64,000 bases of DNA, taken from assembly GCF_013201725.1 (NCBI RefSeq), contig NZ_CP053835.1:2542001-2606000 (forward strand), written 5' to 3'. Positions within the stretch are counted from its first letter, which is position 1, and every line of letters starts with the position of its first letter. Position numbers and translations under genes: made by a program. Shown piece by piece: positions 1 to 64,000 of this stretch. The DNA is from Arcobacter defluvii (GTDB taxonomy: Bacteria; Campylobacterota; Campylobacteria; Campylobacterales; Arcobacteraceae). The notes below the pieces were generated by a model. It searched no databases. It saw only the letters and a program-made list of their open reading frames with translations, and had not been told where the DNA came from.

Positions 1-314
1 GATATTTGTTCTTTTGCAATTTCTTCTTCTAACTGTAAAGCTTTTAACTCTTTTTCATTATGAACATCTTTATTTTTTTTTGCAATGTTCTCAAGTTTAG
101 TTTTTAATTCACCTAAATGAATATTGTTTTTTGTTCTTTTTGATTTTACATCATCAATTTCTAAATAAATCGAGTTAATTGATGCCTTAATTGATGCTGC
201 TGTTTCAACAAAAGTTGCTAATTTTGCCTTTTCATTCTCAATTTTTGGTTCAAACATACTAATTGCTGTATCAAATTTTGATAATTTGATTAAATCCTGT
301 AAATACTTATTCAA
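1..314 (-). CDS. Zinc-ribbon coiled-coil protein, N-terminal part (cut by window edge)
   Basis: Translating the minus strand from a TTG at 314-312 gives an open frame of 104 codons that runs off the left edge. It begins MNKYLQDLIKLSKFDTAIS and is then charged and helical, with several heptad-like stretches. This resembles the N-terminal coiled coil of the epsilonproteobacterial zinc-ribbon protein family usually found beside the Nif3-like gene; the C-terminal cysteine ribbon would lie outside the window and is not seen. The TTG has a good ribosome site (GGAG, 5 nt upstream) and overlaps the end of the preceding gene, so translational coupling is likely. Family assignment is tentative. Confidence 0.6.
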   Translation of the reverse strand, partial: MNKYLQDLIKLSKFDTAISMFEPKIENEKAKLATFVETAASIKASINSIYLEIDDVKSKRTKNNIHLGELKTKLENIAKKNKDVHNEKELKALQLEEEIAKEQI

Positions 315-1062
315 CCGTTTCTCCTTCTATAAAAAACTCAAATGGATTTTTTGAAGCTGTTATTATAGCTTTTAATTTATTTTTTTTCAAATATTCTGAA
401 AGAAGTCCCTCAAGTAAAACATTGAAATACTTTTCACTTTCATAATGTCTTATATCTATTAAAGAGATATTTCTTGCTTTTGCTTCCATTGCATCATGAT
501 ATTTTATATCTCCTGTTAAAAAACAATCAGCATCAACTTCATCAAGTAAAGACATAGCTGAACCCGTTACTATCGCTATCTTTTCTATAAAATCTTTACA
601 TTTTACTGCTTTTGTAATTTTCAAACCTAATTTATACGATACAATTTTTATTAACTCATCAAAATTCATATTTACATCACAATAAGATATAAACTCTAAT
701 GAATTTTTTATTTTAAATCCTAAAATATGTTCTACAACATATTTATTTAAATGTGTTTTATCTATATTTGTATGCATAGATATTAAAGAAATATCTTTTT
801 TTATAAGTTCTCTTAAAATTTTTGTACTATAAGTATCATAATTTACTCTTTTTATTCCAGAAAATATCAACGGATGGTGAGTAATAACTAAAGATTTTTC
901 TTTTATATTAGATACTAATTCTTCATCTAAATCTATACTTATATAAATATTTTCAATTTCATCATCTTTTGAACCAACAAGTAAACCTGAGTTATCCCAT
1001 TTTTCTTGTAATTCAAAAGGAGAAATTTCATTTAATACATCATATATTTCTTTAAGTTTCAT
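307..1062 (-). CDS. Nif3-like dinuclear metal center protein (DUF34)
   Basis: This 251-residue protein fits the Nif3/YbgI/YqfO family, hexameric proteins with a two-metal site; some members act as GTP cyclohydrolase I type 2-like enzymes but the cellular role is unsettled. Metal-ligand motifs are visible: THHPLIFSG at residues 61-69, HTNID at 97-101, and the C-terminal DIRHYESE motif. The length matches short family members that lack the inserted PII-like domain. It starts directly after the glyQ stop codon and overlaps the downstream zinc-ribbon gene, so it belongs to the purE-grx-glyQ-nif3 operon. The family call is secure, the function is not. Confidence 0.9.
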   Translation of the reverse strand: MKLKEIYDVLNEISPFELQEKWDNSGLLVGSKDDEIENIYISIDLDEELVSNIKEKSLVITHHPLIFSGIKRVNYDTYSTKILRELIKKDISLISMHTNIDKTHLNKYVVEHILGFKIKNSLEFISYCDVNMNFDELIKIVSYKLGLKITKAVKCKDFIEKIAIVTGSAMSLLDEVDADCFLTGDIKYHDAMEAKARNISLIDIRHYESEKYFNVLLEGLLSEYLKKNKLKAIITASKNPFEFFIEGETVE

Positions 1063-2001
1063 TTATACAAATAACTCTGGATTAGTTTTTTCTAAATTTT
1101 CTAAAGCTTTTTTAGCTGCAATACTATTAACTTTTTTTAATCTTTGAACTTCTTGTTCTTTATATAAAACTGCACACCCTTGAGCTAATTCTCGCACCTT
1201 TAAAATATAATTTTGTCTTTCAGTTACAGAAATTGCTTTTCTTGCATCAAGTGTATTAAATGCATGTGAAGCAATCATACACTGGTCATAAGCAGGAAGT
1301 GGCAATTCTGCACTTAAACAAGCTTTACATTCATTAAATGCATCATCAAAATGTCTGAATAACATTTCTGTATTTGCTACTTCAAAATTATATTTTGAAA
1401 ACTCATACTCACCCTCTTTATGAACATCAGCATAAGTTGTTTTTCCATATTCATTTTCATTCCATACTATATCAAATACAGAATCAACACCTTGTAAATA
1501 CATAGCAAGTCTTTCTGTTCCATATGTAATTTCAACTGCAACAGGATCACATGCTAATCCTCCAACTTGTTGAAAATATGTAAATTGAGTTACTTCCATA
1601 CCATCAAGCCAAACTTCCCATCCAAGTCCCCAAGCTCCAAGTGTTGGAGATTCCCAGTTATCTTCCACAAATCTTATATCGTGTCTTGAAACATCTAAAC
1701 CTAAAAATTCCAAAGACTGTAAATATAAATCTTGAATATTATCTGGACTTGGTTTTATTAAAACTTGAAATTGATAATAAGCACCTAATCTATTTGGATT
1801 TTCTCCATATCTTCCATCAGTTGGTCTTCTACTTGGTGCTACATATGCTGTACTCCAAGGTGTTGAATCTAAACTTCTTAAAAGTGTAGCTGGATGAAAA
1901 GTTCCAGCTCCCGCAGGAATATCATAAGGCTGAACAATATTACAACCTTGTTTTGCCCAAAACTCTTGTAATTTTAATAGCATTTGTGAAAATGTAATCA
2001 T
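1063..2001 (-). CDS. glyQ: Glycyl-tRNA synthetase alpha subunit
   Basis: GlyQ is the catalytic alpha subunit of the bacterial alpha2beta2 glycyl-tRNA synthetase, which charges tRNA-Gly in the cytoplasm. The 312-residue length is typical. Family-specific stretches are present, including [15 protein letters not shown] near residue 35, [17 protein letters not shown] near 64, and [19 protein letters not shown] near residue 127. The beta subunit gene glyS is not in this window. The gene abuts the glutaredoxin gene upstream and the Nif3-like gene downstream with essentially no spacing, indicating one transcript. Confidence 0.97.
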
Positions 2002-2232
2002 CTATTTAATTCCTAACTCTTTATTTATTTTATTTTTGTCAAAACCACAAATCCATCTATTTCCTATCAAAATTACGGGAGCACCAGAACAATGTTTTTG
2101 ACAATCTTGTAATGCTTGTTTATTTTTAGATAAATCTATAAGGTTATATTTTAGTTTTTTGCTTTTGAAATAAAATTTTGCTTCTTCGCACCATTTACAA
2201 TTTGGTAGGGTAAATAGTGCGATTGGCTTCAT
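2002..2232 (-). CDS. Glutaredoxin-like thiol-disulfide protein
   Basis: A 76-residue protein with the glutaredoxin fold signature: FTLPNCKWCEEAK near the N-terminus (a CxxC pair in CKWC at residues 13-16), a central SGAPVILI segment with the cis-proline expected in thioredoxin folds, and a following WICGFD loop. It is slightly shorter than classical Grx (about 82-85 residues). A second Cys pair (DCQKHC, near residues 43-48) is unusual. It probably reduces disulfides or glutathionylated proteins; the reductant is unknown. Its start overlaps the purE stop by one base, so it is co-transcribed with purE and glyQ. Confidence 0.85.
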   Translation of the reverse strand: MKPIALFTLPNCKWCEEAKFYFKSKKLKYNLIDLSKNKQALQDCQKHCSGAPVILIGNRWICGFDKNKINKELGIK

Positions 2233-2726
2233 TATAAAATTACTTCAACGTCTTTAGAATCACTTTCAACTTTTTTAGATTGAACTATTCTATCTTCTTT
2301 CAATTTAGTAGATAATTCTTTATCTGTAATTGCTAGAATTTGCATTGCTAAATATGCAGCATTAACAGCTCCACTTCTTCCTAATGCAACTGTCCCAACA
2401 GGCATTCCAGCTGGCATTTGAACAGTAGAAAGCATAGCATCCATACCATCCATAGCTCCACCTTTCATAGGAACTCCAATAACTGGTTTTGTAGTAGTTG
2501 CAGCAACTGCACCAGCTAAATGTGCCGCCATTCCAGCAGCAGCAATAAATGCAACTGCACCTTTTTCTTCTGCTTCTTTAATATAATTTTTTGTTCTTTC
2601 TGGACTTCTGTGAGCTGAAGACACAACTAATTCATATTTTACATTAAATTTTTCAAAAGTATCAGCACAGTGTTTCATAATTTCATAATCTGATTTACTA
2701 CCCATTAATATTGAGATAAAATTCAT
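2232..2726 (-). CDS. purE: N5-carboxyaminoimidazole ribonucleotide mutase
   Basis: PurE class I converts N5-CAIR to CAIR in purine biosynthesis. The 164-residue length and motifs are typical: GSKSDYEIM at residues 9-17, SSAHRSPERT near 36-45 (active-site His and substrate phosphate binding), AAAGMAAHLAG near 62-72, and GVPMKGGAMDGMDAMLSTVQMP near 84-105. It is the first gene of a minus-strand operon (purE, glutaredoxin, glyQ, nif3-like, zinc ribbon). Its promoter lies at the end of the upstream gene (see 2760-2765). No purK is seen here. Confidence 0.97.
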   Translation of the reverse strand: MNFISILMGSKSDYEIMKHCADTFEKFNVKYELVVSSAHRSPERTKNYIKEAEEKGAVAFIAAAGMAAHLAGAVAATTTKPVIGVPMKGGAMDGMDAMLSTVQMPAGMPVGTVALGRSGAVNAAYLAMQILAITDKELSTKLKEDRIVQSKKVESDSKDVEVIL

Positions 2727-2759
2727 TATTTTCTTCCTTTTTATTTTTAAAAGTTCAAG

Positions 2760-2768
2760 ATTATATCA
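2760..2768 (-). promoter_or_regulatory. Extended -10 promoter of the purE operon
   Basis: On the minus strand the sequence TGATATAAT occupies 2768-2760, an extended -10 element (TGn-TATAAT) that begins within the stop codon of the GT9-like gene. It ends about 33 bases before the purE ATG, with AAGGAAG as ribosome site. There is no recognisable -35, which is usual for epsilonproteobacterial sigma-70 promoters. Confidence 0.6.
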
Positions 2769-4025
2769 AAAAATTTCTAATAGTTTTATAATCTTATTTA
2801 GTTTAACTTTTTTCCAAGCATCTAGTTTATTAATTGTTAAATTTTCATTTTCATATATGAATTTTGATAAATTTTTCGTTTTATCTTTCAAAAAAATTGG
2901 TTTTATATATTTATAATACTTTATTTTATTTTCAAATTTTTTATCTGTAAAAATAACAACTGTGGGAATCATAAAAGCATCGCTTATGTGATAAGTTGAA
3001 GTATCAGTAGTAATGATTTTATCCATTAAGGAAACTATATACATAAAATCATTTATTGATTTTGATTCTTTTGATAAATCTATATAATTATCTTCTTTGA
3101 TTTTTGAATCTATTTGTAAAGTTGAAATTATTATATAATCTTCAACTTTTAATAATAATTCTTTCAATAATTCTATTGCAATTGCCTGAGGAATTGATTT
3201 ATTTATATTTGCAGAATAAGGATGAAAAAGTAATAATTTACCTTTTTGTTTTGCCTCTTTTATTTTCAAATATAATGAATTTAATGGTTTATATTTACTT
3301 ATATCTAATATATTATATTTTTCAAACTCGTTTATTTTTTTATAGTCTATTCCAAATCTAAAAAGCCAAGCATCTACAATATTTAAATTATCTAAAAGAC
3401 CATTTATACTTAAGCTATTATCTATGAAATAATCATATTCACAAATTTTTTTTGAATTAATACTTAAAGGAAGAATATTAGTTATATAATCTTGTGTTTT
3501 ATAAATATCTTTATCTCGACTATAATAGCTATTATTTGAAGCATTGATATAAATATCAAATTTAATTTCTTTGTATATATCTTTTAATTTCTTATGTAAA
3601 ATTCTTAAAGCTGTACATGAAGCTATAACTTCACTAATACTATTTCCAACTCCACCAATTAATACAATTGAAATTTCATCTTTTTTTATATTCTTTAATT
3701 GTTTATAAATATCTACTTTTTTGTATTCAAAAAAATCTATTTGATTTAATTCTTCTCTTTTTTTATATTCATCAATATTAGAAATTCCTAATTCAATAGG
3801 GAAGTTTGGGATATTTCTAATATTACTTTCATTTAAAGTTTTTGCAAAATATTTTGTTTTGTCAACTCTTGAAAAGATTCCTTTTATATCATTAAAATCA
3901 TCATATGTTGTTATATAAATAGTTTCATTTTCATATTCTGATGGAGATTTAAGTTTATAGTAATAAACCATTGTTCCATCAGTAGTTTTTATATTAATAT
4001 TTTGAGTTACTCTAAAAAAAATCAT
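2766..4025 (-). CDS. Glycosyltransferase family 9-like protein
   Basis: A 419-residue protein without signal peptide. The first 95 residues are of unknown type; residues 110-400 look like a GT9 (heptosyltransferase-like) GT-B fold. The cues are IVLIGGVGNSISEVIASCTALRILH near 115-140 as a nucleotide-fold start, LLLFHPYSAN near 267, and the C-terminal TTDTSTYHISDAFMIPTVVIFT near 345, which matches the (T/S)xDT.xxH.A..(G/I)xP.v.lF motif of that family. It could add a sugar to surface polysaccharide or protein, but acceptor and donor are unknown. The gene is very AT-rich, has a poor ribosome site, and follows the U32 gene by 15 bases, so it may be translated by readthrough from that operon. Confidence 0.6.
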   Translation of the reverse strand: MIFFRVTQNINIKTTDGTMVYYYKLKSPSEYENETIYITTYDDFNDIKGIFSRVDKTKYFAKTLNESNIRNIPNFPIELGISNIDEYKKREELNQIDFFEYKKVDIYKQLKNIKKDEISIVLIGGVGNSISEVIASCTALRILHKKLKDIYKEIKFDIYINASNNSYYSRDKDIYKTQDYITNILPLSINSKKICEYDYFIDNSLSINGLLDNLNIVDAWLFRFGIDYKKINEFEKYNILDISKYKPLNSLYLKIKEAKQKGKLLLFHPYSANINKSIPQAIAIELLKELLLKVEDYIIISTLQIDSKIKEDNYIDLSKESKSINDFMYIVSLMDKIITTDTSTYHISDAFMIPTVVIFTDKKFENKIKYYKYIKPIFLKDKTKNLSKFIYENENLTINKLDAWKKVKLNKIIKLLEIF

Positions 4026-4040
4026 TATAAAAAAGAACTT

Positions 4041-5327
4041 TTATTCTATTGTTTCGTCAATATTTTCAACTCTAAACATTGTAAGATAAGGAAGTCGTCC
4101 AGGAAGTTTAATTTTATTAATATTTCCACTATGAACAGATTCTAATTCTTTATTTGTTTCAGTTAATATTTTTTTAAAATTAATATAATATATCCCATCT
4201 TTTTTGAAAATTTTTCCAATTTCATTTTCACACTCAACTAACTCTTCACCCATTGGAGTAAAGATTTCAATATCTTCATTTGGATACACTTTATATTTAC
4301 ATAAGAAATGTTCTTCATCTTCTGTTACAAGTCCAGTTACTTCATATGAACCTTTACTTAAAGCATATGCATGATTTTGCGAATCTGTTTTTTCAAATGG
4401 TCTATGAATTAAATAAGCATCTGTAAAGCCTCGATTTTTTGTAGTATGTAACTCTTTTTGGTATTTTTCAGGTTCAAATTTACCAGCATAGTAATCATCA
4501 ATTGCTTCTCTATAAGCTTTTGCAGTAACTGCTGCATAATATGGAGATTTTGTTCTTCCTTCTATTTTTAAAGAATCAACTGCACCACTATCTAAAATCT
4601 CTTTTAGATGTGAAGCTAAATTCATATCTTTTGAATTAAAAATATATGTTCCAACACCTGGCTCTTCTTCTAATCTAAATAAAGTACTATGGTCTTCATT
4701 TGCTGCATATAAAGTATATTCAAATCTACAATCATTTGCACAACTTCCTCTATTTGGAACTCTTCCCATTTGAACAGCACTTACCAAACATCTTCCACTA
4801 TAAGCAAAACACATTGAACCATGAACAAAAATCTCTATTTCCATATCAGGTAAATGTTTTTTTATTTCAATAACATCTTTTAATGAAATTTCTCTTGCAA
4901 CAACAATTCTTTTTACACCCATATCCCAATAAACTTGAGCATCTAAATAATTTAAAACATTTGCTTGTGTTGATAAATGAATATCTATTTGAGGCGCTAT
5001 TTCACGGCAAAGTTTAACAACACCTGGAGCTGCTACAATAAATCCATCTGGTTTTAATGCGGCCATTGTTGCAATATGTTTTTTTAATAAATCTATTTGA
5101 GAGTTAAATGGAAATCCATTAATTGTTGCATATACTTTTTTACCTCTGGCATGAGCATAATCTATTCCTTCTTTGAAGGTTTCAAATGTAAATTCTTTCC
5201 CAGCTCTAATTCTTAAACTAAAGTGACTAACTCCTGCATAAACGGCATCTGCTCCATATTTTATAGCAATTTTTAATTTCTCTAAATTACCTGCAGGTGA
5301 AAGTAACTCTACTTTTTGGTTATTCAT
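4041..5327 (-). CDS. trhP: U32 family tRNA hydroxylation protein P (TrhP/YegQ-like)
   Basis: U32 'peptidase' family protein of 428 residues. The subgroup (YegQ/TrhP) takes part in prephenate-dependent hydroxylation of U34 in tRNA; protease activity is doubtful. Motifs: VELLSPAGNLEKLKIAIKYGADAVYAG at the N-terminus, EIFVHGSMCFAYSGRCLVS and PNRGSCANDCRFEY in the middle (Cys cluster probably binding an Fe-S centre), and the C-terminal SVHSGN. A longer frame opens at 5375, but the ATG at 5327 is preferred because AAGGA precedes it and the homologous region starts there. Promoter at 5377-5382. Confidence 0.85.
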   Translation of the reverse strand: MNNQKVELLSPAGNLEKLKIAIKYGADAVYAGVSHFSLRIRAGKEFTFETFKEGIDYAHARGKKVYATINGFPFNSQIDLLKKHIATMAALKPDGFIVAAPGVVKLCREIAPQIDIHLSTQANVLNYLDAQVYWDMGVKRIVVAREISLKDVIEIKKHLPDMEIEIFVHGSMCFAYSGRCLVSAVQMGRVPNRGSCANDCRFEYTLYAANEDHSTLFRLEEEPGVGTYIFNSKDMNLASHLKEILDSGAVDSLKIEGRTKSPYYAAVTAKAYREAIDDYYAGKFEPEKYQKELHTTKNRGFTDAYLIHRPFEKTDSQNHAYALSKGSYEVTGLVTEDEEHFLCKYKVYPNEDIEIFTPMGEELVECENEIGKIFKKDGIYYINFKKILTETNKELESVHSGNINKIKLPGRLPYLTMFRVENIDETIE

Positions 5328-5376
5328 AAAATTCCTTTTAATACTTTTATAATTATATTTTCTTTTAAAATACAAT

Positions 5377-5382
5377 ATTATA
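5377..5382 (-). promoter_or_regulatory. -10 box upstream of trhP
   Basis: TATAAT on the minus strand (5382-5377), about 50 bases upstream of the ATG at 5327, in a T-rich context typical of epsilonproteobacterial promoters. No clear -35. The rest of the 5328-5440 gap shows nothing else. Confidence 0.45.
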
Positions 5383-5440
5383 CCTATTTTTAGATAAATA
5401 TTTTAAAATAGGATATTTTTAATCTTAATTAATTTTTGAT

Positions 5441-5473
5441 TTATAAAAAAAGGAAAGCTTTTAAAAGCTTTCC
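5441..5473 (-). terminator. Rho-independent terminator of the double-Cache chemoreceptor gene
   Basis: Read on the minus strand, a self-complementary stem (GGAAAGCTT / AAGCTTTCC, loop TTAA) is followed directly by seven T residues. The stop codon of the chemoreceptor (5463-5461) lies in the loop, so the hairpin overlaps the last codons of the gene. Confidence 0.85.
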
Positions 5474-8334
5474 CATTCATCATCATCTTTTGTAGTTGAT
5501 GCAATTACTGTAGATTTAGAAAAGTGATCAGTAGATTCTGTTTTTTTTATTTTTTCTGATTTATTTAAATTTTCATCAGCTTTTTTTATAATTACTTCCT
5601 CAATTTTATTATCTTTTTTTATTTGGTCAAGAGATTTAAATACTTCTACTGTTGCTTTATCTAACTTTTGAGATAAATCATTTAAAAGATTTTTATCTGT
5701 TATTAATTTACAATCTTCATTTATATAATCTTGTACGCTATTATGTACTAAATCATGATTTAATTTTAAATTTTTCCAATTATCAGTTTTTGTAAATGAT
5801 TTACCATCATTTTCTTGTTCTAACATCCATTTACCTAAATCACATTCATTAGTTTTTGTAACGCTCCAAGCAACTTTTGAACTTCCTACTTTATCAAAAT
5901 TTGTCAATTTGAATTTAATATGATCATTTTTTAATTTAGAAATTTTAAATACTAAATCAATATCTTCAATCTCTTTTTTACTCATTTCTTTAAATTTTGC
6001 TCTATCTGCTATTTTTAATAGATTCTCTGATAATGATGCAACTTCATTTGCTAATCCGCTAATTACGGTAGCAGAATTTGCATTCACTTGTGTTGCTTGA
6101 TCTAATGTATTAATAGTATCATTAATTTGAACTATTCCTTTTTCTTCTTCTTTACTTCCTTGAGATACATCTTCTATTAATGTAATTGTTTCATTGATTT
6201 TAGAGTTTAGTGTTGAATATCCACCTATCATTTCATTAGCAATTGATTTTCCTTCATTTGCTTTTGCAGTTGCAATTTGAACAATATTCTTAATCTCTTT
6301 TGCAGCTTCTGCACTTCTACTTGCAAGATTTCTTACTTCTTGTGCTACAACGGCAAAACCTTTTCCTGCTTCTCCAGCAGTTGCAGCTTCAACAGCAGCA
6401 TTTAATGAAAGTATATTTGTTTGAAAAGCAATTTGATCAATTACAGTTATTGCTTCATTAATAGATTTTACTTGCTCATCAATGTCATCCATAGCTTTAT
6501 TTGTTTTTGAAGCTAGTAATTCACCCTCTTTTGAAGAAAGTTGTAATTCTGTTGCTAAATTTGACATTTGATGTACTTTTTGTACACTTGATTTTACAAT
6601 TGAAGTAATTTCTTCAACAGCTGCTGCTGTTTCTTCTAAAGATGCTGCTTGTTCATTTGCAGAAGCTGAAAGTTTTCCTGCTGCACTTGATAATACATTT
6701 GTATCTTCATTTAATTTTCTACCACTTGTTACAATCATTGATAAAAATTCTGATACTGTTACACCTATTAACTGTGTACTTGCAGCCAATGAAGAAATAA
6801 TACCACTAACTTTTGTTGTATCAATTTTTGAATCTCCTATAGCGAAATTTGAATTTCCATATTCAATTAAAATATTATTTAACCCAACTAAATTTTGATT
6901 TGTTCTATCTATCATAGAATTTATTGAATCCCTTAATTTCTGTATTTGAGGATTTGAAGAAGTTTTTTCTATTTTATATACATAAAATCCATTTATTACT
7001 TTTTCAATAACTTCATCAACATTTTCTATAACTTTTGCATCTTCTTCATATCCAGATTTTAACTTTCCAATATAACCGTTAAAACTATCAACTAATTTAC
7101 CAATTTCATCATCTGATTTTTTTTCTATATGATCAGCAGTTGAGTTAGCTTTTGAAATATTAAGAATTGCATCATTTAGATTTTCTAATGGTTTAATAAT
7201 AGTTTGACTAACAAAATAGTTATATATTAAATATACTATTATTATTGCAATAATTGAAAAAATTGCCATTCCAAAAATAATATTATTAATTTGTGAATTT
7301 GTATTTTCTTCCATTAAAGTAACTTCATTTTCTATATCATCAACATAAGCACCTGTTCCTACAATCCAATCCCAAGGTTCAAATCTTTGAACATAAGAGA
7401 ATTTTTCTTTTGGATCATCTTTCTTACCTGGTTTATCCCACCAATACTTTACTAATCCACCAGCTTTATTTTCATTAGAAATTTTTGCCATTTCAACAAA
7501 AAGTTTTTTTCCTTTTGCATCTACATAAGTTGATAAATCTGTTCCATTTAATTTTGTATTAGGATGATGTATCATTTTTGGATAAGAATCATTTATCCAG
7601 AAATAATCATTATTTGCATATCTCATTTCAGAAATAGTTTTTAATGCTTCTTCTTGCATTTTTGAAGTTACATCATCTACATATTCTCCAGTTCCAATTA
7701 CCCAATTATATGGTTTAAAAAGTTTCACAAATGAAACTTTTAATTGGGGAGTATCAAAGCCAGGTTTTGGCCAAACATAATCAACAAATCCTTCTCCTTG
7801 TTTTTTAGCAACATCTGAGAATTCTTTAAATATTTGTTTTCCTGCTTTATCTTTATAGTCATACATATTTTTATTATTTAAAGCTGGATTTATAGGATGA
7901 GTTATGATTACTGAATCCGTATCATTTATCCAAAAATAACCATTTTTACCATATCTTGTTGCATCTACAATAGTTTTTAATCTATATTTCAAAGCATCTT
8001 CTGATAAAGAACCTTTTAATTTTTCATATTCTGAATTTAAAATAGAAAATAAAAAATTTGTTTGAGTTTTTAAATCTTCTTGAACTTCAACCTTGATTTT
8101 ATCAACTGAAGTTCTACTATAATATGCATCAACAGTTTTAACCGCAAGAGAAACATAATTTTTTAATTCTAGCTCTTTTTTTGCATAAGCATCATTTTTA
8201 AATTTTTCAATATTTTCTTTTGAAAATTTTTTTATTGAATAGATAGAATCTATAGTAATTGATACAGAAACAACTATTATTGTAATTAGAGAAAGTATTA
8301 ATATCTTACCCTTTATAGACATGTTAGAAAACAT
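5461..8334 (-). CDS. Methyl-accepting chemotaxis protein: double Cache, HAMP, MA, CZB, C-terminal tether
   Basis: A 957-residue chemoreceptor. TM1 spans about 11-30, followed by two Cache_2-type periplasmic modules (about 95-215 and 230-335; each has the xGYFWIND / NNDYFWIND and [11 protein letters not shown] / [11 protein letters not shown] signatures). TM2 is about 352-374, then HAMP, a long MA signalling domain with the canonical hairpin tip ([20 protein letters not shown]), and a CZB-type zinc-binding domain ([11 protein letters not shown] and [10 protein letters not shown]) near 830-880. The last five residues, EWESF, fit the x-W-x-x-F pentapeptide that tethers CheR/CheB in other bacteria. 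The start is fixed by GGAG 6 nt upstream and the promoter by TTGACA-18-TATTAT. Ligand unknown; CZB suggests sensing of zinc or oxidants such as HOCl. Confidence 0.93.
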
Positions 8335-8362
8335 TCAACTCTCCATAGTTTATATTGTATAT

Positions 8363-8392
8363 ATAATATCTATTGTAGAGCTAAAATGTCAA
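8363..8392 (-). promoter_or_regulatory. Promoter of the double-Cache chemoreceptor gene with a consensus -35
   Basis: Minus strand: TTGACA at 8392-8387 and TATTAT at 8368-8363, spaced 18 bp, ending about 28 bases before the ATG. A perfect -35 hexamer is rare in this genome type and suggests strong expression. Confidence 0.6.
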
Positions 8393-8400
8393 GTTTTTAG

Positions 8401-9930
8401 TTATTTTAATAAATTTTTTGCGAATTTAAGTGCTTCAGTGGTTACATTTTCACCACTAATCATTCTTGCTATCTCACTTATTCTTTCTTTATCGTCTAAT
8501 AATTTAACATATGATTTGCCATTATGTTTATCAACTAAAAAATGTTGATTTGCACTTGAAGTCAATTGAGGTTGGTGAGAAATTGCAAATATTTGATATG
8601 ATTTACTTAATTTAATAAGAACCCTTGCAATCGCGTCACTCTCTTTTCCACTTAGGTTTGCATCTATTTCATCTAAAAACAAAATTCCATTGTCTACGAT
8701 ATCATATTCACTAATACTTGTTAAAAGAGCAAGTCTTAATCTATTATATTCCCCAGAACTAATTGTTTCTAAAGAAACACCATTTAATTCAAATACAACT
8801 TCATCTATTCCTGATGAGTCTAAATATTTTTTTTGTAAAATTATTTTTGCATTGCTTAAATATAAAAATTTTAAATATTCATTGATTTTTTCTTCTAAAA
8901 TTAGAGTTGTTTCTTTTCTATATTTTGAAATAATTAAAGAATATTCATCTATTTTTATTTTCAACTCATTATATCTATTTTCTAGTTTTTCTTTTTGAAA
9001 GAAAATATTTTCATATGATTCTAATTCTTGTTTTTTTTCTTTTTTATATTTCAAGCACTCTTCTATTGAACCAAATCTTTTTTGTAATGATGATAATTTC
9101 TCTATTCTATCTAAAACATTCTCTATATTTGTATCTTCTAATTCATGTAAAGAATCGTTAAATTTTTCAAAAATATTATTTAATTCATTCATTGTTTCAT
9201 CAAAAAAACTAGAATCTATTTCCATTAATTCTAATGCATTTGTCACATTATAAGTTGATTCAAAAATACTTGATGCTTTTTTTATTGCAATTTCAATCTT
9301 CTCTTTTTTGGCTAATCTTTTCTTCAATAAATTTAATTCTTCATATTCATCTACATTAGGATTTATTTGCTCTATTTTGTCAATCTCAAACTTTGCAAAT
9401 TCTTTTAAATCTTCTAATCTTTTTTCGTCTTCTTCAATTTTTTCTAACTCTTTTTTTACTTCAACTAACTCTTTATATAAGCAATCGAAATCTTCTTTTA
9501 ATTTTATAAACTCTTTTTTATTTTTTGAAGTTAATTTATCTAAAAAAACAATCAATTTAGAACTGTCAAATTCAGATGTGTCTTTTAAATTGAGATGTTT
9601 TATAAGTTTTGTAGAAAAATCAAAAAGATTTTTTTTTGATATAGTTTGATTATTCAAAAAATATCTAACTTTATCTTTTTTTATACTTTTTATAATAATT
9701 TCATCTTCAAAAGAAATATCATAAACTTCATCACTTATTTTTGAATTTGTTAAAATTACTTCACCAATATTGGCTCTGACTTCACTTAAGGCAAATAAAG
9801 AAAGAATAGATTGCATTAAAATAGATTTTCCAGCACCACTTGGTCCTGTAAAAATATTCAATCCTGACTTAAATTCTAAATCAACTTCATCAAATGATAA
9901 ACAATCTTTTAAATAAACTCTTGTAATCAA
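8401..9930 (-). CDS. recN: DNA repair ATPase RecN
   Basis: RecN is an SMC-like ATPase that helps repair DNA double-strand breaks. The 509-residue protein has a Walker A motif GPSGAGKS at 29-36, a long central coiled coil (about 150-340), an ABC-type signature in the form ISSGEYNRLRLAL near 396, and a Walker B ILFLDEIDANLSG near 425. It is shorter than the E. coli protein (553) mainly through a shorter coiled coil. It starts 3 bases after the nadK stop, so the two genes form one transcript, a common recN-nadK pairing. Confidence 0.93.
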   Translation of the reverse strand: MITRVYLKDCLSFDEVDLEFKSGLNIFTGPSGAGKSILMQSILSLFALSEVRANIGEVILTNSKISDEVYDISFEDEIIIKSIKKDKVRYFLNNQTISKKNLFDFSTKLIKHLNLKDTSEFDSSKLIVFLDKLTSKNKKEFIKLKEDFDCLYKELVEVKKELEKIEEDEKRLEDLKEFAKFEIDKIEQINPNVDEYEELNLLKKRLAKKEKIEIAIKKASSIFESTYNVTNALELMEIDSSFFDETMNELNNIFEKFNDSLHELEDTNIENVLDRIEKLSSLQKRFGSIEECLKYKKEKKQELESYENIFFQKEKLENRYNELKIKIDEYSLIISKYRKETTLILEEKINEYLKFLYLSNAKIILQKKYLDSSGIDEVVFELNGVSLETISSGEYNRLRLALLTSISEYDIVDNGILFLDEIDANLSGKESDAIARVLIKLSKSYQIFAISHQPQLTSSANQHFLVDKHNGKSYVKLLDDKERISEIARMISGENVTTEALKFAKNLLK

Positions 9931-9933
9931 TTT

Positions 9934-10806
9934 TTAATTTCCCCATCTCAATTTTTCATTTAAAACTTCAAAATAATTTCTTTGTATTCTATGTAACATT
10001 TTTGCTTTTTTATTTGCAATATTTATTTTTATTGATTGATTTTGTTCAATTTCATAAATATCTTGCCCATCTACAATTACTACAGCCCCTTGATTATCAA
10101 TAATTTTAAACTCTATTTCAAAATCTGCTGGCATAACTAAAGGTCTTTGAGTTAGTGAATGAGGAGCAACAGGAGTTACAATAAAAGCTTCAGTTAAAGG
10201 ATAAACTATTGGTCCTCCAACAGATAAATTATAAGCTGTTGAGCCTGTTGGTGTTGATATAATTACTCCATCACCATAATAAGTATTGAAAGATTTTCCA
10301 TCTATTTTACCTTTAATTTTTATCATTGATGAAATTGATTTTCTTGAAATTACAATATCATTAAAAGCCACAAATTTATTTAAATTTACGCTACCTTCAA
10401 CCATCATTCTGTTATCAATTTTATATATCCCATTTTTTAAATCATTTATAAACTTAGGTAATTGCTCCATTGATATATCAGTTAAAAATCCTAAAGTACC
10501 AAGATTTATTCCAAGAACTGGTTTATCATATTTAAAAGACTTTCTTACAACTGAAAGTAATGTTCCATCTCCTCCAACTGAAATTAAAAAATCTACTTTC
10601 TGGCATAATTCTTCTAATGGATAGCCTTCTAAATCTATCATCTTTGCAGAGTTATCTTCAAGTAAAATTTTTATATTTGAAGCTTCAAATAATTCTTTAA
10701 TTTTTAAATAAATATTTCTCAATTCGGGGCTTGATGGTTTTAATATAATTCCAGCATTTTTTATATCATTTAATACTTCAAAATTTTTTTCAATTCTCAA
10801 AATCAA
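9934..10806 (-). CDS. nadK: NAD kinase
   Basis: NadK phosphorylates NAD to NADP in the cytoplasm. The 290-residue protein has the diagnostic GGDGTLLSVVR motif near residue 77, a conserved GVIISTPTGSTAYNLSVGGPIV stretch near 179-200, and TPVAPHSLTQRPLV near 210. The substrate-binding N-E pair of many NadKs appears as N-D (FNDIVISR). The start is a TTG without a strong ribosome site, so the exact N-terminus is uncertain. It heads a two-gene unit with recN. Confidence 0.92.
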   Translation of the reverse strand: MILRIEKNFEVLNDIKNAGIILKPSSPELRNIYLKIKELFEASNIKILLEDNSAKMIDLEGYPLEELCQKVDFLISVGGDGTLLSVVRKSFKYDKPVLGINLGTLGFLTDISMEQLPKFINDLKNGIYKIDNRMMVEGSVNLNKFVAFNDIVISRKSISSMIKIKGKIDGKSFNTYYGDGVIISTPTGSTAYNLSVGGPIVYPLTEAFIVTPVAPHSLTQRPLVMPADFEIEFKIIDNQGAVVIVDGQDIYEIEQNQSIKINIANKKAKMLHRIQRNYFEVLNEKLRWGN

Positions 10807-10880
10807 CTCATTTTATAATTTATTTAAATCATTTTTTATTTATTTTAGCTAAATAAATATAAATAACTTAAATAAATTTA

Positions 10881-10920
10881 ATCAAAAAAAAAGGACATGC
10901 AAAATGCATGTCCTTTTTAT
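10881..10920 (-). terminator. Rho-independent terminator of the str operon
   Basis: A perfect 13-bp stem (10888-10900 with 10906-10918, core GGACATGC/GCATGTCC) with a 5-nt loop. On the minus strand it is followed by a run of nine T residues. It lies 18 bases after the fusA stop. Confidence 0.92.
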
Positions 10921-10937
10921 AAAAAGAAAGTTAAATA

Positions 10938-13043
10938 TTAACCATTTCTTTTTTTGATAATTTCTTCAGATACATTTCTTGGAACTTCTGAATAGTTATC
11001 GAAAATCATTGAATATGTTGCTCTACCTTGAGACATAGATCTTAAATCAGTAGAATAACCAAACATTTCAGATAATGGAATCATTGCAGTAACCAGTTTG
11101 ATACCAGCTCTATCATCCATAGATTGAACTTGTCCTCTTCTTTTATTACAATCCCCAATAACATCTCCCATATAATCTTCAGGAGTTTCAATTTCAACTT
11201 TCATGATTGGCTCAAGAATAACTGCACCAGCTGCAGCACTTCTACAAGCTTGTTTGAATCCCATTGAAGCAGCTAATTTAAATGCCATTTCAGATGAGTC
11301 AACATCATGATATGAACCATCATAAAGTGTAACTTCAATATCAACCATTGGGTAACCAGCTAAGATACCACCTTGCATTGCTTCAGCACAACCTTTTTCA
11401 ACAGCTGGAATATACTCTTTAGGAATAACTCCACCTTTAATTTCATTATTGAATTTAAAGTTTTCTTCTGAACCAGATAGTGGATTAATTTTTAAGAATA
11501 CGTGACCGTATTGACCTTTACCACCAGATTGTTTTGCATATTTATACTCTTGGTTTACAGTGTTTCTAATTGTTTCTCTGTAAGCAACTTGAGGAGCACC
11601 AACTTCTGCTTCAACTTTAAATTCTCTTTTCATTCTATCTACAAGAATTTCTAAGTGTAACTCACCCATTCCTGAAATAATAGTTTGACCTGATTCTTCA
11701 TCAGTATTTACTCTAAATGATGGATCTTCTTCAGCAAGTTTTCCTAATGCAATACCCATTTTTTCTTGATCAGCTTTTGTTTTTGGCTCAACTGCAACAG
11801 AAATAACAGGCTCAGGGAATTCCATTCTTTCTAAAATTACAGGATCTTTTTCACTTGCTAGTGTATCTCCAGTAATTGTATATTTTAAACCAACAACAGC
11901 TCCAATTTCTCCAGCATAAAGCTCTTTAATTTCTTCTCTGTTATTAGCATGCATTTTAAGTAATCTTCCGATTCTTTCTTTTTTCATTTTTGTAGAGTTA
12001 TATACATATGTTCCAGATTCTAAAACACCTCTATAAACTCTTGTAAATGTTAATTGTCCAACAAATGGGTCAGTCATAATTTTAAATGCTAATGCTGCAA
12101 CTTCACCATTATCACTTGAAGGAACAATAACAGCTTCACCATCTTGTGTTTCACCATTAATATCTGCAACTTCTGTTGGAGCTGGTAAATACATTGCAAC
12201 AGCATCAAGTAAAGTTTGAACACCTTTATTTTTAAATGAAGTTCCACAAACCATAGGAGTAATTTCCATAGCTAAACATCTAGCTTTTAAACCAGCTGTT
12301 ATTTCTTCTTCTGTTAAAGCTTCACCTTCAAGATATTTTTCCATTAAAGTTTCTGATGATTCAGCTGCTGCTTCAACCATTTTTTCTCTATACTCTTCTG
12401 CTTGTTCTAATAAATTAGCTGGGATTTCTTCAATGTGATAGTTAGAACCCATTGCAGCATCATCATCCCAAACGATTGCTTTCATTTGTACTAAATCAAT
12501 AACACCTTTAAAATTTTCTTCTGCACCAATTGGAATTTGAATTGGAACTGGATTTGCTTTTAATCTTTCTGCAACTTGTTTTTCAACATTAAAGAAATTT
12601 GCACCTGTTCTATCCATTTTATTTACATAAATAATTCTTGGAACTCCATATTTATTTGCTTGTCTCCAAACTGTTTCAGATTGTGGTTGAACTCCACCAA
12701 CTGAACAAAATACTGCAACAGCACCATCAAGAACCCTCATAGATCTTTCAACTTCAATTGTAAAGTCAACGTGTCCTGGAGTGTCAATGATATTTATTTG
12801 TAATTGCTCTTTAGTTTTTGGGTGTGTCCAATGACAAGTTGTAGCAGCAGAAGTAATTGTGATACCTCTTTCTTGCTCTTGTTCCATCCAGTCCATTGTT
12901 GCAGCACCTTCATGAACTTCACCAATTTTATGAGATACACCTGTATAGAATAAAATTCTTTCAGTAGTTGTTGTTTTTCCTGCATCAATGTGAGCAGCAA
13001 TACCAATATTTCTAACTCTGTTAAGTGGTGTTTTTCTAGCCAT
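10938..13043 (-). CDS. fusA: Translation elongation factor G
   Basis: EF-G is the ribosome translocase GTPase. The 701-residue protein has all G motifs: [15 protein letters not shown] (G1), [10 protein letters not shown] (G2), DTPGHVDF (G3) and NKMDR (G4), followed by domains II-V. It is the third gene of the str operon (rpsL-rpsG-fusA) and ends before a strong terminator, so tufA is not in this operon; that split is usual in Campylobacterota, where tuf precedes rpmG-secE. No fusidic-acid resistance change can be judged by eye. Confidence 0.98.
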
Positions 13044-13052
13044 TTATAATTC

Positions 13053-13532
<480 letters not shown>

Positions 13533-13536
13533 CTAC

Positions 13537-13920
13537 TTATTTTTTACCGGCTTTAGGTCTTTTAGTACCATATTTAGATCTTGCAACAGTTCTGTTTGCA
13601 ACACCAGCAGTATCTAAAGCACCTCTAACGATGTGATATTTAACCCCAGGTAAATCTTTTACCCTTCCTCCTCTTACTAAAACAATTGAGTGTTCTTGTA
13701 AGTTGTGACCTTCTCCACCGATGTATGAAATAACTTCAAAACCTGTTGTTAATCTAACTTTTGCAACTTTTCTTAAAGCCGAGTTAGGTTTTTTTGGAGT
13801 TGTTGTATATACTCTTGTACATACTCCTCTTCTTTGTGGACACTCTTTAAGTGCTGGTGATTTAGATTTTTTAATCACCTTTTTTCGCTCATTTCTTACA
13901 AGCTGATTGATTGTAGGCAT
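13537..13920 (-). CDS. rpsL: 30S ribosomal protein S12
   Basis: S12 is part of the decoding centre. The 127-residue protein carries the canonical [16 protein letters not shown] and [17 protein letters not shown] loops. The lysines in these two loops that mutate in streptomycin resistance look wild type. It is the first gene of the str operon, with AAGGAAAG as ribosome site and a 130-base leader. Confidence 0.98.
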
Positions 13921-14055
13921 TTCTTTCCTTTATATAAATTGGTTTGAGTAATTATAAGCTTTACTCAAGCTTCTCGTGCAAATCAACATTTAGTTGAAAC
14001 GATACTCCGATTCTAGGAAACTTGGTAGAGTTTTCTAAAAAAGTTCAGGATTATA
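13921..14055 (-). promoter_or_regulatory. str operon promoter and leader
   Basis: TATAAT on the minus strand at 14055-14050 is the likely -10 (a T-rich upstream region replaces a -35), giving an untranslated leader of roughly 120 bases before rpsL. The leader contains a small hairpin (TTGAGTAA / TTACTCAA around 13942-13966), which could hold a regulatory protein or ribosome-stalling role; that is inference. The remaining gap up to 14157 also serves the divergent MFS gene, for which I see no distinct promoter. Confidence 0.5.
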
Positions 14056-14157
14056 CTTAAAATTATATTAAAAATATCTTACATTAAATTATTCTAACAT
14101 TAAGGTTGTAGTTATATTTTTTCACTAAAATTCAAAAAAATAAAAAGGTTAACATTT

Positions 14158-15306
14158 ATGACTAAACAATTATTTCCTTTGGCCTTAGGTGGACTAGCTA
14201 TTGGGACAACTGAATTTATTATTATGGGATTATTACCGGATGTTGCTAGTTCTATTGATGTTTCTATCCCTGTTGCGGGACATCTTATTTCAGCTTATGC
14301 TTTTGGGGTTGTAATTGGAGCTCCAATTTTAGTAGCTCTTAGTGCAAAATTTCCTCCAAAATATATATTAATTTCTTTAATGATACTATTTACAATATTC
14401 AATGCCTTTTCAATTATTGCACCTGATTATAATACTCTTTTAATGTCAAGATTTTTTGCAGGTCTTCCCCATGGAGCATTTTTTGGTGTTGGAACTGTTG
14501 TTGCTACAAAATTAGCTATTAAGGGAAAAGAAGCTCAAGCAATATCTTCAATGTTTACTGGACTTACAATTGCTATTTTAATTATGGTTCCATTTGTTAC
14601 ATTTATTGGGCATAATCTTCATTGGAGATATGCTTTTGGAGTAGTTTCATTACTTGGATTGTTAACTATTATATTTTTATATATTTGGTTACCTAAATTA
14701 AAACCTTTAAAAACTGTTACATTCAAAGAAGAACTAGAGTTTTTTAAAACTATAAAAGCTTGGCATATCTTAACAATAGTTGCTATTGGATTTGGTGGTC
14801 TTTTTGCCTGGTTTAGTTATATTGCCCCTCTTTTGATTCATATATCAGGATTTAATGCAGCTGATGTTTCATACTTAATGATAGTTGCTGGTGCAGGAAT
14901 GGTGGTAGGAAATATTTTAGGTGGATATTTAGCTGATAAAAAAAATCCTGCAATTGCAGCAATCACTCTTCTATCACTTATGGTTATATCATTAATATTA
15001 GTATTTTTATTATCAGACAACAAAATTATTTCTATTATTCTTACATTTATTTGCGGAACATTAGCTATGTCTATTGGAACACCAATAAATATGGTTATGT
15101 TAAAAAGTGCAAAACATTCCGAAATGCTAGCTGCTGCATTTATACAAGCTGCTTTTAATGTTGCAAATTCATTAGGTGCTTTTTTTGGAGGGATTCCATT
15201 ATTTTTTGGACTTACATTTAATTATCCTTCTCTTGTAGGTGCAGGAATGGCTTTCTTAGGAGCGATATTATGTATAAGCTTTTATAAAAAATATGAGAAA
15301 ATTTAA
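14158..15306 (+). CDS. MFS transporter, DHA1-type drug/sugar efflux
   Basis: A 382-residue major facilitator with 12 predicted hydrophobic segments, opening LALGGLAIGTTEFIIMGLLPDVA, the signature of the AraJ/YdhP/PbuE-type subgroup (TEFxxxGLLP). Motif A appears as RFFAGLPHGAFFGVGTVVA near residue 96. The GGYLADKKNP loop between the two halves is a further family mark. Such proteins export purines, arabinose-like sugars or drugs; the substrate here cannot be told. It is a single gene, divergent from the str operon, convergent with the DUF2971 gene. Confidence 0.85.
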   Translation: MTKQLFPLALGGLAIGTTEFIIMGLLPDVASSIDVSIPVAGHLISAYAFGVVIGAPILVALSAKFPPKYILISLMILFTIFNAFSIIAPDYNTLLMSRFFAGLPHGAFFGVGTVVATKLAIKGKEAQAISSMFTGLTIAILIMVPFVTFIGHNLHWRYAFGVVSLLGLLTIIFLYIWLPKLKPLKTVTFKEELEFFKTIKAWHILTIVAIGFGGLFAWFSYIAPLLIHISGFNAADVSYLMIVAGAGMVVGNILGGYLADKKNPAIAAITLLSLMVISLILVFLLSDNKIISIILTFICGTLAMSIGTPINMVMLKSAKHSEMLAAAFIQAAFNVANSLGAFFGGIPLFFGLTFNYPSLVGAGMAFLGAILCISFYKKYEKI

Positions 15307-15327
15307 AATCATCTATATGATGATTTT
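15305..15327. terminator. Bidirectional hairpin between convergent genes
   Basis: A perfect 9-bp stem (AAAATCATC / GATGATTTT, 15305-15313 with 15319-15327). It includes the MFS stop region and the stop codon of the DUF2971 gene. The T tract is weak on both sides, so termination efficiency is uncertain. Confidence 0.5.
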
Positions 15328-16124
15328 GAACTCTTTATTTTTACATTATAAAAACCATTATTTGCTAAAAAGATTTTTATTTCTTGGTCAATAATTTTAC
15401 TTTTTGGTCCTTTTACAATTTCTAATATTGGTTCATTTTCTTCATTAAAATTAGTAAATTTCAACTCAAAATAAGGTATTAAATTTCCACAAACAGCTCT
15501 AAACATCATAGGTGAGATATTTTTCTTAAAAATAAATCTTTTTGTTTTTTTATCCTCAATAATTATCGGATTATGAATTACTCTTACTTCTTGTTCTTCT
15601 ATAAAAAGTTCATTCTTTGATTTTGCTGATAAATAATTTAATTCATCTATAATTTTTTCACAGAAATTTTCAAATTTTGAAGAATTAAAATTGAATTTAT
15701 TTTCACATTCAAAAAGGGGTGTTAGAATCTTTTTTATTTCTCTTTCTTGAACTTTTTCATCATATAAAACTTTAGAAGTTTTAATTAAATTATTTTCTTT
15801 AAAATAGGAACTATTAAAACCAATAGCTACACCATAACCATCATTTGCATAAGCTCTCCATTGACTTAATAAATCTTCTCCTTGAGAAAATGAAGCTATA
15901 TAAACATTTGGTTGTTTTTTTTCATAAATCTTTAAAAAAGTGTGGAATTTTTCATAACTGTTTTTATTTGTAGATTCTTGAATTTTTTTTAAAACTTTTT
16001 CTTTTATCCAATGAATTTCTTTGTAATCATTTAAGTTATAAACAGAGCTTAACCATAAAGTCTTATTTTGAATTATTGCTTTAAAAGCATCTACATTACA
16101 ATAGTGATACATAATATTTCCCAT
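15309..16124 (-). CDS. DUF2971 family protein
   Basis: A 271-residue soluble protein. The N-terminal MYHYCNVDAFKAIIQNKTLWLSSVYNLNDYKEI and the central YIASFSQGEDLLSQWRAYANDGYGVAIGF are the hallmark segments of DUF2971, a family of unknown function scattered in bacteria and sometimes found near defence or mobile genes. Start chosen at the ATG 16124-16122, which has AGGAG 8 nt upstream; the open frame extends to 16169 without support. The ribosome site sits in the loop, and the start codon in the stem, of a perfect 15-bp inverted repeat (16111-16150). Single gene; function unknown. Confidence 0.8.
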   Translation of the reverse strand: MGNIMYHYCNVDAFKAIIQNKTLWLSSVYNLNDYKEIHWIKEKVLKKIQESTNKNSYEKFHTFLKIYEKKQPNVYIASFSQGEDLLSQWRAYANDGYGVAIGFNSSYFKENNLIKTSKVLYDEKVQEREIKKILTPLFECENKFNFNSSKFENFCEKIIDELNYLSAKSKNELFIEEQEVRVIHNPIIIEDKKTKRFIFKKNISPMMFRAVCGNLIPYFELKFTNFNEENEPILEIVKGPKSKIIDQEIKIFLANNGFYNVKIKSSKSSYR

Positions 16125-16150
16125 AATAATTCTCCTATGGGAAATATTAT
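16111..16150 (-). promoter_or_regulatory. Perfect 15-bp inverted repeat enclosing the ribosome site and start codon of the DUF2971 gene
   Basis: Positions 16111-16125 and 16136-16150 are exact reverse complements, separated by 10 bases that contain the AGGAG ribosome site. In the mRNA the ATG would be paired in the stem and the ribosome site exposed in the loop. It could be a translation-control hairpin or, at the DNA level, a binding site for a dimeric repressor. Confidence 0.7.
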
Positions 16151-16181
16151 ACAATAAATTATTTAGCAAATAAAAATAAAG

Positions 16182-18056
16182 TTATTTGCCCTCAAATTCT
16201 TTTTCATTTGTATTTAATACAACTTTTTCAGCTATTTCATTTACTTCACGTGCTACTTTATTTGCTTCATCTGCTGATGTTGCATTTTTTTGAGTAACTT
16301 GATCTAAATTATTAACTGTATCATTTATCTGTTCCATTGCTGTAAATTGTTCTTTTGAAGAAGATGAAACTTCATTTATCAAAGATAAGGTATTATGAAT
16401 ATTTGTGTTTAATTTTTCATAACCTTTTATCATCTCACTTGAAATAACTTTACCTTCATTGGCTTTATTAGTTGCATTTTCTACTAACTCTTTTATCTCT
16501 TTAGCAGCTTCTGCACTTCTACTTGCAAGATTTCTTACTTCTTGTGCTACAACTGCAAAACCTTTTCCAGCTTCTCCAGCAGTTGCTGCTTCAACTGCTG
16601 CATTTAAAGATAAAATATTTGTTTGAAATGCTATTTGGTCAATTATAATAATTGAGTCAGCAATTGCTTGCGTTTGCGCATTTATTTCATCCATTGATAA
16701 AGCTGTTTTTGAAGCTAATTCTTGCCCTATTGCAACTGAGCTTGAAACTTCATTTGCATATGAAGTCATTTTTATAATATTTTGTGAACTATTTTGCATA
16801 TTTGAAGTAATTTCTTCGATTGCAGCAGCTGTTTGTTCCAATGACGCTGCTTGTGAATTTGCTGATGTTGTAAGATTTTCAACATTTTTTGATAATCTTT
16901 CAGCATTTGAAGATAACAATAAACCTATATTTTTATTCTCAACTAACATAGATGTAATAGCAAATCCTAAATTATTTACGTCATTACATAATGCTTTTAA
17001 ATCACCTTCTAAACCAGAAATATTAATTTTTTCTCTATAATCATAATTTGTATATAAAGACAAAACTTTCATTGCATTTTTAATATTGTTTTCAATGGCG
17101 CTTAACATTTCATTTATTACATTTTTTAATTCATTTAAAGAAGAATTATTAGTTTCTCCTTCAATTCTTGTATTTAATAAACCTTTTTTTGCTTCATTTG
17201 CACATTTTATTGCACTATCAACTAAAGTTCTATCTTTTTCAATAGATTTGTTTGTAAATAATATATTTTTATTTACTTCATTTGCCATCAGACCTAATTC
17301 ATCTTTTGAATCAATTTCTATAAGTTTTGATTCTTTTATCTCTTGATTTAGATATTTAAAAAACTCTATTAATCCGTCATTAAATTTTTCTAAAGGTTTT
17401 TTTATAGAATTTGTTATTGCAACTGTTGAAAAAAATACTACAATTAACACTATAATAATCAACGTATACAAAGTATATAAAGTTGAATCTATTTTATTTA
17501 GAGCATTTATATAACTTAATTTATTTTGTTCATCTGCTGTTTTATTTATTGCATTTAATTTTTCATTTATTATCAAAAAAACTTCATCAGCAACAGATAA
17601 CATTGGTGTTGCCATTCCTAAATCAACACTTAGCATATCTATTGCATCACGAACTGTTAAGTTATATTCAACTAATTCTTTATTTACATCTTCTATACTT
17701 TTTTTGTCATCAGTTGTTAAATACTCTTCTTTTAAAAATCTATCCATATCTTTTTCAATTTTAGATTTTAGATTATTTAAAATAGCTATTTGTTCATCAA
17801 TTAACGATTGTTCATATTTGTCAGTAGCATAACTAAATATTTTATATAAAACTGAATTATATAAATTTATATCACTTAATAATTTGCTACTAGATTTATA
17901 AAGTTCAAATTTTACATCAACTATATTTTTTAATGTCACTTTATCTGATTTTAATGCACTATTTGAAAATATTGCTAGAACGATTAAAAAAAGTATTGCG
18001 ATTGAAGGGCCAATTAAGATTTTTTTACCAATTTTCATATTTTTTATACCAAACAT
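16182..18056 (-). CDS. Methyl-accepting chemotaxis protein (helical sensor, HAMP)
   Basis: A 624-residue chemoreceptor. TM1 is at about 11-30; residues 31-185 form an alpha-helical periplasmic sensor resembling the four-helix-bundle type; TM2 is at about 188-210. HAMP-like repeats follow, then the MA domain with the standard tip [32 protein letters not shown]. No C-terminal tether pentapeptide (ends NEKEFEGK) and no zinc-binding domain. The ATG at 18056 is chosen over a TTG at 18062 because AGGA lies 6 nt before it. It lies 114 bases downstream of a free periplasmic Cache protein on the same strand. Ligand unknown. Confidence 0.9.
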
Positions 18057-18170
18057 AATCAATCCTATTTAATTAGATTTTATGCTTAATTTTCTAAAAA
18101 AAGCAGAGATTAGTCTATTTTTTTGGAAAATCTAAAGCCTTGAAAATTCAAGACTTTATTATTAAATAAT

Positions 18171-18614
18171 CTATTCTTTATAAACACCTGCACCTATTAA
18201 TTGATTTTCACCAATTCCTATTACAAAAGATGTTTTTGGAGTTTGTTCACCTTTTACTGGATGATCCCATACGTAGTCTACCCAACCTGAACCATCAGCT
18301 TTTACTTTGTCTATAAAGTTTTTAAATAATTGATTACCTGCTTTATCTTTATATCTATAAAGATTTTTCCCTTTTAAAGGTTTTTTTGGATGAGCAGTTA
18401 TAATACCATCAAAATCATTTGCCCAGATATATAAATCACCATTTACAAACTCACTTTCAGGTTTATTAAATTCTTCAACACAAGCTGATACACCAACTTT
18501 TTTACAAAATTCTACACCTTTCATTACAAGTGCTTCTGCTTCTGCTTGTGTACTTGCATTTGCAAATGTAGCACATAATAATATTGAAGCCCCTAACTTA
18601 AATAATCTACTCAT
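18171..18614 (-). CDS. Secreted single-Cache-domain protein
   Basis: A 147-residue protein with a Sec signal peptide (SRLFKLGASILLCATFANA, cleavage after about residue 20) and then one complete Cache_2-like module: a helix, then DLYIWANDFDGIITAHP, GKNLYRYKDKAGNQLFKNF and GSGWVDYVWDHP, closing with IGAGVYKE. It closely resembles the sensor modules of the chemoreceptor at 5461-8334 but has no membrane anchor or signalling domain. Start at 18614 gives the AGGAG site a 6-nt spacing; the ATG at 18620 would abut it. It probably binds a small ligand in the periplasm and may act with the chemoreceptor gene directly downstream (inference). Confidence 0.8.
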   Translation of the reverse strand: MSRLFKLGASILLCATFANASTQAEAEALVMKGVEFCKKVGVSACVEEFNKPESEFVNGDLYIWANDFDGIITAHPKKPLKGKNLYRYKDKAGNQLFKNFIDKVKADGSGWVDYVWDHPVKGEQTPKTSFVIGIGENQLIGAGVYKE

Positions 18615-18779
18615 AACCATCTCCTTAGTTAATTTTAAAGTCTATGGTTACATAAAAATAATTAATTCAATCTTAATATTTATTAATTATTTTCAATAAA
18701 CTTAAAATTTAATTAAAATGCTATTTTATTGCTATTCTAGCTTATTTTTTATGATTATTTTGTGATTTTTTACTATCGT

Positions 18780-18821
18780 AAATAATTATTTATTTTCTAT
18801 TTAAGAAATAAAAAATTATTT
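18780..18821 (-). terminator. AT-only hairpin at the end of nikO
   Basis: Two 16-base arms (18780-18795 and 18806-18821) are complementary with one mismatch and overlap the nikO stop codon. The stem is entirely A/T, so it is only a plausible weak terminator. The rest of the 18615-18815 gap is AT-rich and shows no other clear signal. Confidence 0.35.
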
Positions 18822-19469
18822 ATAATCTATTAATTTTTTATTCTCAAGTTTATAAATTGTAGGAGTAAGTTGTTCAATAAAAGATTTGTGATGAGAGATA
18901 ATAATCATAGATTTTTTTATTGAATTTAAGATTTTTATTATTCTTTTTTCTGATTCTTCATCTAAAGCATTTGTTGGTTCATCTAAAAGTAAAATTTTTG
19001 GTTTTGTTATCAAAATTCCTGCAAGTGCAACAATTTTTTGTTCTCCTCCACTTAACTCATAAATTATTCTATCTTTTAGATGTAAAATTTCTAATTGTTC
19101 AAGTATTTCCAAAGCTTTTTGATAAGCTTCATCTTTATTTATTCCTGTTGTTCTTAAAGAAAACATCACATCTTCTATAACTGTTGGAGATAAAAAGAAA
19201 CTACTTATATCTTGAGGTAAATATCCTACTTCAAAACGGAATTTTTTGTAATCTTTTTTATCTTTTATCAAATGATGGAAAAGATATAATTCCCCCAAAA
19301 ATGACTCTTCAATACCTGCAATTATCTTTAAAAGTGAACTTTTTCCAACACCATTTGAACCAATGATTGCCACTTTTTCTTCATGTCCCACACTTAGATT
19401 TATATTTTTAAATAGTAGATTGTCTTTATTTGAATATGAAATATTTTTTAAAGTTATAGAACAACTCAT
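18816..19469 (-). CDS. nikO: Nickel ECF transporter ATP-binding protein
   Basis: An ABC ATPase of 217 residues with Walker A GSNGVGKSS near residue 38, Q-loop GYLPQDISSFFLS near 88, signature LSGGEQKIVALAGIL near 140, and Walker B ILLLDEPTNALDEE near 160. Together with the upstream CbiQ-like membrane protein it fits the A-component of a group I ECF-type nickel/cobalt importer (NikO/CbiO). It overlaps nikQ by 4 bases. Nickel is preferred over cobalt as the substrate because of the NikK and NikL partners. Confidence 0.88.
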   Translation of the reverse strand: MSCSITLKNISYSNKDNLLFKNINLSVGHEEKVAIIGSNGVGKSSLLKIIAGIEESFLGELYLFHHLIKDKKDYKKFRFEVGYLPQDISSFFLSPTVIEDVMFSLRTTGINKDEAYQKALEILEQLEILHLKDRIIYELSGGEQKIVALAGILITKPKILLLDEPTNALDEESEKRIIKILNSIKKSMIIISHHKSFIEQLTPTIYKLENKKLIDYK

Positions 19470-20113
19470 ATGAAGTACCTTAAAATTAATGTTAATAAAA
19501 TTATAAATATTAAATAAAAATCATATTTATCAAATTTATAATTATCATTGAAAAAGATTTCACCATTAAAACCTCTTAATTCAAAACTATCTTTTAGATT
19601 TTGTGCTTTTTGCATAGATTTTATAAATAATAAGCCTAAAATATTACCATAAGTTTGATATATGAAAAGATTTGTTTTATTATGAAAACTTCGAGTAATT
19701 AGAGTTGTTTTTATATTTCTAAATTCTGTTTGAAGTTCTAAAATCATTTTCCAACTAAAATAAAAGGTAGATATAAATCTTTTTGGAAATTTAAGAAGAG
19801 AAAAACCTCTAATAATATCCAAACCTTTTGAATTTATAAAAAGTAATAGATTGAAGAATATGATTATATTTGTTCTTAGATATATATTTATTGCTTCAAA
19901 AAAACTTGCTTGAATCCAAACAAAAATAAAAATTGTAAAAATAAACAAATTTAAAAAAAGAAGTTTTTTTAATACAAATAAAATATTTTTAGAATCAATA
20001 AACATCAAAAAAAGTACAGGCAAAATATAAAATATATTAAACTCTGAAAAACTCAAAATCAAACTATAAATAAATGCACAAACAAGAGAAATAGCTGGAT
20101 TAAATATAATCAA
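19466..20113 (-). CDS. nikQ: Nickel ECF transporter transmembrane protein
   Basis: A 215-residue membrane protein of the CbiQ/EcfT type with about five hydrophobic segments and the coupling region (LKFPKRFISTFYFSWKMILELQTEFRNIKTTLITRSF, around residues 103-140) that carries the charged helix contacting the ATPase. It overlaps nikL upstream (4 bases) and nikO downstream (4 bases), consistent with one tightly coupled operon. Confidence 0.85.
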   Translation of the reverse strand: MIIFNPAISLVCAFIYSLILSFSEFNIFYILPVLFLMFIDSKNILFVLKKLLFLNLFIFTIFIFVWIQASFFEAINIYLRTNIIIFFNLLLFINSKGLDIIRGFSLLKFPKRFISTFYFSWKMILELQTEFRNIKTTLITRSFHNKTNLFIYQTYGNILGLLFIKSMQKAQNLKDSFELRGFNGEIFFNDNYKFDKYDFYLIFIILLTLILRYFI

Positions 20114-20592
20114 TTTTTTACTCTTTTTAAAACTAGAAAAATTAAAAATATAATTGCTAAACCAAATAAAACTTTGAATATTTCAAAATAATCTAATTGC
20201 TCTTCTAAAACTTTTATTTTATTTTCTAATTGTTTATTTTTTTCTATTAATTCTTTCATTTTTTCATTACTATTTTCTTCTATTTCTTTTTCAACTGTAT
20301 TAATTTGTTCAGTTACATTTTTTGAGACACTATGCCCTGCTCCAGCATCAATGATTACTGTTAATTCACTTTTATCTGTTTTATAATTATACTCACCATT
20401 TTCATCTAATTTATCAGATAAAATCAAATTATTATCTTTATCTCTTATTTCAAATTTGCAATTTATACAACCTTTTGCATTTGCAAAATATGAACTAATA
20501 AAAAGATTTCCATTTTCATAATCTAAAAATAAATTGATTTTATGTGCAAATAAAAATATAGGAACTATTAATAAAACTAAAAATCTTAACAT
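20110..20592 (-). CDS. nikL: Nickel transport accessory protein NikL
   Basis: A 160-residue protein with an N-terminal signal segment (FLVLLIVPIFLFAHKINLFLD), a small periplasmic beta-rich domain with a Cys pair (AKGCINCKFEI, near 40-48) and GAGHS near residue 90. A coiled coil (about 100-137) and a C-terminal membrane helix (about 139-156) follow. The domain order and position between nikM and nikQ match NikL of the NikKMLQO systems defined by comparative genomics. The individual role of NikL is not established. Confidence 0.75.
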   Translation of the reverse strand: MLRFLVLLIVPIFLFAHKINLFLDYENGNLFISSYFANAKGCINCKFEIRDKDNNLILSDKLDENGEYNYKTDKSELTVIIDAGAGHSVSKNVTEQINTVEKEIEENSNEKMKELIEKNKQLENKIKVLEEQLDYFEIFKVLFGLAIIFLIFLVLKRVKN

Positions 20593-21191
20593 AAACTTGT
20601 ATCCTTCAATAAAGATGGCATTGCTTTTTTAATATAAAGCAATAAAAATAGTGTTACTATTCCTTCTAAAATCATAGTTGGAATATTTACAGCAATTATC
20701 GAATACCCAACTGCTAAATATTCATCTTTTGAAAAAACTAAAACTAAAAATAGAGTTATTGTAGAAAAAAACACTCCAATAAAACCAACTAAAAAGAATC
20801 TGATTTTTTCATTTAATTTTTTCAAAAAATCTAATTTAAAAATTAAATATACCAAATATGCAGGCATTGCCATAATTATAATATTTGCTCCAAGTGAAGT
20901 CAATCCTCCAAAACCAAGAAGCAATGCTTGTAATATTAAAGCAATTGAAATAGAAATAAAAGCTAAACTTCCTAAAAAGATGCCTATAAATCCTATAAGC
21001 ATTAAGTGTATTTGAGTTGGTCCAAATGGAATATGTATAAATGAAGTAACAAAAAATAAAGCAGACATCGCTGCAACTAAAGCTATTTTTTCATTTGTTA
21101 ATTTCTTAAATGAATAAGCACAAAAAGCAACAGCAGCAATTGCTGTTATACTTGAAACTTCAATACTAATTATTCCATCTGATATATGCAT
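20586..21191 (-). CDS. nikM: Nickel ECF transporter substrate-binding membrane protein
   Basis: A 201-residue CbiM/NikM-type S-component. It starts MHISDGIIS, keeping the N-terminal His at position 2 that ligates Ni(II) in this family, and has six hydrophobic segments with the conserved FVTSFIHIPFGPTQIHLMLIG stretch near 48-68 and QALLLGFGGLTSLGANIIIMAMPAY near 88-112. It overlaps nikL by 7 bases. It sets the metal specificity of the importer. Confidence 0.9.
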   Translation of the reverse strand: MHISDGIISIEVSSITAIAAVAFCAYSFKKLTNEKIALVAAMSALFFVTSFIHIPFGPTQIHLMLIGFIGIFLGSLAFISISIALILQALLLGFGGLTSLGANIIIMAMPAYLVYLIFKLDFLKKLNEKIRFFLVGFIGVFFSTITLFLVLVFSKDEYLAVGYSIIAVNIPTMILEGIVTLFLLLYIKKAMPSLLKDTSLC

Positions 21192-21230
21192 TTTCTACCT
21201 TAAAAATATTTCAACTTTAAATAAAACTTT

Positions 21231-21956
21231 TTAATAAGCTTTTACCCAAAGTAATGCTCCATTTTCAATAGGATATTTTTTCCCTTCAAACTCTTTTTCT
21301 CCTTCTTCAATCAAAGCTGCAAATCCCCACCAACCTTTATGATTCATCACAAAAGAGAAATTTCCATTTTCATCAGTTTTTACAACTTGTGTTATATGAG
21401 CTTCACTTGGAGCTTTTAATCCAAATTCATTATATAACTCAACTTCTACTTCTACATTTGAAGCAGCTTTTCCATCTTGTAAAACTTTACCTTGAAAAAT
21501 ATTTCCAGAGTATAGCGCAAAAGGTTTTACCATTGGTATAATTTCATACTTCAATCCTAATGGCTCATCCCAACCATCTTCAACTCCATAAGCACTAACT
21601 ATTACTTTAGGTACGTGTGAAATGTATTTTTCTTCTGCTGGTTCAAAATATGGTTCTGGTTGTACAAAAAATTGATAAACTCCTGGTTTTTTAATTTGAT
21701 AAGCTGTTTCCCAAGCTTTATGCTCAAATTTTTTTGTTTCATTTAAAGGCAAAGAATTTTTTGTAGATTCTAAATAAATCCCAAGAGGTTTTTCCATCGT
21801 CATACCTGTTTGCTCAAATGGATGAATGAACATTGCATCAAGTTTTATATTTGCATCTTTTTTATCATTAACATTATCTGTACTTGGAATAAATGTTAGA
21901 AAGTGTGCATTTGCAATTGCTGTTGCTATAACTAAAGAAAATATTGTTTTTTTCAT
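21231..21956 (-). CDS. nikK: Periplasmic nickel-uptake protein NikK (DUF4198)
   Basis: A 241-residue DUF4198 protein with a signal peptide ([17 protein letters not shown]). The mature protein starts [12 protein letters not shown], placing a His at the new N-terminus as in other members; further metal-type residues include HPFEQTGM near 45. The C-terminal part has a beta-sandwich ([11 protein letters not shown] through [11 protein letters not shown]) typical of this family. It is the first gene of nikKMLQO, with AAGGATT as ribosome site and a -10 box at 21987-21992. It probably delivers nickel to NikM for hydrogenase or urease enzymes encoded elsewhere. Confidence 0.85.
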
Positions 21957-21986
21957 TTTGAATCCTTATGTAAAAAATATTCTGGA

Positions 21987-21992
21987 TTATAA
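21987..21992 (-). promoter_or_regulatory. -10 box of the nik operon
   Basis: TATAAT on the minus strand, 30 bases before the nikK ATG, with no clear -35. I looked for a NikR-type palindrome around it and did not find a convincing one. Confidence 0.5.
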
Positions 21993-22108
21993 TAATAAGA
22001 GTGTTACATAGAAATAAAAAATGGTAATTCTTATATGGTTTTAGAACAAATAGTTTTTTATATATTTATATATAAATTTATATAAATAAAATATATTTTT
22101 TATAAAAC

Positions 22109-22132
22109 ATATCTAAATATATATTTAGATAT
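22109..22132. promoter_or_regulatory. 24-bp perfect palindrome upstream of parA-rhh (probable operator or partition site)
   Basis: Bases 22109-22120 and 22121-22132 are exact reverse complements (half: ATATCTAAATAT). It lies about 60 bases upstream of the ParA-like ATG in a gap (22012-22192) that is almost pure A/T. The downstream operon encodes a ribbon-helix-helix protein, the usual reader of such sites, so autoregulation or a centromere-like role is likely. Confidence 0.65.
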
Positions 22133-22192
22133 AATTATTTTCCATAAAATATAATATTATATAAAAATATATAGAAATAATTAAGGAAGTCT

Positions 22193-22789
22193 ATGTCTTA
22201 CGTTGTTTATAGTATAAAAGGTGGAGTTGGAAAAACAACTTTATCAGTTCAAATTTCTCAAATGTTAGAGTTTACTTATGTTACAAATGATTCACACTCA
22301 TCTGCTCATAATCTAATGCCTGAAGAAAAAGGATTTCTAGTTTCAAGTGAAGAGTATGAAGAAATACCTTTTGATGAAAAAGTTGTATATGACTTTGGAG
22401 GATTTAAAGACACAAGAATAAATGAAATTATAAAACAAGTTAAAAAAGTAATTATTCCAACTCTTACATCAATTGTTGATGTTCAAGCAACTCTTGCTAC
22501 TTTAAAAGATGTAATTGAAATAAATAAAAATATCATTTTAGTTGTAAATCGAACAAAGAACAATAATAAAGCAGTAGAATTAAAAGAATATCTTGAAGAT
22601 GAAATAAAAAAATTGTATGGAAATATAAAAATTCCAATCATTTTTGTAAGAGAATCATCTATTTTAGAAGATTCATTATTTGATTGTGAATATGTTGAAA
22701 ATAAAGCTGGAAATAATAGATTTAAAAGACATATTTATAGAAATGCCATAGAAGATATGATAAATCTAAAAAAAGTTTTGGAAAACTAA
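22193..22789 (+). CDS. ParA-family ATPase
   Basis: A 198-residue ParA/MinD-type ATPase with the deviant Walker A KGGVGKTT at residues 9-16 and the Walker A' region VVYDFGGFKD near 65. It is a short ParF-like form without an N-terminal DNA-binding domain, as in plasmid type Ib systems. It is followed after one base by a ribbon-helix-helix gene. Such pairs segregate plasmids or position protein cargo; here the pair sits in the chromosome without other plasmid genes. The ribosome site is AAGGAAG. Confidence 0.85.
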   Translation: MSYVVYSIKGGVGKTTLSVQISQMLEFTYVTNDSHSSAHNLMPEEKGFLVSSEEYEEIPFDEKVVYDFGGFKDTRINEIIKQVKKVIIPTLTSIVDVQATLATLKDVIEINKNIILVVNRTKNNNKAVELKEYLEDEIKKLYGNIKIPIIFVRESSILEDSLFDCEYVENKAGNNRFKRHIYRNAIEDMINLKKVLEN

Positions 22790-22790
22790 A

Positions 22791-23072
22791 ATGGGATACG
22801 CAGATAAACTGAAACTTAATTCATCTAAAATCAAAACAGAAGAAAAAGTTCTAAAAGAAAAAACTCCTACAAAAAAGAAAAATACTGGTCGTCCTAAAAA
22901 AGCCATAGAAGAAGTAAGAAATACTGCAATTCCAGTAGCTCTTAGTCAAAAAGAAAAAGATTGGATTGAAGAACAAGCTTTAAAAATGTCAAAAGAAATA
23001 GGAGTAAAAATCACAACTTCTGCATGGATGAGAATGACTCTTTTAAAAGATATGATAAAAGAAGAAAACTAA
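22791..23072 (+). CDS. Small basic ribbon-helix-helix-like partner of ParA
   Basis: A 93-residue protein: a lysine-rich N-terminal tail (about 1-40, with the AT-hook-like GRPKKA at 33-38), then a C-terminal part (NTAIPVALSQKEKDWIEEQALKMSKE...) with the pattern of a ribbon-helix-helix fold (short strand, two helices). This is the usual layout of ParG/ParB-type centromere-binding partners of short ParA proteins, where the tail stimulates the ATPase. The stop-start spacing to parA is 1 base. Function assigned by context and fold pattern only. Confidence 0.65.
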   Translation: MGYADKLKLNSSKIKTEEKVLKEKTPTKKKNTGRPKKAIEEVRNTAIPVALSQKEKDWIEEQALKMSKEIGVKITTSAWMRMTLLKDMIKEEN

Positions 23073-23083
23073 ATTTATTCAAA

Positions 23084-23116
23084 TGAGATAAAAGTGCGAT
23101 TAAATTTTTATAAAAT
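23084..23116 (+). promoter_or_regulatory. Phenol-regulon promoter 1 (pheA-like gene)
   Basis: Half-sites TGAGA (23084-23088) and TGCGA (23095-23099), an 11-bp direct repeat, then 11 bp, then TAAAAT (23111-23116). The ATG of the pheA-like gene is 30 bases further. The distal half-site differs from TGCGA at one base. Confidence 0.65.
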
Positions 23117-23146
23117 AGTTAATAAAACTATTTTATAAGGTTTAAA

Positions 23147-24166
23147 ATGAAAAAAAATATCATTGAAAATATTGATAATCAAATTTTAGATTTGATTTCG
23201 CAAAGAAATTCTTTATTATCAGAAGAAAACTTACTTGAGACTTTTGATAAAAAACACTATGAAGAGATAAGTTCAAAAGAAAAAAATATAAAAAACAAAA
23301 AGAAAATCATTAAACTTTTTAAACTCATAAACTCTTTTGAAAATACACATTCTATAATAAATAAGATTTTATATTTAGGACCAGAAGGAAGTTATACTCA
23401 AGATGCAGCTATTAAAAAGTTTGGAAATGAAAATCAATTTTTTTCAATAAACTCTATAAATAATTTGTTTGAAGAGATAAAAAAAGAAAATGCAACTTAT
23501 GCGATAATTCCTATAGAAAATAGTCTAAATGGTTTAGTAAATGATACCTTAAATGCTTTTTTGAAATATGATTTAACGGCAGTTGGTGAAATCATCTTAG
23601 ATATACATCACACTTTTTCTTCTAATTGTGAAAATATTTCAGAAATAAAAACTATCTATTCAAAAGATATAGCTTTTGATCAATGTTCACTTTTTTTAGA
23701 AAAATACAATTTACATAATATCGAACATATTTTTGTAGAATCTACTACAAAAGCTGCAAAATTAGCCTTTGAAAATCCAAATAGTGCTGCAATATGCTCA
23801 AACATCGCAGCTTTTAACAATCATTTAAATGTTATGTTTTATGATATTGAAGATAATCCTAGCAATAAAACAAGATTTTTTGTATTAAGTAAAAAAGATG
23901 AAAAAAAAGAAAAAAATATTGACTATAAAACTTCTTTTTTAATCGAACTACCTAATATTTCAGGTTCTTTAATAGATTTTTTGCAAATATTCAAAGATGA
24001 AAAAATCAATTTATATAAAATAAAATCTCATATAACAAAAGGTATTTCTAACTTCTTCATCGAATTTGATGGACATAAAGAAGATGAAAATATAAAAAAA
24101 ATATTAAAAAAATACAAGAATATAAAAATTATTGGTTCATATAAAAAAGAAATAGATGATATATAA
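23147..24166 (+). CDS. Prephenate dehydratase-like protein with degenerate chorismate mutase and ACT parts
   Basis: A 339-residue protein in the PheA layout. Residues 1-65 resemble a decayed chorismate mutase helix (IDNQILDLISQRNSLL is kept, later active-site positions are not). Residues 70-260 are a prephenate dehydratase domain with YLGPEGSYTQDAAI, YAIIPIENSLNGLVNDTLN and the catalytic T-R-F motif (NKTRFFVLS). Residues 265-330 are an ACT-like domain. The ACT phenylalanine-binding motifs are altered: GAL reads GSL and ESRP reads KSHI, so feedback inhibition may be lost. It carries a phenol-regulon promoter, unexpected for a biosynthetic gene. It may be a paralog of a normal pheA elsewhere. 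Confidence 0.75.
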   Translation: MKKNIIENIDNQILDLISQRNSLLSEENLLETFDKKHYEEISSKEKNIKNKKKIIKLFKLINSFENTHSIINKILYLGPEGSYTQDAAIKKFGNENQFFSINSINNLFEEIKKENATYAIIPIENSLNGLVNDTLNAFLKYDLTAVGEIILDIHHTFSSNCENISEIKTIYSKDIAFDQCSLFLEKYNLHNIEHIFVESTTKAAKLAFENPNSAAICSNIAAFNNHLNVMFYDIEDNPSNKTRFFVLSKKDEKKEKNIDYKTSFLIELPNISGSLIDFLQIFKDEKINLYKIKSHITKGISNFFIEFDGHKEDENIKKILKKYKNIKIIGSYKKEIDDI

Positions 24167-24175
24167 ATTAAAAAA

Positions 24176-24208
24176 AGCGATTAAACTGCGATTAAATTAA
24201 ATTATATT
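24176..24208 (+). promoter_or_regulatory. Phenol-regulon promoter 2 (porin)
   Basis: Half-sites AGCGA (24176-24180) and TGCGA (24187-24191), then 11 bp, then TATATT (24203-24208). It begins 10 bases after the pheA-like stop codon and gives the porin a leader of about 90 bases. Confidence 0.7.
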
Positions 24209-24232
24209 TATACTGAAATTCTAATATTTTTT

Positions 24233-24270
24233 AAACTCTATAATTTTGGCGATTTTTTATAGAGTTTTTT
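24233..24270 (+). terminator. Terminator-like hairpin within the porin leader
   Basis: Stem AAACTCTATAA / TTATAGAGTTT (24233-24243 with 24257-24267) followed by T residues. It would stop transcripts reading through from the pheA-like gene, but it lies downstream of the porin's own predicted promoter, so it may also act as an attenuator. Confidence 0.7.
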
Positions 24271-24304
24271 ATTTGAATATCAAAATTTAATTTAAGGAAT
24301 AAAG

Positions 24305-25498
24305 ATGAAAAAAAATCTTAGTTTGATTACTGCGTTATTATTAACTGCTCCTTTATTTGCAGATAATTTAAGTGATGCCTTTAGTAATGGGAAAATTAAA
24401 GGAGAGATTAAATCTATATATTCAAATTCCAATTTTTTAGGAAAATCAACATCAGATGATATAGCAACAATTGGTGGAAGTTTAGGATACAAAACAGCTG
24501 ATTTTTATGGTTTTAGTGCAGGAGCAACTTTTCAAGCTTCACACGTAATTAGTGATGACAATAACAACAATGTTTTTAGCTCTGACTTAGATGCTTCTGG
24601 TGCTGTTTTATCTGAAGCTTATTTAGAATATAAACTATCAAATACAAGTATAAAAGCTGGAAGACAATATATTTATACTCCTTTAGTTAGTACAGCAATT
24701 GATGGTAAATCTTCTGAAAGTTTATTGAAAGACTCTTTTGAAGCTTATTTATTAACTAATAATGATATTCCAAATACCACAATTGTCGCAGGATATGTAG
24801 ATAAATATCAAGCCAAAACATCAAATGATTCAGATACAGCTGATTTTGAAGAGTTTGAAGATGGAGCTTATACTTTATACATAAAAAATAATTCTATCGA
24901 AAATTTAGAATTACAAGCTCAATATCTAAATATTGATGCTATAAATTCAAATCAAGATATAAGTAATCTTTATTTCCAAGCAGATTATAAAATCGGTTTA
25001 CATACTATCTCAGCTCAATATTTATCATCAAAAGATGAATCAAAAGGTTCTGATTTTGAAGATGGTGAATTATATGGATTAAAAGCCTCAGGAGCTTTAG
25101 GTATAGGAAAACTTGGCTATATTGTAGCATTTAACTCTAGTACAAAAGATGGAGATGTAAACTTAGGAGCTGGTGCTGGAACTTCAGATACAGCATTTAC
25201 AGCAATGCCTGTAAATGGAGGTGGAGTACCTACAAGAGCAAACACAGATACTTTAGTGGGAGGGATTATTATACCTATTTTAGATGTAACAACTGTTGGT
25301 TATGCAGGTTATTCATGGTCAGATGGTGGACTAGGAGATGTTAGTGCTGTTGGAGCAATGGCAATTTATCCATTTTATAAAAACTTTTTATTAAAAATAA
25401 ATTATGAACATGTTGAAATTGAAAATACTATCGTTCCCGCTGGAATTGAAGATGGGAATACTGACGTAACAAGAGTTTATCTATCATATAACTTCTAA
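24305..25498 (+). CDS. OprD-like outer membrane porin
   Basis: A 397-residue outer membrane beta-barrel protein: signal peptide MKKNLSLITALLLTAPLFA, then DNLSDAFSNGKIKGEIKSIYSNS, the typical N-terminal strand of OprD-family porins (AF..GK..GE.r). Alternating hydrophobic strands follow, and the C-terminal RVYLSYNF has the terminal Phe needed for BAM-dependent insertion. OprD-type channels take up small organic acids and aromatics. Because it carries a phenol-regulon promoter, it probably admits phenols or related aromatics (inference). The ribosome site is AAGGAAT. Confidence 0.82.
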   Translation: MKKNLSLITALLLTAPLFADNLSDAFSNGKIKGEIKSIYSNSNFLGKSTSDDIATIGGSLGYKTADFYGFSAGATFQASHVISDDNNNNVFSSDLDASGAVLSEAYLEYKLSNTSIKAGRQYIYTPLVSTAIDGKSSESLLKDSFEAYLLTNNDIPNTTIVAGYVDKYQAKTSNDSDTADFEEFEDGAYTLYIKNNSIENLELQAQYLNIDAINSNQDISNLYFQADYKIGLHTISAQYLSSKDESKGSDFEDGELYGLKASGALGIGKLGYIVAFNSSTKDGDVNLGAGAGTSDTAFTAMPVNGGGVPTRANTDTLVGGIIIPILDVTTVGYAGYSWSDGGLGDVSAVGAMAIYPFYKNFLLKINYEHVEIENTIVPAGIEDGNTDVTRVYLSYNF

Positions 25499-25505
25499 AT
25501 AAATC

Positions 25506-25542
25506 GTGCCCTTTTATACAACCCTCCTCCATAAAAGGGCAC
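25506..25542. terminator. Hairpin between the convergent porin and AEC transporter genes
   Basis: A perfect 12-bp stem (GTGCCCTTTTAT / ATAAAAGGGCAC) with a 13-base loop, 7 bases after the porin stop. No clear T run follows on either strand, but the stable GC-containing stem between convergent genes fits a shared terminator. Confidence 0.6.
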
Positions 25543-25581
25543 ACCTCTTAATATTCATATAATCCTAAAAAAATGAAAAAA

Positions 25582-26454
25582 TCACAACATAAAATATAAA
25601 GCAATAGGAATATAAACCAAACTCAAAATATTCCCCATTGCAACAACAGAAGCTACCATAGAGGAGTTATTTTTATATTTTTCTGCCAAAATTGCATTTA
25701 ACACTGCTGGTGGTAAAAGTCCAAATAAAATCAAAAGATTCTCTTGTAAAGGAGTATAATCAAAAATTAGAATTGCAATATATGCAGTTATAACTCCTGA
25801 TATTGGGCATAAAACTGCACCAATAAATCCTATTTTTATATTATCAAACTTCACACTTGAAAGCCTAACTCCAAGAGAAAATAAAATCAAAGGAATTGCA
25901 ACACCACTAAGTAAATCAAAAGTAGTAATAATAACTTTTGAAAACTCTACACCAAAATAGTTAAAAAATAGTCCCAAGATAGTAGCTATTACAACTGGAT
26001 TTTTAAGAAGTGTTAGAGGATTAAAAGTTCCACCATACATGGCAACTGCAACTGTAAATTGACCTATAACTTGAACTAAAGATAAAGCTATAAACATAGC
26101 CATAGCTTCATTTCCAAAAGCTAACATAGCTAAAGGCAAACCTAAATTTAAAGAGTTATTAAACATCATTGTTGGAAGGAAACTTCTAATATTTATATTC
26201 ATCATCTTTAAAAATGGATATAAAATAAGCCCTGATCCAAAAACTACAATAACTGCTCCAAGGGAGAAATATCCTAAAATAGAAATATTTGGTAGTTTTT
26301 GAGCTATTGCATAAAATATCAAAATTGGTATAAAAATATCTAAATTCATTTTATTTATAGTGTCAGTGTTTATATTTGTTTTTTTGGCATAAAATAGTCC
26401 AATTAAAACTATAATTATTACAGGTAGTACAATTTGAAGAGTTTTTAAAATCAT
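25582..26454 (-). CDS. AEC family transporter
   Basis: A 290-residue membrane protein with about ten hydrophobic segments and the auxin efflux carrier family pattern (five helices, NSLNLGLPLAMLAFGNEAM near 99-117, then a second half starting near 165 with LLSGVAIPLILFSLGVRLS). Bacterial members move malonate, malate or other organic acids. It follows the hydrolase gene on the same strand by 44 bases and is the last gene of the meta-cleavage operon. It may therefore export or import an acid intermediate of the pathway (inference). Confidence 0.8.
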   Translation of the reverse strand: MILKTLQIVLPVIIIVLIGLFYAKKTNINTDTINKMNLDIFIPILIFYAIAQKLPNISILGYFSLGAVIVVFGSGLILYPFLKMMNINIRSFLPTMMFNNSLNLGLPLAMLAFGNEAMAMFIALSLVQVIGQFTVAVAMYGGTFNPLTLLKNPVVIATILGLFFNYFGVEFSKVIITTFDLLSGVAIPLILFSLGVRLSSVKFDNIKIGFIGAVLCPISGVITAYIAILIFDYTPLQENLLILFGLLPPAVLNAILAEKYKNNSSMVASVVAMGNILSLVYIPIALYFML

Positions 26455-26498
26455 ATTAAAAACTCTCCATCGTTTGATGTTTCAAATTTTTATTAAAA

Positions 26499-27320
26499 CT
26501 ATTTTTCACTAAAAAAATTCAATAACAAGTTATTAAATCTATCTTTATGCTCGATTTGTGTCCAATGTCCACATTGTCCAAAAACATGTAATTGAGATTT
26601 TAAAATAAGTTGATTTAATCTAATAGAGTTTTGTAAAGGTATAACTTTATCTTCTCTTCCATGTACAATTAAAACTTCTTTATCAATTTTTTTGATGTCA
26701 TTTTCACAACTCATCATAGAATCAACACCATCTTGACGAGGAGCTGGGAACATTGAACCAAATGATTCTTGAAATCCTGGTCTAATACTTGCTTCATATC
26801 TCATTTTTGCTAAATCATCAGTTACAATACTTCTATCATAAGCAAAAATATCAAGTAACTCTTTCATATTTTCTATGCTTGGTGTATATCCCCATGCTTT
26901 ATCTAAACCATAAGTTAAATCAAAATAAACACCTACTGAGCCCATTAAAACAACTTTATTGAATCTTTGTGGATATTTAATCATAAGTGATACGGCTAAT
27001 CCACCACCAAATGAATTTCCAACTAAATTTGTTTTTTCAATTCCTAAAGCATCCATTAAATCAATAGTTTGTTGAACCCAAGTATCCATATTGTATGTAA
27101 TACCTTCTGGTCTATCTGTATAACCAAACCCCACCATATCAGGAGCAATTACCCTAAATTTTTCAGCAAGAACTGGCATAGAACCTCTCCAATTAGCAAA
27201 TGCTGAAACACCTGGTCCTGAACCATGAATAAAAAATATTGGTTCACCCTCACCTAAATCATGGTAGTTTGTATTAAAACTACCTGTTTTTATATTTTTT
27301 GCAATTTCTGGATTATTCAT
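26499..27320 (-). CDS. dmpD: 2-hydroxymuconic semialdehyde hydrolase
   Basis: An alpha/beta hydrolase of 273 residues in the meta-cleavage product hydrolase family, splitting 2-hydroxymuconic semialdehyde to 2-hydroxypenta-2,4-dienoate and formate (or related ketones from methylphenols). Visible: oxyanion/HG motif FFIHGSGPGVSAFANW near 29-44, nucleophile elbow GNSFGGG near 101-107, an Asp in VHGREDKVIPL near 219, and the catalytic His in GQCGHWTQIEHKDRF near 249. In the Pseudomonas dmp operon this gene follows dmpC; here it sits near the end of the operon after the tautomerase gene. Confidence 0.9.
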   Translation of the reverse strand: MNNPEIAKNIKTGSFNTNYHDLGEGEPIFFIHGSGPGVSAFANWRGSMPVLAEKFRVIAPDMVGFGYTDRPEGITYNMDTWVQQTIDLMDALGIEKTNLVGNSFGGGLAVSLMIKYPQRFNKVVLMGSVGVYFDLTYGLDKAWGYTPSIENMKELLDIFAYDRSIVTDDLAKMRYEASIRPGFQESFGSMFPAPRQDGVDSMMSCENDIKKIDKEVLIVHGREDKVIPLQNSIRLNQLILKSQLHVFGQCGHWTQIEHKDRFNNLLLNFFSEK

Positions 27321-27386
27321 ATTTTAATCTCTACCTTTTTTTAGTTAAATTAAACTCTTTTACTAAAAGTTTGTACGAAGTCAATT

Positions 27387-27578
27387 TTATTTCCCCAATT
27401 TTTTGACACTTTTCCCACCAATACCAAAGTGTTGTTTTGGCATTTCATTTATGATTACTCTAACACTTTCAAGTGGTGCATCAAGCGATTCAGCAATTGC
27501 AAGAGAAACTTTTTCAATTAGTTTCTCTTTTTTTTCATCACTTCTTCCCTCAATAATATTTATTGTAGCTATTGGCAT
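27387..27578 (-). CDS. dmpI: 4-oxalocrotonate (2-hydroxymuconate) tautomerase
   Basis: A 63-residue tautomerase of the 4-OT family. After loss of the initiator Met the N-terminal Pro ([13 protein letters not shown]) is the catalytic base; an Arg in EGRSDEKK and another in [17 protein letters not shown] fit the substrate-binding arginines. It converts 2-hydroxymuconate to 4-oxalocrotonate on the dehydrogenase branch of the pathway. It is 9 bases downstream of dmpH. Confidence 0.93.
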
Positions 27579-27587
27579 TTATTCTCC

Positions 27588-28376
27588 TTATACAAATCTA
27601 AATGATAAAGAGCCTAAATCTTGGAACTTAACAGTTACATTATCACCTTTTTTTACACTAACAGCAGCAGTAATTGCACCTGAAAGGATATATTCACCAG
27701 CTTTTAGTTTTTCACCTCTTTCACTTAGCATATTTGCAAGCATTGCAATTGATGTTGCAGGATGTCCTAAAACAGCAGCACCAGCTCCAAGTTGAACTAT
27801 CTCTCCATTTATTTCCATTACAACACCAAGAGTTTTTAAATCTAAATCTTTAATATCTCTCATTCTTCCACCTGTTACATATCTTGAAGATGAAGAGTTA
27901 TCAGCAATAACTGATTTTAAATCAAATTTAAAATCTTTATATCTTGAATCAATAATCTCAACAGCTGGCATAACAAAATCAGTTGCAGCTAAAACATCTC
28001 CAATATGACAACCAGGTCCTTCTAAGTCATTTTTAAGTACAAAAGCTATTTCAGCTTCAACTTTTGGATGAATTAACTCATCAATTTTAATTTCAGCTCC
28101 ATCACCAAAACTGAAATAATCAGCTAAATAACCATAACAAGGATTTGGAACACCCATTTGTTTCATTTTTGCTTGGCTAGTTAGCCCCATTTTCATACCA
28201 ACAATTTTATGACCTCTTGCTTCTTTTGCAGCTCTTGCTGTCCATTGAATATCATAAGCATCTTCATAAGTCATATCTGGATAATCATCTGTAATTTTAG
28301 TGATTTCATACGCTTTTAATTCAGCATCTTCACAATGTTTTGCTAATTTTTCTATTGTTGATTTATCTAGTGCCAT
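27588..28376 (-). CDS. dmpH: 4-oxalocrotonate decarboxylase
   Basis: A 262-residue member of the hydratase/decarboxylase (fumarylacetoacetase-like) family, similar to the protein encoded at 30301-31089. It decarboxylates 4-oxalocrotonate to 2-hydroxypenta-2,4-dienoate and works in complex with the hydratase DmpE. Family motifs include GHKIVGMKMGLTS near 54, HPKVEAEIAFVLK near 103 with the metal-ligand glutamates, and GAAVLGHPATSIAMLANML near 203. DmpH rather than DmpE is chosen from its position before the tautomerase gene. Its ATG overlaps the dmpG stop (TAATG). Confidence 0.88.
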   Translation of the reverse strand: MALDKSTIEKLAKHCEDAELKAYEITKITDDYPDMTYEDAYDIQWTARAAKEARGHKIVGMKMGLTSQAKMKQMGVPNPCYGYLADYFSFGDGAEIKIDELIHPKVEAEIAFVLKNDLEGPGCHIGDVLAATDFVMPAVEIIDSRYKDFKFDLKSVIADNSSSSRYVTGGRMRDIKDLDLKTLGVVMEINGEIVQLGAGAAVLGHPATSIAMLANMLSERGEKLKAGEYILSGAITAAVSVKKGDNVTVKFQDLGSLSFRFV

Positions 28377-29404
28377 TATATTAATCCTCTCTCTTTTGCC
28401 ATATCTAATGCTAAGTCTTCAATCATATCTTCTTGTCCACCTACCATTCCTCTTCTTCCTAGTTCTAATAAAAGTGTTCTTGCATCAATTCCATATTTTT
28501 CTTCTGCACGTCTTGCAAATAATAAAAATGATGAGTAAACTCCAGCATATCCTAAAGTAATAGAATCTCTTGAAATTCTTGTAGGTTTTCCCATAATTGG
28601 TAATGCAATATCTTCAGCTGCATCTTCGATTTTATGTAAATCAATTCCTGTTTCAACACCCATTCTATTTAATACAGCAACTAAAACTTCAGTTGCAGTA
28701 TTTCCTGAACCTGCTCCAAAACCAGCAAGTGAAGCATCAATTCTAGTTGCTCCTGCTTCAATAGCAGCAAGTGAGTTTGCAACACCCATTGACATATTGT
28801 TATGACCATGAAAACCTAACTCAATATCATCACCAAACTCTTTTTTAAGAATTGATATTCTTGCACTTACATCATCAGGTAACATATATCCAGCTGAATC
28901 CGTTGCATAGATAGTTTTTGCTCCATAAGAAACCATTTTTGCTGCTTCTTGAAGTAATTTTTCAGGAGTTACCATATGTGCCATCATCAAAAATCCAACT
29001 GTATCAAGTCCCATAGAAACAGCAGCTTTTATATGTTGAGCTGAAACATCTGCTTCTGTACAATGAGTTGCAACTCTAACAGTTGAAATACCTTTTTTAA
29101 CAGCTCTTTCTAAATCTTTTACAATTCCAATTCCAGGAAGTAAAAGAGCAGAAACTTTTGCATTTTTTACATTTGAAACCGCACATTCAATCCACTCTTC
29201 ATCAGTATGTAAACCATATCCATAATTTAAAGATGAACCACCAAGTCCATCACCATGAGTTACTTCAATCATAGGAACACCAGCTTCATCCATAGCTTTA
29301 GACATCGCAGCCATTTGGTCTAATGTAAATTGATGTCTAATAGAGTGCATACCATCTCTTAAAGACATATCATGAATTGTTACTTTTTTACCTTTTAAAT
29401 TCAT
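28376..29404 (-). CDS. dmpG: 4-hydroxy-2-oxovalerate aldolase
   Basis: A 342-residue class II aldolase of the HMG-CoA-lyase-like TIM-barrel family that cleaves 4-hydroxy-2-oxovalerate to pyruvate and acetaldehyde, channelling acetaldehyde to DmpF. Motifs: [16 protein letters not shown] near residue 8 (catalytic Arg and metal-binding Asp), [18 protein letters not shown] near 193 (metal-binding HxH). The ATG at 29404 is chosen since AAAGGAGAA precedes it; the frame remains open upstream to 29443. It starts one base after the dmpF stop. Confidence 0.95.
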
Positions 29405-29405
29405 G

Positions 29406-30290
29406 TTATTCTCCTTTGATTTTTTCAGCCATTTTTTCTGCAATGTTTGTTGCAGCTGCTGTGATAATGTCTAAGTTACCTGCATATTTTGGTAAATAAT
29501 CTCCTAATCCTTCAACTTCTAAGTAAATAGAAACTTTTTTACCATCAAAAATTGGTCCATTTTTTAGTTTATATCCTGGTACAAATTGTTGTACTTTTTT
29601 TACCATTTCATGAACTGATTTAGTAATTGCTTCTTTATTTGGTTGGGCAACTGTTTGACAATGAACAGTATCTCTCATCATAAGTGGAGGCTCTGCTGGA
29701 TTTAAAATAATAATAGCTTTACCTTTTTTTACATTTCCAACTTTTTCAATTCCTAATTTTGTAGTTTCTGTAAACTCATCAATATTTGCACGAGTTCCAG
29801 GACCTGCTGATTTAGATGCAACTGTTGCAATAATCTCTGCATAATCAACTGCTTGAACAGAAGATACAGCAGCAACCATAGGAATAGTTGCTTGTCCACC
29901 ACAAGTTACCATGTTTACGTTTTGTGTATTTTGTGCTAATAATTCATCAATATTCACAGAAGGTACACAAAATGGTCCAATAGCTGCTGGTGTTAAATCT
30001 ATAACTTTAACTCCAAGTTCAGCTAATTTTCTATTATTTTCACCATGAACATAAGCTGATGTTGCATCAAAAGCAATTTTTACCCCATCTTCTTTGATAA
30101 AAGGAAGTAATCCATCAACACCTTCATGTGTTATTTTCATTCCAGCTTCTTTTGCTTTTTTTAATCCATCTGAATCAGGGTCAATTCCAACCATCCATAA
30201 AGGATTTAAAATCTTACTTCTTTGAAGTTTATACATTAAATCTGTTCCAATATTACCAGACCCAATTAAAGCACAATTAATTTTTTCCAT
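29406..30290 (-). CDS. dmpF: Acetaldehyde dehydrogenase (acylating)
   Basis: A 294-residue enzyme that oxidises acetaldehyde to acetyl-CoA with NAD and CoA, in a tight complex with the aldolase DmpG. NAD-binding motif [13 protein letters not shown] near residue 6, catalytic Cys in [14 protein letters not shown] near 125, and [14 protein letters not shown] near 155. The ATG at 30290 is preferred over an upstream in-frame start at 30335 because AAGGATT precedes it and the Rossmann strand begins immediately. Confidence 0.95.
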
Positions 30291-30300
30291 ACATAATCCT

Positions 30301-31089
30301 TTATACAAATCTACACGAAGCAGAACCAATTCCACCTATATTTATAGTCATATTATCACCTGGTTTTATTGTTACCATTGCACATAAAGCACCTGATAAG
30401 ATAACTTCTCCAGCTTTTAAACCAACACCAAAAGAACCAAGCGTATTTGCAAGCCAAGCAACTGCATTTACTGGACTTCCAAGTGCTGCTGCACCAGCAC
30501 CTGTATGTAATAACTCACCATTACACTCTAAAGTTATTCCACAAGTTGTCAAATCAACATCTCTTGGATCAACACCTTTTCCACCAAATACAATATATCC
30601 ACAAGAAGCATTATCAGCAACTGTATCTTGAATTTTTATTTTCCAATCTTTGATTCTTGAATCAACTATTTCAAAACAAGGCATTACAAATTTTGTAACT
30701 CTTAAAACATCAGCTGTTGTAACACCTGGTCCCATTAAATCTTCTTTTAAAACAAAAGCTATCTCACCTTCTGCTTTTGGTTGAATCATCCCATTTGTTA
30801 CATTTATCTCATCACCATCAGAATAAATCATATCAGATAAAAGGTATCCAAAATCTGGTTGATGAACACCTAACATATCCATAACTACTTTTGAAGTAAC
30901 TCCTATTTTTTTACCAATAATTTTTGAATTATCATCTTCCATTCTTCTTTTTAAAAAATGATGTTGTATTGCATAAGCATCTTCAATTGTTGCATCTGTT
31001 TCTCTAGAACTTATTGGGTCAATTGCATAATTTCCCTTTAATGCTTCGTATAATTCATTTCCATATTTTTCTATTTTATCTTTTGTCAT
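30301..31089 (-). CDS. dmpE: 2-hydroxypenta-2,4-dienoate hydratase
   Basis: A 262-residue hydratase that adds water to 2-hydroxypenta-2,4-dienoate to form 4-hydroxy-2-oxovalerate. It is paralogous to DmpH in the same operon; family motifs include [40 protein letters not shown] (metal-ligand Glu) and [20 protein letters not shown]. It lies directly between dmpC and dmpF, the position of dmpE in Pseudomonas, which decides the assignment. Confidence 0.9.
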
Positions 31090-31103
31090 TTTTTATCCAA
31101 TTC

Positions 31104-32561
31104 TTACATTTTTATACAAATATTTTTTAATTCTGTATAGAATTCAAGTGAATGATGTCCACCTTCTCTTCCAATTCCTGAAGCTTTCATACCACCAAAT
31201 GGTGTTCTTAAATCTCTTAAGAACCAAGAATTTATCCATACAATTCCAGAATCAATCTGACTTGCAACTCTGTGAGCTTTATCTAAATTTTCAGTAAAAA
31301 TTGTAGAAGCTAATCCATATTTTGTATCATTTGCCATTCTAATTGCATCTTCTTCTATATCAAAAGGAGTTATATGACAACAAGGTCCAAATACCTCTTG
31401 TTGAACAACTGTTGCACTTTCTGGAAGTCCAGTCCAAATAGTTGGCTCAACCCAGAATCCATTTGATAAAGCACCTTCCATTTTAGGAGCACCACCACCT
31501 AAAACTACATTTGCACCCTCTTTTTTAGCAATTTCATAAAACTCTAAAACTTTATCTCTATGAGCTGCACTTACAAGTGGTCCCATATCAACTGATTCAT
31601 CGTGTTGAACACCAAGTTTTAACTTACTTGCTGATTCTTTTAATTTTGCAACAAATTCGTCAAAAATAGGTCTTTGAACATAAACTCTTTCAGTTCCTAA
31701 ACATACTTGTCCAGAATTTGCAAAACAAGATCTTGTTGTTTCATGTACTGCTTTTTGCATATCACAATCTGCAAAAATAATTGCTGGATTTTTACCACCA
31801 AGTTCTAAAGATACATCTCTTACACCAACAGAACAAGCTTTCATAATCATCTCACCTGTTACAGTTTCACCTGTAAATGTAATTGCATCAATATCTTTAT
31901 GAGCTGTTAGTAAGTTTCCTGTAATACTTCCTTTTCCTTGAACAACATTATAAGCACCTGCTGGAACTCCAACTTTACTCATAACTTCCCCTAGGAGTGA
32001 AGTTGTTGTAGGAGTAACTTGTGATGGTTTAACTACAACTGAGTTTCCACAAGCCATAGCAGGACCTACTTTCCAAGTCATAAGTAATAATGGTAAATTC
32101 CAAGGAGAAATAACAGCAATTACACCTTTTGGTTTTCTCATAGAATAATTCAACATTTTTTTGCCATCAGGAGTATCTGCTCTATATGCTTCATCTGCAT
32201 AAGATTTCATAGTATCAGCAAATACTTTGAAATTTGCTCCACCTCTTGGAATATCAATATGTCTTGCAATTGAGTATGGTTTTCCAGTATCTAAACACTC
32301 TGCTTCTAAAAAATCATCAAATCTTCTATTAATTTCATCTGCAACTTCATACATCAAAGCAACTCTATCATTTAACTTCATTTGTCCCCATTCACCTGTA
32401 AGTGCTGCCTTTGCTGCTGCAACTGCTGCATTTACTTCTGCTTCTCTTCCTAGTGCAACTTTAGAGATTAGTTCTGCTGTTGCTGGGTTAAAGTTATCAA
32501 AAAACTCACCACATTGTGAGTCTATAAATTGTCCGTTTATATAGTGTTGTACTTTTTTCAT
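31104..32561 (-). CDS. dmpC: 2-hydroxymuconic semialdehyde dehydrogenase
   Basis: A 485-residue NAD-dependent aldehyde dehydrogenase that oxidises the ring-cleavage product 2-hydroxymuconic semialdehyde to 2-hydroxymuconate. It has the typical ALDH motifs: ISPWNLPLLLMTWKVGPAMACGN near 152, LELGGKNPAIIFA near 253 (general-base Glu), and SGQVCLGTERVYVQ near 285 (catalytic Cys). The ending IGREGGHHSLEFYTE is typical for this subgroup. The start codon overlaps the stop of the GlcG-like gene (TAATG). Confidence 0.93.
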   Translation of the reverse strand: MKKVQHYINGQFIDSQCGEFFDNFNPATAELISKVALGREAEVNAAVAAAKAALTGEWGQMKLNDRVALMYEVADEINRRFDDFLEAECLDTGKPYSIARHIDIPRGGANFKVFADTMKSYADEAYRADTPDGKKMLNYSMRKPKGVIAVISPWNLPLLLMTWKVGPAMACGNSVVVKPSQVTPTTTSLLGEVMSKVGVPAGAYNVVQGKGSITGNLLTAHKDIDAITFTGETVTGEMIMKACSVGVRDVSLELGGKNPAIIFADCDMQKAVHETTRSCFANSGQVCLGTERVYVQRPIFDEFVAKLKESASKLKLGVQHDESVDMGPLVSAAHRDKVLEFYEIAKKEGANVVLGGGAPKMEGALSNGFWVEPTIWTGLPESATVVQQEVFGPCCHITPFDIEEDAIRMANDTKYGLASTIFTENLDKAHRVASQIDSGIVWINSWFLRDLRTPFGGMKASGIGREGGHHSLEFYTELKNICIKM

Positions 32562-32983
32562 TATTTTAATCCTATTTTTTCAATTGCATATTTTGCACAT
32601 ATAATATCTTCTTCTTCAGTTCCACCTGAAACACCAATAGCTCCAACTTTAATACCATTTTCAAAAATCGGCATCCCTCCTCCAAAAGGAATTAACCTCT
32701 GTCTATTTGAAAATCCATGTTCCAAATGAGGCATACTTTTAAAAATTGTAGTCCATTGAGCTGTATCAAATCCAAAACTAGCACTTGTATAAGCCTTATC
32801 TTTAGCAATATCTATTGAATGAATAAATGAATTTTCCATTCTAATAAAAGCCATTTCTAAACCTTTATTATCAGTAACTGAAACACTTATCGCTATATTT
32901 AACTCTTCTGCTTTTTCAATAGCACTAAGACAAGCCGTAAAGGCTGCTTGTCTTGATATAGTTTTTTCAACTATAGTATTCAT
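32561..32983 (-). CDS. GlcG/HbpS family (DUF336) protein
   Basis: A 140-residue protein with the family pattern: AFTACLSAIEKAEELNIAISVSVTDNKGLEMAFIRM, the helical KAYTSASFG segment, and a C-terminal glycine-rich FGGGMPIF...VGAIGVSGGTEEEDIICA. Members bind heme or small ligands and recur in aromatic and glycolate catabolic operons; the function there is unknown. It sits between catechol dioxygenase and the dehydrogenase, an insertion relative to the classical dmp order, and may protect or reactivate the dioxygenase or bind an intermediate (speculative). Confidence 0.8.
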   Translation of the reverse strand: MNTIVEKTISRQAAFTACLSAIEKAEELNIAISVSVTDNKGLEMAFIRMENSFIHSIDIAKDKAYTSASFGFDTAQWTTIFKSMPHLEHGFSNRQRLIPFGGGMPIFENGIKVGAIGVSGGTEEEDIICAKYAIEKIGLK

Positions 32984-32995
32984 TTAAAATCCTAA

Positions 32996-33940
32996 TTATT
33001 TATAAGCTGAAAGTGTATATGCTGTTGTAAAAGCACCATTTTCTTGACCTGTATGGTAAAAAATTCCTCTCCATAACTCATCTTCTGTCCATGTAATAGT
33101 TGGCATATCAGGTTGCATTAAATATCCAAGTCCTGCAAATGTTTCAAGTCTATGTCCTGATGGGTCAAAGAAATAAATAGTTTCTCCTCTTGTAATTCCA
33201 TGTCTTTGAGGTGTCACGTCAATTTTTACATTATGCATAGCCATAACATCTGCTGCTCTTAAGATATCATTCCATCCATCTAAGAAAAAGGCAAAGTGAT
33301 GCATACCAATTTCTGGACCTGCAACAAATGCAACATCATGGGGAGTTGAAGTTCTTGACAACCAAGTTGCAGCTTGTAATGAACCATTTGGTCCAACTGT
33401 CACTTGTTCTGCTAAATCAAACTCTAGAACTTCTTGAAAAAACTTAGTTGAAGCCATAACCCCTTCTGGTCCTTGGCACATTAATAAAACATGATCAATC
33501 CAATGGGCTTTTATTCCTCTACCTTCAAAAGGCCAAGGTCTTGGATTTGTTGAACCAACATCTTTACCTAAAAAAGTTTTATGAGCATACAAGTTAAATT
33601 CATGTCCACTTGGAGCATTAAATTTTAGAACTCTTCCACATTCAACAATAGTTCCTTCTGGTAAAATTTCAGTTTCAATTCCATATGCTTCGATTTTTTC
33701 TTTTAAATCATCAATATCTGAATCATTTTTTACTTTATAAGCTACACGATTAAATGTTGCTTCATCACTTGGTCTTAAAATCAAGCTATATTTATCCCAC
33801 TCATCCCAGCATTTCAAATACAATGTACCATCACTATCTTCTCTAGTTATATTCATTCCCATAATATTTACATAATATTCTCTAGATACGTTTATATCAA
33901 GTACGTTTATATCAATATGTCCTATTCTCATAATTCCCAT
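32996..33940 (-). CDS. dmpB: Catechol 2,3-dioxygenase
   Basis: An extradiol ring-cleavage dioxygenase of 314 residues (XylE/DmpB type I) opening catechol between C2 and C3 with Fe(II). It consists of two vicinal-oxygen-chelate modules. The Fe ligands are visible: His in KAHWIDHVLLM near 149, His in GMHHFAFFLDGW near 214, and Glu in GHRLETFAG near 266. The ATG at 33940 has AAGGA upstream. It follows the ferredoxin gene by 20 bases. Confidence 0.95.
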   Translation of the reverse strand: MGIMRIGHIDINVLDINVSREYYVNIMGMNITREDSDGTLYLKCWDEWDKYSLILRPSDEATFNRVAYKVKNDSDIDDLKEKIEAYGIETEILPEGTIVECGRVLKFNAPSGHEFNLYAHKTFLGKDVGSTNPRPWPFEGRGIKAHWIDHVLLMCQGPEGVMASTKFFQEVLEFDLAEQVTVGPNGSLQAATWLSRTSTPHDVAFVAGPEIGMHHFAFFLDGWNDILRAADVMAMHNVKIDVTPQRHGITRGETIYFFDPSGHRLETFAGLGYLMQPDMPTITWTEDELWRGIFYHTGQENGAFTTAYTLSAYK

Positions 33941-33960
33941 TTTCTATCCTTTATTATAAA

Positions 33961-34269
33961 TTAATTGCCTATTGTATAAAGCTGTGTTTTTGGTTTTGAA
34001 ATAAACTCAATTTCCATATCACTTTTTGGAAAAGTTCTACAAGCTAAAACTATATTAGAATCTTCTTCCTCTTCTGAAATATGTTTTCTATTCATTTTCG
34101 TTTTTTCATAATCACCATTATGTACCAAAATCTTACAAACACCACAAGCACCATTATGGCATCCTCTTGGTACAAGATCTGTACAAACAGATAATGAACT
34201 CATAAGATTTTTATCCTCACTACAAGATCTCTCTTTATCTTTATTTTTCACTAAGATATTATGCTTCAC
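33961..34269 (-). CDS. dmpQ: Plant-type 2Fe-2S ferredoxin (XylT/DmpQ-like)
   Basis: A 102-residue ferredoxin with the cluster motif CHNGACGVC near residues 37-45 and a fourth cysteine in VLACRTF near 78, the plant-type spacing. In Pseudomonas, DmpQ/XylT reactivates catechol 2,3-dioxygenase by reducing oxidised iron. Its position as first gene of the operon, directly before the dioxygenase gene, fits. The residues between (DYEKTKMNRKHISEEEEDSN) are typical of this group. Confidence 0.9.
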   Translation of the reverse strand: MKHNILVKNKDKERSCSEDKNLMSSLSVCTDLVPRGCHNGACGVCKILVHNGDYEKTKMNRKHISEEEEDSNIVLACRTFPKSDMEIEFISKPKTQLYTIGN

Positions 34270-34353
34270 AAATATCCTTTTATTTAAATTTACAACAAAG
34301 TTGAAACTATCAAAATTGCTGTGCGAAGTAAAAGTTACCTTTTAACTATTTGA

Positions 34354-34386
34354 ACTTTACTTTAAAAAATTCGCAGATTAATCGCA
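34354..34386 (-). promoter_or_regulatory. Phenol-regulon promoter 3 (meta-cleavage operon)
   Basis: Minus strand: TGCGA (34386-34382), 6 bp, TGCGA (34375-34371), 11 bp, TAAAGT (34359-34354). Both half-sites are perfect. The leader to the dmpQ ATG is about 80 bases and shows no clear structure. It drives at least ten genes down to the AEC transporter. Confidence 0.75.
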
Positions 34387-34410
34387 AAAAATAAGATTTT
34401 ATAAAAATTG

Positions 34411-34446
34411 GAAAAAGAAAGGGAAAAGAAAGATATCTTTCCCTTT
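34411..34446 (-). terminator. Terminator of mdh
   Basis: Stem AAAGGGAAA / TTTCCCTTT (34418-34426 with 34438-34446) just after the mdh stop. On the minus strand it is followed by CTTTCTTTTTCC, a pyrimidine-rich tract. It separates mdh from the meta-cleavage operon promoter. Confidence 0.7.
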
Positions 34447-34449
34447 AAT

Positions 34450-35391
34450 TCATTGGTTTAAGCTATTTTCTTTTAGTTTTTTTATTAGAGTTTTTACTGA
34501 ATTAACAGAATTATTAAAGTCAATTTTTTCTTGTTTAGAGAGTTTTTTTTCAATTATTTCTTCAGCACCATTTTTGCCTAAAACTATAGGGACACCTGTT
34601 ACTACATTTTCGTATCCATATTCACCTTGTAACTCAATAGCACAAGGATAAGTAAGTTTTTTGTCTTTTAAAATCGATTCTACCATAAGTACAGTTGCTT
34701 GAGCAGGAGCATAATAAGCAGATCCTGTTTGTAATAATTTTACTATTTCTATTCCCCCATTTCTGGTTTTTTGAATAATGTTCTTTATCTCATTTTCATT
34801 TAAAACCTCATCTAAAGGAACGCCATCTACTTTTGTCTCTTTTATAAGAGGAACCATATCATCACCATGACCACCTAATACCATGGCTTCTATTTTTTTA
34901 TATCCAATTTTCTCTTTTATAAAATATGCCATCCTTGAACTATCTAAAATTCCAGCCATTCCTAAGACTTTATTTCTTGGAAAATTAGAAGCTTTAAGTG
35001 CTGAATAAACCATAGCATCAAGTGGATTTGAAACAATTACTAAAATTGCATCTTTATTATATTTAGCTACATTTTGAACTATTAAATTCATAATTTTTGC
35101 ATTTGTAAATAGTAAATCATCTCTACTCATACCAGGTTTTCTTGCAATTCCTGCTGTTATTACGACAATATCACAATCTTTAAATTTTTCATCACTATGT
35201 ACTGCTTCAATTATTGTTTTTGAATTTACTGAACTAATTGCCTGCGAAATATCAAGTGCAATTGCTTTTGTAAAATCTTCTCTTAAATCTTTTAATAAAA
35301 TTTTATTACATATATTTTTTAATGCTAAATTATAAGCAATAGAAGAACCAACATTACCAATACCAACGATTCCAACTTTTTTGTATCCCAA
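34450..35391 (-). CDS. mdh: Malate dehydrogenase (LDH-like type)
   Basis: A 313-residue NAD-dependent malate dehydrogenase of the LDH-like group. NAD motif GIVGIGNVGSSIAY near residue 7, substrate loop TAGIARKPGMSRDDLL near 89 (Arg-Lys-Pro, as in MDH, not the Gln of LDH), SNPLDAM near 121, and the catalytic His in VLGGHGDDMVPL near 171. It would oxidise malate to oxaloacetate, raising the capacity to consume acetyl-CoA made from phenol. It carries phenol-regulon promoter 4. Confidence 0.92.
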   Translation of the reverse strand: MGYKKVGIVGIGNVGSSIAYNLALKNICNKILLKDLREDFTKAIALDISQAISSVNSKTIIEAVHSDEKFKDCDIVVITAGIARKPGMSRDDLLFTNAKIMNLIVQNVAKYNKDAILVIVSNPLDAMVYSALKASNFPRNKVLGMAGILDSSRMAYFIKEKIGYKKIEAMVLGGHGDDMVPLIKETKVDGVPLDEVLNENEIKNIIQKTRNGGIEIVKLLQTGSAYYAPAQATVLMVESILKDKKLTYPCAIELQGEYGYENVVTGVPIVLGKNGAEEIIEKKLSKQEKIDFNNSVNSVKTLIKKLKENSLNQ

Positions 35392-35420
35392 AATAATAAC
35401 TCCTAAAAAAATTATTTACC

Positions 35421-35453
35421 ATTTTATATAAAAAACTTCGCAAAATATTCGCA
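35421..35453 (-). promoter_or_regulatory. Phenol-regulon promoter 4 (mdh)
   Basis: Minus strand: TGCGA (35453-35449), 6 bp, TGCGA (35442-35438), 11 bp, TAAAAT (35426-35421), 29 bases before the mdh ATG. It lies in the divergent region shared with kinase 1, whose own -10 is at 35481-35486. Confidence 0.75.
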
Positions 35454-35477
35454 TCATTTAACAAAAAAAAATTTCTG

Positions 35478-35486
35478 TGTTATAAT
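35478..35486 (+). promoter_or_regulatory. Extended -10 promoter of kinase 1/regulator 1
   Basis: TGT-TATAAT at 35478-35486, an extended -10 about 17 bases before the kinase ATG, with AAAGGTGG as ribosome site. It has no half-site on its own strand, suggesting basal expression of the regulatory genes. Confidence 0.6.
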
Positions 35487-35503
35487 CAACAAAAGGTGGT
35501 AAA

Positions 35504-36787
35504 ATGATAAAATTTGACTTTTTTTTAAATACAAATAAAATGGCAAAAAGGTTCTCTATAACCTATATTTTTACAGGTTTATTAGGAGTAATTTTTTTAG
35601 ATAAATTCATAAAAATCTATTTAGAAAATAATTCTATTTCTTTAAATAGTATCTTTACTTTTAATATATTTTTTATAATTTCCACAGGAATTATCATCTA
35701 TTTAACTATTAATCATATGCAAAAAGTTATAAAAAATGTAGAAGAAGCTTACAATGATTTAAAAGAAAAAGATAGATTAGCTCCATATGAATTTGCACTT
35801 GATCATTCAGTTGATGAAATACATTGGTTTACTCTTGAAGGAAAATTTATCTATGTAAATGAATCTACTTGTAAAAAAGATGGTTATACAAAAGAAGAGT
35901 TTGAAAATATGTATTTAGAAGATATTGACCCAAATTTCACAAGACAAACTTCACCTATATGTATGAATGAAATAAAAAATACTCCTAACTGGAGAATAGA
36001 ATCAACCCATAGAAGAAAAGATGGTTCTGTTTATCCTGTTGAAGTTTCAGGTCATGCCTTTACATATAATGGTAAAGAGTATATTTGTGCCTTTGCAAGA
36101 GATATGACTCAAAGAATAAAAAATAGAAATAAAATAACAACGATGAACGAAGAGTTACAAAAATCTCTAAAAGAAAAAGAGATTTTATTAAAAGAAATTC
36201 ACCATAGAGTAAAAAACAATATGGAAATTATCTCATCATTACTTAATATGCAAGCATATAAATCAGATGATAAAAAATTTAAAGATTCAATGAAAGAGAG
36301 CCGAAGTAAAATCCATGCAATGGCTTTAGTTCACGAGTTTTTATACCTGGGAGAGAATTTAGCTTATATAAATGTAAATGAATATATAGAAAAGTTACTA
36401 GAAGATATAAAAGAGTTATATATTTCACAAAATACTCATATAACAATAGATTTAAACCTCGATGTTATGGAGTTTTCAATAAATAGATGTATTCAAGTGG
36501 GAATGTTGTTACATGAGTTATGTGTAAATGCTTTAAAATATGCATTTAAAGAGGATAGAGATAATTTATTATGTGTTCATATGAAATTAATTGAAGATAA
36601 AATTCATATAAAAATCCGAGATAATGGAGATGGCTTAAAAAATATAAATTCCTTAGAAAAATCTGACTCAATCGGTATGCAATTAGTTCATTCCATAGTT
36701 GATTTTCAACTTCATGGAACTATAGAATTTAAAAATAATAAAGGCTTAGAGTGCAATATTATTTTTCCAAAGAAGGAGATAAAATGA
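35504..36787 (+). CDS. PAS-domain sensor histidine kinase 1 (HisKA_2 type)
   Basis: A 427-residue membrane kinase. Two membrane helices (about 19-40 and 50-69), a PAS domain (about 95-205, ending EYICAFARDMTQR), a HisKA_2 dimerisation domain with the phospho-acceptor region LLKEIHHRVKNNMEIISSLL (His 233/234) and an HATPase domain with N-box HELCVNALKYAF near 337 and G-box RDNGDG near 372. The periplasmic loop between the helices is only about 10 residues, so a signal is more likely sensed in the membrane or by PAS, as in other aromatic sensors with PAS. Its stop overlaps the regulator ATG (ATGA). Close paralog at 44922-46220. Confidence 0.88.
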   Translation: MIKFDFFLNTNKMAKRFSITYIFTGLLGVIFLDKFIKIYLENNSISLNSIFTFNIFFIISTGIIIYLTINHMQKVIKNVEEAYNDLKEKDRLAPYEFALDHSVDEIHWFTLEGKFIYVNESTCKKDGYTKEEFENMYLEDIDPNFTRQTSPICMNEIKNTPNWRIESTHRRKDGSVYPVEVSGHAFTYNGKEYICAFARDMTQRIKNRNKITTMNEELQKSLKEKEILLKEIHHRVKNNMEIISSLLNMQAYKSDDKKFKDSMKESRSKIHAMALVHEFLYLGENLAYINVNEYIEKLLEDIKELYISQNTHITIDLNLDVMEFSINRCIQVGMLLHELCVNALKYAFKEDRDNLLCVHMKLIEDKIHIKIRDNGDGLKNINSLEKSDSIGMQLVHSIVDFQLHGTIEFKNNKGLECNIIFPKKEIK

Positions 36788-37545
36788 ATAAAATTAAAAT
36801 TTTGATAGTAGAAGATGAACCTATAATTGCATTAAATTTAAAACAAGTATTAAGTGAGTTAGGTTATGAACCATATGGAATTTCAAATAATAGATGTAAT
36901 ACATTGAAACTTTTAAATGAAAAAAAAGAAATTCCTGATTTAATCCTAATGGATATATATTTACAAGGACCAACTACTGGTATTATGTTGGCAAAAGAGT
37001 TAAAAGAGACTTTAATAAATACTCCTGTTGTATTTTTAACAGCAAACTCAGAACTTGCAACTATAAAAGAGGCTTCTGAAACTTTAGCTTATGGATATTT
37101 AATTAAACCATATAAAAAAAGTCATCTACAAGCTGCTATTGAAATTGCTATAAAAAAAGCAGATGAAGATAAAAAAAATAGTTTAAATTTAGATGCAATT
37201 AAAAATATAAATAAATCTTTAGAACAACAACTTTTATTAGAGAATGAAACTAAATCAAGAACTGTAAAACTAAAATATGGATATTTATTTGATAAAGGAA
37301 AAGATGTTTTATATTTTGGTGATGAAGCTGTTACACTAACAAATAAAGAACTTGCTATTGTTAAAATATTATGTAAAACTCCAGGTCAAAATATATCTCA
37401 AGAACAAATAGAATATGCAATTTGGCAAGATGAACCAGCTGGATATGCTGCTTTTAGGACAGTTTTATTTAGATTAAGAAATAAGATTCATAAAGATTTG
37501 ATAATAAATCAAAAAAATATAGGATATAGAATAGAAATTTTATAA
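36784..37545 (+). CDS. Response regulator 1, winged-helix output
   Basis: A 253-residue regulator. Receiver domain 1-120 with the acidic pair E10-D11, phospho-acceptor Asp 57 (LILMDIYLQGPTTG), conserved Thr in VVFLTANSE and Lys in YLIKPYKKS. After a linker (about 125-160), the C-terminal OmpR-like winged helix (about 165-253) ends AGYAAFRTVLFRLRNKIHKDLIINQ..GYRIEIL. The ATG at 36784 overlaps the kinase stop and matches the family N-terminus (MNKIKILIVEDEP). I infer it binds the TGCGA-N6-TGCGA direct repeats found upstream of eight island promoters. Confidence 0.88.
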   Translation: MNKIKILIVEDEPIIALNLKQVLSELGYEPYGISNNRCNTLKLLNEKKEIPDLILMDIYLQGPTTGIMLAKELKETLINTPVVFLTANSELATIKEASETLAYGYLIKPYKKSHLQAAIEIAIKKADEDKKNSLNLDAIKNINKSLEQQLLLENETKSRTVKLKYGYLFDKGKDVLYFGDEAVTLTNKELAIVKILCKTPGQNISQEQIEYAIWQDEPAGYAAFRTVLFRLRNKIHKDLIINQKNIGYRIEIL

Positions 37546-37553
37546 AATTAATT

Positions 37554-38267
37554 TTATGATTTTTTTATTTCATTTTTGAGTTTATCTAAATCTTTAATAA
37601 GTAAGTTTCCTCTTACAGAAGTGATAATATTATCTTTTTTTAGTTTTTGTAAATCTGAATTTATTACTTTCCTTACAGAACCTAACATTTGAGCTAAAAC
37701 TTCATGGGATAAATCATTTATTGATTTTACTAAATAGCTATTATCTATTTTATCTGTATAATCACAATTTTCTAGAATAAGTTTCATTAATCTTGTTTTA
37801 GTATTATATAAAGCTAAATTTGTTGCAAAATCTTCAAGTTGCCTTATTCTTGTACCAAGATAAGGTAAAAAACTTTTATTGAACTCAGGATTACTATCTA
37901 ATAAATTATGAGCAATTTTTATTGGCATTTTTAATAATTGCAAATCATCAATTGCTTCAACTGAAATATCTCTATCTTTTATATCAAGTAAAGTTACAAT
38001 ATCAAATAAATCTCCTACTTTTAAAAGTGTAAGTATACATTCTCTTCCACTTTTCAAATCTATTTTTGAAAGTTTCGCTCTACCTTTCATAATCAAAAAT
38101 ATATTTTCTTCCAAAAGTGACTGTTGAATCAAATATTTTTTTGGCAAACTCATTACTGTACAATTTTCCAATATTTTATCAAGCTCACTATCTTTTATAC
38201 CTTTAAAATGATTTACACTTTGAAGGAGTTCAATAGAACATAAGTAATTTGGTGAATTTTTTCTCAT
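37554..38267 (-). CDS. Crp/Fnr-family transcriptional regulator
   Basis: A 237-residue protein: an N-terminal cyclic-nucleotide-binding-like beta-roll (about 20-115, with IFLIMKGRAKLSKIDLKSGRE), a dimer helix (about 125-155), and a C-terminal helix-turn-helix (about 165-225, SINDLSHEVLAQMLGSVRKVINSDLQKLKKDNII). It lacks the N-terminal Cys cluster of oxygen-sensing Fnr and the Arg-Ser phosphate motif of CRP, so the effector is unknown. It is convergent with regulator 1 and transcribed toward it. An inverted repeat lies just upstream (38310-38330). Confidence 0.85.
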   Translation of the reverse strand: MRKNSPNYLCSIELLQSVNHFKGIKDSELDKILENCTVMSLPKKYLIQQSLLEENIFLIMKGRAKLSKIDLKSGRECILTLLKVGDLFDIVTLLDIKDRDISVEAIDDLQLLKMPIKIAHNLLDSNPEFNKSFLPYLGTRIRQLEDFATNLALYNTKTRLMKLILENCDYTDKIDNSYLVKSINDLSHEVLAQMLGSVRKVINSDLQKLKKDNIITSVRGNLLIKDLDKLKNEIKKS

Positions 38268-38309
38268 TATTAATTATCCTAAATAGAATTTTTTGAATAA
38301 AAAAGTCAT

Positions 38310-38330
38310 ATTCTAAAATTCTATTAGAAT
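38310..38330. promoter_or_regulatory. Inverted repeat upstream of the Crp/Fnr-type gene
   Basis: ATTCTAA-N7-TTAGAAT, about 45 bases upstream of the start codon, with another TAGAAT at 38284-38289. It could be an autoregulatory site of the regulator; it does not match the Crp or Fnr consensus. Confidence 0.35.
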
Positions 38331-38349
38331 ATAACTATATTTGTTCTAA

Positions 38350-39240
38350 TTACTTATCTTTTTTCATTGCATCTTTTGCACCATTAATCATACCTATTAT
38401 TGCACCTTTTGCAATTTTTGTTACTTCATCTATTGTTTTTTTAGAATTATTTTTTATTTCATCAATATTTCTTTGAATAGATTCTTTTGCTAGGTTATTT
38501 ACTTTATTTGAAGTATTTATTAATGATTCTTTAAACGATTTATCTAAAGATTCCAAGTTTAAAATAACTTCTTTTATCTCTTCTTCTATAAAAGTATTAG
38601 ATTTTTCTTTTGCATTTAAGATTTCTATTCTTGTATTTTCTACACTATTTATTATTCCCTCTTTTAAACCATCAATTGCACCTTCTATACTTTTTTCAAT
38701 ATCACTTTTATTACTTTCAGCTCTTTCGATTACTGTTAAAATAGTTGCTTCAGATAGTTCTTTAACTTTTTGTACATTTAATTTCCCTTTTTCTAGGGCT
38801 TTCTCTGTATTAATTTTTACAGCTTCTAGAATCTTTTCATATATATTTTCTTGAGTTTTAATTGCATCATCTATACTATCTTTTAATTTCATAGATAAAA
38901 TGTCTTGCTTTTCTTGGAAGCTATATTTTGTTTTTAAAAGTTCCATATCAATTTCACTTATTAATTCTTGTGTATTTTCATTAAAAGCAGTTACTGTAGC
39001 ATTTATAATAGTGTCAATATTTTTTTTCGTTAAGCTATTTTGTTTTTCCAATTCTTTTATAGATACTTGAATAATTTCTTCCATTATCTTAGTAATATCT
39101 GCTAAATTTTTTTTTGTACTTATTGCAGCTTTTGAAACAGCTGTTTCAATAATATTTTTCAACTCCTGAGTATTTTCTTCTCCAGTTTTACACATTTTTG
39201 ATATTCCAATAGAAATTTCATTTTTCATATTTTCTAACAT
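38350..39240 (-). CDS. Long helical coiled-coil protein with amphipathic C-terminus, unknown function
   Basis: A 296-residue protein that is nearly all alpha-helical, rich in Lys, Glu, Ile and Asn, with repeated KNIDTI / KSIEGAI / KNSKKTI-like heptad patterns and no membrane helix or signal peptide. The C-terminal segment KIAKGAIIGMINGAKDAMKK is amphipathic and glycine/alanine-containing, reminiscent of phasin-like or apolipoprotein-like surfaces. The ATG at 39240 is preferred (GGGAG upstream); the frame extends to 39300 without support. A TATAAT lies at 39273-39268. It sits between the TauE and Crp/Fnr genes, but no phenol-regulon site precedes it. I do not recognise a function. Confidence 0.65.
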   Translation of the reverse strand: MLENMKNEISIGISKMCKTGEENTQELKNIIETAVSKAAISTKKNLADITKIMEEIIQVSIKELEKQNSLTKKNIDTIINATVTAFNENTQELISEIDMELLKTKYSFQEKQDILSMKLKDSIDDAIKTQENIYEKILEAVKINTEKALEKGKLNVQKVKELSEATILTVIERAESNKSDIEKSIEGAIDGLKEGIINSVENTRIEILNAKEKSNTFIEEEIKEVILNLESLDKSFKESLINTSNKVNNLAKESIQRNIDEIKNNSKKTIDEVTKIAKGAIIGMINGAKDAMKKDK

Positions 39241-39267
39241 AATCACTCCCTTATTTAATTTGGACAT

Positions 39268-39273
39268 ATTATA
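39268..39273 (-). promoter_or_regulatory. -10 box of the coiled-coil gene
   Basis: TATAAT on the minus strand, 27 bases before the ATG at 39240; no -35 and no TGCGA half-site. Confidence 0.45.
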
Positions 39274-39364
39274 ATTAGATTTGAATACATTTTTTGCCAT
39301 AAAAATGGCACTTTTAATTTAGATATTTTATAATTTTTCAGCTAAAATCAATGATTTGTATATT

Positions 39365-40168
39365 TTAAAACACTGAAATCAACATCTTAATACTTAAAGC
39401 TAAAGGTAACAAAGAAAAAAGTTTTTTCATCAAATCTACATTTATTTTATGTACTAAAGCAACACCAATTGGAGCAGTTAAATAACTTGCACTTGCAACA
39501 CAAACAAGAGCTGGAAGTGATACAAAACCTAAAGTATAAGTCTGCATTGAAGTATGACTCCAACCATTTACAATATATCCTAATGTTCCAGAAATAGCTA
39601 TGGGTAAGCCTATAGCAGATGAAGTTGCAATTGCTTTTTTTATATCTATATTTTGAACTAATAAATATGGAACACTCATAATTCCTCCACCAATAGAAAC
39701 AAGTGAAGATAAAGCTCCAATTAATCCACCTGATAATATATGAGTTTTTGTAGTAAAGATTTTATTTTCAGGTTTTGGTTTTTTACCTATAAACATCATA
39801 ATTGCAGAATACAACATAAAACAAGCAAAGATTATAGATAAATAAAATGAATCAAGTTTTGAAGCAATAAATGTTGCTAAAAAAGTTCCTACAAAAATTC
39901 CTGGAACCATCATCTTAACTACATCCCAAACAATTGCTTTTTTCTTTTGTTGAGCTTTTATACTTGAAATTGAAGTTATAATTATAATAGCCATAGATGT
40001 TCCTAAAGCCATATGAACAACATTGTGTTCATCAATTCCATGAGCTAAGAAAATAGCTGTTAAAACAGGAACTATAATTCCTCCTCCACCTATTCCAAAA
40101 AGTCCTGAAACAACTCCAACAAAAGAACCTAGCGCTAAAAAATAAAATATAGTTTGCATATCTAACAT
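39365..40168 (-). CDS. TauE/SafE-family membrane transporter
   Basis: A 267-residue membrane protein with about eight hydrophobic segments and the duplicated TauE motif: GSFVGVVSGLFGIGGGGIIVPVLTAIF near residue 14 and SGGLIGALSSLVSIGGGIMSVPYLL near 148. The family exports sulfite, sulfoacetate or other organic anions. It has phenol-regulon promoter 5 and so is probably induced with the phenol hydroxylase. Its substrate may be an aromatic or sulfur-containing anion (inference). Confidence 0.85.
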   Translation of the reverse strand: MLDMQTIFYFLALGSFVGVVSGLFGIGGGGIIVPVLTAIFLAHGIDEHNVVHMALGTSMAIIIITSISSIKAQQKKKAIVWDVVKMMVPGIFVGTFLATFIASKLDSFYLSIIFACFMLYSAIMMFIGKKPKPENKIFTTKTHILSGGLIGALSSLVSIGGGIMSVPYLLVQNIDIKKAIATSSAIGLPIAISGTLGYIVNGWSHTSMQTYTLGFVSLPALVCVASASYLTAPIGVALVHKINVDLMKKLFSLLPLALSIKMLISVF

Positions 40169-40194
40169 AAATCAACCTTATAGTTTTTGATAGA

Positions 40195-40227
40195 ATAATA
40201 CAGAATTAAATTCGCAAATTTTACGCA
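40195..40227 (-). promoter_or_regulatory. Phenol-regulon promoter 5 (tauE-like)
   Basis: Minus strand: TGCGT (40227-40223), 6 bp, TGCGA (40216-40212), 11 bp, TATTAT (40200-40195), 26 bases before the ATG. The distal half-site has one mismatch. Confidence 0.7.
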
Positions 40228-40239
40228 AAATAAGAAAAT

Positions 40240-40273
40240 GAAGAAAGATACAATTTAAAAAAATTGTATCTTT
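40240..40273 (-). terminator. Terminator of the phenol hydroxylase operon
   Basis: A perfect 13-bp stem (AAAGATACAATTT / AAATTGTATCTTT, 40244-40256 with 40261-40273) that begins within the dmpP stop codon. It is followed on the minus strand by CTTCATTTTC. It insulates the operon from promoter 5 just downstream. Confidence 0.75.
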
Positions 40274-41331
40274 TATATAGATTTAAAAAGAGGACTTTTT
40301 ACTTTATCACTGTGTAAATCAGCTTTTGAGAAGAATTTTTCAGTATGTATATCTTTTTCAAATAATCTTCCTTGCATAAGGGCTGTAATACAAGCTTCAC
40401 TCATCATTGGAGGTCCACATAAATATGCTTTATTTCCTGCAAATTGATTGTTATAAAGTTTTTTAGCTACATCATTTGTAAAACCTACTTCACCGCTCCA
40501 TGCAGGATTTTCATTATTTGATAAAACAGGAATATACTTAAAATTATCATATTTCTTTTCTAAATCTCTGAACATATCTGCATAATATAACTCTTCTTCA
40601 TTTCTTGCTCCATGAAAAAGTGTAATTGGTAAAGTACATCCATTTTCTAACTCATCTAAAATCATAGATTTTGGACTTGATAATCCTGAACCACCTGCAA
40701 AAAATATCATTGGTTTATTCGCACTTCTTTTTACAAAAAATCTTCCAAAAGGTCCTGTTATTTTTCTTCTATCACCAACTTTTACATTTTGATGAATCCA
40801 AGGAGTTGCTTCACCATCTGGAATAAGCCCAATATTTAACTCTATGATTTTTCCAGTACTTGGTTGATTTGCTAGTGAAAATGCTCTTGGTTCATCAAAT
40901 CCTGGAACATGATAATTTATATATTGTCCTGCTTGAAAATCCAACTCTTCATCAAGTTCAATCCAAAGTCCTAAAATTCTTGGAGTTAACATCTCTCTTT
41001 TTATAACTGTTCCCCAAATATCTTTTATAGGTATATTTCGAGCATCTACGTCCACATCAATATCTGCTTCAATCACAACATCATCAACTACTGTTGCTGT
41101 ACAAGCTAAACAATATCCATCTTCTCTCTCACTCTCCATTAAAGCAAAATATGAAGCATCACCTAAATCAACCTCACCTTCTAAAACTTCTACTTTACAA
41201 GTTCCACAAAGTCCATGATTACAAGCATGAGGAAGATAAACACCTTGTCTTAAAGCAGCATCAAGAAGGGTTTGTCCTTCTTGAACTTCTACTATATCAC
41301 CTGTTGGTTCTATCTCTAATTTACAAGCCAT
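40273..41331 (-). CDS. dmpP: Phenol hydroxylase reductase component
   Basis: A 352-residue NADH oxidoreductase passing electrons through FAD and a 2Fe-2S centre to the hydroxylase. N-terminal plant-type ferredoxin domain (Cys motif HACNHGLCGTCKVEV near residue 36, fourth Cys in YCLACTATV near 73), then FAD domain (EPRAFSLANQP near 148) and NAD domain (IFFAGGSGLSSPKSMILDEL near 208; YLCGPPMMSEACI near 304). It abuts dmpO. The closing operon position is as in Pseudomonas. Confidence 0.95.
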   Translation of the reverse strand: MACKLEIEPTGDIVEVQEGQTLLDAALRQGVYLPHACNHGLCGTCKVEVLEGEVDLGDASYFALMESEREDGYCLACTATVVDDVVIEADIDVDVDARNIPIKDIWGTVIKREMLTPRILGLWIELDEELDFQAGQYINYHVPGFDEPRAFSLANQPSTGKIIELNIGLIPDGEATPWIHQNVKVGDRRKITGPFGRFFVKRSANKPMIFFAGGSGLSSPKSMILDELENGCTLPITLFHGARNEEELYYADMFRDLEKKYDNFKYIPVLSNNENPAWSGEVGFTNDVAKKLYNNQFAGNKAYLCGPPMMSEACITALMQGRLFEKDIHTEKFFSKADLHSDKVKSPLFKSI

Positions 41332-41691
41332 TTATGCTCCTACTTTTCCTGTTAAACTTGGTGTTATAAAAGTAATAAATGATTTATGTCCAACACCATT
41401 TTCTTTTAAACTTTTAGAAAAATCAGGAACTACTACTTTTCCATCTATTTCCCAAATAACTTCTGTTTTATCAAAATCTAAATCTTTAAAATCAGGTTCA
41501 ACTTTATAACATAATGGAATAATATCTGATACTAATGCACCAAAAGGCATATCAGGAGGAAGAGGAAATGCTCTAGGAGAGCAAACAACTCTATGTCCAT
41601 ACCAATAAATAAATACTAATTGATTTCCATGAAATTTATCTAAACTATCTTTCATTATGATTGGATATTCTCCAATTGATTGAATTGCCAT
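41332..41691 (-). CDS. dmpO: Phenol hydroxylase component DmpO
   Basis: A 119-residue subunit of the oxygenase, corresponding to the gamma-like small subunit of the (alpha-beta-gamma)2 hydroxylase. Family-specific stretches: YPIIMKDSLDKFHGNQLVFIYWYGHRVVCSPRAFPLP and ISLP-like PFGALVSDIIPLCY. It lies 11 bases after dmpN and directly before dmpP. Confidence 0.92.
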   Translation of the reverse strand: MAIQSIGEYPIIMKDSLDKFHGNQLVFIYWYGHRVVCSPRAFPLPPDMPFGALVSDIIPLCYKVEPDFKDLDFDKTEVIWEIDGKVVVPDFSKSLKENGVGHKSFITFITPSLTGKVGA

Positions 41692-41702
41692 TTTTTCTCC
41701 TT

Positions 41703-43217
41703 TTATTTATTTTTTAATTTATTCCACATAGCTTCATCAGGTGAACCTACATAATCCATATTATCAACACCATGTTCTATTTTATACCATTTTAAAACTT
41801 CTGGGATAGTTGCTCCTCCACAGTTTCCTTGGAAAATTTGATGAGGAGGTAACCAAGCTTGAATATATTTTTCAGGCTGTGCATCAAATATCTCTTTACA
41901 ACCATCTGAACAAGTATGGAAAATTTCTCCATTAAACTCTGAAGTTTTATGTGTATAAACGTGAGGATTTCCACCTTCAATATCTGTAAATCCTAATGGA
42001 ATCTGACAAGTTTGACAAACTAAAGGTAAAACTTCTGAATAAAATCTTTCACCTTTTTTCTCTAATTCTATATATCTTTCAAACATTGGTCTATAATATT
42101 TATCAAAAGTATCTGGATATTTTTCACTTAACCAATTCATTTTATTCTCATCTGGCATCCAAGTATGGAAAGCCGCTGCATTTGTATGATTATAAAAAAT
42201 ATTCCATACTTGATGAGATAAATGTCCTTTTTCTGCAACAATTGTATTAATTAATTTTTCTGGAACTTTAATTCCATATTTTTCTAAATCTTTATAAAGT
42301 GCCATACAGTTTTGTTCGATATATAACTCAACTGCTTCACCCCATGAAGTTGGAGAGTTAGGTAACATATAATCCATCATCATAGCCACAAGACCTAACA
42401 TTCTATAACCTCTCCATAACCATTTATCCATCCATTTTTGAACAATTGGTACATTTTGAGCATCTTGTTCTAACATAAATTTAATAGCAGAAAGTCCAAG
42501 TGTCATATGTCTTGATTCATCACTTTGAGCAGAGAACCCAAATGTAACAGTTGCCATATCTCCGTTATATGCAGCTCCACTCATAAATGGTACAAATAAC
42601 AGACTCGTTAAAACAAACTCAAAAGAGAATGAGATAGCTGTTAAATACTCAAAAGGACCAGCTGTACTTGCATCATCACCAAATGATTTTGGAACAGATA
42701 AATACCAAATTCTATCATGCATAGTGCTATAATCATGAAAACCATCAAAATATTTATTATAATGACTCATAGTATGAACTTGAGTTTGGAAATGTCTTAA
42801 CTCATCAATAGCTTGCATTTGACAAGCAATTGAAGCACCTTCACCTCTAAAAGCACGTGCTGCGTGAGAAAAACCTTGAACAACTTTATATTCAAGTGGT
42901 GTTACACCTGTTAAAAATAGTTTTAATGCATTTACATATCTTGCATCAGAAATATTTTTTTGTGCATTATTTTGTGCAAATGCATCAATAATTGAATAAA
43001 GTTTTTTATCTTTTTCAGCTTGTAATTTCCAATAAGAATCCATAGTCATTCTAAATGGGTCTTCCCAAGCTTCCCAATCATGGATTTTTAATCCTTCCAT
43101 CTCTAAAAAAGGAAAAACATCTTCTTCTTTTTGATAAGTTGGATTCCAACCAAGTCTTGTCATATATTTATATGCGTCTTTTTTATTTAATCTTTTTTTT
43201 CTAGGCTCTACACTCAT
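41703..43217 (-). CDS. dmpN: Phenol hydroxylase large oxygenase subunit (diiron)
   Basis: A 504-residue alpha subunit that hydroxylates phenol to catechol at a carboxylate-bridged diiron site. The two ExxH motifs are visible: QAIDELRHFQTQ near residue 139 and SDESRHMTLG near 234, each preceded at the usual distance by a glutamate (FRGEGAS near 120 for the first). Near the C-terminus a YHS-type domain is present (LVCQTCQIPLGF ... GEIFHTCSDGCKEIF), as in other DmpN proteins. The ribosome site is AAGGAAAA. Confidence 0.96.
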   Translation of the reverse strand: MSVEPRKKRLNKKDAYKYMTRLGWNPTYQKEEDVFPFLEMEGLKIHDWEAWEDPFRMTMDSYWKLQAEKDKKLYSIIDAFAQNNAQKNISDARYVNALKLFLTGVTPLEYKVVQGFSHAARAFRGEGASIACQMQAIDELRHFQTQVHTMSHYNKYFDGFHDYSTMHDRIWYLSVPKSFGDDASTAGPFEYLTAISFSFEFVLTSLLFVPFMSGAAYNGDMATVTFGFSAQSDESRHMTLGLSAIKFMLEQDAQNVPIVQKWMDKWLWRGYRMLGLVAMMMDYMLPNSPTSWGEAVELYIEQNCMALYKDLEKYGIKVPEKLINTIVAEKGHLSHQVWNIFYNHTNAAAFHTWMPDENKMNWLSEKYPDTFDKYYRPMFERYIELEKKGERFYSEVLPLVCQTCQIPLGFTDIEGGNPHVYTHKTSEFNGEIFHTCSDGCKEIFDAQPEKYIQAWLPPHQIFQGNCGGATIPEVLKWYKIEHGVDNMDYVGSPDEAMWNKLKNK

Positions 43218-43248
43218 AATATTTTCCTTTATCTATGTAAATTATTTA

Positions 43249-43524
43249 TTAATTATTCCAGTACACAACAAATTCATCATCTGTTTCTTCTATTTGACCA
43301 CCTAAAGAAATAAGTACTAATTGTAACTCTTCAGGATCCCAACTTCGTCCCAATTTCTCACTTACAGTTGATGCTTTCACAGTAATTTTTTCAGGTCGTT
43401 CAATTTGAATCATTGCTGGTTTATTTGTAATTACTACTCCTTCATTGTCTTCTTTTATTGCTTCTGCAATAGTTCTACCATCTTCCGTTGCTTGAAGACA
43501 TAATAATGCTATACTCGCTGACAT
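43249..43524 (-). CDS. dmpM: Phenol hydroxylase activator protein
   Basis: A 91-residue cofactor-less effector (MmoB/DmpM family) that binds the oxygenase and tunes the diiron site. Typical segments: ALLCLQATEDGRTIAEAI near 7-24, IERPEKITVKASTVSEKLG near 46-64, and WDPEELQLVLISLGGQIEETDDEFVVYWN at the end. It lies between dmpL and dmpN as in Pseudomonas. Confidence 0.93.
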   Translation of the reverse strand: MSASIALLCLQATEDGRTIAEAIKEDNEGVVITNKPAMIQIERPEKITVKASTVSEKLGRSWDPEELQLVLISLGGQIEETDDEFVVYWNN

Positions 43525-43543
43525 ATATTCACCTTTTTTTAAT

Positions 43544-44536
43544 TTATAAACTTATTCCACATTTATCTAATCTTTGTACTAAATCAAATTTCGCAGTTGA
43601 TATCAATTCTTTTGGATTATTCGAAAAAGACACTAAAGTTTCCATTGTATTTTCCATTATTTCTATATCCTCTTTAATCCAAGAAGTTAATAACTCTTTA
43701 TTTTCATTTGATTCATTTGCCATAACTTTTACAACACTATCAATCCACTTAATAGTTTCTTCAAACCAAGAAACAATAAATTCAGTCAACATTGAAATAG
43801 TCATTTCTTCATTTTTTGCCATCTCTTTTGAGAATTCATTTATCATCAAGGGAATAACAAATCCATCAAATACTAAGTTTTGCTTTATAAACAATCTAAT
43901 AGGATCTTTCTCAACAAAAGAATCTTCAACTGCCTTTCTTAAACCTTGCCAATTAGGGCAGTTTAACCAAGCATCTTTTCCAGCATCTAGTTTTGAGACA
44001 TCATTATCACAAAGTAATAAAATTATTTTTGTAATATGTTGAGCCATACCTAATCTATCTTCTGCTTGAAATAGACAAGCACTCATCATAGCTGTTCCAT
44101 AAACTCTATCTACAATTGCTAGATTATTCATATTAGCACCATACTCATAATGTCTTAAAGGTGTTAAGAAATCAAAAACTTTTTTCAAATTATCTTTTTT
44201 GATAAAATTAACTAAACCTCTTTTTTCAACAAATTCAAAACTTTGCTCATTTGCTGCATTTTGAGAAGCTCTTGTTGATACATAAGACATATAATGAAAC
44301 TTTCTAGGGTCCAACAAATCATACCAATCATTCATTTTGATTTTTGTTCTATTCTTATCATAGATTTCAAATTCTGGTTCCCATTGAGGTCTGTAATGAA
44401 AATTTTCTGTTGGTTGTGCATCATACATAGCTTCTTCATATCTTGAAGCAGGTCTATCTTCACCTAATCTTTTTGCAACATGCCCAAAAGTATGTCTTTT
44501 TGGTTCTATTTCAATACTTGCGATATTTAATTCCAT
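43544..44536 (-). CDS. dmpL: Phenol hydroxylase beta subunit
   Basis: A 330-residue beta subunit of the oxygenase, structurally related to the alpha subunit but lacking the metal-binding ExxH motifs. Typical segments: RHTFGHVAKRLGEDRPASRYEEAMYDAQPTENFHYRPQWEPEFEIYD near the N-terminus, and LGMAQHITKIILLLCDND near 180. It starts 15 bases after the dmpK stop. Confidence 0.94.
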   Translation of the reverse strand: MELNIASIEIEPKRHTFGHVAKRLGEDRPASRYEEAMYDAQPTENFHYRPQWEPEFEIYDKNRTKIKMNDWYDLLDPRKFHYMSYVSTRASQNAANEQSFEFVEKRGLVNFIKKDNLKKVFDFLTPLRHYEYGANMNNLAIVDRVYGTAMMSACLFQAEDRLGMAQHITKIILLLCDNDVSKLDAGKDAWLNCPNWQGLRKAVEDSFVEKDPIRLFIKQNLVFDGFVIPLMINEFSKEMAKNEEMTISMLTEFIVSWFEETIKWIDSVVKVMANESNENKELLTSWIKEDIEIMENTMETLVSFSNNPKELISTAKFDLVQRLDKCGISL

Positions 44537-44551
44537 ATTTTTTCCTTAAAC

Positions 44552-44785
44552 TTAATTTAATCCATATTTCCAATTTTTATTATCAATTAATAGTTCATTT
44601 TCTTGCTCTTTAGTAAAAAATGAAACTCTATTATTTTGACAAAACTCAATAAAAGCTCTGTATGGTAAAAGTAACTCAACATTCATAACTGCTTCACCTA
44701 CTGCAAAATTAAATTCTACAAATCCACCATCTTTTATATTTATGATTTGTACAAATTTTTTTTCATTTGGCATAAGTTCATACAT
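44552..44785 (-). CDS. dmpK: Phenol hydroxylase assembly protein
   Basis: A 77-residue protein of the DmpK/PhhK family, needed for building active hydroxylase (probably iron insertion) but not for turnover. Segments KKFVQIINIKDGGFVEFNFAVGEAVMNVELLLPYRAFIEFCQNN are typical. It is the first gene of the operon, with an AGGAGG ribosome site, 45 bases after phenol-regulon promoter 6. Confidence 0.88.
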   Translation of the reverse strand: MYELMPNEKKFVQIINIKDGGFVEFNFAVGEAVMNVELLLPYRAFIEFCQNNRVSFFTKEQENELLIDNKNWKYGLN

Positions 44786-44830
44786 AAAACCTCCTAATTA
44801 AATTACTCATTCAATCTTTAGAACAAGAGA

Positions 44831-44863
44831 ATACTATGTAAATAAAATCGCAAATTATTCGCA
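44831..44863 (-). promoter_or_regulatory. Phenol-regulon promoter 6 (phenol hydroxylase operon)
   Basis: Minus strand: TGCGA (44863-44859), 6 bp, TGCGA (44852-44848), 11 bp, TAGTAT (44836-44831). Both half-sites perfect. The proximal half-site sits where a -35 box would be, as in PhoB-activated promoters. Confidence 0.8.
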
Positions 44864-44887
44864 AAAAATCATAAAAAAAATAAAATT

Positions 44888-44896
44888 TGATAAAAT
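44888..44896 (+). promoter_or_regulatory. Extended -10 promoter of kinase 2/regulator 2
   Basis: TGA-TAAAAT at 44888-44896, 25 bases before the kinase 2 ATG, with AAAGGATG as ribosome site. Like kinase 1, it lacks a TGCGA repeat on its own strand. Confidence 0.55.
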
Positions 44897-44921
44897 ACTT
44901 CAAAATATAAAAGGATGCTAT

Positions 44922-46220
44922 ATGAGTTCAATGAAAAAGCACTTTTTCAATAATAAAAATATACCTGCAAAATTTTCCATTTTTTATTTGATAATGGGAG
45001 TTATAGGTATAATTTTTCTTGATAGATTTTTGAATATTTATTTTACTTATGGAGAAACAAGTGAAAATTCAGGTTCTACATTGAATTTTTTGTTTCTTTT
45101 TTTGATATTTAGTGTTTTAATTTTATTTTTTATTTTAAACCATATGCAAAAAGTAATTTCAAAAATTGATAAATCATACAAAGATTTAAAAGAAAAAGAT
45201 AAAGAAAGACTTATGCCTTATGAATTTGCATTAAATAATTCAGTTGATGGTATTTATTGGTTTACAATCGATGCAAAAATAGTATATATAAATGATGCAG
45301 CTTGTAAGATGTTAGGTTATGAAAAAGAAGAGTTATTAGGAAAATATCTTGAAGTTATGGATATAAATTTTAACAGACAAACTGCTATTGAAATAATGCA
45401 TAAAATAAAAAATACAGAGAATTGGATTTTGGAAACGAGTCAAAGAAAAAAAAATGGAGAGATTTTTCCAGTTGAAGTTTCAGGACATGGATTTACATAT
45501 GGAAATCAGGAATATATTTGTGCATTTGGAAGAGATATTTCACAAAGACAAGAAATAAATAAAAAATTTAAAGATATGAATATTGAACTCCAAAAATCCC
45601 TAGATGAAAAAGAGATTTTATTAAAAGAGATTCATCATAGAGTAAAAAACAATATGGAGATTATTTCTTCTTTATTAGCTATGCAATTAAGACGTGCAAA
45701 AGATGATGAAGTAAAATATATTTTAAAACAAAGTAAAAGTAGAATCAACACAATGGCATTAGTACATGAATTTTTGTATTTAGGAGAAAATTTAGCTTAT
45801 ATAAATCTTCAAGATTATATAAAAAGATTAGTTCAAGATATAAAAGAATTATATATTTCTCAAAATACAAAACTAAAAGTTGATTTGCATATTGATAAAC
45901 TTATTTTTTCAACAAATAGATGTATTCAAATAGGAATGGTAATACATGAACTTTGCGTAAATGCTCTAAAATACGCCTTTAAAGAAGATAGAGAAAATCT
46001 ACTTTGTATTCATATGAAAAAAATAGGAGATAAAATTCATGTAAAGATTAGAGATAATGGAGAAGGATTAAAAGATATAAATTGTTTGTATAAAAGCGAA
46101 TCAATAGGAATGCAATTAATCCATTCTATAGTAGAAGATCAATTAGATGCGATTATTGAATTTAGAAATAATAATGGCTTAGAATGTAATATTATATTTT
46201 CAAAAGATGAGGAAGAATAA
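44922..46220 (+). CDS. PAS-domain sensor histidine kinase 2 (HisKA_2 type)
   Basis: A 432-residue paralog of kinase 1 with the same plan: two membrane helices (about 20-42 and 52-73), PAS domain (MPYEFALNNSVDGIYWFT ... EYICAFGRDISQRQ), HisKA_2 region LLKEIHHRVKNNMEIISSLL, N-box HELCVNALKYAF and G-box RDNGEG. The transmitter domains are almost identical to kinase 1 while the PAS domains differ more, so the two may sense different aromatics but talk to the same regulators. It is divergent from dmpK and its stop meets the regulator 2 ATG. Confidence 0.88.
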   Translation: MSSMKKHFFNNKNIPAKFSIFYLIMGVIGIIFLDRFLNIYFTYGETSENSGSTLNFLFLFLIFSVLILFFILNHMQKVISKIDKSYKDLKEKDKERLMPYEFALNNSVDGIYWFTIDAKIVYINDAACKMLGYEKEELLGKYLEVMDINFNRQTAIEIMHKIKNTENWILETSQRKKNGEIFPVEVSGHGFTYGNQEYICAFGRDISQRQEINKKFKDMNIELQKSLDEKEILLKEIHHRVKNNMEIISSLLAMQLRRAKDDEVKYILKQSKSRINTMALVHEFLYLGENLAYINLQDYIKRLVQDIKELYISQNTKLKVDLHIDKLIFSTNRCIQIGMVIHELCVNALKYAFKEDRENLLCIHMKKIGDKIHVKIRDNGEGLKDINCLYKSESIGMQLIHSIVEDQLDAIIEFRNNNGLECNIIFSKDEEE

Positions 46221-46978
46221 TGAATAAAATCAAAATATTAATAGTTGAAGATGAATCAATTATTGCATTAAACTTAAAAGAGACTCTTCTTGATTTAGGT
46301 TATGAACCTTGTGGAGTTGCACCAAATAAATGTAAAACTATGAAAATATTGGAAAAAGGTATTGTTCCTGATTTAATTTTAATGGATATTTATCTAAAAG
46401 GGCCTACGACAGGAATTGAACTTGCAAAAGAATTAAAAAATATAATTCCTTCAACTCCAGTTGTATTTTTAACAGCAAATTCTGAAGTAGCAACTATAAA
46501 AAAAGCTTCTGAAACTTTTGCTTATGGTTATATTTTAAAACCTTATAAAAAATCAAATTTACATGCAGCAATAGAAATAGCTTTAAAAAAATCTGCTCAA
46601 GATAATACAAAAACAAAAAAACTTGAAGCGGTTGAAAATGTAAACAAAACTTTAATTCATCAACTTGAATTAAACAATGAGCAAAGATCTCGTACTATTC
46701 AACTAAAATATGGATATTTATTTGATAAGGAAAAGGAAATTTTATATTATGGAGATGAACCTGTAAAATTAACTACAAAAGAGACAAAAATTATAAAATA
46801 TCTTTGTGATAGTCCAGGTCATAATGTTTCTCAAGAACAATTAGAATACGCTATTTGGCAAGATGAACCAGCAGGTTATGCAGCTTTTAGATCTGTATTA
46901 TTTAGACTTAGAAATAAAATTCATAAAGATTTAATTACAAATCAAAATAATACAGGCTATAAAATAGAACTTTTTTAG
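46220..46978 (+). CDS. Response regulator 2, winged-helix output
   Basis: A 252-residue paralog of regulator 1: receiver with E10-D11, phospho-Asp 55 (LILMDIYLKGPTTG), Thr in FLTANSE, Lys in YILKPYKKS; C-terminal winged helix with AGYAAFRSVLFRLRNKIHKDL, differing from regulator 1 by one residue (Ser for Thr) in the presumed recognition helix. The two regulators should therefore recognise the same DNA. The TAATGA junction with kinase 2 shows translational coupling. Confidence 0.88.
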   Translation: MNKIKILIVEDESIIALNLKETLLDLGYEPCGVAPNKCKTMKILEKGIVPDLILMDIYLKGPTTGIELAKELKNIIPSTPVVFLTANSEVATIKKASETFAYGYILKPYKKSNLHAAIEIALKKSAQDNTKTKKLEAVENVNKTLIHQLELNNEQRSRTIQLKYGYLFDKEKEILYYGDEPVKLTTKETKIIKYLCDSPGHNVSQEQLEYAIWQDEPAGYAAFRSVLFRLRNKIHKDLITNQNNTGYKIELF

Positions 46979-46996
46979 ATAGGTTTTACCTATCTA
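46976..46996 (+). terminator. Hairpin between regulator 2 and the convergent chemoreceptor gene
   Basis: Stem TAGATAGGT / ACCTATCTA (46976-46984 with 46988-46996) followed on the plus strand by TTTTC. It overlaps the regulator stop and the end of the chemoreceptor gene, so it may serve both directions. Confidence 0.6.
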
Positions 46997-48869
46997 TTTT
47001 CATAATTTCTTCTTTTCCTATAAAAGTTTTGTTATTTGCTTCTGAAAAGATATTTTTTGCTATTTTATCAGTTTGAATAGCTATATCAAAAGTTTGATTC
47101 ATTATTGAACCATTAAGTTTTGTTTGAGAATCTAAATCATCAATAATACTATTAACTTCCAATATTCCTTTTTCTTGTTTTGAACTTAGATTTGTTATTG
47201 TTTCTATCATGATTGTGGATTTGTTTATATTTTCTAAAAGTTCATCATAACCTTTTATCATTGTACTCGAAATATTTTTACCTTCATTTGCTTTGCTTGT
47301 TGCATTTTCAACTAATTGTTTTATCTCTTTAGCTGCTTCTGCACTTCTACTTGCAAGATTTCGCACTTCACCTGCAACAACGGCAAATCCACGTCCAGCT
47401 TCTCCAGCAGTTGCAGATTCAACAGCTGCGTTTAAAGATAAAATATTAGTTTGAAATGAAATTTGATCTATTATCATTATTGCTTCATTTATTAAATTAA
47501 CTTGATTTGTAATTTCATCCATTGAATGTGAAGTATTTAAAGCTAATTTTTGCCCCTCTTTTGCAGAAATATTTAATTCTTGTGCATATTTACTTAGTTC
47601 TGAAATATTTCCATTACTTTGAACAATAACATCTGTGATATTTTTTAAAGAATCATTTGTTTTATCTAAAGAGACTACACTTTCTTTTGTTGAATTATTT
47701 AAAGTATTTATATACTCTATTAATTTATTTGATGCACTATCTAATGTAATTCCTCTTAATAACGATTGTTTTAATAACTCAGAAATCTCTTCTGTTAGAA
47801 AATTAATATTTTCAATAAACTCTGCAATTTCTCCTTTTTGATTCCTTATTTCTACTTTATTTATAAACTTGTAACTACTAAACTCTTTTAGTACAACTGA
47901 TATTGATTCTATATTTAATCTAAGTTCATTTATCATCGAATTAAAAGCTTCACATAAACTCTTCAATTGTGGATTATTTGGAACTTTTTCTACTTTAACA
48001 TTCAAATAACCTTTATTAATTTGAGATACTATATCCAAAACATTTTCAACTGTTTCATTATCTTTTTGTATACCATTTTTTATTTTATATATATTTTCAT
48101 TTATAATTTTTGACATTTTGCCAAACTCATTTCTATCACTCTCTTTCATAAATTTAATATCTTTTGATTCATTTGATAAATACCTAAAAAATGAGAGTAA
48201 ACCTTCTTGAAAAGTTTTTAAAGAACGTTTAATATCAACAAAAACCATATAAGTTATTAAAACTGCTAAAATTACACTAATTACAAAAATTGTAACTATG
48301 ATATTTAAAATATTTTCTTTTATTTTTTTTGAATTTTCATAAAAATCTTTTCCATTTTTTTCTGCTAACTTTGTCAAATCATCCATTTGTTTATATAAAA
48401 TAATGTCATGAGGCATTGCTTTTTCTTTTATAAGTTTTCCTGCAAGTTGCATATTTCCACTTATCATTGCTTCTACAACTTCTGTTCTTATAGGAATCCA
48501 AGTTGTAAACTGTTTTTTTGCATCATTAAGTTTTGTCTTATCACCTAAATAAGATTTTTCCAATAAATTAAATAATTCATAAATTTCTTTATCTATTTCA
48601 TCTATATTTTTTAAACTTACTTGTTTCTCTTCATTTGAAGTAGTCAAGGCAATATCTTTTACTGAGCTTATCACTTTTGTTATCTTAAAACTAATTAATT
48701 TTGTTGTATTACTTACTTGATAAGGATAATTATAAAATCTTGAAGTAATTGATGCTAAATCCCGTATTTTAAAAATAGAGTAACTACTTATAAAAATTAT
48801 CATAAATATAAGTATTGAAAATCCAAAAATTATTTTTGTATTAATACTTAAATCATTTATTTTATTCAT
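46986..48869 (-). CDS. Methyl-accepting chemotaxis protein in the phenol regulon
   Basis: A 627-residue chemoreceptor. TM1 about 10-30, a helical periplasmic domain (about 31-190) of the four-helix-bundle type, TM2 about 191-213, HAMP-like repeats, then the MA domain whose tip reads [32 protein letters not shown]. No C-terminal tether. Four-helix-bundle sensors bind aromatic acids and related compounds in Pseudomonas (for example PcaY-type receptors), which fits an aromatic attractant here (inference). The gene has phenol-regulon promoter 7, unlike the two other chemoreceptor genes in the window. Confidence 0.9.
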
Positions 48870-48949
48870 TCTTTTTACCTTTTTTTATATTTGCTAATTA
48901 TTTTCTAAATTAGCAACTAGACACTTTTTTAGATTGTTCCAAGAATGTA

Positions 48950-48982
48950 ATCTTATTTAATTATAATCGCACAAAATTCGCA
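48950..48982 (-). promoter_or_regulatory. Phenol-regulon promoter 7 (chemoreceptor)
   Basis: Minus strand: TGCGA (48982-48978), 6 bp, TGCGA (48971-48967), 11 bp, TAAGAT (48955-48950). Both half-sites perfect; leader of about 75 bases to the ATG. Confidence 0.72.
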
Positions 48983-49002
48983 GTATAAAAAAAATAATAA
49001 AA

Positions 49003-49035
49003 AGCGATAACAATGCGATTTTTTTCATATATATT
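49003..49035 (+). promoter_or_regulatory. Phenol-regulon promoter 8 (SDR-leuB)
   Basis: AGCGA (49003-49007), 6 bp, TGCGA (49014-49018), 11 bp, TATATT (49030-49035), 28 bases before the SDR ATG. It is back-to-back with promoter 7, so this 194-base divergent region carries two independent copies of the element, one for each direction. Confidence 0.72.
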
Positions 49036-49063
49036 TAACTAAGAAATCATAAAGGATTATAAA

Positions 49064-49858
49064 ATGGATTTAAAAATAGCTAATAAGACAGCCTTAATTA
49101 CTGGTTCAACGCAAGGAATTGGATTTGAAACTGCTAGAAAATTATCACAAGAAGGTGTTAATGTTATTATAAATGGAAGAAATGAGAAAAAAGTAAATGA
49201 TGCTGTTTTAAAACTAAAAGCTGAATTTCCAAAAACAAGAATCATTGGAATAACCGCTGATTTAAAAGATAATATTGGTTGTAACAAACTAATTTCTAAA
49301 ATTCCACATATTGATATCTTAATAAACAATTTAGGAATCTTTGAACCAAAAGAGTTTAAAGATATTACAGAACAAGAGTGGTTGCATATGTTTAATGTAA
49401 ATGTTATGAGTGGAGTAAGATTAGCTCAACATTATCTTTCTTCAATGATTGACCAAAACTGGGGAAGAATTATATTTATTTCTAGTGAATCAGCTATTCA
49501 AATTCCAAAAGAAATGATTCATTATGGGATGACAAAAACTGCACAAATCTCTGTTTCAAGAGGAATTGCTGAATTAACTAAAGGAACAAATGTAACTTCT
49601 AATTCAATCATTTTAGGACCTTCAAAATCAGAAGGTGTAGTACAATTCATAGAAGATTTTGCTAAACAAAATAATATAACATTTGAAGAAGTTGAAAAAG
49701 ATTTTTTTAAAAATGTAAGACCAACTTCACTGATTCAAAGATTTGCCCAAGTTGAAGAAGATGCAAATATGATTGTTTATATAGCAAGTGCCTTATCAAG
49801 TGCAACTAATGGAGCAATTTTAAGAGCTGATGGGGGAGTTGTTCAATCAGCATTTTAA
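49064..49858 (+). CDS. Short-chain dehydrogenase/reductase
   Basis: A 264-residue classical SDR: cofactor motif TGSTQGIG at 14-21, NNLG near 90, catalytic Ser in FISSESAI near 143 and YGMTK near 157. NADH or NADPH use cannot be fixed by eye; RNEKK after strand 2 hints at NADP. The C-terminal extension (about 190-230, EDFAKQNNITFEEVEKDFFKNVRPTSLIQRFAQ) is found in a subgroup acting on varied alcohols. Being in the phenol regulon it may process a diol or alcohol derived from substituted phenols (inference). It is followed by leuB after 13 bases. Confidence 0.82.
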   Translation: MDLKIANKTALITGSTQGIGFETARKLSQEGVNVIINGRNEKKVNDAVLKLKAEFPKTRIIGITADLKDNIGCNKLISKIPHIDILINNLGIFEPKEFKDITEQEWLHMFNVNVMSGVRLAQHYLSSMIDQNWGRIIFISSESAIQIPKEMIHYGMTKTAQISVSRGIAELTKGTNVTSNSIILGPSKSEGVVQFIEDFAKQNNITFEEVEKDFFKNVRPTSLIQRFAQVEEDANMIVYIASALSSATNGAILRADGGVVQSAF

Positions 49859-49871
49859 ATAAAGGAAATAA

Positions 49872-50939
49872 ATGAGAAATTATAAAATATCAATAATCAA
49901 AGGTGATGGGATAGGACCAGAAATCGTTGATGAGGCAATAAAAGTATTAAATGCAGCAGCAAAAAAATGTAATTTTGAATTAAATTATAAAGAATATCTA
50001 ATGGGTGGTATTGCTATTGATACTACAGGTGTTCCATTACCACAAGAGACAGTTGATGGAGTTTTAAATTCTGATGCTTGTTTGTTTGGTGCAATTGGTG
50101 GAGAAAAATGGGATACACTTCCTAGAGAATTAAGACCTGAAACTGGATTATTAAAATTTAGAGAAGAAATGGGTGTTTACGCAAACTTAAGACCTGCAAT
50201 TATTTATGATGAATTAGTAAATGCATCAACTTTAAAACCTGAAGTAATTACTGGCGTAGATATTATGATTGTAAGAGAGTTAATTGGTGGTATTTACTTT
50301 GGTAAACCAAGAGAGAATGATGGATTTAAAGCATTTAATACAATGGTATATACAAAACCAGAAATTGTAAGAATTGGTAAAACAGCATTTGAACTTGCAA
50401 TGAAAAGAGATAAAAGAGTTTGTTCAGTAGATAAAGCAAATGTTTTAGAAGTTTCTCAACTTTGGAGAGATACTATGAATGAATTATCAAAAGATTACCC
50501 AGAAGTAACTTTAAGTCATATGTATGTAGATAATGCAGCAATGCAACTTGTAAGAAACCCAAAACAATTTGATGTTATCGTAACAGGAAATATTTTTGGA
50601 GATATTCTATCTGATACAGCATCAATGGTAGTTGGTTCGATTGGATTACTTCCATCAGCATCAACAGGGGATAAAACAGCAATATATGAACCAATACATG
50701 GTTCAGCACCAGATATAGCAGGGATGGGAATAGCAAATCCATTGGCAACAATAGTAAGTGCAGCAATGATGCTAAGATATTCTTTAAATGAAGAGAAAGC
50801 AGCAGATTTAATAGAAGAATCAATAAAATCAGTGTTAAAAGATGGATATAGAACAAAAGATTTAGCAGCATATGATGCAAAAGAAGTTTTAAATACTTCT
50901 GCTATGGGCGATGTCATTGTTAAATACGTAAGTAGATAG
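49872..50939 (+). CDS. leuB: 3-isopropylmalate dehydrogenase
   Basis: A 355-residue enzyme of the isopropylmalate/isocitrate dehydrogenase family, third step of leucine synthesis. Typical motifs: [18 protein letters not shown] near residue 7, [22 protein letters not shown] near 77-98 (with the ELRPE/LLxxR substrate loop of LeuB), [14 protein letters not shown] near 134, and [25 protein letters not shown] near 233, then [15 protein letters not shown]. It is co-directional with the SDR gene (13-base gap) and is likely co-transcribed, which would place a leucine gene under phenol control. It could alternatively oxidise another 2-hydroxy acid. Confidence 0.9.
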
Positions 50940-50970
50940 TTTTTTCTATATAAATATATATAATATATAA

Positions 50971-51000
50971 ATCAAATAAGCTTTAGATAGCTTATTTGAT
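50971..51000. terminator. Bidirectional hairpin between leuB and the YciI-like gene
   Basis: A perfect 12-bp stem (ATCAAATAAGCT / AGCTTATTTGAT, 6-nt loop) between convergent genes. The T tracts are weak. It marks the right border of the catabolic island. Confidence 0.6.
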
Positions 51001-51007
51001 TAGATAT

Positions 51008-51295
51008 TTAGTTTTTTGGTAGTAATTTAATTGGAACTATTTGGAATTCATCCATATTCCAAACATTATTTTTTACATAAGGTTCGTTTTCTAACCATTC
51101 ATCAATTTCTTCATCAGTATCAAAATCAACTAATAAAGTTGAACCAACCATAACATCATCTTCAACTAATGCTGCAGCATTGATTATTTTACCATCAGAC
51201 ATTAGTTTTCTTGTACCTTCAACATGAGCGGCTCTTGATTCAAGTCTTCTTTCAAGTGCATTATCATTGTCATAAGCAATTACTAAATATTGCAT
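51008..51295 (-). CDS. YciI-like protein
   Basis: A 95-residue protein of the YciI/dimeric alpha-beta barrel family: LVIAYDNDNALERRLESRAAHVEGTRKLMSDGKIINAAAL has the expected R..HL/V..L..L...G pattern with the conserved His at residue 24, and GSTLLVDFDTDEEIDEWLENEPYVKNNVW matches the second half. Members are small, often muconolactone isomerase-like enzymes or structural proteins of unknown function. It has an AAAGGATT ribosome site. Confidence 0.85.
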   Translation of the reverse strand: MQYLVIAYDNDNALERRLESRAAHVEGTRKLMSDGKIINAAALVEDDVMVGSTLLVDFDTDEEIDEWLENEPYVKNNVWNMDEFQIVPIKLLPKN

Positions 51296-51357
51296 ATAAA
51301 TCCTTTTTATTTAATTTTAGCATTCTATCATAAAAATAAAATGACAAAATTAAATTA

Positions 51358-51741
51358 TTACAAAGTAGTTGCAAATATGAATGTTATTGGATAAATTATT
51401 ACATTCATATATCGAAATAAAGGTGTAATTTGCATATTAAATTGGAGTAATTCATCTATTTCTCTACCATTTAATAAATTTTTCATCAATATTAATTTAA
51501 AACTAATATCTAAAAATTTAAGAATTAATATTGAACTCATTAAAAAACCAAAATTATTCAAATAAAATGATAAAAATATTGTATAGAAAAAAGAAGGGTG
51601 TAATATAAAATATAAAAATATATTTTTTTTAAAAATTGAAAAATTGTTTTTTATCAAACCAAATAAAGTATCAGATTTCTGCCAATTTGATTCAAAAAAC
51701 TCAATTGCAATAAAAATAAAAAATAAAGAAATGATTTCCAT
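51358..51741 (-). CDS. Small membrane protein of unknown function
   Basis: A 127-residue hydrophobic protein with about three membrane segments (near 1-15, 42-80 and 108-125) and no motif I recognise. No good ribosome site is visible before the ATG, though the ORF is long for a non-coding AT-rich stretch and lies between real genes with the same orientation. It may be transcribed by readthrough from rpoC. Hypothetical. Confidence 0.5.
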   Translation of the reverse strand: MEIISLFFIFIAIEFFESNWQKSDTLFGLIKNNFSIFKKNIFLYFILHPSFFYTIFLSFYLNNFGFLMSSILILKFLDISFKLILMKNLLNGREIDELLQFNMQITPLFRYMNVIIYPITFIFATTL

Positions 51742-51760
51742 TTTATAATTAGTGAAGTTT

Positions 51761-51789
51761 CAATAAGGCAATAATTGCCTTATTGTTTT

Positions 51790-51790
<1 letters not shown>
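51761..51790. terminator. Hairpin after rpoC
   Basis: Stem CAATAAGGCA / TGCCTTATTG (51761-51770 with 51776-51785), starting 5 bases after the rpoC stop. The T run (TTTTTT) follows on the plus strand, not in the direction of rpoC, so efficient termination of rpoC is doubtful. Confidence 0.45.
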
Positions 51791-60478
<8,688 letters not shown>

Positions 60479-60528
60479 TTAAGTTTGCTTTTATTTATAT
60501 AAAGCACAAAAGCATCCATAAAGGATAG

Positions 60529-60601
60529 GGTTAAAATTTCTATTAAATTTTAACCTTAGCCCTCAAAGATGCCTAACTATATACAGGGAAATCCCTGTAT
60601 A
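60529..60601 (-). other. Two hairpins between rplL and rpoB
   Basis: A stem of 11 bp (GGTTAAAATTT / AAATTTTAACC, 60529-60539 with 60545-60555) and a second of 10 bp (TATACAGGGA / TCCCTGTATA, 60580-60589 with 60592-60601). Neither has a following T run on the minus strand. They may be an attenuator or RNA processing site that sets the ratio of ribosomal proteins to RNA polymerase, as in E. coli (inference). Confidence 0.55.
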
Positions 60602-60623
60602 ACAGTCAATAATTACAAAGTAA

Positions 60624-60995
60624 TTATTTAATTTCTACTTTAGCACCAGCTGCTTCTAAAGCTGCTTTAGCTGCTTCAGCATCCGCTTTTGAAATTCCTT
60701 CTTTGATTGTAGAAGGAGTTTGCTCAGCTGCATCTTTAGCTTCTTTTAATCCTAAACCAGTTAATGCTCTAATTTCTTTAATTACATTAATTTTTTTATC
60801 ACCTGAATCTAAGATAACAACATCAAACTCAGTTTTTTCTTCAGCAGCTTCAACAGCAGCTACAGCACCACCAGCAACTGCTACAGGTTGAGCAGATACA
60901 CCAAATTTTTCTTCAAATTCTTTAACTAATTCTGATAATTCTAATACAGATAAACCAGAGATAAATTCTAAAACGTCTTCTTTAGAAATTGCCAT
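60624..60995 (-). CDS. rplL: 50S ribosomal protein L7/L12
   Basis: A 123-residue stalk protein: N-terminal dimerisation helix pair ([28 protein letters not shown]), a flexible Ala-rich hinge (about 37-55), and the C-terminal factor-binding domain with [27 protein letters not shown]. It starts 48 bases after rplJ, in the same unit. Confidence 0.98.
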
Positions 60996-61043
60996 TTCAT
61001 TTTCCTTATTATTTTTTTATTTTAATATTAATAGCTTAAATAA

Positions 61044-61532
61044 TTAAGCTGCCTCTTCTTCTTTTTTTCTTCTAAGTGCATCAAGACCAATAGTAAAGTT
61101 TCTAACTGGCCCCATCCATACAGATGCAAGCATACCAAGAAGTTCTTCTCTAGATGGTAATTTAGCAAATGCATTAACAGTAGCAAAGTCAGCAATTTTA
61201 CCTTCAATGATACCTGATTTAATAGCAAATTTTTCTTTGTTAGTAGATGCAAATTTATCAGCTACTTTACAAGCTGAAATTTGATCTTCAGACCATAAGA
61301 AAATATTTGTACCACTTAATTCAACATCACCAAGCTCTGCATTTTTAACAGCAACAGTAACTAAAGTATTTTTAGCAACTTGAACTTTTGTATTATTTGC
61401 TCTTGCTTCTTTTCTTAAAGATTCTAATTCTTTGTGAGTTAGTCCTTTGTAATCACAAACAACAACCGCTAAAGAAGATTTAAACTCTTCTGTTAAAAAA
61501 TTAATAATTTTTGATTTTTCTTGTCTAGTCAT
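61044..61532 (-). CDS. rplJ: 50S ribosomal protein L10
   Basis: A 162-residue stalk base protein that binds 23S rRNA and L12 dimers. Typical segments: KSSLAVVVCDYKGLTH-like at 17-32 and AKLPSREELLGMLASVWMGPVRNF near 126. The ribosome site is GGGAGG. It is preceded by a structured leader (61533-61625) that probably allows L10 autoregulation. Confidence 0.97.
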   Translation of the reverse strand: MTRQEKSKIINFLTEEFKSSLAVVVCDYKGLTHKELESLRKEARANNTKVQVAKNTLVTVAVKNAELGDVELSGTNIFLWSEDQISACKVADKFASTNKEKFAIKSGIIEGKIADFATVNAFAKLPSREELLGMLASVWMGPVRNFTIGLDALRRKKEEEAA

Positions 61533-61625
61533 TTTTTCCTCCCTTCAAAACATCGACTTAGGCGGGACTTACAAGAAACGGAGGTGTCTCTTACCAGCTG
61601 TCTTCAGTTTTATTTCAGTGCTTTG
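61533..61625 (-). ncRNA. Ribosomal protein L10 leader (cis-regulatory RNA)
   Basis: The minus-strand sequence upstream of rplJ contains the elements of the L10 leader family: GAAGACAGCTGGTAAGAGAC, the CACCTCCG partner, and a GTAAGTCCCGCC segment close to the ribosome site. In other bacteria this RNA folds into a kink-turn bound by the L10-L12 complex, repressing translation. The identification rests on motif resemblance and position; I could not fold it. Confidence 0.65.
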
Positions 61626-61628
61626 AAT

Positions 61629-61669
61629 AACACTCAATAATAAAGATTCTATCTTTATTATTGAATGTT
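61629..61669 (-). other. Long hairpin between rplA and the L10 leader
   Basis: Two 19-base arms (61629-61647 and 61651-61669) pair with one G-U or mismatch. There is no T run after it on the minus strand, so it is not a classical terminator; it may be a processing site or protect the rplJL 5' end. Confidence 0.55.
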
Positions 61670-61670
61670 A

Positions 61671-61703
61671 AAAAAATTAGATAAGGTTTACCTTATCTAA
61701 TTT
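61671..61703 (-). terminator. Rho-independent terminator of rplK-rplA
   Basis: A perfect 13-bp stem (61674-61686 with 61691-61703, core TAGATAAGG/CCTTATCTA) followed on the minus strand by T residues. The rplA stop codon is inside the stem. It implies that rplJL has its own promoter or depends on readthrough. Confidence 0.8.
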
Positions 61704-62391
61704 CCATTAATTCCATATTATCTAAAACAATTGATGGACTCATAGTTAATGATACAGCTGCATTAGTAATATATCTACCTTTTGCAGTTGATGGTTTTGC
61801 CTTATTAATTGCCGCCACAAATGCTGCAATATTTTCTCTAATTGCTTCTGATGAAAAAGAAACTTTCCCAACTGCTGCTTGCATATTACCTTTTTTATCA
61901 ACTCTATATGTAACTTGACCACCTTTAGCATCATTTACAGCTTTTGTAACATCCATAGTTACTGTTCCAGTTTTAGGATTTGGCATTAAACCTTTTGGTC
62001 CTAAGATTCTTCCAACTTTTCCTACAATTCCCATACAATCAGGAGTTGCAATTAAAACATCAAAATTGATATTTCCAGCTTGGATAGCTTCTGCTAAATC
62101 ATCATTACCAACAATATCTGCACCTGCTGCTTTTGCTTCATCCAATTTTAAACCTTTTGCAAATACTGCAACTCTTACAGTTTTACCAGTTCCATTTGGA
62201 AGTACAACCGCACCTCTAATCATTTGGTCAGCATGTCTTGGATCTACATTTAAATTAAGTGCGATTTCAACGCTCTCATCAAATTTAGCTGATTTTAATT
62301 CTTTAACTGTATCACAAGCTTCAGCTAAAGAGTATTTTTTATTTTCTATTTTTTCAGCTAATGCTTTATATCTTTTTGAAATTTTTGCCAT
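61693..62391 (-). CDS. rplA: 50S ribosomal protein L1
   Basis: A 232-residue protein of the L1 stalk. Conserved: [27 protein letters not shown] near 53-79 and the loop [19 protein letters not shown] near 127-145. It is 74 bases downstream of rplK and ends inside a terminator hairpin. Confidence 0.98.
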
Positions 62392-62465
62392 TATTTTCTC
62401 CGCAAGTTTATTATTTTGCTACCGCCATTATAAGTCCGGTGGTAAGACTTTCTCAAAACAGATTC

Positions 62466-62891
62466 TTATAATTCTGTTTCAATACCAATTGATCTAGCAG
62501 AACCCGCAACAATTTTTGCAGCAACTTCTCTATCATCTGTATTTAAATCTTTGATTTTTAAATCAACTATTTCCATAATTTGTTCTTTTGAAAGTTTTCC
62601 AACTTTATTTTTAAGTGGATTACTTGAACCTGTTTTAACACCTGAGATTTTTTTAATTAAATCTGTCATTGGTGGTTGTTTTACTTCGAATGTAAAACTT
62701 TTATCTGTATAAACAGTGATAACTACAGGAATTCTATATCCTGCTTTATCTTTTGTTTTTTCATTAAAAGCTTTACAAAATTCCATAATATTAACACCTC
62801 TTTGACCTAAAGCTGGTCCAACAGGTGGTGATGGATTTGCAGCACCCGCAGGTATCTGTAATTTTAGTAGCCCTTGAATTTTTTTAGCCAT
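62466..62891 (-). CDS. rplK: 50S ribosomal protein L11
   Basis: A 141-residue protein of the GTPase-associated centre. The proline-rich [32 protein letters not shown] at the N-terminus and the C-terminal GSARSIGIE are diagnostic. It precedes rplA; an 18-bp imperfect hairpin separates it from nusG. Confidence 0.98.
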
Positions 62892-62923
62892 GCTATTCCT
62901 TTAAAAAAATTTTAATGATTAGA

Positions 62924-62972
62924 CATTAGGCAAGAAAACTATATGTTAAGAAGCTAGTTTTTTTGCCTAATG
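62924..62972 (-). other. Hairpin between nusG and rplK
   Basis: Arms 62924-62941 and 62955-62972 pair over 18 bases with one mismatch (outer stem GCCTAATG). On the minus strand T residues occur only about 20 bases later, so it may be a leader structure (for example an L1 or L11 control site or RNase III site) rather than a terminator. Confidence 0.5.
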
Positions 62973-62987
62973 CCTATAATAAAAATA

Positions 62988-63515
62988 TCAAATTACTCTT
63001 TCAACTTGAGTATAAGATATTTCAACAGGTGTATTTCTTCCAAAAATTGACACATTTAGTTTCAACAATCCAGAAACCATATCAAAATCTTCAACTAAGC
63101 CATTAAAATTAGCAAAAGGACCTTCATTAATTCTTACCATTTCACCTTCATCAAATGAAACTTTTGGCTTAGCTGCTGCTCTATTTTTAACTTTTTCTAA
63201 AATTAGATTTATATCTTTTTCTGAAAGTGCAGTTGGTTTTTTCGATTCACCAATAAATCTTCCAACTTTTGGCATTGATTGAATTCTATGCCATAAACCT
63301 GTATCTAAATCAATTTTCGCAAACGCATACGCAGGATATAATGGTCTTTCTACAATAGATTTTTTACCTTTTTTTATTTCAATTAAATCTTCAGTTGGAA
63401 CTAAAACTTCTGCTATTCTATCATCTGCCATTTCTTCTGCTAATTTAATTAAAGCTTTTTTTACAGATAATTCACTACCAGAATAAGTTTGTATTGCATA
63501 CCATTTATGTGCCAT
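62988..63515 (-). CDS. nusG: Transcription antitermination factor NusG
   Basis: A 175-residue NusG: N-terminal NGN domain (KWYAIQTYSGSELSVKKAL ... RPLYPAYAFAKIDL ... VGRFIGESKKPTALSEKDI) and C-terminal KOW domain (FDEGEMVRINEGPFANFNGLVEDFD). It binds RNA polymerase and couples it to Rho or ribosomes. It lies 9 bases after secE. Confidence 0.97.
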   Translation of the reverse strand: MAHKWYAIQTYSGSELSVKKALIKLAEEMADDRIAEVLVPTEDLIEIKKGKKSIVERPLYPAYAFAKIDLDTGLWHRIQSMPKVGRFIGESKKPTALSEKDINLILEKVKNRAAAKPKVSFDEGEMVRINEGPFANFNGLVEDFDMVSGLLKLNVSIFGRNTPVEISYTQVERVI

Positions 63516-63524
63516 TTTAATTCC

Positions 63525-63710
63525 TTAATTGATTATCGAAGATAAACTTAATGACATTATTCCATCAATAAGAGCTAAAAATAGTGTAATTACAGTAACA
63601 ACTATAAAAACAGATAAATATGCTGATCTAATTTGTTCTTTTATAGGAAAAATTACTTTTAGTAATTCAGATTTTGCGCTAGCATAATAATTTCTTAATC
63701 TATTCACCAT
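63525..63710 (-). CDS. secE: Preprotein translocase subunit SecE
   Basis: A 61-residue single-span SecE: VNRLRNYYASAKSELLKVIFPIKEQIRSAYLSVF is the conserved amphipathic surface helix, followed by one membrane helix (VIVVTVITLFLALIDGIMS region). The start is placed at the ATG 63710 (or the GTG next to it, which has the better 6-nt spacing from GGAG) and not at 63734, which lacks a ribosome site. Confidence 0.92.
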   Translation of the reverse strand: MVNRLRNYYASAKSELLKVIFPIKEQIRSAYLSVFIVVTVITLFLALIDGIMSLSLSSIIN

Positions 63711-63787
63711 TAACTCCGTTTTTGATTGCTTCATTAAGCTTTAAATTCTTTCAAAAAAAGAGAACACTTCTTTTAAAAAAATTTAAG

Positions 63788-63863
63788 TGGCAGGCCAGGA
63801 GGGACTCGAACCCACAACCATCGGATTTGGAATCCGGCGCTCTACCATTGGAGCTACTGACCT
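63788..63863 (-). tRNA. trnW: tRNA-Trp (anticodon CCA)
   Basis: The minus strand gives a complete 76-base cloverleaf: acceptor AGGTCAG paired with CTGGCCT (one G-U), anticodon loop with CCA in GGATTCCAAATCC, T loop GGTTCGAGTCC, and an encoded 3' CCA. It lies between rpmG and secE, as often in this phylum. Confidence 0.97.
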
Positions 63864-63869
63864 ATAATT

Positions 63870-63900
63870 TTGAACTTGTAGTTAAAAACTACAAGTTCAA
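63870..63900 (-). other. Hairpin between rpmG and tRNA-Trp
   Basis: A perfect 14-bp stem (63870-63883 with 63887-63900). No T run follows in the direction of transcription, so it is more likely a processing or stabilising structure upstream of the tRNA than a terminator. Confidence 0.5.
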
Positions 63901-63905
63901 TTGTT

Positions 63906-64000
63906 TTAAGATTTTAATTTTACTTCTTTGTGCAAAGTATGTTTTTTTAATCTTGGACTATATTTTTTTACCTCAAACTTTTCAGTGTGAGTTTTTGGAT
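63906..64000 (-). CDS. rpmG: 50S ribosomal protein L33, C-terminal part (cut by window edge)
   Basis: Thirty codons plus stop read on the minus strand: a C-terminal segment ending [11 protein letters not shown], preceded by [13 protein letters not shown], matching the L33 tail (KY.P.l.KHT.H.E.K). The N-terminal half is outside the window. The gene is followed by tRNA-Trp, secE and nusG. Confidence 0.9.

Follow-up and report, generated by a model that had tools for sequence, protein, structure and literature searches.

The window analysed here is a 64-kb stretch (G000:C1:2542001-2606000) of a 3.02-Mb single-contig genome of Arcobacter defluvii, and coordinates without a contig name refer to positions within it. 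A preliminary description of this DNA had claimed a gene resembling a prephenate dehydratase (PDT) gene at 23147-24166; the list of open reading frames confirms an intact forward-strand frame there, encoding 339 aa, and the gene is called pheA2 below. It lies beside genes for phenol catabolism, and the genes and protein regions on which the argument rests are the following.

23147-24166, forward strand: pheA2, PDT paralogue of 339 aa (open reading frame, PF00800 match of 172 bits, AlphaFold2 model)
23147-23356, forward strand: vestigial chorismate mutase region of pheA2, aa 1-70, with active-site residues lost (alignment; CM_2 E = 0.16; three helices in the model)
23366-23899, forward strand: PDT catalytic domain, aa 74-251, with the equivalents of N160, S208, Q215 and T278 intact (Pfam, alignment)
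23936-24115, forward strand: ACT domain, aa 264-323, with GSLI and KSHI (Pfam, alignment)
24305-25498, forward strand: OprD-like porin gene (Pfam; directly downstream of pheA2 in relatives)
26499-34269, reverse strand: meta-cleavage (lower) pathway, encoding a hydrolase, DmpI, DmpH, DmpG, DmpF, DmpE, DmpC, an HbpS-like protein, catechol 2,3-dioxygenase and a ferredoxin
35504-37545, forward strand: HK1-RR1, a PAS histidine kinase and an OmpR/PhoB-type response regulator (Pfam)
40273-44785, reverse strand: phenol hydroxylase genes dmpKLMNOP
44922-46978, forward strand: HK2-RR2, a second kinase-regulator pair, divergent from phenol hydroxylase (Pfam)

DmpN scored 748 bits against PHN and 129 bits against toluene monooxygenase, and the cluster is predicted to encode a true phenol hydroxylase and a complete meta-cleavage pathway. 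Because all steps are present, the idea that pheA2 fills a missing step of phenol degradation was rejected. The cluster has dmpKLMNOP and meta-cleavage genes in common with the dmp clusters of proteobacteria, but differs from them in having PAS kinase-response regulator pairs, a direct-repeat operator and a PDT gene; a DmpR-like regulator of the sigma54 type was not noticed at the window phenol locus. RR1 and RR2 are 70% identical, and most of the clusters that were read have a kinase-regulator pair in divergent orientation to the phenol hydroxylase operon.

In Pfam searches, PheA2 scored 172 bits against PF00800, for which the curated cut-off is 25.2, and gave a weak, sub-threshold match to the ACT domain and an E-value of 0.16 for the chorismate mutase family CM_2. 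The AlphaFold2 model (mean pLDDT of 85) found its best structural matches among solved PDTs, with phenylalanine-bound structures ranking first. The protein was aligned with 72 canonical pheA products of the lineage, its eight orthologues (class A, nine sequences including PheA2), 17 class B proteins, which are unrelated monofunctional PDTs, and E. coli PheA, whose residues were numbered from the annotated record. None of the nine class A proteins retains the mutase residues R11, K39, R51 and E52 of E. coli PheA, which essentially every canonical sequence has, while R28 is kept in six of the nine; together with the CM_2 result, these losses bear out the earlier claim that the chorismate mutase part is eroded. 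The PDT residues N160, S208, Q215 and T278-R-F are kept throughout class A, and the dehydratase T-R-F motif that had been said to persist in pheA2 is indeed present.

The preliminary description had proposed to look for a second, canonical pheA, and such a gene was found in the same genome: pheA1 (G000:C1:2745193-2746239, reverse strand) encodes a canonical fused chorismate mutase-PDT of 359 aa and has genes reading as lysA and hisC on either side. pheA2 is thus not the only pheA of this organism, which leaves the earlier reading standing on this point. The genome also encodes a free-standing chorismate mutase of 98 aa and TyrA, so that a PDT without a mutase would not be short of prephenate. 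PheA2 has its PDT and ACT domains, its catalytic residues and its ancestry in common with bifunctional P-proteins (E. coli PheA and, here, PheA1), but it is without the mutase active site, evolves faster, and is encoded beside phenol catabolism genes with which it is apparently co-controlled. Conversely, it has the fold, the PDT-ACT architecture and the want of a working mutase of the monofunctional PDTs 2QMX, 2QMW, 3MWB and 6VH5, but differs from these in its vestigial mutase-derived N-terminus, in a separate origin by P-protein decay and in its link to a regulon.

Action on a different substrate, which had also been suggested for this gene, is not indicated by these results. Structures of GqqA (7AM0 and 7ALZ) are among the matches of the PheA2 model, and GqqA is a PDT-like quorum-quenching acylase, an instance of the other activities that PDT-like folds can have (PMC8192741); however, PheA2 derives from the lineage's own pheA, all of the tested catalytic positions are kept, the best matches are phenylalanine-bound PDTs, and the phenol pathway leaves no step vacant. 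It is therefore very improbable that PheA2 acts on arogenate or another compound in place of prephenate.

The ligand motifs of the ACT domain, GAL and ESRP, had been described as altered to GSL and KSHI in pheA2, and this claim was not confirmed. The change of GAL to GSL is a real difference, as the position is occupied by serine in seven and cysteine in two of the nine class A proteins, compared with A in 43, V in 16, G in five, I in three, T in three and S in two of the 72 canonical sequences; all nine have substitutions specific to their class around the ligand motif (A/V to S/C and V to I). All 72 canonical sequences of the lineage, however, have KSHI at the ESRP position, the organism's own pheA1 included, and the motif is therefore no alteration of pheA2. 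GSL occurs, too, in 2QMX, a PDT of Chlorobium tepidum that L-Phe inhibits. Because KSHI is lineage-wide and serine is found in two canonical proteins and in 2QMX, feedback sensitivity is not predictable from these motifs, and the loss of feedback control that they had been taken to imply is not readable from them.

The retention of an ACT domain with class-specific changes near its ligand motif, and of PDT/ACT surfaces that remain close to those of PheA1, would also fit a PheA2 with a regulatory function rather than one in supply, in which the protein forms mixed oligomers with PheA1 via PDT/ACT, or its ACT domain senses an aromatic compound of the phenol pathway, and thereby tunes the phenylalanine branch. 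Such a function is unlikely, given that a pure regulator would not need the catalytic residues, all of which are kept where tested, and that a normal Phe-inhibited PDT has the same GSL.

Comparison of promoters yielded a predicted operator, TGCGAWT-N4-TGCGAWT, that is, two GCGAWT half-sites at 11-bp spacing; an initial guess at the motif, GCGATTAAA repeated, was too narrow and was replaced after this comparison. Genome-wide counts were obtained by pattern searches, and a profile was trained on 39 sites of other genomes, none of them from the genome of the window; in this profile a -10-like TA...T comes about 9 nt after the half-sites. The window contains the following sites, with each operator found by both pattern search and profile.

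23084-23101, forward strand: predicted operator of pheA2, TGAGATAAAAGTGCGATT, two mismatches from the consensus
23111-23116, forward strand: -10-like TAAAAT of pheA2, in register with the profile's -10 columns and located 30 bases ahead of the start codon
24176-24193, forward strand: predicted operator of the porin gene
34369-34386, reverse strand: predicted operator of the ferredoxin-led meta-cleavage operon
35436-35453, reverse strand: predicted operator of a malate dehydrogenase gene
40210-40227, reverse strand: predicted operator of a TauE-like permease gene
44846-44863, reverse strand: predicted operator of the phenol hydroxylase operon
48965-48982, reverse strand: predicted operator of a chemoreceptor gene (MCP2)
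49003-49020, forward strand: predicted operator of an SDR gene

When up to two mismatches were allowed, 49 operator sites were found in the organism's own genome, compared with seven for a reversed control pattern; five of the seven best sites of the genome, and five of its six exact operator cores, fall inside the 64-kb window. In other genomes, with at most one mismatch, 473 kb of phenol loci contained 42 sites, 523 kb of control loci contained none, and the reversed pattern gave none; most of the 42 stand in front of the phenol hydroxylase operon, the ferredoxin-led lower operon, the porin gene or the malate dehydrogenase gene. All eight window sites stood above background in the profile. 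The pheA2 site is the weakest of the eight, and its score of 12.8 was reached by one of 1.04 million control positions. With this operator preceding the TAAAAT, a promoter-like element stands where a promoter had been claimed, 30 bases upstream of the gene. Upstream of the pheA2 orthologues, operator scores of 16-26 were obtained in six genomes (G004, G017, G018, G020, G062 and G079); the site in G028 was weak, and in G002 the profile gave no significant operator upstream of pheA2.

It could be argued from the two mismatches and the low rank of the pheA2 site that the link to the regulon is accidental, the site being a chance match near the porin operator; with a score so rare among control positions and clear upstream sites, in the same orientation, in six orthologues, this is the least credible of the alternatives considered here. 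Altogether, the link to the regulon has stronger support than could be known when the preliminary description was made.

The PhoB box, or pho box, consists of two half-sites at 11-bp spacing, placed about 10 bp before the -10 element. The operator described here shares its spacing and its placement before the -10 with these boxes of PhoB/OmpR-type regulators, but its half-site is GCGAWT and its binder is one that we infer: the OmpR/PhoB-type regulators RR1 and RR2, encoded beside PAS kinases, are the likely candidates. Two further observations concern operator sites away from the window cluster. A copy of the operator, perfect or with one mismatch, was seen in two genera at the 3' end of a panE-like gene (2-dehydropantoate reductase), pointing antisense into the gene (L003 1287-1304, which is G000:C1:2739286-2739303, forward strand; L118 2292-2309 in G032, reverse strand). 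In G002, the phenol cluster contains a second, divergent multicomponent monooxygenase (L122 6746-10077), whose identity is 23% to DmpL and 25% to DmpN, and which has an operator-like site upstream.

Class A genes were found in nine of the 104 genomes of the family, seven of which also carry the phenol hydroxylase gene dmpN, and the phenol-hydroxylase cluster lies within about 15-25 kb of pheA2 in seven of the nine carriers. When carriers were shuffled within genera, 2.2 co-occurrences of class A and dmpN were expected compared with the seven seen (p = 5e-5), an excess that linkage alone could produce. The gene order conserved in the seven linked carriers is pheA2-porin-(AEC permease)-hydrolase-dmpHGFE, with the AEC gene not seen in G079, and the porin gene, or its stump in G017, is always directly downstream of pheA2 in carriers; in G028 the contig stops within the porin gene. 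These results, and a predicted operator common to both, support the earlier claim that a biosynthetic PDT paralogue adjoins a phenol-catabolism regulon. The linkage is nevertheless not one of necessity, since two genomes of high completeness with a phenol cluster (G007 and G083) have no second PDT of either class, so that pheA2 is not indispensable; a search of the sequence surrounding the phenol clusters of G007, G083, G123, G090 and G068, as far as it was read, gave no remnants of pheA2.

G017 has lost its phenol cluster by deletion and keeps an intact pheA2, with a short porin stump that runs into a fragment of RR2, 96% identical to the RR2 of the window. At the deletion scar (L071 9288-10946) the start of the porin gene is fused to the RR2 fragment, and pheA2 occupies the same chromosomal site, flanked by a parA-like pair upstream and by MCP2-SDR-leuB downstream. 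In the window, the region directly upstream of pheA2 (22193-23072) encodes a ParA-like ATPase and a small basic partner, a plasmid-partition-like pair that is also present in G017, and in G018 the entire phenol cluster, pheA2 included, is located on the smaller of two contigs (C2, 189 kb; L074/L125), which is plasmid-like. When window positions 41703-44536 were compared with G020 (L124), DmpL and DmpN were 100% identical, against identities of about 80-95% for the lower-pathway proteins and about 52% for pheA2. The phenol cluster appears to be a mosaic, with an upper operon that was by all appearances recently exchanged.

The nine class A sequences form a single clade with support of 100/100 within the pheA of Arcobacteraceae; they branch off beside the long row P_L030, at a point that the tree does not fix exactly. 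Across the PDT-ACT part, pairwise dN/dS was 0.05-0.22 among the eight class A genes outside the window, and the mutase parts of these orthologues are at most 50% identical, the closest pair excepted. The window pheA2 is the fastest-evolving of the nine, with a tip branch of 0.96 and dN/dS of 0.19-0.34, ratios that are rough, given synonymous distances close to 1 or higher for this copy. Judged by these comparisons of sequence, pheA2 is a duplicate of the lineage's own bifunctional chorismate mutase-PDT in which the mutase half is evidently dead, and purifying selection maintains the PDT-ACT part alongside decay of the mutase part.

A decayed mutase half and a very long branch for the window copy, along with phenol-cluster genomes that are without pheA2, could likewise be expected if the gene were a passenger, or a decaying duplicate, travelling with the catabolic cluster and having no role in growth on phenol. 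This is rather improbable, because purifying selection acts on the PDT-ACT part of the orthologues, because even the fast window copy has an open frame and keeps 66 of the 71 positions that are invariant in all other sequences, and because pheA2 is intact in G017 after deletion of the phenol cluster, though that deletion may be recent.

Paralogy, an intact PDT site, a dead mutase site, purifying selection, conserved linkage and an operator are thus read from the DNA, and the explanation that we consider probable is that pheA2 encodes a phenol-induced monofunctional PDT, a duplicate with a dead mutase half that was captured by the phenol regulon and adds phenylalanine-branch capacity. For the response-regulator binding, phenol induction, PDT activity and physiological reason that this entails, we infer the following course. 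Phenol or a product of it would activate a PAS kinase-regulator pair, and RR1 or RR2 would bind the two-half-site operator, which overlaps the -35 position. The regulator would then switch on phenol hydroxylase, the meta-cleavage operon and the porin, for uptake and breakdown of phenol, together with pheA2. Prephenate made by the mutase of PheA1 or by the free-standing 98-aa chorismate mutase would be converted to phenylpyruvate by PheA2, which would add capacity to the phenylalanine branch during growth on phenol, independently of pheA1 expression. A possible reason is that pheA1 may be under-expressed or inhibited during such growth. Extra phenylalanine supply is a plausible role for PheA2, and its association with the regulon suggests that growth on phenol calls for extra phenylalanine-making capacity; a phenylalanine hydroxylase was rejected as the cause of such a need, as none is encoded in the genome.

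The class B PDTs, of about 286 aa and about 30% identical to class A, extend this pattern. Twelve of their 18 carriers have dmpN, and none of these 12 phenol-hydroxylase genomes has class A; the two classes never occur in the same genome among the 104 of the family. One class or the other is present in 19 of 24 phenol-hydroxylase genomes compared with eight of 80 others, with one class B count (G119) resting on a partial match, and shuffling within genera gave an expectation of 11 for the 19 seen, a number never reached in 20,000 trials. Membership of class B in the regulon was rejected, as no correctly oriented upstream operator was found in 17 loci; near the class B genes of G032 and G094 there are reversed operator sites, which are directed away from these genes. 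The class B loci (L118, L130, L132 and L097-L110) are often on another contig. Given this location, the want of an operator and the partial match in G119, the pattern is a lead rather than a result. It is a tentative possibility that phenol catabolism makes a second PDT under separate control necessary, and that this need was met twice independently in Arcobacteraceae, by class A and by class B.

In the open-access literature that was searched, no report was found that joins phenol hydroxylase or phenol degradation clusters with prephenate dehydratase, nor one that joins phenol hydroxylase with Campylobacterota or with degradation by Arcobacter. The analysis brings to light a predicted two-component regulon for phenol, with a well-defined operator, in Campylobacterota, a phylum for which the searched literature on phenol hydroxylases is sparse. 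The predicted common promoter links aromatic catabolism to aromatic amino-acid biosynthesis, a connection of which that literature held no report. If the proposed function of PheA2 holds, phenol or its products would limit the phenylalanine branch in these bacteria.
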